Part shown: positions 1 through 64,000 of the stretch, piece after piece
Numbering within the stretch: position 1 is the first letter of the stretch
Layout: every line of letters begins with the position of its first letter
Origin: Cymodocea nodosa
Taxonomy: Eukaryota > Streptophyta > Magnoliopsida > Alismatales > Cymodoceaceae
Reading direction: 5' to 3'
Assembly: GCA_036874045.1 (NCBI GenBank)
Contig: CM072341.1
Location: 1,810,501-1,874,500 of the forward strand
DNA length: 64,000 nucleotides
The notes under the pieces: model-generated
Databases searched by the model: none
Told to the model about the DNA's origin: nothing
Seen by the model: the letters and a program-made list of their open reading frames with translations, nothing else
Position numbers and translations under genes: made by a program

Positions 1-439
1 CCAAGTAAGAAAAATTGAATTCACTTAGAATACAACATGGACTCTTGGAAACATAAGATTTGACAATTGACAAGATATATTTTCAGGTTGCCCATTATTA
101 AAATGATAGGAGATAACTCTCGTTATATTTGTTATACATGTCTTATTGTTATGGTCAAATTTTAAAAAATCAATCCAGACCAGAAAATTTTCACCGATCT
201 GAATCAGTTTTGCCACTGGGTGATACAAAAATCATTTGAATTTTCAATATCATTTAGGATCAATTGATTTGTCATCCAAGATTGTGGCTGGATCATTTGA
301 TTGGATGAATTTTTTGAATGCTGAAAGGCTAGATCAGCCAATCCATGTAAACGATCAATTGATCCAACAAAAGATTCTCTGTTGAAACCTCCCTTCCTCT
401 TTGTTACCATCGTAACCCATTAGGATTTCCAGGTGGGGA

Positions 440-660
440 GAGGATGAATAAAGGAGAGGAGGGGGGTGAAGTACATGAAAAAAGAAAAGAAAAAAAAAGA
501 GAAGGTAAAGAAAGAGAGAAGAAATATGTGAATTTGAGGAAGGAAGGAGATGGTGAAGCATGTAAAAGAAGAGAGAAAAAAGAGGTGAGAAAGAAAAAAA
601 GAAAAGAAAAAGAAGGGAAGCGAGAAGAAAAAAATGAAAAAAAAAATTACATAAAAAATT
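440..660 (+). repeat. Purine-rich low-complexity tract
   Basis: The plus strand is almost entirely A and G (AAAGAAAAG, GAGAAAAAAG and similar). It gives a Lys/Glu/Arg-only translation, which reflects base composition rather than a protein. The minus strand is the matching polypyrimidine tract. Confidence 0.75.
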
Positions 661-949
661 ATGTTTTAAAAAATGATGAAAGTATTAAAAAATCACAAAA
701 ATCCTAATATTTTTTATTTTTAAAAATTTTGTTTGCTTATGAATAACATTTCTCTTCTAGCTATCTATTGTATTCTCACAAACCTTATTTCCTATTTTTT
801 AAATTAATCCATGTGAGATTTTTTTAAAAAGATATTAATGACATTATAGGAATAAAAATTTATAATTTAATTTAAAATCTTATAATCAATAAAATTTTTA
901 ATTATGGAGATTATGGAAATTCTCTCATATTAATTTGTGTTTCATGTAT

Positions 950-1150
950 GAATTATAACTTGATACATAATCTATTGATATGTAACTTAATAAATGTGAA
1001 ACTATAACTTAGATTCTGTTAAATGTAACATAATATACATTGAAACATAATCTGGTTTCTATTAAAATATAACTTAAATATATTGCATTATAATTTGGAT
1101 TATATTCAATTATAACTTGGATTTTATTAAATTATAACATGAATTTTAAA
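950..1150 (+). repeat. Degenerate tandem repeat, about 30-bp period
   Basis: Variants of 'attataacttggattttatt' recur several times (for example near 1000, 1045, 1085, 1110 and 1130) with many substitutions. It looks like a decayed minisatellite. Confidence 0.5.
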
Positions 1151-1662
1151 TAATGTCATAAGTTTTTCCAATTATTTGTAAATGATTTAAATTTTTTTCA
1201 TGCTTGCGACTATTGTATCTCTATTTAATTGACATTTTATACATGATAATTATTTAGAAAATTTATCTAAGTATTTTTATATGTTTATTATAACTTGTTT
1301 TATTTTATCACTTAGTTTCAAGTTGAAAATTGAAATTTTTTGGTCATTTTCACAAAAGTATTGCATTTCAACCAATATGATTCTCGATCTTTGATATATT
1401 TCCTTTTTTTAGATGACCGATCATTGATGCAATATGGAAGTTTGAAACTTGGTGACAGTATCATGTCATTTATGAGTTACATACCTAATTTTGTCATTTG
1501 AATGTATTATTTTAAATGTTTGAATATATTACTTGTGGAAAGTGGGACTATTGACAATGAATTAGCTATCACAATACATAGTCATAGAAATCTCCATAGA
1601 ATAACCAAACTCTATTAGAAAGGATATGGTCTACATTATCTCATATGTTATTTGGATCAAAG

Positions 1663-1699
1663 ATCTGTATTAGAGGTGTTAATTAGGTTAGGTTGGGCC
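1663..1699 (+). repeat. hAT left target duplication and terminal inverted repeat
   Basis: Target duplication at 1663-1670, then the terminus TAGAGGTGTTAATTAGG. It pairs imperfectly with the right end: the first nine bases match exactly, and similarity fades after about 15 bases apart from a shared GGGCC motif. Confidence 0.8.
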
Positions 1700-1894
1700 A
1701 TTACGGGCTAGCCTGGCCTAACCTGTAATGGGTTGGCTTGACTCAACTCAATTTAAAAAATTAGGTTGAGCCAGGCTACAATATTAGAAAGTCAGCCTGT
1801 GAGTTGGCAATTCAGGTTGGGCTGGGTTGGCCTATAAGCCGATTCAGGCTAGACTCAGGCTGGCCTACAAGCTTAACCTGTAAGTTCGTAACCC

Positions 1895-2090
1895 TTTTAA
1901 CATTCGTAAAAAACGAACATTATTTCAATGTTCGTAAAATAACGTTTGTTTTTTACTTTAATGTTCGTTTTTCAACACTTTTTTACTTGTGTGAGTCATG
2001 TCTCGTAAAAAACGAACGTTATTTTAACGTTTGTAAAAAATGAACATTGAAATAACGTTCATAAAATACGAACATTGAAATCAATGGAAA
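1895..2090. repeat. Cluster of short inverted repeats (ACGAACATT / AATGTTCGT)
   Basis: Variants of AATGTTCGT and its complement ACGAACATT alternate at least seven times in about 200 bp, so neighbouring copies can pair as hairpins. In hAT elements subterminal repeats are commonly transposase-binding sites. These could serve that role or be a nested palindromic insertion. Confidence 0.65.
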
Positions 2091-2146
2091 AAAAAAAGAG
2101 AAGGATGAACTGATGAAAGGGAGAGATGAATGGTGATGGAAAAATC

Positions 2147-2154
2147 TATAAATA
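2147..2154 (+). promoter_or_regulatory. TATA box of the hAT transposase gene
   Basis: TATAAATA lies about 125 bp before the transposase ATG (2279-2281) and is followed by a pyrimidine-rich stretch suited to a transcription start. Position and sequence fit a plant core promoter. Confidence 0.5.
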
Positions 2155-2278
2155 GAGAAGGTTAAAGATTTTTTCATAATTCATACTCATTCAATCTTCT
2201 CTCTTTCTTACACAAAATACAAAATTTATCTTTTAGGCTTTAGCAATTTTCAACTCTTAAGTCAAATTCTTTGTAAAA

Positions 2279-4249
2279 ATGACACACAACTTCAATGACT
2301 TCATCTTTAATAGCATTGTTGGTGTAGATGGCGCTGACGACGATTTTGAGTAGAAACAATATTGTCAAGCTCAAACTATAGAAGATAAAACATCGACTTC
2401 AACTACTGCTGCTAAATCAAGAAGAATGTCAAATTTATGATCGAAATTTACAATAAAGATGAAAGAACTGAGAGATGGTACTATGATAGAGAGCCTACTA
2501 CAACATTTGTAATACAGACTTTTCATACAAAGCTTCAGGCAGCACAAGTCATTTATCTAGACATGTAACTAGTTGTTTATCTAAAAATCTTGAAAAAAAT
2601 AAAATGATTCAAATATAATTTAATTTTAACATTGAAGGTAATATAACACAATGACATTATGATCCTGGTAATGTTAGAGAATTACATTACATGTTAAATT
2701 TATTGTTGTTCAAAATTTACTTATTAATTTTGGTAATAGTCAACATTTTCAAGAATATATTTCACAAGCTTATTGTCCACAATTTAAAAAAGTTTCTAAA
2801 AATACAACTAGGTAAGATATTATTGAACTTTATAATAAACTTAGAATGAAATTAGTTAATATAATAGATTCTATTAACACATTTATAGTATATAGATCTG
2901 ATATTTGGGAGGGTAGAACTAAAGCAAGATATATTAATGTTACTGTACATTTTATTGATGATAATTAAGTTTTACAAAAAAGATTAATAGGATTTAGAAG
3001 AATAAATCTACATAATGCTCAAAATATTTTTTCTACTATTATGGAAATTTTTTAATTTTATGAAATTAAAGAAAAAGAAGGTAGTATTACATTTGATAAT
3101 GCATCTAGTAATAATGTAATTATCCTTATGTTTAGAACTAATTTAACTCTACCAAATGGTTTTGATTTATTTTACTAAAAATATATATGTTATATAATTA
3201 ATCTTATAGTTCAAGTAGGTGTTGAAGAATTAAAATCTTTTCTAGAAAATATTAGAACTACATTAAGTTACATTTTATCTAGTGGTAGACGACAACAAGA
3301 ATTTAATCATATATATAATTTATTTGAATTATCACATAAAATATTTACAATAGATGTCTCTCATAGGTGGAATTCATTATATTTAATGTTAAATAATTGT
3401 TTACCTTATAAAGAAGCTATAAAAACTTATTGTAATAGTAGAATAGATAGTACAACACCACTAGATGAAAATGATTTTGTAATAGCTAATTATTTTATTA
3501 AACTTTTAAAACCATTTTATAATGTAATAGAACATTTATCAAGAATATATTATTGTACATTTGTTTATGCAATCCACTACTTATATAATATTGCAAGAGT
3601 TTTTAATAATTATAGTAATTATCCATTTTTTACACCTATAGATTTCAAAATGAAAGAAATATTTTAAAAATATTGGAATAAGATACCTCTCTTATATACA
3701 TTAAGTATTTGTTTAGATCTTAGGACTAAAGTAAAAGTTGTTAAAAAATTAATAAATGTAATACAAACTTGTTTAAATGTAGAACTTAATGTAACAATTG
3801 AAAATGTAAAACAAAGTTTAAATAATATATTTGATATGTATATTATAAAATATGAAACACAACAAATACAAAATATGTTGTACATTTTACAACTATCATC
3901 ATCATCATCAATAATTAATTGTAGTATATTTGATGATGAACATAGTGATTTTAATGTAACAAATAAGAAAGAATTAAATAATTTTAATCATAGTTATTTA
4001 ATAAGAAATAATCCTGATTTTTTAGATTTTGATGTAATAAATTGGTGGAAAATACAAAAATACACATTTCCTATTTTATCATTAATGGTTAGAGATTTGC
4101 TAACAATTCCAACTTCTTTTTTTGCATGTGAACAAACATTTAGTATTAATGGTAATATATTAGATGATAGAAGAATAAGATTAAAAGATGATATTTTAAA
4201 AGTATTAATGTATGTTAAAGATTATAAGCTTGCTCATGTTCATGGATAG
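2279..4249 (+). pseudogene. hAT transposase, inactivated
   Basis: The relic would have cut and rejoined this hAT element. Reading from ATG 2279, stops and frameshifts appear within about 80 codons. A BED-type zinc finger is recognisable near 2510-2590 (Cys, then TSHLSRHVTSC). Around 2930-3660 there are catalytic-core remnants, including a tract like 'RTTLSYILSSGRRQQEF' and 'DVSHRWNSLY'. The best-kept part is the C-terminal hAT dimerisation region, about 4020-4240, with WWK, 'SFFACEQTFS' and 'DDRRIRL', in an open stretch of 137 codons ending at TAG 4247. At about 650 codons its length suits the family. Several in-frame stops (for example after 'DDFE' near 2350) make it a pseudogene. Confidence 0.85.
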
Positions 4250-4589
4250 CAACAGAAAGATGACTTCATCGATGAATTTGCAAATTTAAATGTTTAAATA
4301 TAATTATGTATATTAAATATAAAAATATTTGAAGTATTTTTAATTTAAATTTAGGAATAAAATAATTATTTTAACTTTATGACTTGTGTTTGAATGTGTT
4401 GATGGATGATGAATTATGAATGATGTGTTCATGATGTCTTAATGTTGATGTTAATGTGATGAATCATGATTTATGAATAATGACTTATGTTTAATGTTCA
4501 TGTATTTTTAAATAAAATAATGTGTTTAAATGATGAATTGATAATTGATTATCAAATAACATTGTAATTTTTTTTAATTTAAAATAAAA

Positions 4590-5075
4590 AAAATAAAAAA
4601 CTTCAATCTAACCAAAGTTGAACTTTGACCAGATTAAAGGAAAAAATAAAAAACTTTGGTTAGACCGAAGGAAAAAATAAAAAACTTCAAATAGATCGAA
4701 GTGGAGATTCGGTCAGATTGAAAGAAAAAAATAAAAAACATCAATATTAGACTGAAAGAAAAAATAAAAAACTTTGATCGATCAGTCAGATCGAAGAAAA
4801 AAAAAAGTTTAAAAAAAATCAAAAACTTCAATCAGACTAAAGTTGAGCTTCCATTAGACCAAAGAAAAAAAAAAAAAAAATCAACTTTGATTAGACAAAA
4901 GGAAAAAATAAAAAACTTCAGTCAATTAGATCGAAGAAAAAAAATAAATAAAAAGTTTTAAAAAAGTCAAAAACTTTGGTTGGACCGAAGTTGAGCTTCA
5001 ATCAAATCAAAGAAAAAAAATAAAAAATTTCGATCAAACCAAAGTTGACCTTCGATCAAACTAAAGAAAAAAATA
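4590..5075. repeat. A-rich array with GACCGAAG/CTTCGGTC units
   Basis: About a dozen units of roughly 30-60 bp alternate poly-A spacer (AAAAAATAAAAAACTT) with variants of TTGGTTAGACCGAAG. Many units hold a small inverted repeat around the GACC core. The array sits between the transposase stop and the right terminus of the hAT element. Similar units occur in the leader of retroelement A (about 26990-27310). Confidence 0.65.
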
Positions 5076-5237
5076 AAAAAATTATAAAAGTGAGCTGAGC
5101 TACAGGCTATCCCAAAAATTTTCTGGTTGGACCAGGTTGCCTCGAAAAAATTTCAGATTGGGCTAGCTATCCCAAAAAATTTTAAAAATTTAGGCCCAAC
5201 CCATAGCCCAAATGGGCTAATACTTTTTGGGTCGGAC

Positions 5238-5274
5238 TGGTTTGGGCCAACTTATTGACACCTCTAATCTATAT
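5238..5274 (-). repeat. hAT right terminal inverted repeat and target duplication
   Basis: Read on the minus strand from 5266 the terminus is TAGAGGTGTCAATAAG. Target duplication copy at 5267-5274. The subterminal stretch just inside (about 5160-5240) is rich in GGGC/GCCC, like the left subterminal region at 1685-1880. Confidence 0.8.
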
Positions 5275-5409
5275 TCTAACTTAACCCTAGATCTAGATAT
5301 AACATTCTACTTATTTCTTTATCGATTAATCAAATTACCCCTAACATATGTACAAAAGCCCAAAGTGGACTTCCTATCTCCATTGTCTTTTACATATCTA
5401 AAGTCTAAA

Positions 5410-6340
5410 TGAGTCTTAATTCTTGCAGACGAACGATCCTTTGGACACCATTGATGTAAGCTAGCACACTCAAGGCTCCATTTCAATGTACCATCTTAGG
5501 TTCATGTATAAACTAAGAAGGCTTACTACAAATTGTATAATAGGATGAGTAGTTCTACTAATTAGAATCAACTTTCAAAATAGATGTTTGTACTAATTAG
5601 GATCTACAAGGATCTCTAAAAAACTATCCCAAAAGGAATGACTCTACTCTATAAGGATACTCTCAGGCTTACAACTTAAAAGCCCTCACTGGAAGAAGAT
5701 CTAATGCATACTTCTTTCAAGATAATTTCATCCTCCCTCTGGTATATAAAACCCAATTCCAAAAAATATTGTAGCTTACTTATATCCTTAATAACAAAGT
5801 ATGTTCTAAATTACTTGTTCGTCTCACTTGTGCCTTTGAAGTCATTATCTATTAGGAAGATATCATAAACATAAACAACTAAGATCACACAATCACTTTA
5901 GTCCTTCAAAAAACTAAATCATCAATGGTACATCTCTAGAAGCCATGCTCCATAACCACTTGGCTGAATTTTCCTAACCATATTTGTAGATTTTGCTTTA
6001 AATCATAGTTTTCTTCAAACAATATACTATGTCCTCCTAAGCAGCAAAGCATGGAAATTGCTTGTTAATCACCAAATTTGTCAAGTCATAACAAAGGAAG
6101 GCATTATTGACATTGAAGTGACTAGCTTCCATGACCAATTTATAGTAATGGAGAGAACCATAACAAAGTCCAATCTGGCAACCAAGTGTCACTATGTAAT
6201 CAACACCACATATTGAAGTGAAATCATAGGCAACTAATCATGCTTTGCATCTCAAAAAGACCCATCTAGCTTGTGCTTACTGTTTATACATATCTACAAA
6301 TGATCATGCTTACTTCAACAGAGTGTGTCATCAACTTCCA
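5410..6340 (-). pseudogene. Ty1/copia polymerase fragment (RT and start of RNase H)
   Basis: Read on the minus strand from about 6330 downward, the order matches a copia reverse transcriptase. First come relics of the 'LVAKGY..' and 'DVKNAFL' blocks (about 6250-6100), then 'GKFSQVVMEHGF' (about 5970). The active-site block appears as 'VVYVYDIFL' (about 5860), where the family has YVDD, followed by a 'KDISKLQYFLELG' block. Near 5560-5440 there is a 'SLYMNLRWYIEMEP' tract matching the 'SQFM..P...HW.A' segment before RNase H. Frames change repeatedly and stops are many. The active-site aspartate pair is damaged. No LTR was found on either side, so this is a truncated old insertion in opposite orientation to the copia relic at 9.3-12.6 kb. 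Confidence 0.7.
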
Positions 6341-8040
6341 TGTGGTACATGACATCAATAGTTCAATAGTGTAATTTTTTCATTAATAGCTACTTTTTCC
6401 AATATAGTCTAATAAGTATCACCTTGTAGATTTTAGGAATAGAGATATAAATAGAGAACCATGAAAAAAGATTTAGATGGTCATATGAAACAAAATTTTA
6501 GAAATATTATTAGCTATGCAAGATCATTTATCCTTTTGCAGTAGAATTGGAAGTAAAGGTTAAAGCTAAAGGTTGATTTACATTTGTAGTTGAGGACAAC
6601 TTTATTAGAGGAACCTATTGTGGCTATTGACAGTAATGATATACCTAAAATGGATGTAGGATGTCTTGCTCCCCAGCCACAAGTTCACTCCCACCAATGA
6701 TAGATGATTCAACAAGAGAAAGGAAGGACATTCTATCATTGAACTAGTGGCAATGTTGATTGCAGTTGCCGTGACCAACAAGTGGACTAGCTTGTAATGG
6801 TAGGTGACAACTTCACCCTTTTCTTGTAAGTGTTTTGGTAGTGGGTTAGGACAAAGAATAAGTATCAGTATCCTATCAAGAATCAGTCACCTAGAAAAAG
6901 GAAATGTATTGAAGATCATGGATCATATTGGTGAAAATAAAATACTTTAGTGGAAATGGTAAAAAAACTCAAGGATAAGATAAAACAAGTTATAATAAGT
7001 ATACAAAAACATTTAAATGAATTTTCTAAGCAATTATCACGCATAAAATGTCAATTAAATAGATATATAATGGTCATATGCATAAAAAGATTTAAATCAT
7101 GAAAAAACAATAGAAAATACTTCATAATGTCAAATTATTTCAATTATAATCAAATCATACCAAGATCAATTTCAAGTTGAATGCCTTGGTGGGTCATAGC
7201 TTTGTCCTTGTTGCATCAGATATTCTCGGAACATTTGGTTATGCATCATTTATTCCCTTCAAACATGTAATAACTTTGTCATCTAAGTGATATAACTAGT
7301 ATGATGCTCTATAACCCATTGGTAATATTTTGAATTAGGTATATGTACAAGATATCCAATCCATAGGAAATGAAGTATAGTGACAATATTCTCTTTGTAG
7401 GAATACAAAGGCATACAAATTGTCTTTCACGGATTGCCTTTGTATTTAATCAAATTTATAACTTAGTATAAAAAATCCATTGCGGATTTCTTGTCCGCGT
7501 TAACTAATTTTAAAGCCTTTAAAATAGGCCTTATAACCATAACACATTTCTTGGCATTCTCCTAAAATGTGTGATCAATCATGATTGAAGTGAGCTTCCA
7601 ATCAAGTTTCACTTTCTAAATGTTTACATCATAGCTCAAAATTAAACATGTGTCTCAATCCAACCCTTTTAAGTATAAACTAAAATGCTATTTAGTTGAT
7701 AGAGAAACAAGCAACTACAAGAGAAATTAAGTTATCATCACAAATATAAAGTGACTTCATGTATGATAGTATGAATGATTGATTGCAAATATAGTTGATA
7801 ACAAGTCAAGTTAATTTTACAGTCTTTTCTATCAGCTTTATCCTTCCAAAGCCTTTCAATATAAGATCAATACACTGTGCCGCATATGATGTCCAAAAAA
7901 TAAGATACTTTTCCATTTATCTCTTTCCCAACCTTCTTGAAGTTGACACCTTTGTCTATCACCACTTATCCTATGTTTAATGGCCCAACCTTCTTAACAA
8001 AAAATCAAACTATACAATATTTGTAGTCTTCACATGGTAT
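6341..8040. other. AT-rich DNA with no recognised feature
   Basis: No gene, clear repeat or element boundary was recognised. It may contain further decayed pieces of the flanking copia fragments, since composition and spacing are similar, but no motif was found to support that. Confidence 0.4.
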
Positions 8041-8860
8041 TGTTAGGAAAATCTTTTTCAAATTAGTTTTGATAATGCAAAATTTAATGATAATTGTGAA
8101 TATGAATTTACTTGCAATATATTAAGCTTATTACAAGGCATACAATACACTATAAGTAAGACTAAGTATGTTTATAATTAATGAAAATCAAGGAAGATCA
8201 TGCTAAAGCAAATCAAGGAAGGTCAATTGAAAAAATTAACAAGGATCATAAAAAAGGAACTCCAAACTCACACTTCATAAATATTATAAATCCTTGTGAA
8301 ATTATGAATTTAATTTTGTTTATCAAGTCCTAAGGCCTAAATGTAAATCCCTGTCAAGCTCTCTTATATTAAGATTTTCAATAGAACACATAAAATAGAT
8401 GCAAACATTTAGAAAATTTCTATAAGAGGTATGACATGGACACTCTTTCTACAAAAATGACACTGCTTTTAGGTACTGGTATACCATTTAGTAGGACAAG
8501 AGTACAACTTCTCTCTAAAACAAAAATAACATATCATTTCTGAGTCTAACATATTGTTTATTAATCCAAGAGTGTAGCTCCTCTTTGAAATAAAAACAGC
8601 ATATCAATGTGATTCATCGATATACTGCTTACACTACAGAGTGTCAAGTTATGTGATAATAGCATATCATTTCATTTAATGATATATTAATTCATTTGAT
8701 CATTGAAGCTAATGACATATCATTAAATAGTCATTATAGAAAATTTTAGTCGTCACATAATCACTTCTAAGCCATAAATGTCTATATATATATCTTCATT
8801 CATACATGTCCAAGATGTCTCTCCTTATCATTAGTTGGTACTCATTGTTGTTGCCTCTTT
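8041..8860 (+). mobile_element. Possible LTR-like segment
   Basis: The stretch starts TGTTAGGAAAATC and continues with 'agttttgataatgcaaaa'. This resembles the starts of long Copia-type plant LTRs and the solo LTR at 39134, which begins TGTTGAGTATTTTTG and soon reads TTTTGATGATG. I could not find a matching second LTR, a CA end or a target duplication. The right limit is a guess. Confidence 0.22.
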
Positions 8861-9259
8861 TTTGCTCAGCAATCACATCCAACCAAGTCCTTCTAACGAA
8901 CGTTCATTTGTCAGGTTGTCAACCCATAACAGTTGCTTCCAAATGTAATCATCTCCACTAGGTCGCTCTTTCAAGATGCCTATACAATAGGTTAGATAGT
9001 TTATGCTACTTGTGACACTGTAATGTAAGAAACTTCATCCATCTTGCAAGGATCTGTTCCAATTGGCAACCTAGGTATACCATTGCTACTCCTTTATCTT
9101 CAACAACTTTAGAGTCTCATTTGGATAGATTAGTTGTTTGTTCCACCTCAAACCTCCTTAAGGAGTTGTAGAGGGTATAGATTAATGAGCAACACCTATC
9201 TTTTTATCCAATTTGTTTTGAGTAATACTTAGTATTGTCAGTCCCTATGGAATCACTAG

Positions 9260-12200
9260 ATGGACTCAAAGAATCTTAGTGGTACATCACAAAAACCAAA
9301 TGGAAGGAACTATATCCAATGGGCATAAAGTTTTAAGAAATTCCTTGTTGCTCATGGACATATTCACCATATTACTTAACCACCACCAAATGTCAAGCAT
9401 GCTAATTACGAGGAATGGTTTATTGCTAATGCAACGATAATTTCTTAGATATTAAACAACATTGAGCTTGAAGTGGCTAATAGTGTGGTTCTACTTGAAC
9501 CTACTAAGAGAATATGGGACACTTTGTAGTTAACAGATGAAAATGAGAAGAACATTAGTCGAGTATTTAAAATTTATGAACAATTATTTACTAGACAAGG
9601 GGAGCAAACAACACAAGAGCATTTTACTCATTTCAAGGCTCTTGCAAATGAACTAGAGTTACACCAACCTATCACTATTGACATTCAATAGAACAGAAGT
9701 ATCATAATGAGTTACCAGCGGCTGCTTACCTTAACAATCTTAATCTAAAAGTTCTTGGACTAGTTTGAAACCAAGTTCTCAATGGTGATAGTTTGCTAGA
9801 TCTCCAAACTACATTTTCAAAGGTGTTACATTTATCCACTTCAACATCACTTTTAGTAGTTTAGCAGTCTACCATAGTAGCTAGAGGTTGTGGGCATTTT
9901 GGAAGTTAATGGGGTGACAGAGGAGGTTGTGAAAATGTGTATTGTGAATATTGTGAGTATACAAATCACAAATTTGATAAATGTAGATAGAAGTTTGGCA
10001 AACTAGAATTTGCATGTTTGACTACCACAATTGGGGATACTACAAATGAGACTAAAAGTTGTGCACCAAGCTAGGAGGGATTTTTGACTGTTACCTTAAC
10101 ACAAGTTGAGTTTCTACAATTATAGGAATAACAAGTCTTAATTATTGCATCTCATACTATACCATCTTCCTCAAGTACCACTACCTTCTTAACCTTACAC
10201 AATGACTCTTGAATTGTAGATTTTAAAGTCTCATCACATATGATAGGTACCTATAACATCTTTACCCATCTTAATCACATTTTTGATGTCAACTTTGTTG
10301 TGGTAGCTAATGGCCAAACCTATTTAGTTTCTGGTGGAGTTGTTTAAGTTATCTCAAATATATCCCTTGAACAGGTTTTATTTGTTCCCAATTTTTTCAT
10401 TGATCTCTTTTCAATTGGTGCTTTAACTAAAATTTTCTCTTATACTATAGCTTCTTTTTCCTTTCATTATATTTTTCAGGACCTACAAAGAGGAGAATTG
10501 GTTTAGCCTATAAAACATCACAAGGGATATATGTTCTTGTCCAAGACGATATTCCTTAGGGGTTAGCACATTTGATGTCAAGGTCTAAGTCTCTTATTCT
10601 TTGGCATTGTTGACTTGGCTATTCATCTCAAAAGAAGCTTTAACAAACATTACCATGGATCTTTATTTCTAATTTTAAGTGTGAGTTGTGTTAGTTGCAT
10701 AAGCATCACCATACTACTTTTCACCAATTACATGCCTATCGCCAAGATAGACTCATCATTCTTACTAGATGTACATCCCATCTCATCCCTTTTGCAAGTT
10801 TATTGTCATAGGTGAGTAGCACCTCTTGAGCTACAATTATCTCCTCCCTTTGATGTAGGTTCCATTGACTCACTAGAGCTCTCTAAGCCTCCTACTACTT
10901 TACTAGAAATTTTTGAGCTATTTATTGCTCTTTAGAAGGGTAAACATACTTGTACCATTCATTCTATCTTCAATTTTGTTTCCTACCATTGTCTTGATTC
11001 CACATAACACAACTGTACCCTCTTACTTTCATTCAAGTCTACTCTCAGGAACATACATGAGGCTTACAAATTCTACAATGGAAGACAACCATGGGTGAAA
11101 AGATTTCCATTCTTTGTGCACGTGATACTTGAGATCTTGTTTCTCAACCTATAGATGTTTAAGTAGTCAACTGTTATTGGGTGTATATAGTGAAATATCA
11201 TCTTGATAGTACAATTGGTCAATACAAGGCTTGATTAGTAGTTTGTGATTTCATTCAAGTCTATAGTATAAACCATGTAGAAACCTTTTCCCTAGTTGCT
11301 CAACTCAATTTTATTAGGATTCTTTTCTTTGTGGCTATCAATCAAAGGTGGCAACTCCATCAACTAGATATCAAAAATGTCTTTTCTATAATGACTTATA
11401 AGAGATAGTTCTAATAGAACAATCTCTCAGGTATGTTACTTAAAAGGAGAATACAATGTGTCATCTCAAGAAAGTCATTTATGGATTAAAACAAAGTCTA
11501 AGAGCTTTGTTCAAGAAATTTAGTTGCATTGTCATACAAGGGGCTTTAAAGGTTGTGTTTCTAATCACTTTATTTTCTTGACAACCACCACAATTGAAAC
11601 GGTCATCATTATTGTATATGTTGATAATTCTTGTAAAAGAACAGGGAGCAACTCCAATGACATAACTAATGTCAAAAAGTACTTGAAGACTTGAAGTACT
11701 ATTTTCTAAGAATTGAGTTTACATACTCCAAAGAAAATATACTCTTAACTCAAAGAAAACATGCATTAGACATTTAGCAAGAGACAAAACTTATGAAGTG
11801 TAAACTTGAAAATGCTCTAGTAGAACAAAATCCTTAATTCTAAGATGATGTAACAAACTTGTTGGAAGACCCTATCAAGTATTAAAGACTAGTTGAGAAG
11901 TTAATATATTTCACAGTAACCCGAACAGATATCACGACACCATTGGATTGTTATCTCAATTTATGTACGAACCTAGAGAAATGCATTGTGAAGGTGCCTT
12001 AAGAGTACCTACTTATGTCAAAAGGCTCCTAATAAGGTTAGTAGTTTATTTTCCACATGGTCATTTAGAAGTTGAAGCATATTCAGATTTTGGCTATATT
12101 AGTAATAGAATAAATCATAATTCCACATTTGGCTACTACACTAATATAAAAGGCAATTTGGTAACTTGGAGAAGCAAGAAGCAAAATGTTATCTTCAAAT

Positions 12201-12556
12201 CTAATATAGAAGTTGAGTATAAATCTGTCTTAGATCATAAGCGAACTAACATAAATCAAAAATCTCTTAACAAAACTAAAGATATTAGTTCAAATTTCCA
12301 TGAAGATGCATTACGATAATCAAGCAGTTATATATATTGTCTAGAATACTATTTTTTATGAACAAACTAAACATATTGAAATAAATTGTCATTATGTTCA
12401 TGATTTGATAATAAGGACAATTATTTTCATTTTGTATACAAGTTTTTTGAAGAAATTGCTGATATTTTTACCAAAGGTTTAGGTGTAAAGGTTTTTGAAT
12501 ATTTATGTAACAAGCTAGGCATAATAAATATATTTGTTCTAACTTGAGGGGAGTAC
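9260..12556 (+). pseudogene. Ty1/copia gag-pol, decayed
   Basis: The remains of one copia polyprotein lie in the usual order. Gag starts near ATG 9260 ('NGRNYIQWA', 'FLVAHGHIHHI', and a long 'IYEQLFTRQGEQTTQEHF' stretch). A CCHC-knuckle relic (CEYC...HKFDKC) is near 9945, protease and the GAG-pre-integrase region ('GIVDLAIH', about 10600) follow, then reverse transcriptase ('LHQLDIKNVF' at about 11355, 'VIYGLKQS' at about 11480). RNase H is best preserved (11948-12319: 'LSQFMYEPREMH', 'YSDFGYISNR', 'LVTWRSKKQN', 'EVEYKSV'). A C-terminal 'DIFTKGLGVK' equivalent precedes the stop near 12545. Stops and frameshifts are frequent and most of integrase is unrecognisable. A purine tract follows at 12545-12553. 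No paired LTRs were found. Confidence 0.8.
12545..12553 (+). promoter_or_regulatory. Polypurine tract of the copia relic
   Basis: TGAGGGGAG directly follows the end of the copia reading frame, where plus-strand DNA priming would start. Sequence to the right, with CA-rich pyrimidine stretches near 12640-12730, could be 3' LTR remains. Confidence 0.5.
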
Positions 12557-14702
12557 TAAGTCTAAGGGCAATATTGTCTTTTGCCATGTATTAGGTGGCC
12601 CTTTATCTCTTGTATCTTGTACCCTCTAAAAATAATCAATAACACAAAAACCCTGTTTCTCCTTCTCCTCTCTTCCTCCAAACAACTACCACCAACAACA
12701 CCTAGTTACTCCAACTTTGCTTCTAGTGTCTCATCTAAACTTTGACAATAATGAGACATGAAAGACACTTCATCACATTCTTGTAACCACAAACTAAATA
12801 CCATTTCAATTTGAACACATCACCTCCTATGTTCTTTCCATAATATCTACTTTGAGTTTTCCTCCTATTGTTATCAATAGGAAACCTATGGAGTTAACCC
12901 TCATTTTCATCTTTGCCAAGATCCTACTCATGGTCACTTACAACTTAGTTTGATTAACTCGACACATCTTCACTACTACAAGACCAATAACATAAATTAA
13001 AACTTCCATCTTTATCATAATTGGACAAATGGAATCAATGCAATTCACAAAATATATTTCTTAAAAATCACTAATATTTATTGAAAATAGATAATATTCC
13101 AATGTTCTCTAAAAATCACTAGTTTTCTCTAGTATATTCACTAACACAGAAAATCATTGATATTCATAAAAAATTTGAAAATTGTAAAGAAAATGTAAAA
13201 GATAACATAACATAAATATCTTAGATCTACTTTTAAATAAAAGAAATAAGATGGAAAAGAGAATCCCCTTTTAAGATAGAACTGTAGAATAGAAATAAAG
13301 TGTTGATTAATGCCTTCTCCCAAGAAAACACTTCTGGAGTATAGATCAATAACCTTCTATTAGATAGACACAAAAATCTACCTAGATGAAGTAGAGATCA
13401 GGAGGGTTGAAGAAGAGGGCAGCGGGGAGGCCACCTACTACTTGTTAAATGCACCTGCCAACTTGTTAGGAGGAATGAAATAGATTGACCAATCTCCATA
13501 CATTTAATTCAAATAACATTGGAGTTCAATCGACACATTAATCTAGATCCGATTTGTAATTCAAAATCAACCAATCCAAGGCATTTTTGATAATACCTTC
13601 ACTTGTTAGATTGGGTTTGTGGAAAACCAATCTGGATCAATAACCAATCTGGATCGATCTGATAAACATTTAGTACCATGTAGAGAAGTGAAGAAGATGA
13701 TGGTTATTAATTAATGATTGATGGTTTATATATTTATAAGTCTTACCAAATATCCATCATAAACAGATATCCAATAACCCAAATAAACAACCACTAACTG
13801 ATAAAACTCTAAAATATACACATACACAATGCTAACATCAAAAATATTGAAAATCAAGGCCCACATATTTAACTTATTTATTCATATATACAAGTTAGGT
13901 CAACCCAATCTATTTAACATTTTTTATGAATTATATGTAAAAAATTGAATTAATTTTATATATATTTAGACAAAATAATTCCTCTAAAACAACTTCAAAT
14001 CATACTTCTTAAGGCAGCAAGGCAACCAACATTGGTTGTGGACACCTAGGGTAGAAAAATCAATCAAGTTTAAAAACATAGTAAAGTCCTAGGGTAGAAA
14101 AATCAAATCAATGACTTTTATTGAAAAAAAATGATAAAAAAGTCTGTACTTACCTGAAATGGCCATCGAAAATGGAGAGAGGTTGGAAGAAGAACTAGAA
14201 GGGTCACTAAAGAGGCATGCCACAATAGGATAGGTCACTTGAGAGGTGTGCCACTACAGGAGAGTGAGCTTCTGCTGCAGGAGAGGTCACGAAAGGGAAC
14301 AGATGCCAGAGGAGTGGTCACTGAGCTGCAAGTTAGGCCATCAAATGCTGCAGATAGTGGTAGCTTGCGATTTATAATTGGATTTTCTAAGGATGTAACT
14401 AAGAATCCAATAAAAAACCAATTGAGACTGGTGTTAAAATGCCCAAGTTATGGCACCTTGGGTGCCTAGGTGTTGCCTAGGCAGCTACCTCAATAACTAT
14501 GCTTCAGATTTCTGTACAACATCTGAACAGTAGAAAATTCTATTATGTTTCTTTTACAAGTAAATGAATTGTAAATCCAATTCATTTATTAAAATGGGTC
14601 AATCCATTTGTAACCAAAGTTCATTTAAGCTTAATCATAAGTGTTAGGTTAGTAGGACAACACCTACACAAGCAAAAAACAAATTATATTACAGGCTCCA
14701 TC
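12557..14702. other. Spacer between copia relic and MBD gene
   Basis: No gene was recognised. Around 14440-14500 there is a palindromic CCTAGG-rich patch ('gtgcctaggtgttgcctaggcagc') of a kind often seen at ends of plant DNA transposons, but no partner end was found. A good splice-donor-like CAG/GTAAGT on the minus strand near 14155 has no supporting exon. Confidence 0.4.
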
Positions 14703-17700
14703 CTAAGTGTTTTTCTTTTTGGATCGCCTCTCAATCCTTTGTGTTGTTGGGTTCAAGGCCAACACCTGAACAGCAAGCAAAAAATGACTTTATATTTTTT
14801 ATAAGAATAATAAAAAGTTCAACCTTTTGAATCTAAATTCAAGTAATCAAACCATTTATTATATGGGTGAAAAGGTTGATCAAAGCATTTCCGACTTGAA
14901 GTGATATAAGCACAACCTATGTTGGGTTGACAGTTAGGAACCCAATTTTCCTCTCTACCAAGTAACAAATTCTAAATCAGCAAAGCTTGGAGCTTAGGGT
15001 TGGAAAAATAAAGCTACAGTTGTTGATACCGGATCCTTTCTTATTCCAGAAGCATTCCTCTTATATCTTATTTCTTTAATCCACCCAGGAGGCAACCCAT
15101 CTGGGGAGCTCTCGATTTGTGATAGAACCTAGAAATTCAAACATGAATAAATAAGCATATCTGACTTCTGACTCAAAAAATCACGTATGACCTGATGTGG
15201 AGAGAGAGGACAAGACAGAGGATAGATACATTATCTGGTGAATCTGAGTCATCAGTCCCATTCGGTCCAGATGTCTTGTTCCCATTCTCTAAGGGTATAT
15301 GCTCCCTCTTGTTCCCTTTGGATAGCTCACCCCTATTCCTTGCTTGTTCTCCCTCAAGGAAGCGAAACACCTCCATCTTGGAATAGAATCTAGATCCAGT
15401 AGAAGGGTCAAAGTAGCACTACAAGAAAAAGAATCCCAAAGCAGATAGATTATTTACAGGGAATTCAAAATATTGAATATGAGTATCTATTCTTGATGCA
15501 CTTATTTTTTGGTTAAGGTAACTGAATGCATTGCAAGACTACATGCGTAAATATGTGCCCATATAATGAAGCTAAATAGCCCTAGGGGCACAATGTTGCT
15601 TTTCTAAAGATGAAGCTGGTGCAAGAGCCAGATTATGAAGGAAACATATAAGAGAGCATTGAGTATGCTACTGATTATTTTATGCTATTTGAAAACTTCA
15701 TTTTATGCTCATCTTAATTTTATGTTTATGTTCTTGTACAGTTGTGCCCTAATTTCCACTATCCAGTATCCACCAAGGTTTAACGTGAGTGTAACATTAA
15801 AATACCATAGGAAATATTGAGAACCCAATACAATTCCTTGTAGGTCGCTAATGGCTTTTAATTTTAGGACAGAAAAATTTTCTCATAAATAAAAATATAA
15901 AATAAAGACAAGTTTTCTTGTAATTATGAGATTCACAAGGATATTATTGCTGATTGTCTCAATGCACAAAGTTCTTTGATTATGCTTCAGGAACCATTCA
16001 CTAATTCAAAACATTCTATTCAAACAGCAAAGAGGGATTACTGAAAGCAGATGGAGTATTTTTTTAGTGGTAAAAGGCAGATGAAGCGTATTAACAAGAT
16101 TAGAAATGACCCTTAGTTGTGACTTGCAAGAAGCATGCAAATGGAAATGAAATCAGCAAGCATAATTGTAATTGCATTAAAAAAAAAACAGCACACCGAC
16201 AAAAAAATGACTAGGCTGTTTAAACGAAATATCAATTGATTGTGCTAGCAAAACATGTCTAACTTGATTTTATCTACGCAAAGAGAAGTCAATTTTGACG
16301 AATTAGATAGCTAGCTTAAATATTTTCCAGTACCTTGTATTTTCCTCCAGCTGATTTCCCAGTTTTTCGTGTTTTAATCTCCAATATCCATCCCTGGGGT
16401 AACCATAAAGGAGAGTCCTCCTGTACCACAGTCTAACATAATGAATCAGCAGTACATCACATAACACATGCAATATAATGAAACATTATGCAAATATTAT
16501 GTGTCAAATATGGAAACTTGCCTGTGGGCTATCATTTTCTGAATGGTCCTTATAACCTGATACAGTTGATTTAGGTTGATGACCTTCCACCTTTTCAAAG
16601 TTGAGGTAATGCAGAACATCTGATTTGGAACTAAATGTGTATCCAGATACTGGAGAAGTGTATACCTATAAAATTAAGAAGACAATCAAAAATAACAATC
16701 AATAAAATAAGCATATTGCTTACTACATTAAAATTTGCTAAGTTTTTTCCATCACAAAAAGAATGTCTATATTCATTTACAATCAAGAATTCTTCCTCCA
16801 TAAGTTATTTAAATCTTTGTTGATTGGTTGATCCTTCATACACATGATGCATTTAATGGCACCATTTACTGAAATTGCTACATAGTTTGCATCTTTCATT
16901 TTGGCATTAAAATAATAATTTGTTTCACAAGGACTGAGAGGAAACTTGCACATAACCTAAAAGGCAGGTTACCTGGAAGAAAAATGAGTAGATAAGAGTT
17001 TTTCAATACTACAGGAACTTCATACTATAAAATAGACTCCTCCATTAATGCATGGTCATATTATACTGTAAAATAGGATCATATTACGTAGGAAAAACAA
17101 GCACTGCTTTTTGGGAGATATTTCCCTCAGGAGACAACACTAAATGAATCTTAGATAAAATAGACCATTGAATTTAATACAGTTGTCAATCAATATGCCC
17201 TAACAGGCATCTCTTTTAACATTGCATTTGTGTAATGTACTCTAAATCCAACATAACCACAAACACATGTCACAATGTCTGCAAAATGATGTGGATATGT
17301 GCTATCTTTAGATACCATTAATGGGCTTCCAGGACCTTTGCAGGAATTGTGTGATAAGTAACATCCTATAAATTGAGTTCAAAGGACACAGTTTCCCATC
17401 AATTTGCATGTGGATAGAATGTAAGTAAATTGATTTATTTTAACCTCCACCATCATTTGAAACTGGTGTTAAAGGCATTCTTGTGTTATCATGAAACTAT
17501 TTTACATCTTTAGAACTGTAATACTAAACAAGTGTTTATTCAGTGGCCATTATGCATGCATGATTATTAATTGCAGAATGTGCCTTCTTGGCATCCTCCC
17601 TAGTCCATGCATAGTTTGATGCTGACCCAGGATGTTGATGAGCACTGACAGAGCTAAAAGTATTTCAGTTACCAATTGTCTACCAGTAAGCTTCCTGACA

Positions 17701-18735
17701 AAGCAAGTAATCTTCACCCTACATGCAAAACATGCAGAGATATTCAAATACAAACTAGTTCCACCATGCTAACAACCAGAAGAAGACCACATGACACATT
17801 ATCAACATCATCTCTTTTATTTGCCAGAGCATATGCTAGATGTTATCAAAGTCCCCAATCATCATGAACAAGAAGTTCATATTTATAATAAAGAGGAATG
17901 GAAACTGCCACCCATTGATCATTAAATAATTGATTTAAATAAAGAAAATCAGTTTTTTCCATCAACAAAATTTCAACTAATTAGATAATTTTGTTTGATT
18001 ATGAGTGCTTCATCACCCAGCATTCTTATGTGCCAGTTCTCAACTATAACTGAAAATGATCCTAAAAGCTACTAGCAGACGGTAGCTTTAATTACCATTG
18101 CATGTCAGTCAAACACTCATCACCGATAAGTACTTTGACATGCCAACAAACTCACTTTCTGAACCACCAATTTTTCAAAGACATGATCATAAATCATCCA
18201 AGGCCAGTTAAGAAGATCACCCAACCATCTATCATTAGCTGCATAAAGATAATCATAACTGAAAGTTATCCGAAAAACCAATAACAATGAATAGTCTCGA
18301 TTACTTTCAAATGTCGGTCAAACACTAATCACCGATAAATGCTTCCACCCAAACTTCAAGCTCACTTTCCGAACCACGACCTTTTCACAGACATAATCAT
18401 TCATTATAATCATCCACGCTCAACTACAAGATCAACCAACTCTCCGTCACTAGCTGCATGATAGACTATCACTAACTAGGCCAAATCTAGCAGATCAGGA
18501 AGCAGTAAAAGATCCACTGATCAACCCATATGTAAGCAGCGTAAACAAAATTCAGACGAAAATGGAACGAATAGATGCATAATCTAACACAAAAACATCA
18601 ATTCGAACCACCAAAAAAAATCTACATCTTTCAACGGAATCGCAAAATTACCCGTTCTGCACTTCCGTCCTGCAACATTCTGAGCCCCATGTACCACCCA
18701 TCTGGAAGCCAATCCGGCGGTTCCTCCGACGCCAT
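14703..18735 (-). CDS. Multi-MBD methyl-CpG-binding-domain protein (MBD7/MBD13-like)
   Basis: This is a nuclear chromatin protein expected to read DNA methylation. The predicted exons on the minus strand are 18735-18652, 16665-16522, 16432-16334, 15418-15230, 15128-15030 and 14765-14703 (TAG stop). They give 225 residues, and every junction is phase 0. Each MBD is split between two exons. MBD1 runs from 'DWLPDGWYMGLRM' to 'SGYTFSSKSDVLHYL'. MBD2 runs from 'LWLPQGWILEIKTRKTGK' to 'STGSRFYSKMEVFRFLE'. MBD3 has its first half ('GLPPGWIKEIRYKRNASG', exon 5), but no second half was found, so the 3' end of the model is the weak part. A DNA-contacting arginine usual in FRSK is replaced by Ser (MBD1) or Tyr (MBD2), which may weaken methyl-CpG binding. 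The last exon ends basic ('RIERRSKKKNT'). The start ATG follows a GC-rich leader. AtMBD7 is a known three-MBD relative; the exact orthology is my inference. Confidence 0.82.
16433..16521 (-). other. GC-AG intron in the MBD gene
   Basis: The exon 2/exon 3 boundary reads CAG/GCAAGT on the minus strand and the acceptor is TTAG/ACTG. Reading through would stop within a few codons, whereas splicing here keeps phase 0 and leads directly into MBD2. The other five donors of the model are GT. GC-AG introns are a small known minority in plants and can be sites of regulated splicing. Confidence 0.7.
18091..18480 (-). repeat. Tandem duplication of about 209 bp inside MBD intron 1
   Basis: Unit 1 begins at 18091 and unit 2 at 18300. 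Shared blocks in the same order include 'gtcaaacact.atcaccgata', 'ctcactttc.gaaccac', 'ttttca.agaca', 'atcatcca' and 'agctgcat'. The copies have diverged substantially, so the duplication is old. Confidence 0.7.
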
Positions 18736-19150
18736 CCTCCCGGTTCCACCAACCCCCCACGGCTTCCTCCTGCGAGTGACCTAAGAATTCGGATCACCGT
18801 ATCCACCTCCCCCTCTCGTCGGCACCATTTTCGACGGGCAAGGGAGTTGGAGTAGGAGGAAAGGAATTGATTATACGAGCAGGATCGGAGTAGAAAGGTG
18901 AGGGCGCGAGGTTGACTTGCACCGATGCTTCTAGGAGGAGAAACGATTCGCGCCTGGAGATCGATCTGACGGAGATCACATGCCCGGGTTCGCGTTGGGG
19001 GGTTTGAGAAAGAAAGGACAGGGGAGACGAGAAAAAGACATATTTACCCTTAAGTGTTCCATATTAATAACCGGCGACATGTAGGTTGTTTTCCCGCGGA
19101 AGGAGGAAGTTCCACGTGCCGGTGTACCTCACGGGTGAAAAGAGGCCTCT
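18736..19150 (-). promoter_or_regulatory. MBD gene 5' leader and promoter
   Basis: The GC content rises sharply over about 18640-19140 compared with the AT-rich surroundings, as at many plant housekeeping promoters. On the minus strand a CT-rich stretch (about 19045-18995) is a plausible initiation zone. A perfect G-box CACGTG lies at 19113-19118, about 380 bp upstream of the ATG. No good TATA box was seen at the expected spacing. Confidence 0.6.
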
Positions 19151-22100
19151 TTCGTAATTTCGCAGGTAAAATTTAACATTTTGATAAATTTTAAACTGAT
19201 ATATTTAAATCATATAATGAATATTTTAAATTTTTAATTGTAAAGACGTACGGTAACATTTAACTGTCAATAGATGTAACATTTTAAATAAATATTAAGG
19301 GTATATTTGTGTAATTAGAATTTTAATTCTGTAGAATTTAAATTTTAAAAAGAATTTGAATTCTACAAAATTTAATGTAAAAAATTTAAAATTTAAGTGT
19401 TTGTGCACGTTAATGAATTTGACATAAATTAAAATTTAGTTGTTATGCACGTAACAGAATTGAAGGGAATTGATTTTTAATAAAGTTAAGTAACGAATCA
19501 AAGTAATTAGTGAAAATGTAATTAATCAAGAAATAAATTAATTACATTAATAAATGAACATATTATTAAATTAAATGTTTATATATCATTTATCAATTAA
19601 TTAAGTAGATCATTATATAAAATAAATCAAAAATTACAAAAATTGATAACTTTTTAGTTATAATACATGTTTAAAACAACAAAAGGTTAATTATAAATTC
19701 TATATTCCTCGTAATGTAATAATAAATAAATTTTTTAAAAATATAATTATTATGAAGTGAATAAATGAAAGTAAATAATAAATAATTATTGAAATACTTT
19801 GATTATAAAAAAATATAATTCTGAACATTCTATTAATCATAAATGACTTTTAATATTTCGTTTGTGTTAGCTACATAAAGTTAGGAAAATTATATAGTTT
19901 TTGAAATTTTGATATTCTATATTAAATAATATAATATAATAATAAAATAATAATAATTAAATTAAATAATATTTATGATTTTAATATTATAAAATTAAAT
20001 AATAATAATAATATAAATAATTAAATATTTTATTTTTAATAAAAATAATATTAAAATAATTATTAAAATAAAAAATATTAACAATATATACTTCAATAGG
20101 TGAGGGCAAATGTTGAGCGATCTTTTGGAAAATGAATTCCGACCTTTTAGGTTGAGAATTTATTTTCCCAACCTTTACATATGATTGGAATTCAAATTCT
20201 TAAGGAATTTAAATTCCAAAATGCACAGACACCTCATGACTTGAAATCTGATGGAAAAAATTTTCAATTCTGTCAAATTCCAAGTGCACAAACCCTCCTA
20301 AGATTGGAAATCTTATAGGAACATGTCTCCTCTTCCATATATACACATCAATCCTTTTTTTGTGATAAAACAAATCTTATCATCACACTATGGCTTTTCC
20401 TTGAGAATCCAATTATGCTGGGCCTCTTTTGATAGATTCGTCTAGGTGGTTCTGCTTTCTTACATTTGAGACGTTGCCTGATGTTTAGTTTGATAAATCT
20501 CCATCCCTTTTGCCAAAAATCCTAAAAGGACGAGGATTTAACTGAAAAGAACTTGCTCGGTCTTCCCCTCTATCATTATATTTGATCTTGGTCTCTTTCC
20601 ACCTAATACAGAATAATTCTAGTTTCCCTTTACCCTCAATTGGGAGAAGTCCCTCATGTTTTCCAAGAAAATTTACTTGGGATTTAAGAAGTTCGTGTTA
20701 ATTTACTGTGTTTTGCTTGAAAAACACAATGTATGTTCTCTTAGAACGTTGTTGTGTTTTGTAAAGCTTGGATGTTCATCCTGCAAAAGTATCAGGAGTG
20801 TAAAGTTTGGGTGTTAATTTGTGATAACATTGGGATAATATTAAAGAGAAAAAGGCACAAGTTTAAATGCTTACATGAAATAGACATACCTATTTTGAAG
20901 AATTGTTATAAAAATCCAATATACATTGTGTGTGGTGTGGATGTGATTATTATTTATGCTTTGTTTTTAACAGAATCACTTTAAATCAGTTAGAGTTGTT
21001 ACTTGAAAGAAGACACTGCTAAAAAAGATTTAAAATCAACATTTAGTTGAAATATCTTGTAAATTGATCCTAATACTTAACTAAAAATCAATTAAAATTT
21101 AAGATTCATTTTTCATCTTTCTTTAATAAAGTAAATTGATCTTAATACCTAAAAAACTGTCTTAGAGAGTTGGCTGCCTCTATTTTACTTCCATTTAAAT
21201 TTATCTTTATTTGATTAAGTTTTTACCAACACATAACGTGACACCATATTATGATATCCGAGTTCAACTACATTTTTATCAACATGGGATCATTAACTCC
21301 GACATTAAATTAATGTTGATAGGTGTATTTACATCTATTATCAAACATCTATTCTTGTAATAACTTTAAAGTTAATTGTATTTAGGTAGTAGCAAAACTA
21401 GGATGAGTGATCATTTAGGAAGTTCTTGTGTAGTGCCTGTGGGCAGTAGTGCTAGCTCTGCTCAAACGTTAGCAAGTTGTAGGTGTGTACACCACTTACC
21501 TAATTTACATGTCAACATTGCATGCCTTATCTTAGTCAGTAATCTTAATCAAGTTGGTAGATGAAACCACTTAGGGTACCCTTAACTAATTAAGAATCTC
21601 TATAGAACAAAATACGTAATACTTGAAGAAATCTACTATATTAAGACCTAATAAGGTTTCCTACAAGTTTTTACCTCATTGCATACTCTTGACGTATACC
21701 TTTGAGTATCTATTGAGACTCACATGTTATCATTTTTATAGATAGTCTAGAAGATAAAAAAAAAAAAAAATGTTAATTAAGGTTAATTTTTGAAAAGATA
21801 TTGTCAGATATGGTGGGTGCCTTTGAAAACAAGCATTAGAATATTTTTTAAATTAACTTATTATGATCTTAAGGAAAAACAAAAATTATAATATCATCAA
21901 TAATTGTGTACTGATGATCTCATCAGGACTGTTTACATGAAATGCAATTCCTTTCATCTGATTTGTTCTAAAGCCTGTTCGGATTGGCTGATTACGTGAT
22001 GATGTCATATCATCACATTAGAACCGCACTAGTTGTTGATAACGGTTGTAATTTTACTTATATTTAAAGGTAAGACTTCTTTTCTGTAATTGAAATTAAT

Positions 22101-23606
22101 GATGATTAATAACTTTGTTATTCTACTGGTAGTCACTTTGGGCCAATATTAGCAAGCCTTTTGATTTTTCTTGTTCGATCTCAAAACCTTCTTTTAAATG
22201 TTACCGGCAACATTTTCTTATCAATTATATATATATAAATACAAGAGCCAACGGTTGAAATAGAGGGAACAAATATTTGCCGTTGTTGGATTTATAGGAA
22301 GCCAACAAAAAACCTCATTAATTACCTTCCAGTTAGGGTTCCAAAAGTAATTGCCAATGAGAAGTGATGATTTTATTTGATGATCATCCAATACCACCAG
22401 TTAACGATATTTGAATTTAAAAGACTTCTAAAAAAAATGTAAATGTCCAATTGAATGGTTTACTTGTGATTGATCGAATCATCTATAATAATTATAGAAC
22501 AGTATTTGTAATTTTCGTCAACCATTGTCAATACTTTTTGGTTGTCCATTAGAAAAACATGTATCTAATTAAGAATCTATTTGAATATGATAAAAACTTT
22601 AAAAAGTCCAAAAATGGAAACATTTTTCATAGAAAATTATCTGTGTATATCACAGAAAGTTCGAAAAATCTCAAAAAAAGGATTTTACGTAAATATATTT
22701 GAAATTTGTTAAATTGAATTATAAATACAAGTAAAATATAAACATTCCAAAAAGTCTTTATAAGTACTAATACAAATGTATGAAGTTTTTATATAAGTGA
22801 TTTAAAATGATTCATAAATTTTGTTATTCTCATGTATATATCCTAATATCTTCATATATTAAATCTACTACTTTCTTCATTTTTAACTCATTTCTACGGT
22901 AATGTTTATTTATGAATGTGTCTTTTGAGGAACTTTTACAAAATTCAGAATACTAATTTCTATTAACTCATTTTAGGGCACATATTAATTCGTTCCTATT
23001 AATCAAGAAGATCTAATATTAATTTATTAATTCATCCACTATTACATTCCAACTTTTATAATTAAAACATCCTTGATAATTACCAGATCAACCATATATA
23101 GACTTTGGAGACCATACTTATTTTGGAAAAAGTTGTCATAATTATTTTAAAAGCTGTTAAATAAATAGTAATGGTTATTTATGTATTTTTTATTACTTTT
23201 TGCTTCTACAATATTTTCTTCAAAATTTACAATAAGCATGACATTGCTCTTATAAAACTCACAACTTTTAATTAATCTATAGGTCACAAAAGGAAAAAGA
23301 TATTGGCAACTACTTTGAAGGAAAGTGGAAAAGATGGAGTCTACCACCTAGCCTAATTTAAATGAAAATTAGGAAAAACATAAGTGTTATGTATGGATGC
23401 ATACAAAGTAAATAAATTTGTAAAGTCTACTAACTAGAGAATTTAAATAAATATTACAGATATACATAAAGAAAGTGTTAAGTACCCTACACAATTAATT
23501 TCTTAGCTTCTTAAATATCTTTAGGTGTATAATGAGATGATGTATGCAAATATTTACTTGTGTAAAAGTAGAAGAAATGAGAAATGACAATTTATACCTG
23601 AATAAA
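19151..23606. other. AT-rich intergenic spacer
   Basis: No gene was recognised on either strand. Open frames here are short, without family features, and rich in AT-derived codons. One candidate inverted-repeat element is listed separately. The stretch ends where the LTR of element F begins. Confidence 0.55.
19295..20301. mobile_element. Candidate MITE-like element with degenerate inverted ends
   Basis: The right end on the minus strand reads TTAGGAGGGTTTGTGCAC then 'ttggaatttgacag'. The left side has two comparable starts: TTAAGGGTATATTTGTG at 19295 and GTTTGTGCACGTTAATG at about 19403. A TTA/TAA trinucleotide flanks both outer limits, as PIF/Harbinger-type elements would leave. The interior is nearly pure A/T. 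Termini are imperfect and the true left end is ambiguous. Confidence 0.35.
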
Positions 23607-24911
23607 TGTAAGGAGTAAAATTGTGCTAATTTATATAGGATTATTCATATTTATTAGAGCTTAAATGATACATAATGCATGTTTATAATTGAAATACCAT
23701 CACTTTAGCATTTATATGATTATGCATGATTATTGAAGTAAATGACTTAAAATTGCATAATTTAACCCTTTATTTGATTATGACTTAAATGATAATGGAA
23801 ATGAATGTTGATTAATACTTAGATACTTTATGTTATATTATTTCATGTCTTGTTATCTTTTAATGTGTTTGTTTAAGTTTAGTAGGTAAATAAAGAAGGG
23901 ATTTTGAAGTCTCACAAGGGCAAGAAATGAAATAGTAAAAGAGAGTGTTTTTGGAACAACACCCAAAAGCCCTAATTCTCTCCCTTTAAGAGACAACCTA
24001 GGGCCTTCTTGGAGATTATCTCCCATGACTCAAATGAGCCAAGCTCCCTCCACCTAAGGCAAACTCCATTCGAGCAAGGGAGGCTCCCCTCTTCTTCTCC
24101 AAGGTTGAGTAAGGTTACAAAGGAGGCTTAGACTTTGGCTCCCTCCTTCCTTTCTTCTTCCTTGGGGTGTTGAGGGCTTAGATCTCCATCAACTTCTTGT
24201 GTGGTGCTTTGACATGGGAGGAGGAGAAGGTTCAGATCTTGTTTGGACGTGTGGCTCCCTCTTTTGGTGGTTTGGTGACAGCAAACTTCATTTGGGGCTT
24301 GAAATCTGCATAGTTGAAAGAGGAGATAAGCTAGTGTAAGACAACCTTGAGTCTTGAAGCAACCATCATGGATTCCACTCTCTTGAAGGATGTGGAGGAG
24401 GGGTGATAGCCCAAGTCTTCTCCTTACAAGGGACGTGCAACATCATTCAGAGGTGGAAAGCTTTCTCCAAGTCTAAGGTAGAGCTTCAAAGGTATTTTGA
24501 GGAGGAGATCAATCTTGTTTATATGTGTTTTGTTCTTCATTTTGTGTGTTTTTCTTGATGTATGTAAAGACTAACGAATTTTCAGTAGTTATAATGTTAT
24601 TTTTACTTTTATTTGAATGTGTTAATGATCTCCTTTCGTGATTTATGATTGTATAGTGTTTATATTGTGAATGTGTGTAAATAGTTGTGAATGGCTTATA
24701 CAGATTTTTGTCTCCTCTGTTTTCAGAATAAGGGTTTATGTGTTTTGTTCATATCTCGAGTTTTTCTTACTATTTTTCTTCGATTCTTAAGTCGTTTTTG
24801 TAGAGAAATAAAAGTTGATTCTTTCTATATGCTTTGTTTAATTTTTTGAGTGATATTTGACTCTTCATTGGATTTATGCAACTTATTGGATTTTGGGTGA
24901 TATTTGATTCT
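23607..24911 (+). repeat. Element F 5' LTR, first part
   Basis: Starts TGTAAGGAGTAAAATTG. The first 610 bp or so match the 3' LTR pieces at 39038-39133 and 40752-41265 almost base for base. It is interrupted at 24911 by element A and resumes at 34863. Confidence 0.8.
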
Positions 24912-25639
24912 TGTTTAGAATGAAAAAGTGCATATTATTAACGGTTAAATAATGGTTAATTGCATAATATTTAGCTTATCATATGAGAATTAAGCCATTA
25001 TGTTATAATTGCACTATTATATGCTTTAATTGAAGAATCTGCTTAATTTTAGGGAATTAATGTTAATTTAGTACATTTATGATTTGTCGGTAAGTTGCAG
25101 GCTGTGAAATTCTTAAGTATCCAAATTTTCTGATATTTCAGATAGTTATGTTTAAATTGCCAAACAGTTATGTTTAGAGAGAATATTTTATTATTTCTAG
25201 ATGTACACGTGTTGAAACCAGAATGAATGTCTTAAGTGAATTTTCGGTGAGTTAGCTGTAACTATCCGAAAATGCATCTGAGCATCAGATAGTTAGACCT
25301 GTAACTCTCCGAAATGTTATTTTTAAACTGCTGCTGACACGTGTCGAGAGCTGGTAGATTTACTTAAGTTATAACTCGTTAAGTTAGCATAACTGTACGC
25401 GTTGAGTTACATGAATATATACTAAGGTAACATGTTAGGTTAGCGGCTTATTTCTTTATTGCATGTATTTTATAGTTATTTTCTAAAATGCCACTGTAGT
25501 GGTTGCAAGAACAGACAATTGGAAGGAAAAACCACGTTTGCACGTATCACGCAGGAATTCAATCGTGCAGGGAGAAAGAAATCATCGCCGTTGATCTGAA
25601 GGAAGGAAATCCAACCGATCATTCAAGCAGAAGCAGTTA

Positions 25640-25927
25640 CTACTGAAGAAATATAAAAGAAAAGAAGAAAAAAAGAAGAAAGTGTGATCGATGGATGACC
25701 AGTGTATACAGAGGAGGAGCACCGAGCTTTTTGCAGACAGTATCGGCGATTCTCCAAAGTATCACACCAACCATCGTATCACCACCATAATCACCAATCA
25801 TCGAAGGTCTGTGAGGGTACTTGCCTGATGTCGGGTCGATTCCGAGCCAAACACAATGCCTGACAACCACTGTGAGGAGTGATCGCGTCACGGGAAGGGA
25901 AACCATTTTCACCAAGCGTCGACTCAT
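25640..25927 (-). CDS. Antisense LTR ORF, element A 5' copy (frameshifted)
   Basis: 95 codons beginning 'MSRRLVKM'. The first 50 residues agree with the other copies; after that the frame differs because of a 1-bp change. See the copy at 33625. Confidence 0.25.
   Translation of the reverse strand: MSRRLVKMVSLPVTRSLLTVVVRHCVWLGIDPTSGKYPHRPSMIGDYGGDTMVGVILWRIADTVCKKLGAPPLYTLVIHRSHFLLFFFFSFIFLQ
25652..25658 (+). promoter_or_regulatory. LTR TATA box
   Basis: TATAAAA stands in the same place in each LTR that covers this region: 33654, 42262, 45981, and 59715-59721 on the minus strand for element D. The conserved setting 'tactgaagaaatataaaagaaaag' suits a core promoter for the genomic transcript. 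Confidence 0.5.
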
Positions 25928-26483
25928 ATTTCAGGAGATCATAAAGCTTTTAGCCTTGGCTTCGGGTTGATGCCTGTATGTTGAAGAGGAGATCATCTTG
26001 CAATTCTGGACTCACGATTCTATAGGGAGAGGAGACAGAATTGTAAGTGGTTTAATTTTCAGTGGTGTAATCACGTTGCAAGTAGTGTCGGAAGTATTTA
26101 CTGTCAAGTGAGATTACTTTACATTTCACCTTTCGCCCATTTCCATGTTCACATCAAAACAAAAATACCAAAAACAATTTATCTTTGTTTGTATGTTGTA
26201 TTTGAGTGTTGTATCGTGATTAATGTTATCTGTATTAGTTTTATGATTGTTTTATGTTAGTTTTAATTTTACAGTTTACTGAAATTGGTTTGTACAAAAA
26301 ATTTAAAGATTTTAATGGTGACTGTTTGAATCATCTGAATGTTAGTATTGCTTAATGATAAATCCAATGTTAACTAACATTAAAAAGCTTAATTGATATT
26401 ATTTACAATCTGTGGAATTGCCCAATGGTTGGTCGAATTCCTCTGTAAACAGCAGTATTATAAAGAAGAGACAGACTTGTGGA

Positions 26484-26605
26484 GTTAACTTAAGTTCACG
26501 AGGATAGTCCGTTGAGTTAGCCATAACTCAACGAACTTAGTCCGTTGAATTAACTATAACTCAACGAACTTAATCCGTTCAGTTAACTGTTGTAACTCAA
26601 CGGAG
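26484..26605 (+). repeat. Inverted GTTGAGTTA/TAACTCAAC cluster near the LTR end
   Basis: CCGTTGAGTTAGCCATAACTCAACG and two further near-copies follow one another at a spacing of about 40 bp. Each is a stem of 9-10 bp with a loop of 4-6 bases. Matching clusters in the other LTRs vary in copy number: two units at 34525, two at 43108, one at 46850, and on the minus strand near 58840-58890. Confidence 0.7.
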
Positions 26606-26879
26606 TGCTTATTGAATATAAATTTGAATTGTTCACAATCAAACATTTCTTAAATTCGTTAGCAATTCCCTGTGGGATCGACCTGTACTTGCACACTAAT
26701 ACAATAGACATTGTGCACTTGTAGTTAAAGTACAAATTGGAATTAATATCTAAATTGTATTAAAGGTTGTTTGTTTACTTCTAAAAGAAAGAATAGGCAT
26801 AAAGATAAATTAAGTAAAAATAGAAGTAACAAATCCAAGTTTTTCTAGTGTAGTGTTGGGAAAACCCAAACAAGTTTTA

Positions 26880-26897
26880 TGACGTCGCTGCCGGGGA
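26880..26897 (+). promoter_or_regulatory. Element A primer-binding site (tRNA-Asp type)
   Basis: TGACGTCGCTGCCGGGGA begins 7 bp after the LTR end and matches the tRNA-Asp 3' complement at 15 of 18 bases. Two of the three changes are G-to-A or C-to-T next to CpG positions, as methylation decay produces. Confidence 0.75.
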
Positions 26898-26984
26898 ATT
26901 GAATTGAATTGAGTAGAAGTGAATTGATTTGAATTGAATTGAGTTAAACATTAAAAATATATATAATACATAAAAATAGTTGCG

Positions 26985-27320
26985 GTTCAAACGACTAGAT
27001 CCATCGACATGACCGAAACATTAAAAAAAAATAAAAAAAATTGTATATTAATTTTTTTAAAAAAATATTGGTTTTACCAAAACATAGTATCGGTCCAACC
27101 GAAAGAAAAAAAAATTTAGGTCTGACCGAAGCATAGTATCGGTTAAACCGGAAAAAAAAAATTGTATATTAATCTTCAGAAAAAAAAATATTAGTTTTAC
27201 CGAAACATAGTATCAGTCCAACCGAAAGAAAAATAATAAAATAAAAAATATTTAGGTCTGACCGAAGCATACTATCGGTTAAACCGGTAAAAAAAATAGA
27301 AAAACTATTCTTTGTAATAT
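26985..27320 (+). repeat. Leader repeat array of element A
   Basis: Alternating units of about 50-65 bp read 'catagtatcggtccaaccga', A-rich spacer, 'ggtctgaccgaagcatag', 'atcggttaaaccgg'. The units contain short palindromes (GGTTNAACC, TCGGT/ACCGA). The array occupies the place where element C carries the charged ORF. Confidence 0.7.
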
Positions 27321-27465
27321 TTTTATCATTATATTTGCTTGTACGGGGAGTCTGTTGAGTTACACTTAACTCAACGAGCTTACTCCGTTAAGTCTTGAGT
27401 TAGTCAACGAGCTTATTTCGTTGAGTTAACTGTAACTCAACGAAGTACTGTAGCTAAGACCTAAA

Positions 27466-27514
27466 ATTAGAAAAACTCCAGAAGGAGGTAGATGAATTTT
27501 GGCATAGAGATTAA
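27466..27514 (+). pseudogene. Residual 3' end of the charged N-terminal ORF in element A
   Basis: The last codons ('LQKEVDEFWHRD', stop 27512) match the end of the ORF in element C (48470-48520) and element E (62528 onward, minus). All upstream coding sequence has been lost from element A. Confidence 0.6.
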
Positions 27515-27944
27515 ATTGTATTGTTCATCTACTTGTGTAAAATTGTATGAAATTGTATGGTGTACTTGTAATGTAAATGATTCATATTAATGAATATAAT
27601 TTTTCAAATGCAATTTTCATACGTATTTGGATGTGAAATGAATGGAATTTATTGAATATTATGTAATTTGTGGAACTTTATGAATATGTAACAGATTTAC
27701 AATTTGCTGAATGACAAGATAACTGCTTAAAAATTTCTACATGTTATAAGGTAAAATGTAAATTCTGCATAACGTAAAATGACCTGCAAGTTAAATCTTT
27801 ATATAATGTTCAGATTTAAATGTATTTTAATCAAAATGAGGCATTAATGACATAGATTTAACTTTATTACAGTTAGCAGAATGAAAAAAAAAAAAAAAAA
27901 ACAGAATAGAAAACTTACGAGAGTAAAACTTAGAAGTTGCCAAG

Positions 27945-28120
27945 TGTTAACTCAACGAAGTAAGTCTGTTGAGTTAACCGTAACTCCACGAGGTCAGTAA
28001 TATAATATAAGGTCACTCCGTTGAGTTATCTGTAACTCAACGAAGTTAGTCCGTGGAGTTAGCAACAGTAACCGACTATGTTTTGTTGAGTAATCTGTAA
28101 CTTAATGAGGTTAGTTTGTG
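27945..28120 (+). repeat. Inverted GTTGAGTTA/TAACTCAAC motif cluster
   Basis: TAACTCAACGAAGT, CCGTTGAGTTA and close variants alternate at least six times in 170 bp. Each pair is separated by only a few bases, giving short hairpins. The same cluster occurs at 48947-49115 in C and, inverted, at 61880-62075 in E. Confidence 0.7.
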
Positions 28121-28186
28121 GATTAAGCAGAATGGTTATTCTTCTAACCATGAACGAAACTTCGTCAGTTTAGCGGTTACCTAAAT

Positions 28187-28399
28187 TTGAAATTAGTAGT
28201 GGTACACGTACCCATAAAAATAGGAACCACGATGCACGTTGCAAGCCACATTCTTGCAACGAGATTTATTCACTTTATGGATGTGCAGTATATATATGAA
28301 ACAGAATGTTATTTACGAGTTACCAGCACTTTTAAAATAAAGGAGAAAACATTGGAGGAACTGGAAGGAGAAGCAGCTGATTTAACCTTCATCCGATAA
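28187..28399 (+). CDS. Small leader ORF of type 2 elements
   Basis: 70 codons ('MKLVVVHVPIK...'), lying in the exon that ends at the donor 28431. Element C has an open 73-codon equivalent (49187-49408) with about 80% identical residues. In element E (about 61660-61870, minus) the similarity continues, but a different frame is better kept ('KNHTVHYKTHSFNEIH' versus 'KNRNHDARCKPHSCNEIY' in A). Coding status is therefore unsettled. The segment may be conserved leader RNA. No family recognised. Confidence 0.35.
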   Translation: MKLVVVHVPIKIGTTMHVASHILATRFIHFMDVQYIYETECYLRVTSTFKIKEKTLEELEGEAADLTFIR

Positions 28400-28431
28400 C
28401 AAATATTTATAGAATGGAAAGCTTCAGACTG

Positions 28432-28532
28432 GTATGTAATTAATCTTCTGTTATTTATTTATGAGCACATGGACTCGTTCTCTAAGCAATAAACGATTAG
28501 TAAGAACACCTACCTAAGAATTTTCATTGCAG
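28432..28532 (+). other. Predicted intron before gag
   Basis: The donor is ACTG/GTATGT and the acceptor is TTCATTGCAG/AGG. Both are kept in element C (about 49431-49531). Splicing would join the leader exon to the gag reading frame upstream of ATG 28617. Confidence 0.45.
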
Positions 28533-28616
28533 AGGAGTACTGAAAAATTTTCTGAACTGAACTATAACGAAATTCTTTGGGGTGTAGCTAACCTTTCTTT
28601 AAAAGAGAACGTAGAG

Positions 28617-29804
28617 ATGGCTACTCTAGTAGAAAAACCATTAGGAGAGATTCTGTATCCTGAATTAATTGATGAACCTTCATGTATTCGATTGCCAAAC
28701 TTTGAGGGAGATAGGTTTGAACTGAAATCTAATTATATTAGTCAATTGCCACATTTTCATGGATTAGAAAGAGAGGATGCCTATTATTTCCTTAGAGAAT
28801 TTAACGAAGTTTGTCAAATGATGAGAATGCCGAACATGAGTATAGATGCTATTAAACTTAGATATATCCCTTTTGCTTTAAAAGATACAGCTAAGAGATG
28901 GTTATATACTCTGTTGCTTGATTCAATTTCTACATGGACTGAATTTTGCTCTGTTTTTCTGGAAAAATACTATCCAACACATCAAACGATTAAAAAGAAG
29001 AAAGAAATATTAATGTGTAGCCAAAAACAGGGTGAATCATTCTAGAAATATTTTGAAAGATTTAAAGATTTACTGACTCAATGTCCACATCATGCAATGA
29101 GTAAAGTACAATTAATAGGCATAATTTATGAAGGCATAGATGTTTCAACGAAATCTTTATTAGAATCTACTTGTCAAAATGGATTTTTAAAATTATGTAG
29201 TGAAGAAGCATGGGCATATTTAGAAAATTTTGCAAAAAGAACTGCACAATGGGAAAATTCGGCTGAAGCTATTGCAGATAAAAAATTATTGCCAAGAGGA
29301 ATGCATGAAATAGATTCCAATACTATGCTTGAGGTGAAATTAAATGAATTAACAAAGAAAATAGAAGAGTTATCATTAAATCAAAAGCTAGTAGAAAAGA
29401 ATACAAACATAAATGACTTAAATATTATTTATGCTAGAAACCAGAGAGATAACTTGGGAAATTCTTATAATCCTAATTGGAGAAATCACCTGAATTTATC
29501 TTGGAGAAACAACAATTTCCAGGGAGGAGAAAATATAAATGAGAAGAATATAAGTTATGAAGTATTAATTGAACAAGGAGCTAGAATAGAGAAATTAGAA
29601 AAGATAATCCAACAAGTAAACAATCGTCTAGAATTTATATTTGGAAATGCTGCAAATCAAAATTAGAATAGAAATATATCACTTAGACAGAAGGAACCAA
29701 TGGAAGTTAGACCTACTAGAGGATTGCCAATACAAGCTATACCTAATCCTGTCAATAGAACGGTTAATGAAATTGATACCTCTTCTGGGAGGGCAATTGA
29801 ATGA
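28617..29804 (+). pseudogene. Capsid gag of element A (two stops)
   Basis: Gag would form the virus-like particle shell in the cytoplasm. ATG 28617 starts 'MATLVEKPLGEILYPE' and the frame runs to TGA 29802, 395 codons. The retrotransposon gag core spans residues 25-190 ('RLPNFEGDRFELKSNYISQL', 'AYYFLREFNEVCQMM', 'IKLRYIPFALKDTAKRWLY'), typical of Athila/Tat gag. Residues 225-345 include a predicted coiled coil ('KLNELTKKIEELSLNQKL') and a 'YNPNWRNHLNLSWRNN' motif that usually follows a zinc knuckle. The knuckle itself is absent here and instead sits in the type 1 elements. In-frame TAG codons occur at 29043 and 29664; element C has TGG and CAG there, so both arose by single transitions. Confidence 0.85.
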
Positions 29805-29829
29805 AGCAGCATATTTGAAGCAACTATCT

Positions 29830-29983
29830 GTATGTATATATGTTTTATTTTAAGTTAATAGTATCGTAGAGTTAATTTTTAACTCAACGAACTTAGTCCG
29901 TTGAGTTATGCCTTAACTCCACGAGGGTGTGCAGTAGTTATGTTAATTTTTGTCTCTGCTAAATTTTTATTTGTGTTTTACAG
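29830..29983 (+). other. Predicted intron before the F-box gene
   Basis: The donor is CTATCT/GTATGTATAT and the acceptor is TTTGTGTTTTACAG/AATCG, 9 bp before the F-box ATG at 29993. Both are conserved in element C (50829-50983). The intron holds one more GTTGAGTTA/TAACTCAAC hairpin (29869-29925). Splicing could give a subgenomic F-box mRNA, as plant retroelements use for third ORFs. Confidence 0.5.
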
Positions 29984-29992
29984 AATCGACAA

Positions 29993-31132
29993 ATGGAATT
30001 GATGCAATTACCAATGGATGCACTAAGGGAAATACTAAGTAACTTGTTAGCTAAAGATCTGTGCAGGCTGTGTTGTGTATCAAAGGAAATTAAAGACTGT
30101 ATTGAAGAAAAATATTTTCAAGGACTACAAGCTGCAAAAATGACTAAGATTAGAGATAGATTCATATCGAGGTCATTTAATTGTAGTTCAAATACCCATG
30201 AATATCTGGCTATGGAAGAAACTACTGGAATTCCACCCAATGCATTAGAAGGAATGAGTCATATTATGGGGATAGATGAAGGATTAATCATATACAAGAC
30301 TAGACCAATGTATGCAAGTTCATCATTACCTAATATTTTGATAAGAAATCCTATAATAGGAGAAGAATGGAATATAGGAAGACCTAATATATTTGAAGCA
30401 CCAATTGAAAATTGTGGGTCAACTTTAATATTTTCTGATAAAAATTCTGTAATTCCTAAAAAATTATATTATTGGAGACCTACAGGAAATTGGGGTGAAG
30501 ATTTACGCTTAAGTGTGTATAATTTTCTGAACAAATCTTGGAATGAAAACATTATAATATATCTAGGACAGAAATCATTAATTAACCAAACACATGTCAT
30601 ACTTGATGGATATATCTATTTAGTCACGGAGATATCATTAGCATATGGGTCTGATTTATACATAGTGAGCATAGATAGTTATGATGATTATATAGAAATT
30701 TTACCTGTACCGAGTGAAATAGCTAAACCACCATCTATAGAATTTAATGAAATTCAAATAGGAATGTGGTATAATGAAGAAGATGATCCTACTTTATGTC
30801 TGATAAGATGGTGGGATGAACTGATGAAATTTCAAATATGGATTATGGAAGACATGAATGAATGGAAGTGGGAAGAGGAGTATATTGAAATAGATGTAGA
30901 AATAGAAACTACTACATTACCTTGGAACCAAAAAGGATCTCTTTCTGCATTACATATCATTAATGGTAATACACTCGTATTTGGAATTTATAATATATTG
31001 CATGTTTACAAATTAAAAAGGAACAAGAACTGCATTAAAATAGAATTAATAGCAAGAAGAACTATGCCTAAAAAGTTTGGTTGGACTGATACATTTATTC
31101 CATTTGTTTCTACTTTTCAATCATGTTCTTAA
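29993..31132 (+). CDS. F-box protein carried by retroelement A
   Basis: An open frame of 379 codons from ATG 29993 to TAA 31130. Residues 4-45 form an F-box ('LPMDALREILSNL', 'DLCRLCCVSKEIKD'), the segment that binds SKP1 in SCF ubiquitin ligases. The remainder resembles the F-box-associated substrate-recognition region of plant F-box proteins: 'ILIRNPIIGEEWNIGRP' (about residue 115), 'SVYNFLNKSWNE' (about 175), 'VILDGYIYLVTE' (about 200), 'DPTLCLIRWW' and 'FQIWIMEDMNEWKWEEEY' (about 265-290). Membership of F-box plus FBA/kelch-like type is solid for the N-terminus and likely for the rest. It lies inside the element between gag and the polypurine tract, where pol or an env-like gene would be. 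No stops, unlike the neighbouring gag. Acquisition from a host gene is inference. Confidence 0.85.
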   Translation: MELMQLPMDALREILSNLLAKDLCRLCCVSKEIKDCIEEKYFQGLQAAKMTKIRDRFISRSFNCSSNTHEYLAMEETTGIPPNALEGMSHIMGIDEGLIIYKTRPMYASSSLPNILIRNPIIGEEWNIGRPNIFEAPIENCGSTLIFSDKNSVIPKKLYYWRPTGNWGEDLRLSVYNFLNKSWNENIIIYLGQKSLINQTHVILDGYIYLVTEISLAYGSDLYIVSIDSYDDYIEILPVPSEIAKPPSIEFNEIQIGMWYNEEDDPTLCLIRWWDELMKFQIWIMEDMNEWKWEEEYIEIDVEIETTTLPWNQKGSLSALHIINGNTLVFGIYNILHVYKLKRNKNCIKIELIARRTMPKKFGWTDTFIPFVSTFQSCS

Positions 31133-32895
31133 GCTGTGATTTTGTGTGTTTAACGTTGTGTATTCTGCATTTATTTTTAGAAAAAAAAAACAAATTTTGA
31201 AGTTTTCATGTTCATTTAAAAAAAAAAAAAATAAACAAAACAAAATATCAATCCAGTTTGTTGGTATCTGTTCTAGGAAACCATCTGGCTTGCTTGTGAG
31301 CCACCAAAGGCATAGAAGCTTGGGTTCCACACAAGACATTGATTTATTAATATCTGTTAAATGTTATTTTGTTTTATATTTTGTATTTATCTAGGAATGA
31401 AATGTTTTTCAGAATCAAAAATCGGAATATGCAGAAAGAGATACAAATGGAACAAAAGTATGTAAGCAATTACTTATCCTGAATTTTAAATCAAACAAAA
31501 CTTTATTCATGCCTACTACAATTACTGTACTTATTGTCAAATCTTTTATATTGAGGACAATGCAAAATGTAGGTATGGGGGGGAGGTAATTAAAGTAATA
31601 GCCATGTAAGTTTGTTTATTAAAGGAATTAAAATGGTACTGCAAAGTTTTGAGGAAATTAAAAATTTTTATGAACTTACTGTAACTATCCGATAATTGAG
31701 ACTGTAAAATTTTTATAAACTGCTTGGATGTTATATTTAGAAGGCTATAGAAGATGCTATAGAATTTATTATTTATGTAAATCTAGATATAGTATCTTAT
31801 GTTTTTTTTCTGAATTTCATGAGTTTAACAGTTTTACAATTTTAAAATGAAATCAAAATATTTAATGCTTAATCAGAAAATTATTTGAAGTCCTGAAGGA
31901 GCTGAGATGTGAATTCTAGATTAAATGAAACACATATGATGAAAGATACATTTACTTTGACTGATTGAACTTGTAGAATGATTTATGTGTAGATCTTATT
32001 AAACTATAGATAAAGTATGAGCTTATTGTTATGGATTCATATTTTTAGTAAATGATAGAAGCAGGATTATATGAGATTGGTGTTTTACTACATGTGTATT
32101 AATGAAATACGTGCATATACAGTATGTGATTAATGCTTTGTTTTGTGTGTGCATTTACTTTTAGAAAAAAAAAAAAGAGAAAAAAAACTTTGAGAGTTTA
32201 TTGACTTGTTTGATCACGAGCCTTTTGTACTTGAGCAGATAGGTATGTAAGGATTGTTGACCTGAAAAGGACTCTGAAAATCTGGCAACCTAAGATCTTG
32301 ATCAGATCTGGGATTGTTAACTGAAAGCTCGTTACATGGGTACATTAGAAAGCTCTTGTATGATTCAAGCTTGTCAAATTAACTTTTAAAGTACACAAAA
32401 AAAAAGAAAAAAAAAGAAAAGAAAAAAAAACATATACTGTTCTGAAAAGATACAAGTGTTTTGTGAAATACAGATATCTTATGAATCGAGTATATTTTCT
32501 ATTATCTAGAATTGCTGAAATATGAATCTGGAATTGACTTTTGAAGTTGTTTAATGGAAATACAATTCTTTATTGTACTTGTCTTAATCAGATTGAATTG
32601 GATTGTACTTTGATTCGTATGTTGTTGAAATTTCTTTTAGAAAACTTATTGGAAAATTCAGGATTACAGATGATGAAAAGAAGAACAAACGATAATATAG
32701 TTAACACCTATATGAAGATGATATACTTTGTATGTAATTTACATATATTCTAAATATCTTTGCAGGTTGATTACTTAAACATACAGAATATATGTTTATG
32801 CTAAACATAAAAAAAAAAACAAAAGGAGAAGAATTAATTCTAGCACTTTTTGAAAGACCAATTAATTAGATCTTAGTTTGCTAAGGGACTAGCAA
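31133..32895 (+). other. Noncoding 3' region of element A
   Basis: About 1.75 kb with oligo-A and A/G-rich stretches (for example 31183, 31218, 32165, 32397) and no reading frame of note. It is collinear with 52133-53872 in element C at roughly 90% or more identity by eye. It may include 3' untranslated sequence that came with the F-box gene. Confidence 0.6.
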
Positions 32896-32913
32896 ATTTA
32901 GGTATGGGGGAAG
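32896..32913 (+). promoter_or_regulatory. Element A polypurine tract
   Basis: 'TTTAGGTATGGGGGAAG' sits directly before the 3' LTR start TGTTTAG at 32914. Confidence 0.7.
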
Positions 32914-34857
32914 TGTTTAGAATGAAAAAGTGCATATTATTAACGATTAAATAATGGTTAATTGCTTAATATTTAGCTTATCATATGAGAATTAAGCCAT
33001 TATGTTATAATTGGATTGTTATATGCTTTAATTGAAGAATCTGCTTAATTTTAGGGAATTAATGTTAATTTAGTACATTTATGAACTGTCGGTAAGTTGC
33101 AGGCTGTGAAATTCTTGAGTATCCGAATTTTCTGATATTTTAGATAGTTATGTTTAAATTGCCAAACAGTTATGTTTAGAGAGAATATTTTATTATTTCC
33201 AGATGTACACGTGTCGAAATCAGAATGAATTTCTTAAGTGAATTTTTGGTGAGTTAGTTGTAACTATCTGAAAATGCATTTGAGCATCGGATAGTTAGAC
33301 CTGTAACTCTCAGAAATGTTATTTTTAAACTGCTGCTGACACGTGCCGATAGCTGGTAGATTTACTTAAGTTATAACTCGTTAAGTTAGCATAACTGTAC
33401 GCGTTGAGTTACATGAATATATACTAAGGTAACGCGTTAGGTTAGCGGCTTATTTCTTTATTGCATGTATTTTATAGTTATTTTCTAAAATGCCACTGTA
33501 GTGGTTGTAGGAACGGACAGTTAGAAGGAAAAACCACGTTTGCACGTATCACATAGGAATTCAATCGCGCAAGGAGAAAGAAATCATCGCCGTTAATCTG
33601 AAGGAAGGAAATCCAACTGATCATTCAAGCAGAAGCAGTTACTACTGAAGAAATATAAAAGAAAAGAAGAAAAAAAGAAGAAAGTGTGATCGATGGACGG
33701 CTAGTGTATACAGAGGAGGAGCACCGAGCTTTCTGCAGACAGTATCGGCGATTCTCTGAAGTATCACACCAACCATCGTTATCACCACCATAATCACCAA
33801 TCATCGGAGGTCTGTGAGGATACTTGCCTGATGTCGGGTCGATTCCGAGCCAAACACAGTGCCTAACAACCACTGTGAGGAGTGATCGCGTCGCGGGAAG
33901 GGAAGACATTTTCACCAAGCGTCGACTCATATTTTAGGAGATCGTAAAGCTTTTAGCCTTGGCTTCAGGTTGATGCCTGTATGTTGAAGAGGAGATCATC
34001 TTCCAATTCTGGACTTGCGATTCTATAGGGAGAGGAGACAAAATTGTAAGTGGTTTAATTTTCAATGGTGTAATCATGTTGCAAGTAGTGTCGGAAGTAT
34101 TTACTGTCAAGTGAGATTACTTTACATTTCACCTTTCACCCATTTCCATGTTCACATCAAAACAAAAATACCAAAAACAATTTATCTTTGTTTGTATGTT
34201 GTATTTGAGTGTTGTATTGTTTGTGTTGTATCGTGATTAATGTTATCTATATTAGTTTTATGATTGTTTTATGTTAGTTTTAATTTTACAGTTTACTGAA
34301 ATTGGTTCGTACAAAAAACTTAAAGATTTTAATTGTGACTGTTTGAATGATCTGAATGTTAGTATTGCTTAATGATAAATCCAATGTTAACTAGCATTAA
34401 AAAGCTTAATTGATGTTATTTACAATCTATGGAATCGCCCAATGGTTGACCGAATTTCTTTGTAAACAGTAGTATTATAAAGAAGAGACAGGCTTGTGGA
34501 GTTAACTTAAGTTCACGAGGATAGTCCGTTGAGTTAGCCATAACTCAACGAACTTAGTCCGTTGAGTTAATTGTAACTCAACGGAGTGCTTATTGAATAT
34601 AAATTTGAATTGTTCACAATCAAACATTTCTTAAATTCGTTAGCAATTCCCTATGGGATCGACCTGTACTTGCACACTGATACAATAGACACTGTGCACT
34701 TGTAGTTAAAGTACAAATTGAAATTAATATCTAAATTGTATTAAAGGTTGTTTGTTTACTTATAAAAGAAAGAATAGGCATAAAGATAAATTAACTAAGT
34801 AAAAATAGAAGTAACAAATCCATGTTTTTCTAGTGTAGTGCTGGGAAAACCCAAACA
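32914..34857 (+). repeat. Element A 3' LTR
   Basis: 1944 bp, same structure as the 5' LTR and ending CCCAAACA at 34857, followed by target duplication ACTCT. In the first 260 bp about ten positions differ from the 5' LTR, so the insertion is not recent. Confidence 0.88.
33625..33930 (-). CDS. Conserved antisense ORF in the LTR
   Basis: 101 codons, read against the element. The sequence begins 'MSRRLVKMSSLPATRSLL', continues with 'GIDPTSGKYPHRPPM' and ends in a hydrophobic stretch ('FFLLFFYISSVV') that could be a membrane segment or an artefact of the AAGAAAAAAAG tract. The same frame opens at the same LTR position in 45952-46257 (101 codons) and, shorter or shifted, at 25640, 42250 and 59462. 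The segment is more GC-rich than the rest of the LTR, as if captured from a gene. No family recognised and no direct evidence of expression. Confidence 0.4.
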   Translation of the reverse strand: MSRRLVKMSSLPATRSLLTVVVRHCVWLGIDPTSGKYPHRPPMIGDYGGDNDGWCDTSENRRYCLQKARCSSSVYTSRPSITLSSFFLLFFYISSVVTASA

Positions 34858-34862
34858 ACTCT

Positions 34863-35087
34863 TCATTGTACTTATGTATCTTTTACCTATTAATTTGTAA
34901 TTAGAATTTTTAGGATGACTTTAATGAAGTAAATGTTTTGCTAAACAATTATTTCCATGTCTTTAATTAAGACAAGGTCCTTGTGAATCGACTCGCTCTT
35001 GCATATGCTTAATACAATAGGTACCGTGCGTTTGCGATTTATAAATGTAAAATTTGGGTTTTTCGTGTATTTAATTGAATAACAACA
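34863..35087 (+). repeat. Element F 5' LTR, second part
   Basis: Continuation of the LTR after element A. It ends near 'aataacaaca', about 18 bp before the primer site. The exact last base is uncertain because the matching end of the 3' LTR is not in the window. Confidence 0.6.
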
Positions 35088-35105
35088 AATTATCTTAGAA
35101 GTTCT

Positions 35106-35125
35106 TGGCACTGTTGTCGAGGAGC
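35106..35125 (+). promoter_or_regulatory. Element F primer-binding site (tRNA-Asp type)
   Basis: TGGCACTGTTGTCGAGGAGC matches 15 of 20 bases of the complement of the plant tRNA-Asp 3' end (TGGCGCCGTTGCCGGGGATC). Four of the five differences are C-to-T or G-to-A changes. Confidence 0.65.
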
Positions 35126-38100
35126 TTGGTGTGCTAAAATGAAATTTTTGGATTTGGGTTTAGTTTGGCATTTCTTTGTTCTAAGTTGTTCATTAAGTCC
35201 TTGTTTTTTGTAAATCCTACTTATCTTGAAAATGTGGGGTGATATGTCAAATGGCCATTTGATATGTTTATTTCACATTCAAAAATATGTTTTTCTCCTA
35301 TTTTGCCACATGTATGTACTTGAAATTCAAATTGTGGCAAACTATAGATGATTCTATGATAATCTTGAATGGCCTAAAATTTTAGTAAGAAAACAGAATG
35401 CACAATCTGTTCTTCTTAAATATGCTGTTGTTTAAGATTTGAGATGATTTTTCTGATATTTTTCTTGAAAAGTTTGGTTTTAGATGTTTCTTTTGAGTGC
35501 TTGCACATAAAATTTGGAGATATAGTTTAATAGATTAAATTCATGAAATCCAGACCATATTATGAGTTCTCTATTTTATTGCTGCATTGTCTAATCTATA
35601 ATAGTCTTAAATTTGCTATCATTATAACACCCAAAAGTTTATTTTGTACCCAAATTGTGAAATTACATGAGTTTACCTTTTTGAAATGAGCTTTCATGTT
35701 TGATTTGAATATGTGTAGTTTGAGTTATAAGTTTTCTAAGATAAGGGTGCTTGGATGAATTTCTAACTGAAAATTATATTGAAAATCTAAATTCAGATTT
35801 ATATTACTAAAATTGTGGAATAAATTTTTTTTTTTTATTACTTGCATGTTAAAGTATGATGAATCAAATTTCCAACACAGGTTTAAAAGTAAATTTTGAA
35901 TATCTAAATCTTAAGTTATGATCTGTTGAAGTTGGAGTGGTAAAATTGAATTCTGCATTGTAAGAAGTTGCAAAACTACATGACATATCTTCATGAATAC
36001 TTATCTTTGTTAACATGTTAATTGCTAGATCATGTTGAAAATTACTCAAAATTTTGTTTAAAAAAAGTACTATGTCATGTGTTGAATTTTCTATTACAAG
36101 TTCTGAATGTGTTTCATGGAATCAATGAATGCACCTTGTTTTAATTGAAGTTGATATACCATTGGGCCCTTGGTATGCTCAATCTTCCATCATAGCATTA
36201 TACTTTTCTTTTTCACCACATAGACTCAAAATTATGTGAGCATTTAGAAAATATGACAAACGACAATTTCACTCTTGAATTGAATATTTGAAAAAGTAGA
36301 AGAAATATATAAACATGTTGTTGAGTAATTTCAAGCATTTATGTGCAGTTGAGATTTTGCTATATAAGTATTTTTTTTTGGGGTGATGGACAATCATTTT
36401 ATTGCAACTACAAGTTAACCTTTGCATGGGAATTTCTACATTTTGAATTAAATGTTAAAAGTACTTTAGTTTTATCTTGCAAACAGGTTGTGTGACTTTC
36501 TTTTTCTTATACACTTATTGTGTAGAAAGAAGATATCTTACTTTTTAAAATGAGATAAAGCATGTATGAGAGAAGAAGAAACACAAGCTTGTTAACTTTT
36601 ACTTGCAGGTGCTTACCTTGACAACAAACAAATGATAAGAAGTTCCCACTCTAAGACTTAAAATTTTGAGGTATTCAAGCAATTGTTCCACCATCATATG
36701 TTTCTTTTCATTTTATTCTCATTTCTTTTCATTAATTTAGTATGTTTGTTTTATTTTGCTTTTGAATGTAGTATGTTTCTTAGTTTTAGTAGAATTTTAT
36801 TTCCTTGTGTTTTAAGTGACTTAGGCTCATACCCCTATCTTATGGTATATTTAATTGTTGGGTTTATTGTATATCCTTTTGTATTAAGAGATATAATGAG
36901 AAGGTAGTGGGGTGACTTAATTTACTTAAATCATTCATCTTAGTGTATTATCTTTAATTGTTGTTTAAATTAAAAATAATGAATAATAATAAATGTTGAA
37001 GGGAACATTGATGCCATTTTCAAAGTCACTATTTTAGCATTGCCAAGTTTTTGCATATAGATGCATATTCTTCACCACCATGTGAACTTATTGCAATATT
37101 TAAGTGTGGGGGTGCGAGCTTCTTGTATTTATGTGTAAACTTCTTGATGCATGCTTACTTTTATATTTAGAACAAAATTTTAATAACATTCAACTACCTC
37201 CCTACTATGATCAAGGATAATGAATATGAGATTTAATATTTTTTTTGAGTTATAAACACCCTATATTATAATATGGAACTTGAATTTTTTACTTGGATTT
37301 GTATAATTTTTTTTTTAAAAAAAAAATTGCAGGGGTTGTCATTTGCATATATTTTTAATTTGAAAGTTTGTGTTCCTTTCACTTAGGTTTTATTTTCTTT
37401 CATTTTTATTATATTAATGATGCTAGTGGTAAAGTTCAACTTTGTTTTTGAATGTATTATTAATGCATGATATGTGTGACCTAAGCTTTGTGATATGTCT
37501 TTTATATGTTTCTTTGTGTGTTATTGCTCAAATAGGCATGTTGGTGCATTCATGTGGTCATTTACTATGATGCAAAAGTTAAACTTATATTTGCTATGAA
37601 CTCACTAAAATAAATAAATAAATTAATTTTTAAAAAAACTTTTCTTTGTTTCTATATTACTTGTTATTTTCTATTAGTTAATATTTCTTTTCATCTATTA
37701 CATATATCTAATGTCTTTGTTAGTGTTTCAGTTTTTTTTATGGCGTGGCAAGAAAGGTACACATTTCTAAATCTCCTTCTATTATATAGCATGAGTTAAA
37801 ATTGCAAGACGTATCATTCTTTGAACATGATACTCAATCTCCATTTCATGTTCTTGAGAATGGTACATTTTCTATTATCTGCATGTGTTTCACACGTTAG
37901 GGGAGCTACAATTTGCTACTTGACATTGTTCTTTCTTTCTTTATATTTCTTTTTATCGTCTACATGCATAATATTGCCATGCTTGAATGTTATTTTAGAT
38001 TCATTGAGTACAATGCATCATTTAAGTGTGTGGGGGGGGGGTGGCATGTAGATTGTTTTTGTTATTTTTATTGTATTTTCATGTATTTTTCGTGATGTTA

Positions 38101-39022
38101 GTAAATTTTCATGTGTTTTATGTTGTTATCATTTTATGTTGTATTTTAATTAGACCCTAGTGATGAGATTTTGAAACTCAAGAAATGCTATTAGGATTTA
38201 TGGGTTTACCCTTGATTTCTTTTTTGAGTGGACTCCAGAACCTAAAAGTGTGGACCTAATTGTATGTTCTTTAGAGAAAGATGAGTCCCATGTTAGTAGT
38301 GTTTTGAGTGAGTCTTCCTTATCATTGAGATTAATGCCTTGTTTATTTACACCCTTCTGAGTGATTCCAAGACAAGTGTCACCACAAAGAGGTTTACATC
38401 TTATGTAACCTTAAGGTGAGATTATTTTTTTTGGATACTCCCAAACTTCCACGAGATTTTGAAGGAGAGGTTTAGGAAAACATCAAAGTTATCACATCTA
38501 GCGTGCTAAGGAGTTTCTTAGGGATGGATTCAAGGCAGATGGTCCTTTTGATGGGGTGACTCCTCATGCATTCTAATGTGGGCTTGTTGGACTCTAAAGA
38601 ATTAGTGAGTTTTCTTTTCTATTGAGCCACCATTGTACCTATTGACCTTAATAGCATCATTGAGCCTAATCATTTCGCACTTAGGTCAAATCTTTGTTTT
38701 TTGTTTCTTTTTGTTATTTGCTTATGTTTTGTATTTGTAATGTTCTTTTTCTTATTTGTGTTTATTTTATTTTTGTGTTAATTTGGACTTTGTGGGTATA
38801 TCCGCTGAAAACCCTCTAGAGACAAAACTCCACCACTAAGGTGACCTAAGGGTTTAATGGCTTGTTGCATAAGCTAAATGCAACTGTGATTCCTACGAAA
38901 GTGAGTCAGGATTTCTATTTTAGTTGTTTTGATTTGTATTTCAATAAAAGCTTCTAGTAATTATCATTCTAGTCATTTCCTATTTTCTAGACTTGAATAC
39001 TTGCTAGGGACTAGCAAGGTTT
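35126..39022 (+). other. Element F internal region, no recognised coding sequence
   Basis: About 3.9 kb of AT-rich DNA. Open frames near 36683-36907 and 37821-38095 are hydrophobic by composition and match no family I know. The G-rich motif TTTAAGTGTGGGGG occurs at about 37099, 38021 and (as the polypurine tract) 39020, suggesting internal duplications of the 3' priming region. Confidence 0.55.
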
Positions 39023-39037
39023 AAGTGTGGGGGTATT
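39023..39037 (+). promoter_or_regulatory. Element F polypurine tract
   Basis: AAGTGTGGGGGTATT lies directly before the 3' LTR start TGTAAGG at 39038, the expected place for plus-strand priming. Confidence 0.65.
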
Positions 39038-39133
39038 TGTAAGGAGTAAAATTGTGCCAATTTATATAGGATTATTCATGCTTATTAGAGCTTAAATGAT
39101 ACATAATGCATGTTTATAATTGAAATACCATCA
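39038..39133 (+). repeat. Element F 3' LTR, first part
   Basis: Matches 23607-23702 of the 5' LTR with few changes. It ends at the target duplication CATCA (39129-39133) of the solo LTR. Confidence 0.85.
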
Positions 39134-40746
39134 TGTTGAGTATTTTTGTTTTGATGATGTGTGCTGAATGAAAATAATCATATTTGCTCAATTACTATAG
39201 CTTGTGAAAAGAAATTAAAATCATCAATTAATACAGAAAAAGCTTATTGATATAAATACTTGTCTGTATTGGATCTGAAGTTAATAACTAGTCGTTTCGT
39301 TGCATTAATTTCTCATTTAGCTAAACGTTAAGTTAACGTGTGTTTTTATTGAAAAGCATGATATGTTTTAATGTTATATCTTCTGTATCATGAACAGTGC
39401 ACGTTTAGACAACTCGTTAAGTTAGAGTTTTGTTTGTATAGAGGTCACGTGAGAACTCGTTAAGTTAGAGGCTTAAAGGTTAAAATAGGTCACGTGATAA
39501 CTCGTTAAGTTAGAGGCTTAAAGGTTAAAATAGGTCACGTGATAACTCGTTAAGTTAGTGAGTAAAAGAAGAGACGAACTCGTTAAGTTAGTGTTATACA
39601 CGTGGTGAAATTATATGTTACGAATGTTGTATTGTATCACGTGAGGTGCACCTGTTTAACTCGATAAGTTAACATAACTAAACGCGTTGAGTTGCTATAT
39701 TGAATACTAAGGCAACGCGTTAGGTTAGCGTTATAAACTTAAGTTGTTATTTTTGCACGTGGTAAAATTCTTATTATAAAAACATTTGTTTATTACTAGT
39801 TCGTTGAATTATCATAACACAACGGAGATGGTTCGTTGAGATAGCATAACACCACAGACTTAGTTCGTTGAGTTAGCTACAGTACTTGTCACGTGAAATA
39901 GCACATAGTGAACTCGTTAAGTTATATATATATACTTGTGTTACTCGTTAATTAACATTAAAGTAACGACTTCTTATTACATTGATGAAAAATTTTTGGA
40001 CGAGAAAGTTTATTTTTAGGAAATTTTTCAGAGATCCAGGACTGATGATTAAAGAAAATTCGAAATATAAACGTGGGTTAGAACGTGTGTGTTTTGATGA
40101 AGGAAAAAGAAAAGACGTGGAGAAGTGGAAAACTGGTAGTGGTTAAACGTGAAGGATATGCATGAAATGAAGATACAGTATAAAAGGCATAGAATTCTCA
40201 TTGATCAATTTATCCTTGCACACAAAATGAAAAATCTTTTCAAGGATCAAACCATCCCTGTACACCAAAAGAAAAATCTTTTTCAGGGATCAAAAACACC
40301 TCTTCGGGAAAAATCTCTCAAGTGGAAGAAAGTTTAGTGAAGCATAAAAAGGTAAGATTTTCGTCACTGAAGATTTGAAGTATTAGAAGAAAGAAAATTC
40401 GGTGAAGCATGAAAAGACAAGATATTCGTCACTGAAGAATTGTTGAAGAAGAAAAAAAAGAAGAAGAAAGATCTCAAACAAGGAGAAAAGTTTTAAATTC
40501 CGCAAATTAGTTTTCTCTATTTGTAGTTATGAAATTGTTTAGATGATACATGGTATCGAAATATAATTGCATCTACAATTTCTGAGGAGAATTGAATTGT
40601 ATATTGTAATTGAAACCTTGAATAAAAATGATTTTATGAAAACAATGTCTCGACTTGTTTTTGAGTTTTAAAGTTTCAATTATATTTCAGAAAATATTAA
40701 AAATACACAATTCACCCCCCCTCTTGTGTAGCCATACGATCCTACA
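39134..40746 (+). mobile_element. Solo LTR, Copia (SIRE/Maximus-like)
   Basis: A 1613-bp segment begins TGTTGAGTATTTTTG and ends GATCCTACA. It is flanked by perfect 5-bp duplications CATCA at 39129-39133 and 40747-40751. The uninterrupted site is visible in the other LTR of element F near 23698 ('accatcacttta'), which proves the insertion. There is no internal region or second LTR, so it is a solo LTR left by recombination. The stretch 'attcaccccccctcttgtgt' near the 3' end is typical of long Copia-type LTRs, hence the lineage inference. Inside are repeats of AACTCGTTAAGTTAG with CACGTG (about 39400-39600). Confidence 0.85.
39405..39605 (+). repeat. AACTCGTTAAGTTAG repeat array with G-boxes
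   Basis: AACTCGTTAAGTTAG occurs about four times, near 39410, 39450, 39495 and 39543, with a further close match in 'gaactcgttaagttag' near 39575. 'GGTCACGTGA' lies between most copies. Two adjacent units of about 59 bp (39445-39560) are nearly identical. Confidence 0.75.
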
Positions 40747-41265
40747 CATCACTTTGGAATTTATATGATTATGCATGATTATTGAAGTAAATGACTTAAA
40801 ATTGCACAATTTAACCCTTTATTTGATTATGACTTAAATGATAATGGAAATGAATGTTGATTAATACTTAGATGCTTTATGTTATATTATTTCATGTCTT
40901 GTTATCTTTTAATGTGTTTGTTTAAGTTTAGTAGGTAAATAAAAAAAGGAATTTTTGAAGTATCACAATGGCAAGAAATGAAATAGTAAAAAGGACTTGA
41001 GGGTGTTTTTGGAACAACACCCAAAAGCCCTAATTCTCTCCCTTTAAGAGACAACCTAGGGCCTTCTTGGAGACTATCTCCCATGACTCAAATGAGCCAA
41101 GCTCCCTCCACTTAAGGAAAACTCCATTCAAGCAAGGGAGGCTCCCCTCTTCTTCTCCAAGGTCGGGTAAGGTTACAAAGGAGGCTTAGACTTTGGCTCT
41201 CTCCTTCCTTTCTTCTTCCTTGGGGTGTTGAGGGCATAGATCTCCATCAACTTCTTATGTGGTGC
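40747..41265 (+). repeat. Element F 3' LTR, second part
   Basis: Begins with the second CATCA copy and continues the F LTR (matching about 23698-24205) until 'tgtggtgc', where the LTR of element B starts at 41266. The remainder of the LTR is not seen later in the window. Confidence 0.8.
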
Positions 41266-43442
41266 TGTTTAGAATGAAAAAGTGCATATTATTAACGGTT
41301 AAATGATGGTTAATTGCATAATATTTAGCTTATCATATGAGAATTAAGCCATTATGTTATAATTGCACTATTATATGCTTTAATTGAAGAATCTGCTTAA
41401 TTTTGGGGAATTAATGTTAATTTAGTACATTTATGAACTGTCGGTAAGTTGCAGGCTGTGAAATTCTTAAGTATCCGAATTTTCTGATATTTCGGACAGT
41501 TATGTTTAACATACCGAACAAATTCAGACAGTTATGTTTAACAGACCGAATATGTATCGGATAGTTATGTTTAAATTGTTGAACAGTTATTCTTTGAGAG
41601 AATATTTTATTATTTCCTGAAGTACGTGTGTCGAAACCAGAATGAATGACTTAAGTGAACTTTCGGTGAGTTATCTATAACTATCCGAAATTACAACTGA
41701 GCATTCGATAGTTATCCTTGTAACTCTCCGAAATCTATTTTTATTTATAAAATAGCTGAGGACACGTGTCATGTTCTGGGTAAGTGACTTAAGTGAATTT
41801 TAAGTGAGTTAGCTGTAACTATCCGAAATGCATCAGAGCATCGAATAGTTAGACCTGTAACTCTCTGAAATGTTATTTTATAATTAAATTGCTGTTGACA
41901 TGTGTTGAGATCTGGTAGATTTACTTAAGTTATATATCGGTGAGTTAATTGTAACTATCCGAAATGCATCTGAGTATCGAATAGTTAAGTTTATAAGTAT
42001 CCAAAATGCACCTGAGCATCGGATAGTTAAATTTATGCACGTGTTTTATAGTTAAATCAACGAAGAAAGTCCGTTGAGTTATCTGTAACTCCACGGACTA
42101 TATATTTTCTAATATGCCACTGTAGCGGTTGCAGAAACAGGATAGTTGGAAGGGAAAAACCACATTTGCACGTATCGCGCAGGAGAAGGAAGCATCGCCG
42201 TTGATCTGAATGAAGGAAATCCAACCGATCATTCAAGCAGAAGCAGTTACTACTGAAGAAATATAAAAGAAAAGAAGAAAAAAAGAAGATGGTGTGATCG
42301 ATGGACGAACAGTGTGTGCAAAGGAGGATCAGCGTTGCAATTCTCTGAAGTACCACACCAACCACTATCACCACCATCATCACCACCATAATCAACAACC
42401 ATCGGAGGTCTGTGAGGATACTTGCTTGATGTTGGTTCGATTTCGAGCCAAACACAGTGCTTGACAACCACTGTGAGGAGTGATTGCGTCACGGGAAGGG
42501 AAGCCATTTTCACCAAGCGCCGACTCATATTTCAGTAGATTGTAAAGCTTTTAGCCTTAGCTTCGGGTTGATGCCTGTATGCTGAAGAGGAGATCATCTT
42601 GCAATTCTGGACTCGCGATTCTATAAGGAGAGGAGACAAAATTGTAAGTGGTTTAATTTTTAGTATTGTAATCGCGTTGCAAGTAGTGTCGGAAGTATTT
42701 ACTGTCAAGTGAGATTACTTCATATTTCACCTTTCGCCCATTTCCATGTTCACATCAAAACAAAAATACCAAAAACAATTTATCTTTGTTTGTATGTTGT
42801 ATTTGAGTGTTGTATCGTGACTAATGTTATCTATATCAGTTTTATGATTGTTTGATGTTAGTTTTAATTTTACAGTTTACTGAAATTGGTTTGTACAAAA
42901 GACTTAAAGATTTTAATGGTTACTGTTTGAATCATCTGAATGTTAGCATTGCTTAATGATAAATCCAATGTTAACTAGCATTAAAAAGCTTAATTGATGT
43001 TATTTACAATCTGTGGAATCGCCCAATGGTTGTCCGAATTCCTCTGTAAATAGCAATATTATAAAGAAGAGACAGGCTCGTGGAGTTAACTTAAGTCCAC
43101 AAGGATAGTCCGTTGAGTTATGGCTATAACTCAACGAACTTTGTCCATTGAGTTAATTGTAATTCAACGGAGTGCTTATTGAATATAATTTTGAATTGTT
43201 AACAATCAAACAGTTCTTAAATTTGTCAGCAATTCCCTGTGGATCGACCTGTACTTGCACACTGATACAATAGACACTATGCACTTGCAGTTAAAGTACA
43301 AATTGGAATTAATATCTAAATTGTATTAAAGGTTGTTTGTTTACTTATAAAAGAAAGAATAGGCATAAAGATAAATTAACTAAGTAAAAATAAAAGTAAC
43401 AGATCCAAGTTTTTCTAGTGTAGTGCTAGGAAAACACAAATA
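41266..43442 (+). repeat. Element B 5' LTR
   Basis: 2177 bp, longer than the A LTRs because of extra units of the TATCCGAAATGCATCTGAGCATC type (41500-42035). It lacks the AACTCGTTAAGTTAG module and instead carries 'AGTCCGTTGAGTTATCTGTA' at about 42068. Its last bases read CACAAATA rather than CCCAAACA. Confidence 0.82.
42250..42528 (-). CDS. Antisense LTR ORF, element B copy
   Basis: 92 codons beginning 'MSRRLVKMASLPVTQ'. It agrees with the 33625 copy over the first 50 residues, then contains a triplet-type expansion (GGTGGT/ATCACCACC) and a frame change. Confidence 0.3.
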   Translation of the reverse strand: MSRRLVKMASLPVTQSLLTVVVKHCVWLEIEPTSSKYPHRPPMVVDYGGDDGGDSGWCGTSENCNADPPLHTLFVHRSHHLLFFFFSFIFLQ

Positions 43443-43449
43443 AGTTTTA

Positions 43450-43467
43450 TGGCACCGTTGCTGGGGA
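43450..43467 (+). promoter_or_regulatory. Element B primer-binding site (tRNA-Asp type)
   Basis: TGGCACCGTTGCTGGGGA matches the tRNA-Asp 3' complement at 16 of 18 positions. Both changes are transitions at former CpG positions. Confidence 0.8.
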
Positions 43468-43561
43468 ATTGAATTGAATTGAATTGAATAGATATAAGCA
43501 ATTGTTAGAGCTATTTCGTTTTAATAGCTAGAGTTGTGTGTTTTCTTCTGTAATTGAAAAT

Positions 43562-45397
43562 ATGACGTATGCTTATGCTCAAAGATTTTTGAAACCTGCA
43601 ATTAGCATATGTGAATTCTGCAATTCTGAAGGACACGACATTTCTGATTGTTTGAAATTGAGACGTCTACAGATTGTTAGATCCCATGAACAACAAATGA
43701 ATTATCCTCAATATAATAGAGTCGAGTATGAGAATCCTATAGTTTACCCAACTAATGGTCAGTATAGAATGTGTAATATGATGAGAGACACTGAAGTTTG
43801 GGATAGCTATGACAGACTGGAGCATAGTATAGAGCTAAATCTAGACAAATTGGAAAACTTTATGTGTTAACAATAAGAAATCAACCAGTTAAACTATAAG
43901 GAATCATATTCAGAACCTAAACAGGATATAATTTACGAAACTAAAAAAGCCATAAAGAAAATTGATCAAAAATTGAATGCAATGAAATTAAATGATCTGG
44001 AAACAAAATTAAAAGCATTAGACAAAAATGCAATGAAAATACAAGTTATGCAACAGGACAATGAAAATTGTAATGTTATAAACCTGCATAATTTGCAAAA
44101 TATACAACAAACAGAAAACACTAATGCAAGAGAATTTAAATAATGCACTTTAAAATTAAAAACAATTGAAGATCATAATCACGAAAATGATATGCAAAAA
44201 CATCATGAAAGTAACGAAAATCTAGAAGATGTATGTGTAACATTAAGATCTAGAACTGATATACCACCAAGAACTCAAAATGAAAATGAAATGAAGGTGG
44301 ACAAGAGTAAAAATCAAAATGATAATGAAAATGTAATAGCTGAAAATCTAAAAATCACTGAACAATAATCTGAATTTGCAATTGAAGCTAAAAATGACCA
44401 AATAAATCAACTGAAAGAAAAAGAGTCTTTGAAATCAAAATCTTTAGCACCCTATCCTGAAAGATTACAACAAACAATTCCTGAAAGACAAGAGAAAATC
44501 AGAGAAATTTTTGAAAAAGTACAAGTTAACATTCCTTTGTTAGATCTATTGCAGAATATGCCACCTTGTGCTAAATTTCTGAAGGATTGGTGTACTAAGA
44601 AAAGAGAGCGAAAAGTTCTTAGAAAGGTCTTTTTAGCTGAGCAAAGTAGTTCCCTATTTCTACCACAAATTCCTAAAAAGTTATTTGATCTTGGAATCCT
44701 TGTTATATTATGCACCATAGTAAATACCATTCTAGAAAGAACCTTAATAGACTTAGGTGCAGGTATAAATGTTATGCCAAGTGATATATTTGCATCCTTA
44801 GGATTAGAAGGCTTAACTCCTACTAGTACGGTTATTCAATTAGCTGATAGAAGTATAAGATACCCTAGAGGAAAAATAGAGGATGTCTTAATTAAAATCA
44901 AGAATTTTATATATCCTATTGATATTGTAATTTTGGATTCCCAACAAATTAAACATAAAAATAGTGATACATCTTTAATTTTGGGAAGGCCATTTTTAGC
45001 AACATCAGGGGCTGTTATAAATTGTAAAACTGGAGTAATGAAGTTAGCATATGGTAATGAGGATATTCAATTAAATATTTTCAAACCAGAAAGGTTTGAG
45101 GAGTTAGAAATGTCCTTACATACCATAGACTTTTTAGAGGATGAAGGAGATATGTTAGATGATGTGATTCAAGAAGAATTAAATAGGCAAATCAATTCTG
45201 AAACTTTAGAAGAAAGTGAAAGCATAAATATAGAAGGAGATCGGGAAGAAATTAATTTAAAAAATGATGATGTTCAATTAGGAGCTCTAGTTTCTGATGG
45301 GTAGCATTTAGAATTAAAACCTTTACCTCCTGAATTAACCTATATATTTCTAGAAGATAATCGAACCTGTCCAATCATTATTGCTTCAGATTTAGCT
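43562..45397 (+). pseudogene. Type 1 knuckle-protease ORF of element B
   Basis: One frame from ATG 43562 ('MTYAYAQRFLKP') to the truncation point. Residues 20-33 are an intact CCHC zinc knuckle, CEFCNSEGHDISDC (C-x2-C-x4-H-x4-C), which binds RNA in retroelement Gag. A charged, coiled-coil-prone linker (about residues 110-290) follows. The retropepsin domain comes next, with 'LIDLGAGINVMPSDIF' (catalytic Asp in DLGAG), 'YPRGKIEDVLIKI' and 'SLILGRPFLATSGA', as in Athila-type proteases. About five in-frame stops (43868, 43874, about 44142, about 44366, 45302), mostly CAA/CAG/GAA turned to TAA/TAG, inactivate it; there is no frameshift. The frame starts about 95 bp after the primer site, so no capsid domain lies upstream. 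Confidence 0.8.
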
Positions 45398-47151
45398 TGT
45401 TAGAATGAAAAAGTGCATATTATTAACGGTTAAATGATGGTTAATTGCATAATATTTAGCTTATCATATGAGAATTAAGCCATTATGTTATAATTGCACT
45501 ATTATATGCTTTAATTGAAGAATCTACTTAATTTTGGGGAATTAATGTTAATTTAGTACATTTATGAACTGTCGGTAAGTTGTAGGCTGTGAAATTCTTA
45601 AGTATCCAAAAATGCATCTAAGCATCGGATAGTTAGACCTGTAACTCTTCGAAATCTCTTTTTATGATTAAACTGCTGTTGACACATGTCGAGATCTAAT
45701 AGATTTACTTAAGTTATAACTCGTTAAGTTAGCATCACTGTACGCGTTGAGTTACATGAATATACACTAAGGTAACGCATTAAGTTAGCGGCTTATTTCT
45801 TTATTGCATGTATTTTATAGTTATTTTCCAAAATGCCACTGTAGTAGTTGTAGGAACAGATAGTTGGAAGGAAAAACCACGTTTGCATGTATCATGCAGG
45901 GAGAAAGAAATCATCGCCGTTGATCTGAAGGAAGGAAATCCAACCGACCATTCAAGCAGAAGCAGTTACTACTAAAGAAATATAAAAGAAAAGAAGAAAA
46001 AAAGAAGTGTGTGTGATCGATGGATGGCTAGTGTATACAGAGGAGGAGCACCGAGCTTTCTGCAGACAGTATCGGTGATTCTCCGAAGTATCACACCAAC
46101 CATCGTTATCACCACCATAATCACCAATCATCGGAGGTCTGTGAGGATACTTGCCTGATGTCGGGTCGATTCCGAGCCAAACACAGTGCCTGACAACCAC
46201 TGTGAGGAGTGATCGCGTCGCGAGAAGGGAAGACATTTTCACCAAGCGCCGACTCATATTTCAAGAGATCGTAAAGCTTTTAGCCTTGGCTTCAGGTTGA
46301 TGCCTGTATGCTGAAGAGGAGATCATCTTCTAATTCTGGACTCGCGATTCTATAGGGAGAGGAGACAGAATTGTAAGTGGTTTAATTTTCAGTGGTGTAA
46401 TCGCGTTGCAAGTAGTGTCGGAAGTATTTACTGTCAAGTGAGATTACTTTACATTTCACCTTTTGCCCATTTCCATGTTCACATCAAAACAAAAATACCA
46501 AAAACAATTTATCTTTGTTTGTATGTTGTATTTGAGTGTTGTATTGTTTGTGTTGTATCGTGATTAATGTTATCTGTATTAATTTTATGATTATTTTATG
46601 TTAGTTTTAATTTTACAGTTTACTGAAATTGGTTCGTACAAAAAACTTAAAGATTTTAATGGTTACTGTTTGAATCATCTGAATGTTAGTATTGCTTAAT
46701 GATAAATCCAATATTAACTAGCATTAAAAAGCTTAATTGATGTTATTTACAATCTGTGGAATTGCCTAATGGTTGGCCGAATTCCTCTATAAATAGCAGT
46801 ATTATAAAGAAGAGACAGGGTCGTGGAGTTAACTTAAGTCCACGAGGATAGTCCGTTGAGTTAACTGTAACTCAACGGAGTGCTTATTGAATATAAATTT
46901 GAATTGTTCACAATCAAACATTTCTTAAATTCGTCAGTAATTCCTTGTGGGATTGACCTGTACTTGCACACTGATACAATAGACACTGTGCACTTGCAGT
47001 TAAAGTACAAATTAGAATTAATATCTAAATTGTATTAAAGGTTGTTTGTTTACTTCTAAAAGAAAGAATAGGCATAAAGATAAATTAACTAAGTAAAAAC
47101 AAAAGTAACAAATCCAAGTTTTTCTAGTGTAGTGTTGGGAAAACCCAAACA
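45398..47151 (+). repeat. LTR between B and C (assigned as C 5' LTR)
   Basis: 1754 bp from TGTTAGAATG to CCCAAACA. It is of the A type (has the AACTCGTTAAGTTAG module) with a deletion of about 180 bp near 45605 between two 'tatccaaa' copies. To the left it abuts the protease frame of B; to the right it abuts the charged ORF of C without primer site or leader. It could be the 5' LTR of C after a deletion, a 3' LTR of a shortened B, or a recombinant of both. Its two flanks (TAGCT, GGAAC) do not form a target duplication. Confidence 0.7.
45952..46257 (-). CDS. Antisense LTR ORF, copy in the 45398 LTR
   Basis: 101 codons, open from end to end. It differs from the 33625 copy at only a few residues, such as 'SLLATRS' for 'SLPATRS'. 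Retention of full length in two LTRs of different age is the main reason to list it. Confidence 0.38.
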   Translation of the reverse strand: MSRRLVKMSSLLATRSLLTVVVRHCVWLGIDPTSGKYPHRPPMIGDYGGDNDGWCDTSENHRYCLQKARCSSSVYTSHPSITHTSFFLLFFYISLVVTASA

Positions 47152-48520
47152 GGAACCAATTGCTGAAAGACCTGTTCCTGAGGAGCAGCAGCCTGGACCT
47201 TTAGTTCCATCATTTAAACCGTTGGCACGAGTAGAAATGATGGAGCCTTCGACTGAAGAAGAAATAAGAGAATTTGCAGAATTGGTTCAAGTAGGGAAGA
47301 ACCAAGGAGAATCAGAAGATTTGGTAGTGGCTAAAGCACACGTGGTGTTTGATGCACTGTATAAAAAGAGGGCTGCAGAAAAGTTGAAAGCCCAATATAA
47401 AATTAAAGTGGAAGAAGAAGAAAGAGTGGAAAATGAAGAATCTGAAAGAAGCCATTTGGACAAAAATAATTTCACAGATTTCACTGAAGAGTAAGAAACT
47501 CTTTAGCAAATTATGGAAAGAATTCAAGACAGAGTGGAGAGTTCTGTCGGCTCACCACCATAGATAGAAGCAAAAGCAAAAATTCAGGAATCTGAAGAGA
47601 ATGTTCAAATGCAGCCTATGCTAGAGGAAGATCAAGTACAAACCCCTCTAGAGCAACAAAGTCACCTTCCTAACCCGACTGAAACAACAATTTTGAATGA
47701 AGTACACTTTAGTAGTCAGTAAGCTTATACTAAATATCAAGAAATAAAGGGTTACGATATTATTTATAGTAGACCAGTAAATTGTGATGGAATGTAAGAA
47801 ATCAAAGATCTATTTGAATTCCAAGGTCTACTGCAATTTATATCTCAAGAAAGAGGGCATGCAGTATATGAGAATTTAGTGCTTTGTTTCTATGCAAATC
47901 TGAGAGAAAGAGAAGGAGGATTAATTTCAAACGTGGAGGAAGCTGATGTATAGATAACACCAGAGCTTCTCCACAACATATTTGGTTAAAAGAATGAAGG
48001 AACAAAAATTTTGGAAGATACAACTACAGTTGAATGGATTGAACACCAAATTAAGGATTGTTTAGCTATCAATCCTAGTGTGCCATTATTAAACAGATTG
48101 AAGCATTTGAATGGTAAAGCACACATGGTAGCTAACATTCTGATTAAGAATGTCTATCAACGATAGGGCCATGACATAGAATTAAGTCAATTTGTCAAAT
48201 GGGCCACATATGCAGTTGTAAATAAGATCCAAATAAATTGGTCTGCAATTTTTATCTCCAAGTTGAAAACAGTGAAGAAGAAATTATTTTATGGAGATTT
48301 GATTCCACTGCTGATGGTGGACTGTATCGATTTCATTAAATGGACATCAAAAAGGATCAGATCTAGAACCATTTCAGTGAAAGAATACAGGAATTTTGTA
48401 GCTACAGAATTAGCTGTACCTTCTAGAGGAATTTCGAGAGCAGTAGAAATGATAAATCAATTAGAGCAGCAATTAGAAAAACTCTAGAAGGAAGTAGATG
48501 AACTTAGGCATAGAGATTAA
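47152..48520 (+). pseudogene. Charged N-terminal ORF of element C (plant-transposon-protein-like)
   Basis: One frame of about 455 codons without its start, interrupted by roughly eight stops. The first 240 residues are Glu/Lys/Gln-rich and low-complexity ('KIKVEEEERVENEE'). The second half has a more ordered look: 'FEFQGLLQFISQERGHAVYE', 'CFYANLRE.EG', 'SVPLLNRLKHLNGKAHMVAN' and 'KKLFYGDLIPLLMV', ending in a coiled-coil-like 'MINQLEQQLEKL'. This resembles the 'putative plant transposon protein' ORF found with Athila-type retroelements. I place it there from memory of the pattern, with moderate certainty. Element E holds a second copy; element A keeps only the end. Confidence 0.55.
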
Positions 48521-49186
48521 ATTGTATTGTTCGTCTACTTGAGTAAAATTGTATGATGTACTTGTAATGTAATTGATTCATATTAATGAATATAATTTTT
48601 TAGATGCAATTTTCATACGTGTTTGGATGTGAAATGAGTGGAATTTATTGAATATTATGTAATTTGTGGAACTTTATGAATGAATATGTAACAGATTTAC
48701 AATTTGTTGAATGACAGGATAACTGCTTAAAAATTTCTGCATGTTATAAGGTAAAATGTAAATTCTACATAACATAAAATGACCTGCAAGTTAAATCTTT
48801 ATATAATGTTCAGATTTAAATGTATTTCAATCAAAATGAGGCATTAATGACATAGATTTAACTTTATTACAGTTAGTAGAATGACAGAGAAAATAAAAAA
48901 AAGAATAGAAACACTTACGTGAGTGAAGCTTAGAAGTTGCTAAATGTTAACTCAACGAAGTAAGTCCGTTGAGTTAACCATAACTCCACGAGGTCAGTAA
49001 TATAATATAAGGTCACTCTGTTGAGTTATCTGTAACTCAACGAAGTTAGTTCATGGAGTTAGCAACAGTAACCGACTGTGTTCCGTTGAGTAATCTGTAA
49101 CTCAACGAGGTTAGTTCGTGGATTAAGCAGAATGATTATTCTTTTAACCACGAACGAAACTTCGTCGGTTTAGCGGTTACCTAAAT

Positions 49187-49408
49187 TTGAAATTAGTAGT
49201 GGTACACATACCCATAAAAATAGGAACCACGATGCACGTTGCAAGACACGTTTTTGCAACGAGACTTATTCACTTTATGGATGCACAGTATATATATAAA
49301 ATAGAATGTTATTTACGAGTTACCAGCACTTTTAAAAGAAAGGAGAAAGCATTGGAGGAACTGGAAGGAGAAGTAGCTGATTCAACTTCATCTGATAACA
49401 AATATTGA
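49187..49408 (+). CDS. Small leader ORF, element C copy
   Basis: 73 codons, open. It is the counterpart of 28187-28399, and ends 'ADSTSSDNKY' before the predicted donor near 49431. Confidence 0.3.
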   Translation: MKLVVVHIPIKIGTTMHVARHVFATRLIHFMDAQYIYKIECYLRVTSTFKRKEKALEELEGEVADSTSSDNKY

Positions 49409-49615
49409 TAGAATGGAAAGCTTCAGACTCATATGTAATTAATCTTTTGCTATTTATTTATGAGCACATGGACTCGTTCTCTAAGCACTCAACGATTAGT
49501 AAGAACACCTACCTAGGAATTTTCATTACAGAGGAGTACTGAAAAATTTTATGAACTGAACTTTAACGAAATTCTTTGGGGTGTAGCTAACCTTTCTTTA
49601 AAAGAGAACATAGAG

Positions 49616-50803
49616 ATGGCTGCTCTAGTAGAAAAACCATTACGAGAAATTCTGTATCCTGAATTAATTGATGAACCTTCATGTATTCGATTGCCAAACT
49701 TTGAGGGAGATAGGTTTGAACAGAAATCTAATTACATTAGTCAATTGCCACATTTTCATGGATTAGAAAGAGAGGATGCCTATTATTTTCTTAGAGAATT
49801 TAACGAAGTTTGTCAAATGATGAAAATGCCGAACATGAGTATAGATGCTATTAAACTTAGATATATCTCTTTTTCTTTAAAAGATACAGTTAAGAGATGG
49901 TTATATACTCTATCGCCTGATTCAATTTCTGCATGGATTGAATTTTGCTCTGTTTTTTTGGAAAAATATTATCCAACACATCAAACTATTAAAAAGAAGA
50001 AAGAAATATTAATGTGTAGCCAAGAACAAGGTGAATCATTTTGGAAATATTTTGAAAGATTTAAAGATTTACTGACTCAATGTCTACATCATGCAATGAG
50101 TAAAGCACAATTAATAGGTATAATTTATGAAGGCATAGATGTTTCAATGAAATCTTTATTAGAATCTACTTGTCAAAATGGATTTTTAAAATTATGTAAT
50201 GAAGAAGCATGGGCATATTTAGAAAATTTTGCAAAAAGAACTACATAGTGGGAAAATTCGGTTGAAGCTCTTGCAGATAAAAGAATATTGCCAAGAGGAA
50301 TGCATGAAATAGATTCCAATACTATGCTTGAGGTGAAATTAAATGAATTAACAAAGAAAATAGAAGAGTTATCATTAAATCAAAAGCTAGCAGAAAAGAA
50401 TACAAACATAAATGACTTAGATATTATTTATGCTAGAAACCAGAGAGATAACTTGGGAAATTCTTATTATCCTAATTGGAGAAATCACCTGAATTTATCT
50501 TGGAGAAACAACAATTTCCAGGGAGGAGAAAATATAAATGAGAAGAACATAAGTTATGAAGTATTAATTGAATAAGGAGCTAGAATAGAGAAATTAGAAA
50601 AGATAATCCAACAAGTAAACAATCGTCTAGAATTTATATTTGGAAATGGTGCAATTCAAAATCAGAATAGAAATATATCACTTAGACAGAAGGAACCAAT
50701 GGAAGTTAGACCTATTGGAGGATTGCCAATACAAGCTATACCTAATCCTGTCAATAGAACGGTTAATGAAATTGATACCTCTTCTAGGAGGGCAGTTAAA
50801 TGA
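49616..50803 (+). pseudogene. Capsid gag of element C (two stops)
   Basis: The same 395-codon frame as in element A, starting 'MAALVEKPLREILYPE'. In-frame TAG at about 50246 and TAA at about 50573, at positions different from the stops in A, so the common ancestor had an intact gag. Like A it lacks the CCHC knuckle. The upstream intron sites (GTATGT not fully kept, TTCATTACAG/AGG at about 49532) are largely preserved. Confidence 0.85.
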
Positions 50804-50992
50804 AACAGCATATCTGAAGCAACTATCTGTATGTATATATATTTTTATTTTTAGTTAATAGTATCGTAGAGTTAATTTTTAACTAAACGAACTTAGTCCG
50901 TTGAGTTATGCCTTAACTCTACGAGGGTGTGTAGTAGTTATGTTAATTTTTTTCTCTGCTAAATTTTTGTTTGTGTTTTACAGAATCGACAA

Positions 50993-52132
50993 ATGGAATT
51001 GATGCAATTACCATTGGATGCACTAAGAGAAGTACTAAGTAACTTGTCAGCTAAAGATCTGTGCAGGCTGTGTTGTGTATCAAAGGAAATTAAAGACTGT
51101 ATTGAAGAAAAATATTTTCAGGGACTACAAGCTACAAAAATGACTAAGATTAGAGATGGATTCATATGGAGGTCATTTAATCGTAGTTCAAATACCCATG
51201 AATATCTGGCTATGGAAGAAACTACTGGAATTCCACCCAATGCATTAGAAGGAATAAATTATATTATGGGGATAGATGAAGGATTAATCATATACAAGAT
51301 GAGACCAAGGTATGCAAGTTTAATATTACTTGATATTTTGATACGAAATCCTATAGCAGGAGAAGAATGGAATATAGGAAGACCTAATATATTTGAAGCA
51401 CCAACTGAAAATTGTGGGTCAGCTTTAATATTTTCTGATAAAAATTCTGCAATTCCTGAAAAATTATATTATTAGAGACGTACAGGAAATTGGGGTGAAG
51501 ATTTACGCTTAAGTGTGTATAATTCTCTAAACAGATCTTGGAATGAAAACATTATAATATATCTAGGACAGAAATCATTAATTAACCAAACACATGTCAT
51601 ATTTGATGGATATATCTATTTAGTCACGGAGATATCATTAGCATATGGATCTGATTTATACATAGTGAGCATAGACAGTTATGATGATTATATAGAAATT
51701 TTACCTGTACCGAGTGAAATAGCTAAACCACCATCTACAGAATTTAATGAAATTCAAATAGGAATGTGGTATAATGAAGAAGATGATCCTACTTTATGTA
51801 TGATAAGATGGTGGGATGAACTAATGAAATTTCAAATATGGATTATGGAAGACATCAATGAATGGAAGTGGGAAGAGGAGTATATTGAAATAGATGTAGA
51901 AATGGAAACTGTTACATTACCTTGGAACCAAAAAGGATCCCTTTCTGCATTACATATCATTAATGGTAATACACTCGTATTTGGAATTTATAATATATTA
52001 CATGTTTACAAATTAAAAAGGAACAAGAACTGCATTAAAACTGAATTAATAGCAAGAAGAACTATGCCTAAAAAGTTTGCTTGGACTGATACATTTATTC
52101 CATTTGTTTTGACTTTTCAATCATGTTCTTAA
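50993..52132 (+). pseudogene. F-box gene of element C (one stop)
   Basis: Collinear with the F-box ORF of element A over all 379 codons without a length change. It has a single nonsense codon at about 51473 (Trp to stop in 'LYYWRPTGNW'). About 33 residues differ from A, scattered through the protein and including the middle of the substrate region (A 'MYASSSLPNI' versus C 'RYASLILLDI'). The F-box segment keeps 'LPLDALREVLSNL' and 'DLCRLCCVSKEI'. The preceding acceptor TTTTACAG/AATCG (50983) is intact. Confidence 0.82.
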
Positions 52133-53872
52133 GCTGTGATTTTGTGTGTTTAATGTTGTGTATTTTGCATGTATTTTTAGAAAAAAGAAGAAGGAATTTT
52201 GAAGTTTTCATGTTCATTTTATAAAAAAAAAAAAACAAAATATCAATCCAGTTTGTTGGTATCTGTTTTGGGAAACCAACTGGCTTGTTTGTGAGCCACC
52301 AAAGGCATAGGAGCTTGGGTTCCACACAAGACACCGATTTATTAATATCTGTTAAATGTTATTTTGTTTTATATTCTGTGTATATCTAGGAATGAAAAGT
52401 TTTTCAGAATCAAAAATCGAAATATGCAGAAGGAGATACAAATGGAATAAGGTATGTAACCAATTACTTATCCTAAATTTTAAATCAAACAAAACTTTAT
52501 TCATGCCTGCTACAATTACTGTATTTATTGTCAATTCTTTTACATTGAGGACAATGCAAAATGTAGGTATGGGGGGAGGTAATTAAAGTAACAGCCATGT
52601 AAGTTTGTTAATTAAAGGAATTAAAATGGTACTGCAAATTTTTGAGGAAATTGAAAATTTTTATGAACTTGCTGTAACTATCCGATAATTGAGACTGTAA
52701 AATTTTTATAAACTGCTTGAATGTTATATTTAGAAGACTATAGAAGATGCTATAGAATTTATTATTTATGCAAATCTAGATTTAGTATCTTATGATTTTT
52801 CTGACTTTCATGAGTTTAACTGTTTCACGATTTTAAAATGAAATCAGAATACTTAATGTTTAATCAGAAAATTATCTGAAGTCCTGAAGGAGCTGAGATG
52901 TGAATTCTAGATTAAATGAAACACATATGATGAAAAATACATTTACTTTGACTGATTGAACTTGTAGAATGATTTATGTGTAGATCTTATTAAACTACAG
53001 ATAAAGTATGAGCTCATTGTTATGGATTCATATTTTTAGTAAATGATAGAAACATGACTATATGAGATTGGTGTTTTACTTCATCTGTATTAATGAAATA
53101 CATACATATATAATATGTGATTAATGTTTTGTTTTGTGTGTGCATTTTATTTTTTAAAAAAAAAGAGGGAAATTTTTTAGAGTTTATTGACTTGTTTGAT
53201 CACGAGCCTTTTGTACTTAAGTAGATAGGTATGTAAGGATTGTTGACCTAAAAAAGGACTCTTGAAATCTGGCAACCTAAGATCATGATCAGATCTGGGA
53301 TTGTTGACTGAAAGCTCGTTACATGGGTACATTAGAAAGCTCCTGTATGAATCAAGCTTGTCAAATTAACTTTTAAAGTACAAAAAAAAAAGAAAAAAAG
53401 AAAAGAAAAAAATATATACTGTTCTGAAAGGTACAAGTATTTTGTGAAATATAGATATCTTATGAATCGAGTATATTTTCTGTTATCTAGAATTGCTGAA
53501 ATATGAATCTGGAATTGACTTTTGAAGTTGTTTAATGGAAATACAATTCTTTATTCTACTTGTCTTAATCAGATTGAATTGGATTTTACTTTGATTCGTA
53601 TGTTGTTGAAATTTCTTCTAGAAATCTTATTGGAAAATTCAAAATGACAGATGATGAAAAGAAGAACAAACGATAATATAATTAACACCTATATGAAGAT
53701 GATATACTTTGTATGTAATTTACATATATTTTAAATATCTTTGCAGGTTGATTACTGAAACATACAAAATATATTTTATGCTAAACAGAAGAAAAAACAA
53801 AAGGGGAAGAATTAATTCTAGCACTTTTAAAAATCAATTAATTAGATCTTAGTTTGCTAAGGGACTAGCAAA
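52133..53872 (+). other. Noncoding 3' region of element C
   Basis: Collinear with 31133-32895 of element A, with the same A-rich stretches shortened or lengthened. No reading frame of note. Confidence 0.6.
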
Positions 53873-53890
53873 ATTTAGGTATGTGGGAAG
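53873..53890 (+). promoter_or_regulatory. Element C polypurine tract
   Basis: 'TTTAGGTATGTGGGAAG' before TGTTTAG at 53891. It differs from the element A tract by one G-to-T change that breaks the G run. Confidence 0.65.
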
Positions 53891-54382
53891 TGTTTAGAAT
53901 GAAAAAGTGCATATTATTAACGGTTAAATGATGGTTAATTGCATAATATTTAGCTTATCATATGAGAATTAAGCCATTATGTTATAATTGCACTGTTATA
54001 TGCTTTAATTGAAGAAGCTGCTTAATTTTGGGGAATTAATGTTAATTTAGTACATTTATGAACTGTCGGTAAGTTGCAGGCTGTGAAATTCTTAAGTATC
54101 CAAATTTTCTAATATTTTGGATAGTTATGTTTAACATACCGAACAAATTCGGACAGTTATGTTTAACAGACCAAATATGTATCAGATAGTTATGTTTAAA
54201 TTGCCGACAGTTCAAAAATGTACTAAATTAACATTAATTCCCCGAAATTAAGCAGATTCTTTAATTAAAGCATATAACAATGCAATTATAACATAATGGC
54301 TTAATTCTCATATGATAAGCTAAATATTATGCAATTAACCATCATTTAACCGTTAATATTATGCACTTTTTCATTCTAAACA
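53891..54382. repeat. Head-to-head inverted LTR ends joining C and D
   Basis: 53891-54069 (plus, start of the C 3' LTR) and 54204-54382 (start of the D 3' LTR, minus) are inverted copies of about 179 bp that differ at only a few positions. A 134-bp spacer of LTR sequence lies between them. Both LTRs are truncated and meet at about 54205 within 'ccgacagtt', which both arms share, so the join looks like a microhomology-mediated inversion breakpoint. A transcript across it would fold into a long hairpin. Confidence 0.8.
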
Positions 54383-55060
54383 CTAAGCTTGTCTTATAAG
54401 TAATTCTATAAGCCCAAAGTGCATCTATCAATCTATTAGCCCAATCTGTTCTAGTAGGATTTACTACTTTTTCTAAGATTAACTTAATTTGTTTGTTTGC
54501 ACTTTCTACTTGTCCACTTGTTTGCGGATGATATGATGTTGCAATTTTGTGGTTTACTCCATATTTCTTCATTAAGGCTTCAAAACTTCTATTACAGAAA
54601 TGAGTTCCTCTATCACTGATAATAGCTTTAGGTATTTCAAATCTGGCAAATATATTGGTTCTTATAAATTGTATTACCACTTTGTTGTCATTAGTTTTTG
54701 TAGGAATAACTTCTATCCATTTAGATACATAATCCACCCCCAACAATATGTAATTAAATTGATTAGACATAGGAAATGAACCTATAAAATCTATTCCCCA
54801 CACATCAAAGATTTCAACCTCAACAATAGGATTAAGAGGCATCATATTCCTCTTTGATATTCTTCCTATTTGTTGACATCTTAAACAACTTAAGCAATAT
54901 TTATGAGCATCTTTGAATAGTGTTGGCCAATAAAATCCACATTGCAGAATTTTTGCAGTAGTTTTCCCTGAGCTAAAATGCCCTCCACAAGCTTGGTCAA
55001 AATAGAAAGACAATATGCTCGGATATTCAATTTCTAGAACACACCTCCTTAAAACCAGAT
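54383..55060 (-). pseudogene. Integrase, element D, C-terminally truncated
   Basis: This would insert the DNA copy into chromosomes. The N-terminal zinc region 'GGHFSSGKTTAKILQCGFYW' ends with 'CLSCLRCQQ'. The core keeps all three catalytic acidic residues: Asp in 'VWGIDFIGSFP', Asp in 'AIISDRGTHF' and Glu in 'GQVESANKQIK'. It continues to 'DALWAYRITYKTSL' and then enters the 3' LTR at 54382, so the C-terminal DNA-binding region is missing. Its own open frame runs 55013-54342. Confidence 0.87.
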
Positions 55061-55071
55061 CAAGACATTTC

Positions 55072-55619
55072 TTAAATAAGTATGGGTCTTCCCAATAAAT
55101 ATTTTACTATTGAGAAAATTTTTTTTTTATCCTGTCTATTCCAATCTTTAGGTGTTAAACTAGTAACTAAGTAATTAACTATGTCTGCATACCAAGGTAT
55201 TGTGTTGATGGTCATTAATTGTTCATTAGAAAAATTATCCTTAATTTCAATATTTGATTTTTCTATTTGTAATCTTGATAAATGATTTGCTACTACATTC
55301 TCACAACCTTTTTTATCTTTAATTTCTAGATCAAATTCTTGTAATAATAATATCCATCGGATCAATCTAGGCTTAGTCTCTTTTTTTGCTATTAGGTGTT
55401 TTAAAATTGAATGATCCGTGTATACTATTACCTTAGCTACAATCAGATATGATCTAAACTTTTCCAAGGTAAACACAATAGCTAATAGTTCTTTCTAAGT
55501 AGTTGTGTAATTAACTTGAGCATCATTTAAGGTTTTGCTTGCATAATGAATCACTCTAGGAGATTTTTCTATCTTCTGTCCCAACACTACTCCTACAGCA
55601 AAATCAGATGCATCACACA
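55072..55619 (-). pseudogene. RNase H, element D
   Basis: Begins with a CDASDFAVGVVLGQ-type block at about 55615 and 'IHYASKTLNDAQVNY'. One stop (about 55497) interrupts '[16 protein letters not shown]'. Then come '[11 protein letters not shown]', '[15 protein letters not shown]' and '[10 protein letters not shown]', the end of the gypsy RNase H. Confidence 0.85.
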
Positions 55620-56399
55620 TTAATTCAAATAAATTTTTAATAGATTAGTTAAAGGTTTAGCTATTTTGCTAAAGACTTTAATAAATCTTCTATAAAAACC
55701 AACATGTCCTAGAAATGATCTAATATCTTTTACTGATTTAGGTTCTAGTAGATTAGAAATTACTTCTATTTTAGCTTTATCTACTTCCAACCCTTTCTTA
55801 GAAACAACATGCCCTAAGACTATTCCTTGTTTAACCATGAAGTGACATTTTTCCCAATTTAAAACCAGATTTTTTTCCACACAGCGTTTTAATATTTGGT
55901 CTAAATTTTTTAAACAAACTTCATATGAATTGTCATATACAGTAAAATCATCCATAAATATTTCTAAGAAATCTTCAATCATTCCAGTAAATATGCCCTG
56001 CATACACCTTTGAAAGGTAGTTGATGCATTGCATAATCCAAATGACATTCTCTTAAAAGCATAAGTTCCATTAGGACATATGAAAGTTTTTTTCTCTTGA
56101 TCCTCCAATGCTACTGGAATTTGATTATAACCTGAATACCCGTCTAGGAAACAAAAATATTCTTGCCCTGCTAATCTTTCCAACATTTGATCTATAAAAG
56201 GGAAGGGAAAATGATCTTTCCTAGTCGTAGCATTCAGCTTTCTATAGTCTATACATACTCTCCAGCCTGATTGAATTATAGTAGGTATCAAGTCTTGACT
56301 TTCATTCCTAATAACTGTTAATCCTGATTTCTTAGGAACTACATGTATTGGGCTAACTCACGAGCTATCAAAAATAGGATAAATTATGTTATTATCTAA
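55620..56399 (-). pseudogene. Reverse transcriptase, element D
   Basis: This would copy element RNA into DNA. Gypsy RT blocks in order: 'WRVCIDYRKLNATTRKDHFP', 'FIDQMLERLAG', 'YFCFLDGYSGYNQIPV', 'TFICPNGTYAFKRMSFGLCN', the catalytic 'FLEIFMDDFTVY' (FMDD, both aspartates present), 'HFMVKQGIVLGH' and 'IRSFLGHVGFYRRFI'. Stops lie before 56291. The connection segment between RT and RNase H is deleted: 'KPLTNLL' runs almost directly into the first RNase H block. Confidence 0.88.
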
Positions 56400-57464
56400 C
56401 TATTTCACTATTTCCTTCTTGACTACTTCTTTAAGGTTTGGATTTAATCTCATCTCAGGAATTCTAACAAGTTTAGCATTCTCTTCTAAATATATGTAGT
56501 GACAGCATAAAGTTGAACTTAACCCTTTTATATCAGTCATAGTCAATCCTATTGCTTCTTTATAACTTTTTACTATATCTTTTAATTTAGCTATTTGGTC
56601 CTCTTTTAAATCTGAAGCAATAATGATTGGACAGGTTTGTTTCTCTTCCAGAAATATATAGGTTAATTCAGGAGGTAAATGTTTTAATTCTAAATGTTGC
56701 CCATCAGAAGCTAGAGCTCCTAATTGAACATCATCATTTTCTAAATTAATTTCTTCCAGATCTCCTTCTATATTTATGCTTTCACTTTCTTCTAAAGTTT
56801 CAGAATTGATTTGCCTATTTAATACTTCTTGAATCACATCCTCTAACATATCTCCTTCATCCTCTAAAAGGTCTATGGTATGTAAGGACATTTCTAACTC
56901 CTCAAACCTTTCTGATTTGAAAATATTTAATTAAGTATCCTCATGACCATATGCAAACTTCATTACTCTAGTTTTACAATTTATAACAGCCTCTGATGTT
57001 GCTATAAATGGCCTTCCCAAAATTAAAGATGTATCACTATTTTTATGCTTAATTTGTTGGGAATCCAAAATTATGATATCAATAGGATATATAAAGTTTT
57101 TGATTTTAATTAAGACATCCTCTATTTTTCCTCTAGGGTATCTTATACTTCTATCAGCTAATTGAATAACCGTACTAGTAGGAGTTAAGCCTTCTAATCC
57201 TAAGGATGCAAATATATCACTTGGCATAACATTTATACCTGCATTTAAGTCTATTAAGGTTCTTTCTAGAATGGTATTTCCTATGGTGCATGATATAACA
57301 GGTATTCCAGGATTAGATATCTTTTTAGGAATTTGTGGAAGAAATAGGGAACTACTTTGCTCAACTAAAAAGACATTTCTAAGAACCTTTCGCTCTCTTT
57401 TTTTAGTACACCAATTCTTTAGACATCTAGCACAAGGTGGCATTTTTTGCAATAGATCTAACAA
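56400..57464 (-). pseudogene. Protease and spacer, element D
   Basis: Retropepsin domain with 'TLIDLNAGINVMPSDIF' (catalytic Asp kept, Gly to Asn after it) and 'SLILGRPFIATSEA'. This is followed by a break near 56930 and an acidic spacer ('DEGDMLEDVIQEVLNRQ'). The spacer leads into the segment before RT ('LPPELTYIFLEE', 'CPIIIASDLKEDQIAKL', 'IPEMRLNPNLKEVVKKEI'), the lead-in to the polymerase of Athila/Tat elements. Confidence 0.8.
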
Positions 57465-58438
57465 AGAAATGTTATATTGTACTTTTTCAAAAATTTCTTT
57501 GATTCTTTCTGTTTTTCAGGTTTTGTTTGTTGTAATCTTTCAGGATAGGGTGTTAAAGATTGTGATTTAAAAGATTCTTTTTCTTTCATTTGATTTGTTT
57601 GATCATTTTTAGCCTCATTAGCAGATTCAAATTGTTCTACAGTGATTTCTAGATTTTCAGCTATTACATTTTCATTATCATTTTGATTTTTACTCTTATC
57701 CACCTTCATATTATTTTCATTTTGAGTTCTTGGTGGTATATCAGTTCCAAATCTCAATGTTACACATACATCTTCTAGATTTTCGTTACTCTCATGATGT
57801 TTTTGTATATCATTTTCATGATTATGATCTTCAATTGTTTTTAGTTTTAAAGTGCATTCTTTAAATTCTCTTGCATTAGTATTTTCTTTTGGCATTGTAT
57901 TTTGCAAATTATGCAGATCTATAACATTATAATTTCCATTGTCCTGTTGTATAACTTGTATTTTCATTGTATATTCGTCCAATGCTTTTAGTTTTCTTTC
58001 CAAATCATCTAATCTCATTGCATTCAATTTTTGATCAATTTTCATTATGATTTTTTCAGTTTCATAAATTATATCCATTTTAGGTTTTGAATATGCTTCC
58101 TTATAGTTTAATTGGTTGACTTCTTGTTGCTGACACATAAAGTATTCTAGTTTGTCTAGGTTTTGCTCTATACTACGCTCTAGTCTGTTATACCTATCCT
58201 AAACTTCTGTGTCTCTCAACATATTACACATTCTATACTGACCATCAGTTGGGTAAACTATAGGATTCTCATACTCAGCTCTATTATATTGAGGATAATT
58301 CATTTGTTGTTCATGGGATCTAGCCATCTACAAACGTCTCAGTTTCAAATAGTCAGAAATGTCGTGACCTTCAGAATTACAGAATTCACATATACTAACT
58401 ATAGGTTTTAGAAATCTTTAAGCATAAGCATATGTCAT
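57458..58438 (-). pseudogene. Knuckle-linker part of the type 1 ORF, element D
   Basis: ATG 58438 ('MTYAYA', then a stop) and the same order as in element B. The knuckle is CEFCNSEGHDISDY, with its last cysteine lost. The charged linker (58138-57458) contains 'KIDQKLNAMRLDDLERKLKAL', likely coiled coil, and acidic/Asn-rich sequence. A frameshift near 57470 separates it from the protease. Confidence 0.75.
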
Positions 58439-58513
58439 ATTCTCAATTACAGAAGAAAACACACAACACTCTACTATTAAAACAAAAGAGCTCTAACAGT
58501 TACTTATATAAAT

Positions 58514-58531
58514 TCCCCGGCAACGACGCTA
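58514..58531 (-). promoter_or_regulatory. Element D primer-binding site (tRNA-Asp type)
   Basis: TAGCGTCGTTGCCGGGGA on the minus strand, 16 of 18 bases matching the tRNA-Asp 3' complement. A second, damaged copy of the LTR/primer junction ('aagttttcTGGTGCCGTGCTAG') lies about 40 bp before it (58545-58570). Confidence 0.7.
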
Positions 58532-58573
58532 GAAAACTTATTTGGATCTCTAGCACGGCACCAGAAAACTTAA

Positions 58574-60679
58574 TTGGTTACCCAACAATGCGCTAGAAAA
58601 ACTTGGATTTGTTAACTTCTATTTTTACTTAGTTAATTTATCTTTATGCTTATTCCTTTTTAGAAGTAAACAAACAACACTTCACACAAATTAGATATTA
58701 ATTCCAATTTGTATTTTAATTGCAAGTGCATAGTGTTTATTATATTACTGTGCAAGTACAGGTCGAACCCACAGGGAATTGCTTAAGAATTGTGAACTGT
58801 TCTGTTTTTAACAATCAAATTTATATATTCAATAAGCTCTCCATTGAGTTATAGTTAACTCAACGGACTAACCTCGTGGACTTAAGTTAACTCCATGAGC
58901 CTGCCTTTCCTATTTAATACTGCTATTTACAAAGGAATTCGGCCAACCATTGAGCAGTTCCACAGATTGTAAATAACATCAATTAAGCTATTTAATGTTA
59001 GAAAACACTGGATTTATCATTAGGTAATACTAACATTCAGATAATTCAAACAATAACCATTAAAATTTTTAAGTCTTTTGAACAAATCAATTTCAGTAAA
59101 CTGTAAAACTAAAACAAACATAAAACAATCACAATACTGACAAAGATAACATTAATCATGATACAAAACAAACAATACAATACTCCAATACAAAATATAA
59201 ACATAGATAAGTTGTTTTTGGTATTTTTGTTTTGATATGAGCATGGAAATGGGCGAAAGGTGAAATGTAAAGTAATCTCAGTCGACAGTAAATACTTCTG
59301 TCACTACATGCAACGCGATTACACCATTAAAAATTAAACCACTTACAACTCTATCTCCTTTCCCTATAGAATCGCGAGTCCAAAATTGCAAGATGATCTC
59401 CTCTTCAGCATATAGGCATCAACCCAAAGCCATGGCTAGAAGCTTTACGATCTCCTGAGATATGAGTCGGCGCTTGGTGAAAATGGCTACCCATCCTGCG
59501 ACGCGATCACTCCTCACAATGGTTGTTAGGCACTATGTTTGGATCAAAATCAACCCGACATCAGGAAAGTATCCTCACAGACCTCCGATGGTTGGTGATT
59601 ATGGTGGTGGTGATGATGGTTGGTGTGGTACTTCAGAGAATTGTCGACGGTGATCCTCCTCTACACACACTGGCCACACCCATCGATCACACACTACTTC
59701 TTTTTCTTCTTTTCTTTTATATTTCTTCAGTGGTAACTACTTCTGCTTGAATGGTCGGTTGGATTTCCTTCATTCATATCAATGATAGTGATTTCTTCTC
59801 CCTACACGATACGTGCGATCGTGGTTTTTTCCTTCCAACTATATTGTTTCTACAACTGCTACAATGGCATATTAGAAAATAAATAGTCTGTGGAGTTACA
59901 GATAACTCAATGGACTTGCTTCGTTGATTTAACTATCCGATGCTCAAGTGCATTTCGGATACTTACAAACTTAACTATCCAATGCCTTGATGCTTTTCGA
60001 ATAGTTAGACTTAACTATCTGATGCTCAGATGCATTTCGAATAGTTACAGATAACTCACTGATATATAACTTAAGTCAATCTTCCAGATCATGACATGTG
60101 TCATCAACAGTTTTATAATAAAGAAATATTTCAGAGAGTTACAAGTCTAACTATCCAATGCCTAGATGCATTTCGGATAGTTATAGATAACTCACCGAAA
60201 ATCCACTTAAGTTATTCTCCCAGAACATGACACGTGTCCACAACTATTTTATAATAAAAAGAGATTTCAAAGAGTTACACATATAACTATTCGATGCCCA
60301 ACTGCAATTTCAGATAGTTATAGATAATTCACCGAAAGTTCACTTAAGTCATGCATTATGGTTTCAACACGTGTACTTCAGGAAATAATAAAATATTCTT
60401 TTAAAACATAACTGTTCGGTAATTTAAACATAATTATCCAGTACATGTTCAGTATGTTAAACATAACTATCCGAAATAACAAAAAATTCAGATACTTAAG
60501 AATTTCACAGCTTGCGATTTACTGACAGTTTAGAAATGTACTAAATTAACATTAATTCCCCGAAATTAAGTAGATTCTTTAATTATAACATAATGGCTTA
60601 ATTCTCATATGATAAGCTAAATATTATGCAATTAACCATCATTTAACTGTTAATATTATGCACTTTTTCATTCTGAACA
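58574..60679 (-). repeat. Element D 5' LTR
   Basis: Starts TGTTCAGAATG at 60679. Like B it has multiple TCCGAAATGCATCTGAGCATCGGATAG-type motifs (59930-60480) and lacks the AACTCGTTAAGTTAG module. The end near 58574 is estimated, because the usual CCCAAACA reads ACCAATTA. Confidence 0.75.
59462..59653 (+). CDS. Antisense LTR ORF, element D copy
   Basis: 63 codons beginning 'MSRRLVKMATHPATRS', antisense to element D. It continues similarity to the other copies up to 'GTSENCRR' and then stops; the remaining homology is in the +1 frame (to 59750). Confidence 0.3.
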   Translation: MSRRLVKMATHPATRSLLTMVVRHYVWIKINPTSGKYPHRPPMVGDYGGGDDGWCGTSENCRR

Positions 60680-61390
60680 CATAGTACTTGAATCTATTTC
60701 ATGCATTCCCCTTGGCAATATTCTTTTATCTGTAATAGCTTTAGTCGAGTTTTCCCATTGAGTAGTTCTTTTTGCAAAGTTTTCTAAGTATGCTCATGCT
60801 TCTTCACTACATAGTTTTAAAAATCCATTCTCACAAGTAGATTCTAATAAAGATTTAGTTGAAACATCTATGCCTTCATAAATTATATCTATTAATTGTG
60901 TTTTACTCATTGCATGATGTGGACATTGAGTCAGTAAATCTTTAAATCGTTCAAAATATTTCCAAAATGATTCTCCCTATTTTTGGCTACACATTAATAT
61001 TTCCTTTTTCTTTTTAATTGTTTGATATGTTGGATAATATTTTTCCAGAAAAATAGATCAAAATTCAATCCAAGTAGAAATTGAATCAAGCGATAGAGTA
61101 TATAACCATTTCTTAACTATGTCTTTTAAAGCAAAAGGAATATATCTAAGTTTAATAGCATCAATACTCATGTTTGGCATTTTCATCATTTGACAAACTT
61201 CATTAAATTCTCTAAGGAAATAATAGGCATCTTTTCTTTCTAATCCATGAAAGTATGGCAATTGACTAATATAATTAGATTTTAATTCAAACATATCTCC
61301 CTCAAAGTTTGGCAATTGAATACATGAAGGTTCATTAACTAATTCTAGATACAAAATTCCCTCTAATGGTTTTTCTACTAGAGTAGTCAT
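60680..61390 (-). pseudogene. Capsid gag of element E, truncated by element D
   Basis: Starts 'MTTLVEKPLEGILYLE' at 61390 and follows the A and C gag to residue 237 ('LPRGMHEIDSSTM'), where the D LTR begins. Stops include TGA at about 61055 (Cys to stop after 'TWIEF') and further ones near 60980 and 60790. Confidence 0.82.
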
Positions 61391-61879
61391 ATATTCGTTC
61401 TCCTTTAAAGAAAAGTTAGCTACACCCCTAAGGATTTTGTTAAAGTCTAATTCAAAAAATATTTCAGTATGCCTCTATGTTAAATAATCCCGTCTAGGTG
61501 TTCTTACTAATCGTTTAGTGCTGGGAGAATGAGTCCATGTACTCATAAACTTTTAATATAAATTAATAAGTGTAAAAGATTAATTACATGCTAGTCTAAA
61601 ACTTTATTCTTAGTATATAGTTGTTGACAGATGAAGTTGAATTAGCTACTTCTCCTTCCAGTTCCCCAACGAATTCTCTTTCCTCTTCTTAATTGCTAGT
61701 AACCAGTAAATAACATTCTATTCTATATTTATAATGCACGTCTATAAGGCAAATGAATCTCGTTGAAAGAATGTGTCTTGTAATGTACAGTATGGTTCTT
61801 ATTTTTAGGGATACGTGTTTCACTTCTAATTTCAAATTTTAGTAATTGCTAACCCCACGAAGTTTTGTTTGTGGCTAAA

Positions 61880-62075
61880 AGAATAACCGTTACACTCATT
61901 CCACGAACTAACCTCGTTGAGTTACAAATAACTCAATGGACTAGCCTCGGTTACTATTTGCTAACTCCACGGATTAACTTCGTTGAGTTACAGATAACTC
62001 AACAGAGTAATCTTATATTTTAATATTGGCCTGGTGGAGTTAAGGTTAACTACACAAACTAACTTCATTGAGTTA
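61880..62075 (-). repeat. Inverted motif cluster, element E
   Basis: Counterpart of 27945-28120 with the same alternating GTTGAGTTA and TAACTCAA motifs. It is diverged in sequence, yet most stems remain pairable. Confidence 0.6.
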
Positions 62076-62527
62076 ACACTTAGTAGATTTTTCTAAAAAA
62101 AAACTTCTCAACTTAACTTCGATATTTTTTTTTTCCTCTTGCATTTTATCAACTTAAATAAAGTTACATTCATTACATTAATGCAGTGTTTCAATTTAAA
62201 CTCCTTTAAATCTAAATATTATATGCATATTTAACTTACAGTTCATTTCCTATTATGCAAAATTTATATTTTGCTTTTTAGTATGTAGATATATTTAGAC
62301 ATTATCAAATGATCATGCATTTAACCACATCATTAATAAAATTGTAAAACTTGTAAAACAGTCCTGCAAAGCTTTAAACAAATATATAATATTCAATATA
62401 GCTTTAAATCATCCATTCTCAAACATTAATTCAAAAACATCTTGTTGTTCAAACATTCATATATATAGATAGTTTACATTTACATATAATTAGACATTTT
62501 TCAGTACAAGTAGACGAACAATACATT

Positions 62528-64000
62528 TTAATCTTTCTTCCTAAGTTCATCTACTTGCTTCTAGAGCTTTTCTAATTGTTGTTCTAATTGATTTATACAT
62601 TCTATAGCTCTTGTAAAGTCTCTAGAAGGTCTAACAATAGAAACAATAGCAGCATTATAATTTCTATATTCCTTCACTAAAATAGCTCTAGATCTTATCC
62701 TCTTGGATGTCTATTTCATGAAGTCAATTCCTTTCATCATTAATAGTGGGATCAAGTCCCCATAAAAGAGTTTCTTCTTTGTAGACTTTATCTTTGACAG
62801 AAAGACTTGGCACCAATTAACTTGAATTTTATTTAGAACTGCATACATGAACCATTTGACAAATTGACTCAATTCTATATCATGGTCATGCCTTTGATAA
62901 GCATTTTTAACTAAAATGTTTGCCACCATATGTGCTTTTCCATTTAAGTACTTTAGTCTGTTCAGTAATGGCACACTAGGGTCGATGGCCAAACATTGCT
63001 TGATTTCTTGTTCTGTCTATTCAATTACAGTTGCATTTTCCAAAATTGCAATCCCTTCATTTTTTAGTCCAAAAATGTTGTAGAGGAGTTCCAATGTTAT
63101 CTGAATATTAACTTCCTCCACATTAGAAATTAATTTTCCTTCTTCCTCCCTTAGGTTTGCATAAAACCAGGACACTAAATTTTCATAAACTACATGCCCT
63201 TTTTCTTTTGGGATAAATTGCAATAGGCCCTGGAATTCAAACAATTCTCTAATCTCCTCCATTTTGGTCTAATCAATTGGCCTACTGTAAATTATATCAT
63301 ACTCCTTTATCTCTTGATACTTGTATGCTTCCTAACTCCAAAAATGAATTTCATTCAAAATAGTTACTTCTGTAGGGTTAGGAATTTGGATTTGTTGCTC
63401 TAAAGGGGTTTGTTTTTGAACTTCTTCAATTTACTATGCTTGTTGTTGCATTTCTTGCTAAAAATAATTCGAAGATTTCTGCTCTACTACTCTGAGTTGT
63501 TGTGGAGAGCCTACACATTTTTATCTTGAATTTTCTCCATAAGTTGTTGAAGAGTTTCATTCTCTTCAAAGGAATCTATCGAATTCTTTTCTTCTTGTTC
63601 AGCTTCCTACTCAGCTTCTTCTCTTTCTTCTTCTTTCTCACTACCAATTTGCATTATTACTGTTCTTTCTGATTCTGAGGCAGATTGGAATGGAGTTACG
63701 GGCACAATATTGTCTACCCTAACTTCAGTTTCTAATTCTTCAAGCTGCAGACTAATTTCAACATTTTTTTCTTTTTTTCTTTACTCCTACTATTGATCTG
63801 CTTCTTCTTCTGATAACAAATCTACATAAATAGGCTCTTTATGTCCTATTGTAAACATTATAGGCTCAAACTTAATTTCTTATTAATCCTTAGGCACTTT
63901 TTCTTTTTCTTTTTCTTTTCTTCTTTTAAATAATTGTGCCTAATCTTCTTCTTCTTTAGATAATAAATCAAGAAAAATGAGCTCTTCAGGCCCTCGAGCC
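62528..64000 (-). pseudogene. Charged N-terminal ORF, element E
   Basis: Counterpart of 47152-48520, running off the window edge and so lacking its start. The N-terminal part is very Glu/Lys-rich with an internally repeated 'VDLLSEEEADQ' / 'LDLLSKEEED' motif (63990-63790). The better conserved half includes 'MEEIRELFEFQGLLQFIPKE' (63262), 'FYANLREEEGKLISNVEE', 'ELLYNIFGLKNEG', 'SVPLLNRLKYLNGKAHMVAN' and 'KKLFYGDLIPLLMM'. Several stops. Stop codon at 62530-62528. Confidence 0.55.

Follow-up and report, generated by a model that had tools for sequence, protein, structure and literature searches.

An apparently full-length gene for a plant-type F-box protein is almost certainly carried by an LTR retrotransposon in the 64-kb stretch of DNA that we analysed (hereafter the window; 31% G+C). 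We propose that a non-autonomous, capsid-carrying element of the Ty3/gypsy type bears this gene as an accessory gene for an F-box protein with an F-box-associated domain (F-box/FBA) between gag and the polypurine tract (PPT), and that the gene would have been copied by retrotransposition using the enzymes of pol-carrying relatives with the same LTR family. Carriage by the element, such a cross-mobilisation and some period of constraint on the gene, taken jointly, form a reading that we somewhat favour.

An F-box gene between gag and the PPT of an LTR element

Element A is an LTR retrotransposon at positions 24912-34857 with paired LTRs, a PBS-like stretch and a PPT, and comprises the following features:

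24912..26872, + strand, 5' LTR of A (TGTTTAG...AAACA, pairs with 32914-34857)
26880..26897, + strand, PBS-like stretch of A in the leader sequence, 7 bases past the LTR end
28617..29804, + strand, gag (capsid) of A with two internal stops and without CxxC in frame (Pfam Retrotrans_gag, 4e-17 on the C copy)
29805..29992, + strand, gag-F-box spacer of A with two GAGTTA/TAACTC hairpins and a possible intron
29993..31132, + strand, F-box/FBA protein ORF of A, open (ORF listing, Pfam, NCBIfam)
32901..32913, + strand, polypurine tract of A (sequence)
32914..34857, + strand, 3' LTR of A (pairs with the 5' LTR)

Both LTRs start with TGTTTAG and finish with CCCAAACA; aligned over 1925 bases with 4 gaps, the two show 95.8% identity (K 0.044). 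The original prediction had described the LTRs and the target duplication of A as well defined, which holds for the LTR pair; the duplication has 4 of its 5 bases equal (ATTCT/ACTCT) and lies within a degenerate repeat that forms the flank of A, 11 bases of which recur right of the element. It is clear that A has inserted, but with an imperfect target duplication. The PBS-like stretch is presumably of the tRNA-Asp type, and by this type and the upstream ORF described below the family may lean towards the Athila/Tat lineage of Ty3/gypsy. The window contains gag, RT and integrase in the Ty3/gypsy order, i.e. with integrase after RT, so that a plant is its most likely source. Scans of the 64 kb for tRNAs and Rfam families returned nothing.

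The F-box ORF extends on the + strand from the ATG at 29993 to the stop at 31132 and is, with 379 open codons, the longest ORF of the window. Residues 4-41 match the F-box (PF00646, 2e-8, 34.2 bits vs a cut-off of 20.5; Pfam) and a second F-box model also passes its threshold (PF12937, 24.8 vs a cut-off of 24.3; Pfam), and this N-terminal domain confirms the predicted product as an F-box protein. Residues 171-334 resemble the F-box-associated domain TIGR01640 (NCBIfam, E 2.6e-6), but with 26.9 bits remain below the cut-off of 37.9, and the second half of the F-box ORF in copy C (see below) gives a weak match to FBA_1 (0.059; Pfam). The order of F-box and FBA supports the predicted layout of a whole plant F-box/FBA protein, with the second domain under its cut-off. 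The ORF, the Pfam matches and the LTR pair thus bear out the prediction of a 379-codon F-box ORF in A between gag and the PPT.

None of 1416 word-sharing candidates was a protein relative of the F-box at E 0.001, a PDB sequence search with the F-box gave none at E 1, and the AlphaFold2 model of the lone sequence was unusable (pLDDT 38.5). Gag matched 2 of 71 candidates, both of them short proteins from JGI contigs, and viral contigs queried with the F-box, gag and protease yielded no relative, with records from the window's own genome possibly excluded. At third codon positions, the F-box nearly matches gag, PR and RT of the element in composition, in a comparison confined to coding regions of the element family.

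The two stops claimed for the gag of A were found at 29043 and 29664. Between the LTRs of A there is no RT or integrase ORF of at least 100 codons and no blastn match of the RT-integrase stretch of the pol-type element D, and tblastn located protease only in the pol-type elements B and D. With no pol found, A departs from an autonomous Ty3/gypsy element, and with the F-box as a second ORF it also departs from a TR-GAG element, which has LTRs and a single gag ORF. The proposed location of the F-box in the place of pol/env is supported in part, as pol was found in neither A nor C and the position is that of an env-like accessory ORF.

A collinear copy of the gene in a second element

The F-box gene recurs in copy C, which together with the LTR on its 5' side comprises:

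45398..47151, + strand, further LTR of the family, joins B and C (sequence comparison)
47152..48487, + strand, ORF1 remnant (upstream ORF) of the gag-type C, partly common to the third capsid copy D' (sequence comparison)
49616..50803, + strand, gag (capsid) of C with two internal stops (Pfam; end set by the ungapped alignment to A)
50993..52132, + strand, F-box ORF of C with a stop at codon 161 (translation)
53878..53890, + strand, polypurine tract of C (sequence)
53891..54197, + strand, truncated 3' LTR of C, end approximate (meets the inverted LTR head 54382-54198)

Positions 48471-54134 of C align to 27465-33157 of A with 94.2% identity over 5703 columns. The identity begins upstream of gag, spans the F-box, the PPT and the LTR head, and has both of its ends within element sequence. 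The order in C is gag-F-box-PPT-LTR, as in A, and from this collinearity we conclude that the gene moved with the element. This agrees with the predicted amplification of the F-box as part of the element, and a tblastn search of the window with the F-box protein found, apart from the copies in A and C, nothing better than E 3.4.

The claim that the copy in C stands in exactly the same context applies to gag, the spacer, the F-box, the PPT and the LTR head, whereas the rest of C is broken. Its gag has internal stops at 50246 and 50573, in codons that differ from those in A, and only about 307 bp of its 3' LTR are left before the inverted LTR head. At the 5' end, the LTR at 45398-47151 leads directly into the upstream-ORF remnant without a PBS. 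C is thus not a bounded element and has no complete LTR pair.

The ORF upstream of gag, located at 47152-48487 and at 62474-63424 (minus strand), is partly common to C and D' and unmatched in the leader of A; Pfam searches with three pieces of it gave no family above cut-off.

Constrained gene or passive cargo

The F-box could also be passive cargo, i.e. a host F-box gene that was taken up once and copied without benefit, with A and C as two daughters of one copy, which we regard as quite possible though somewhat less than probable. There are precedents for such an uptake: for rice and sorghum, host genes inside LTR elements have been reported in numbers and as a common occurrence (PMC3726574), and Thlaspi arvense has one named F-box 'LTR-gene' (PMC8764390), as given in the available parts of both papers. 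The dN/dS ratio of the F-box between A and C, 0.82 (0.46-1.90), is not below 1 and likewise fits passive carriage, as does the stop in the F-box of C. However, the F-box frame carries fewer substitutions than its noncoding neighbours and no indels, to the same degree as gag. We counted 49 substitutions at 1137 F-box positions vs 72.8 expected (Poisson 0.002; plain Fisher 0.015) and 47 at 1187 gag positions vs 76.0 expected (Poisson 0.0002; plain Fisher 0.003). The expected counts were scaled from the noncoding internal positions of A and C (178 substitutions at 2831 positions, 16 indels) and adjusted for base composition, and they are inflated by the noncoding stretch 27900-28299, in which A and C have diverged by 9%. 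At the noncoding rate, 6.4 indels would be expected in the F-box and 6.7 in gag, vs 0 in each; these zeros are weak evidence, because the indel rate of the LTR pair of A predicts only about 2.4 in each of the two frames. Many of the noncoding indels fall in A/T or purine runs.

Between A and C, the dN/dS ratio of gag was 0.66 (0.35-1.61), and a neutral simulation of the F-box predicted 37.4 nonsynonymous and 11.6 synonymous changes, compared with 38 and 11 seen. The capsid, by comparison, gave 0.19 (0.11-0.31) between A and D' and 0.25 (0.15-0.40) between C and D'; all ratios exclude any codon that touches a gap or is a stop in one of the copies. Since gag, which is constrained relative to D' (0.19), is also indistinguishable from neutral between A and C, the A-C pair is too young for a dN/dS test.

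The noncoding internal sequence of A and C has a K of 0.064-0.070, vs 0.044 for the LTR pair of A, and judging by this lower value part of the A-C history may precede the insertion of A. The LTR head common to A and C (244 bp), however, has a K of 0.047, which is barely above that of the LTR pair and leaves little pre-insertion time for selection; A and C would then have parted hardly earlier than A inserted, as passive carriage would have it, and most of their divergence may be later than the insertion, when no selection acts. The original prediction had singled out the open F-box beside the broken gag of A, but this does not exceed chance: the 49 changes, if neutral, would have produced 2.9 stops in the F-box over the A-C pair, and 1 was seen (P(<=1) = 0.19). 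Selection on the F-box is doubtful, and a use of the gene for the element appears quite possible, though somewhat less than probable.

A segmental duplication, or a host F-box gene that just happens to have an LTR on either side, is highly improbable. It would suit the missing complete LTR pair of C and a 524-base stretch near A that recurs at 94.8% before the LTR of B, so that some non-element sequence is common to both neighbourhoods. This reading is largely contradicted by the structure of A, which combines two LTRs, PBS, PPT and gag with a target duplication that is nearly perfect, and by the limits of the A-C identity, which starts and stops within the element, while the 524-base repeat does not adjoin C. 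A chance ORF with a spurious F-box match has a negligible probability and was dropped, as 40 random sequences of 64 kb each, drawn from the dinucleotide frequencies of the window, contained no ATG ORF longer than 144 codons, vs 379 here, and as two family models match the ORF in the expected parts and order, with one of the two scoring under its cut-off.

Capsid-less relatives with the same LTR family

The window also contains pol-type members of the family, B and D, and the third capsid copy D':

41266..43442, + strand, 5' LTR of the pol-type B (sequence comparison)
43562..45394, + strand, coding region of B, capsid-less and truncated by the LTR at 45398: ATG, CCHC zinc knuckle at 43610, linker and protease, the last preceded by four stops
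58570..60679, - strand, 5' LTR of the pol-type D, inner end approximate (sequence comparison)
54383..58438, - strand, coding region of D, capsid-less and interrupted by a frameshift and several stops: zinc-knuckle region, linker, protease, RT, RNase H and integrase, the last truncated by an LTR head
60680..61390, - strand, capsid gene of the third gag-type copy D', cut by the LTR of D (sequence comparison)

The LTRs are 90-91% alike between A and B, 84-85% between A and D, and 86.5% between B and D. The two pol-type elements have in common the succession of PBS, ATG, zinc-knuckle region, linker and protease, after which B is truncated, while D runs on to RT, RNase H and integrase and is truncated there. 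A tblastn search with the open gag pieces found the capsid at three places, namely in A, C and D', and none in B or D, with other matches at E 0.3 or worse. Conversely, gag of A and C contains no CxxC, and the only intact CCHC within these elements is that of B at 43610; D has the module with the last cysteine changed. In all six frames the window holds two CCHC matches, one in B and one at 9943 outside these elements.

B and D align gap-free from the ATG of B to about 44490, where a 1-base gap breaks the frame of D, and their first 300 codons contain 4 stops in B and 3 in D, none of them at a common position. Their dS is 0.37 at the 5' end and declines steeply to 0.02 at the 3' end. From this gradient and the frame-breaking gap we conclude that B and D are decayed mosaics, which qualifies the dN/dS ratio of 0.30 (0.18-0.52) in their upstream part; in the protease, no selection is visible (0.89, 0.48-2.00). 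As judged from such ratios, the older comparisons show purifying selection on both the capsid and the pol elements, with the B-D figure derived from mosaic, decayed copies.

The family might even be a two-part LTR retrotransposon, with the capsid and the F-box on one RNA and the zinc-knuckle nucleocapsid, protease, RT and integrase on the other, in which LTRs and the start of the leader would be shared, neither part would be mobile alone and the F-box would be a working accessory factor that may act, for example, against silencing or in particle maturation. This extension is rather unlikely, and it rests on two pol-type and three capsid-type copies within the 64-kb window. Alternatively, a complete gag-pol member may be present elsewhere in the genome, as B and D are truncated downstream. 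If the split between capsid and pol is real, retrotransposons can exist as reciprocal two-part genomes, beyond the pairs of parasite and host in the papers cited below.

The LTR heads at 45398, 54382 and 60679 adjoin coding sequence of other members, the first downstream of the protease, the second within the integrase and the third within gag. Three such heads within about 15 kb perhaps reflect nested insertion of the family into its own kind, three times.

Putative expression signals and hairpins

The F-box had been predicted to have its own intron signal, and candidate signals are present in the gag-F-box spacer, with GTATG at 29830 resembling a donor and a pyrimidine-rich putative acceptor to ACAG at 29983, just before the ORF. 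For Bagy2, a spliced message has been reported (PMC7264820, in the part available), to which such an intron would be similar. The F-box would be read off the LTR promoter, probably via a spliced or re-initiated message.

The spacer also contains a hairpin motif, CGTTGAGTTA-loop-TAACTCAACG, which occurs 24 times in the window vs 0 times in 40 random sequences if one mismatch per arm is allowed; single arms number 80, vs a chance mean of 3 and a maximum of 8. All but one of the hairpins (23/24) lie in LTRs, leaders or spacers of the element family, including just before the F-box, and the remaining one lies in a solo LTR at 39802. The motif is possibly a cis signal and is found at the following sites:

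26510-26602, 27353-27442, 27967-28042, 29865-29923, 34527-34583, hairpin sites
39802-39824, 42072-42095, 43111-43169, 46854-46877, hairpin sites, continued
48967-49107, 50865-50923, 58842-58865, 61915-62004, hairpin sites, continued

Possible function and comparison with known systems

The F-box gene was probably captured from the host. In this it resembles the captured-gene elements of rice and sorghum, Bs1 of maize and the Thlaspi case, in which a host-type gene lies within an LTR element and is copied along (PMC3726574, PMC8764390, PMC7264820, as far as the available parts of these sources describe). Unlike these, the gene of A appears to be full length, occupies an env-like position beside gag and is present in two copies, whereas the Thlaspi case is merely named in the part available (PMC8764390), and 'F-box' is absent from the main text of PMC3726574.

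With its gag and without RT or integrase, A is similar to TR-GAG and semi-autonomous elements that are presumed to be moved by partners, such as ATCOPIA63 AT5TE33540, RLG_Sabrina and RLG_WHAM (PMC8704663, PMC9744471). According to the accessible text of these papers, Arabidopsis ddm1 showed transposition of a TR-GAG element (PMC8704663), and wheat Sabrina and WHAM supply gag-protease only, with some Sabrina variants carrying other proteins instead (PMC9744471). In contrast to the single gag ORF of TR-GAG, A keeps a gag without zinc knuckle plus the F-box gene. The counterparts of B and D are Tos17 of rice, which is without gag and yet active (PMC3977881), and BARE2 of barley (cited via PMC9744471), which keep pol and presumably use the capsid of another element, as the accessible portions of both sources indicate. 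Unlike them, B and D retain an ATG-started zinc-knuckle piece, and the window also holds their possible capsid donor, which belongs to the same LTR family.

Comparable to A, the elements Athila, Bagy2 and Tekay have an extra gene that either precedes gag or separates pol from the 3' LTR (PMC7264820, PMC11728184), but none of the accessory ORFs described there is an F-box protein, and the word 'F-box' is absent from the available parts of both papers. Among the matches listed from the open-licence PMC literature, there was neither an F-box gene in a gag-carrying LTR element nor a reciprocal division of capsid and pol among elements that share LTRs. There is precedent for captured genes, for gag-only elements and for accessory ORFs, whereas a gag element with an F-box/FBA gene at the env position is new as far as we searched.

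The protein, which we infer from its F-box to be a member of an SCF complex, would join SKP1 and cullin and remove or stabilise some host or element protein, thereby aiding the element; in this way it might steer host protein turnover, as the original prediction supposed. By analogy with F-box-like viral silencing suppressors, its target would be a protein that limits the element. Comparable to A are polerovirus P0 and other viral suppressors, in which the genetic element that infects a plant has an SKP1-binding F-box-like motif (PMC6593998, PMC6784205, in the parts available), but the suppressors have the motif only, whereas A has a whole plant-type F-box/FBA layout, as far as its sequence tells. 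P0 acts against ARGONAUTE1, and its SKP1 binding serves the stability of P0 and is not directly required for suppression, according to the available part of PMC6593998; an anti-silencing role of the F-box is for this reason an analogy only, and such a target is unlikely. If the F-box has been maintained, a plant retrotransposon would possess its own handle on the protein-destruction machinery of the host, like some plant viruses, and its target can be sought directly.

Other features of the window

A solo LTR of another kind lies at 39134-40746 (TGTTGAG...TCCTACA), with CATCA flanking both sides. It shares with the 5' LTR of A a U3 stretch of 79 bp at 82% and similar CGTTAAGTTA/CGTTGAGTT words, which reflects either a promoter module shared between LTR families or a distant kinship. 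The non-element repeat mentioned above is located at 23695-24208, 0.7 kb before A, and at 40743-41266, directly before B (94.8%, 524 columns). The CCHC-type zinc-knuckle match at 9943, outside the elements A to D, is on the + strand, and a hAT transposase remnant is present at 3668-4249 (Dimer_Tnp_hAT, 2.5e-19; Pfam).
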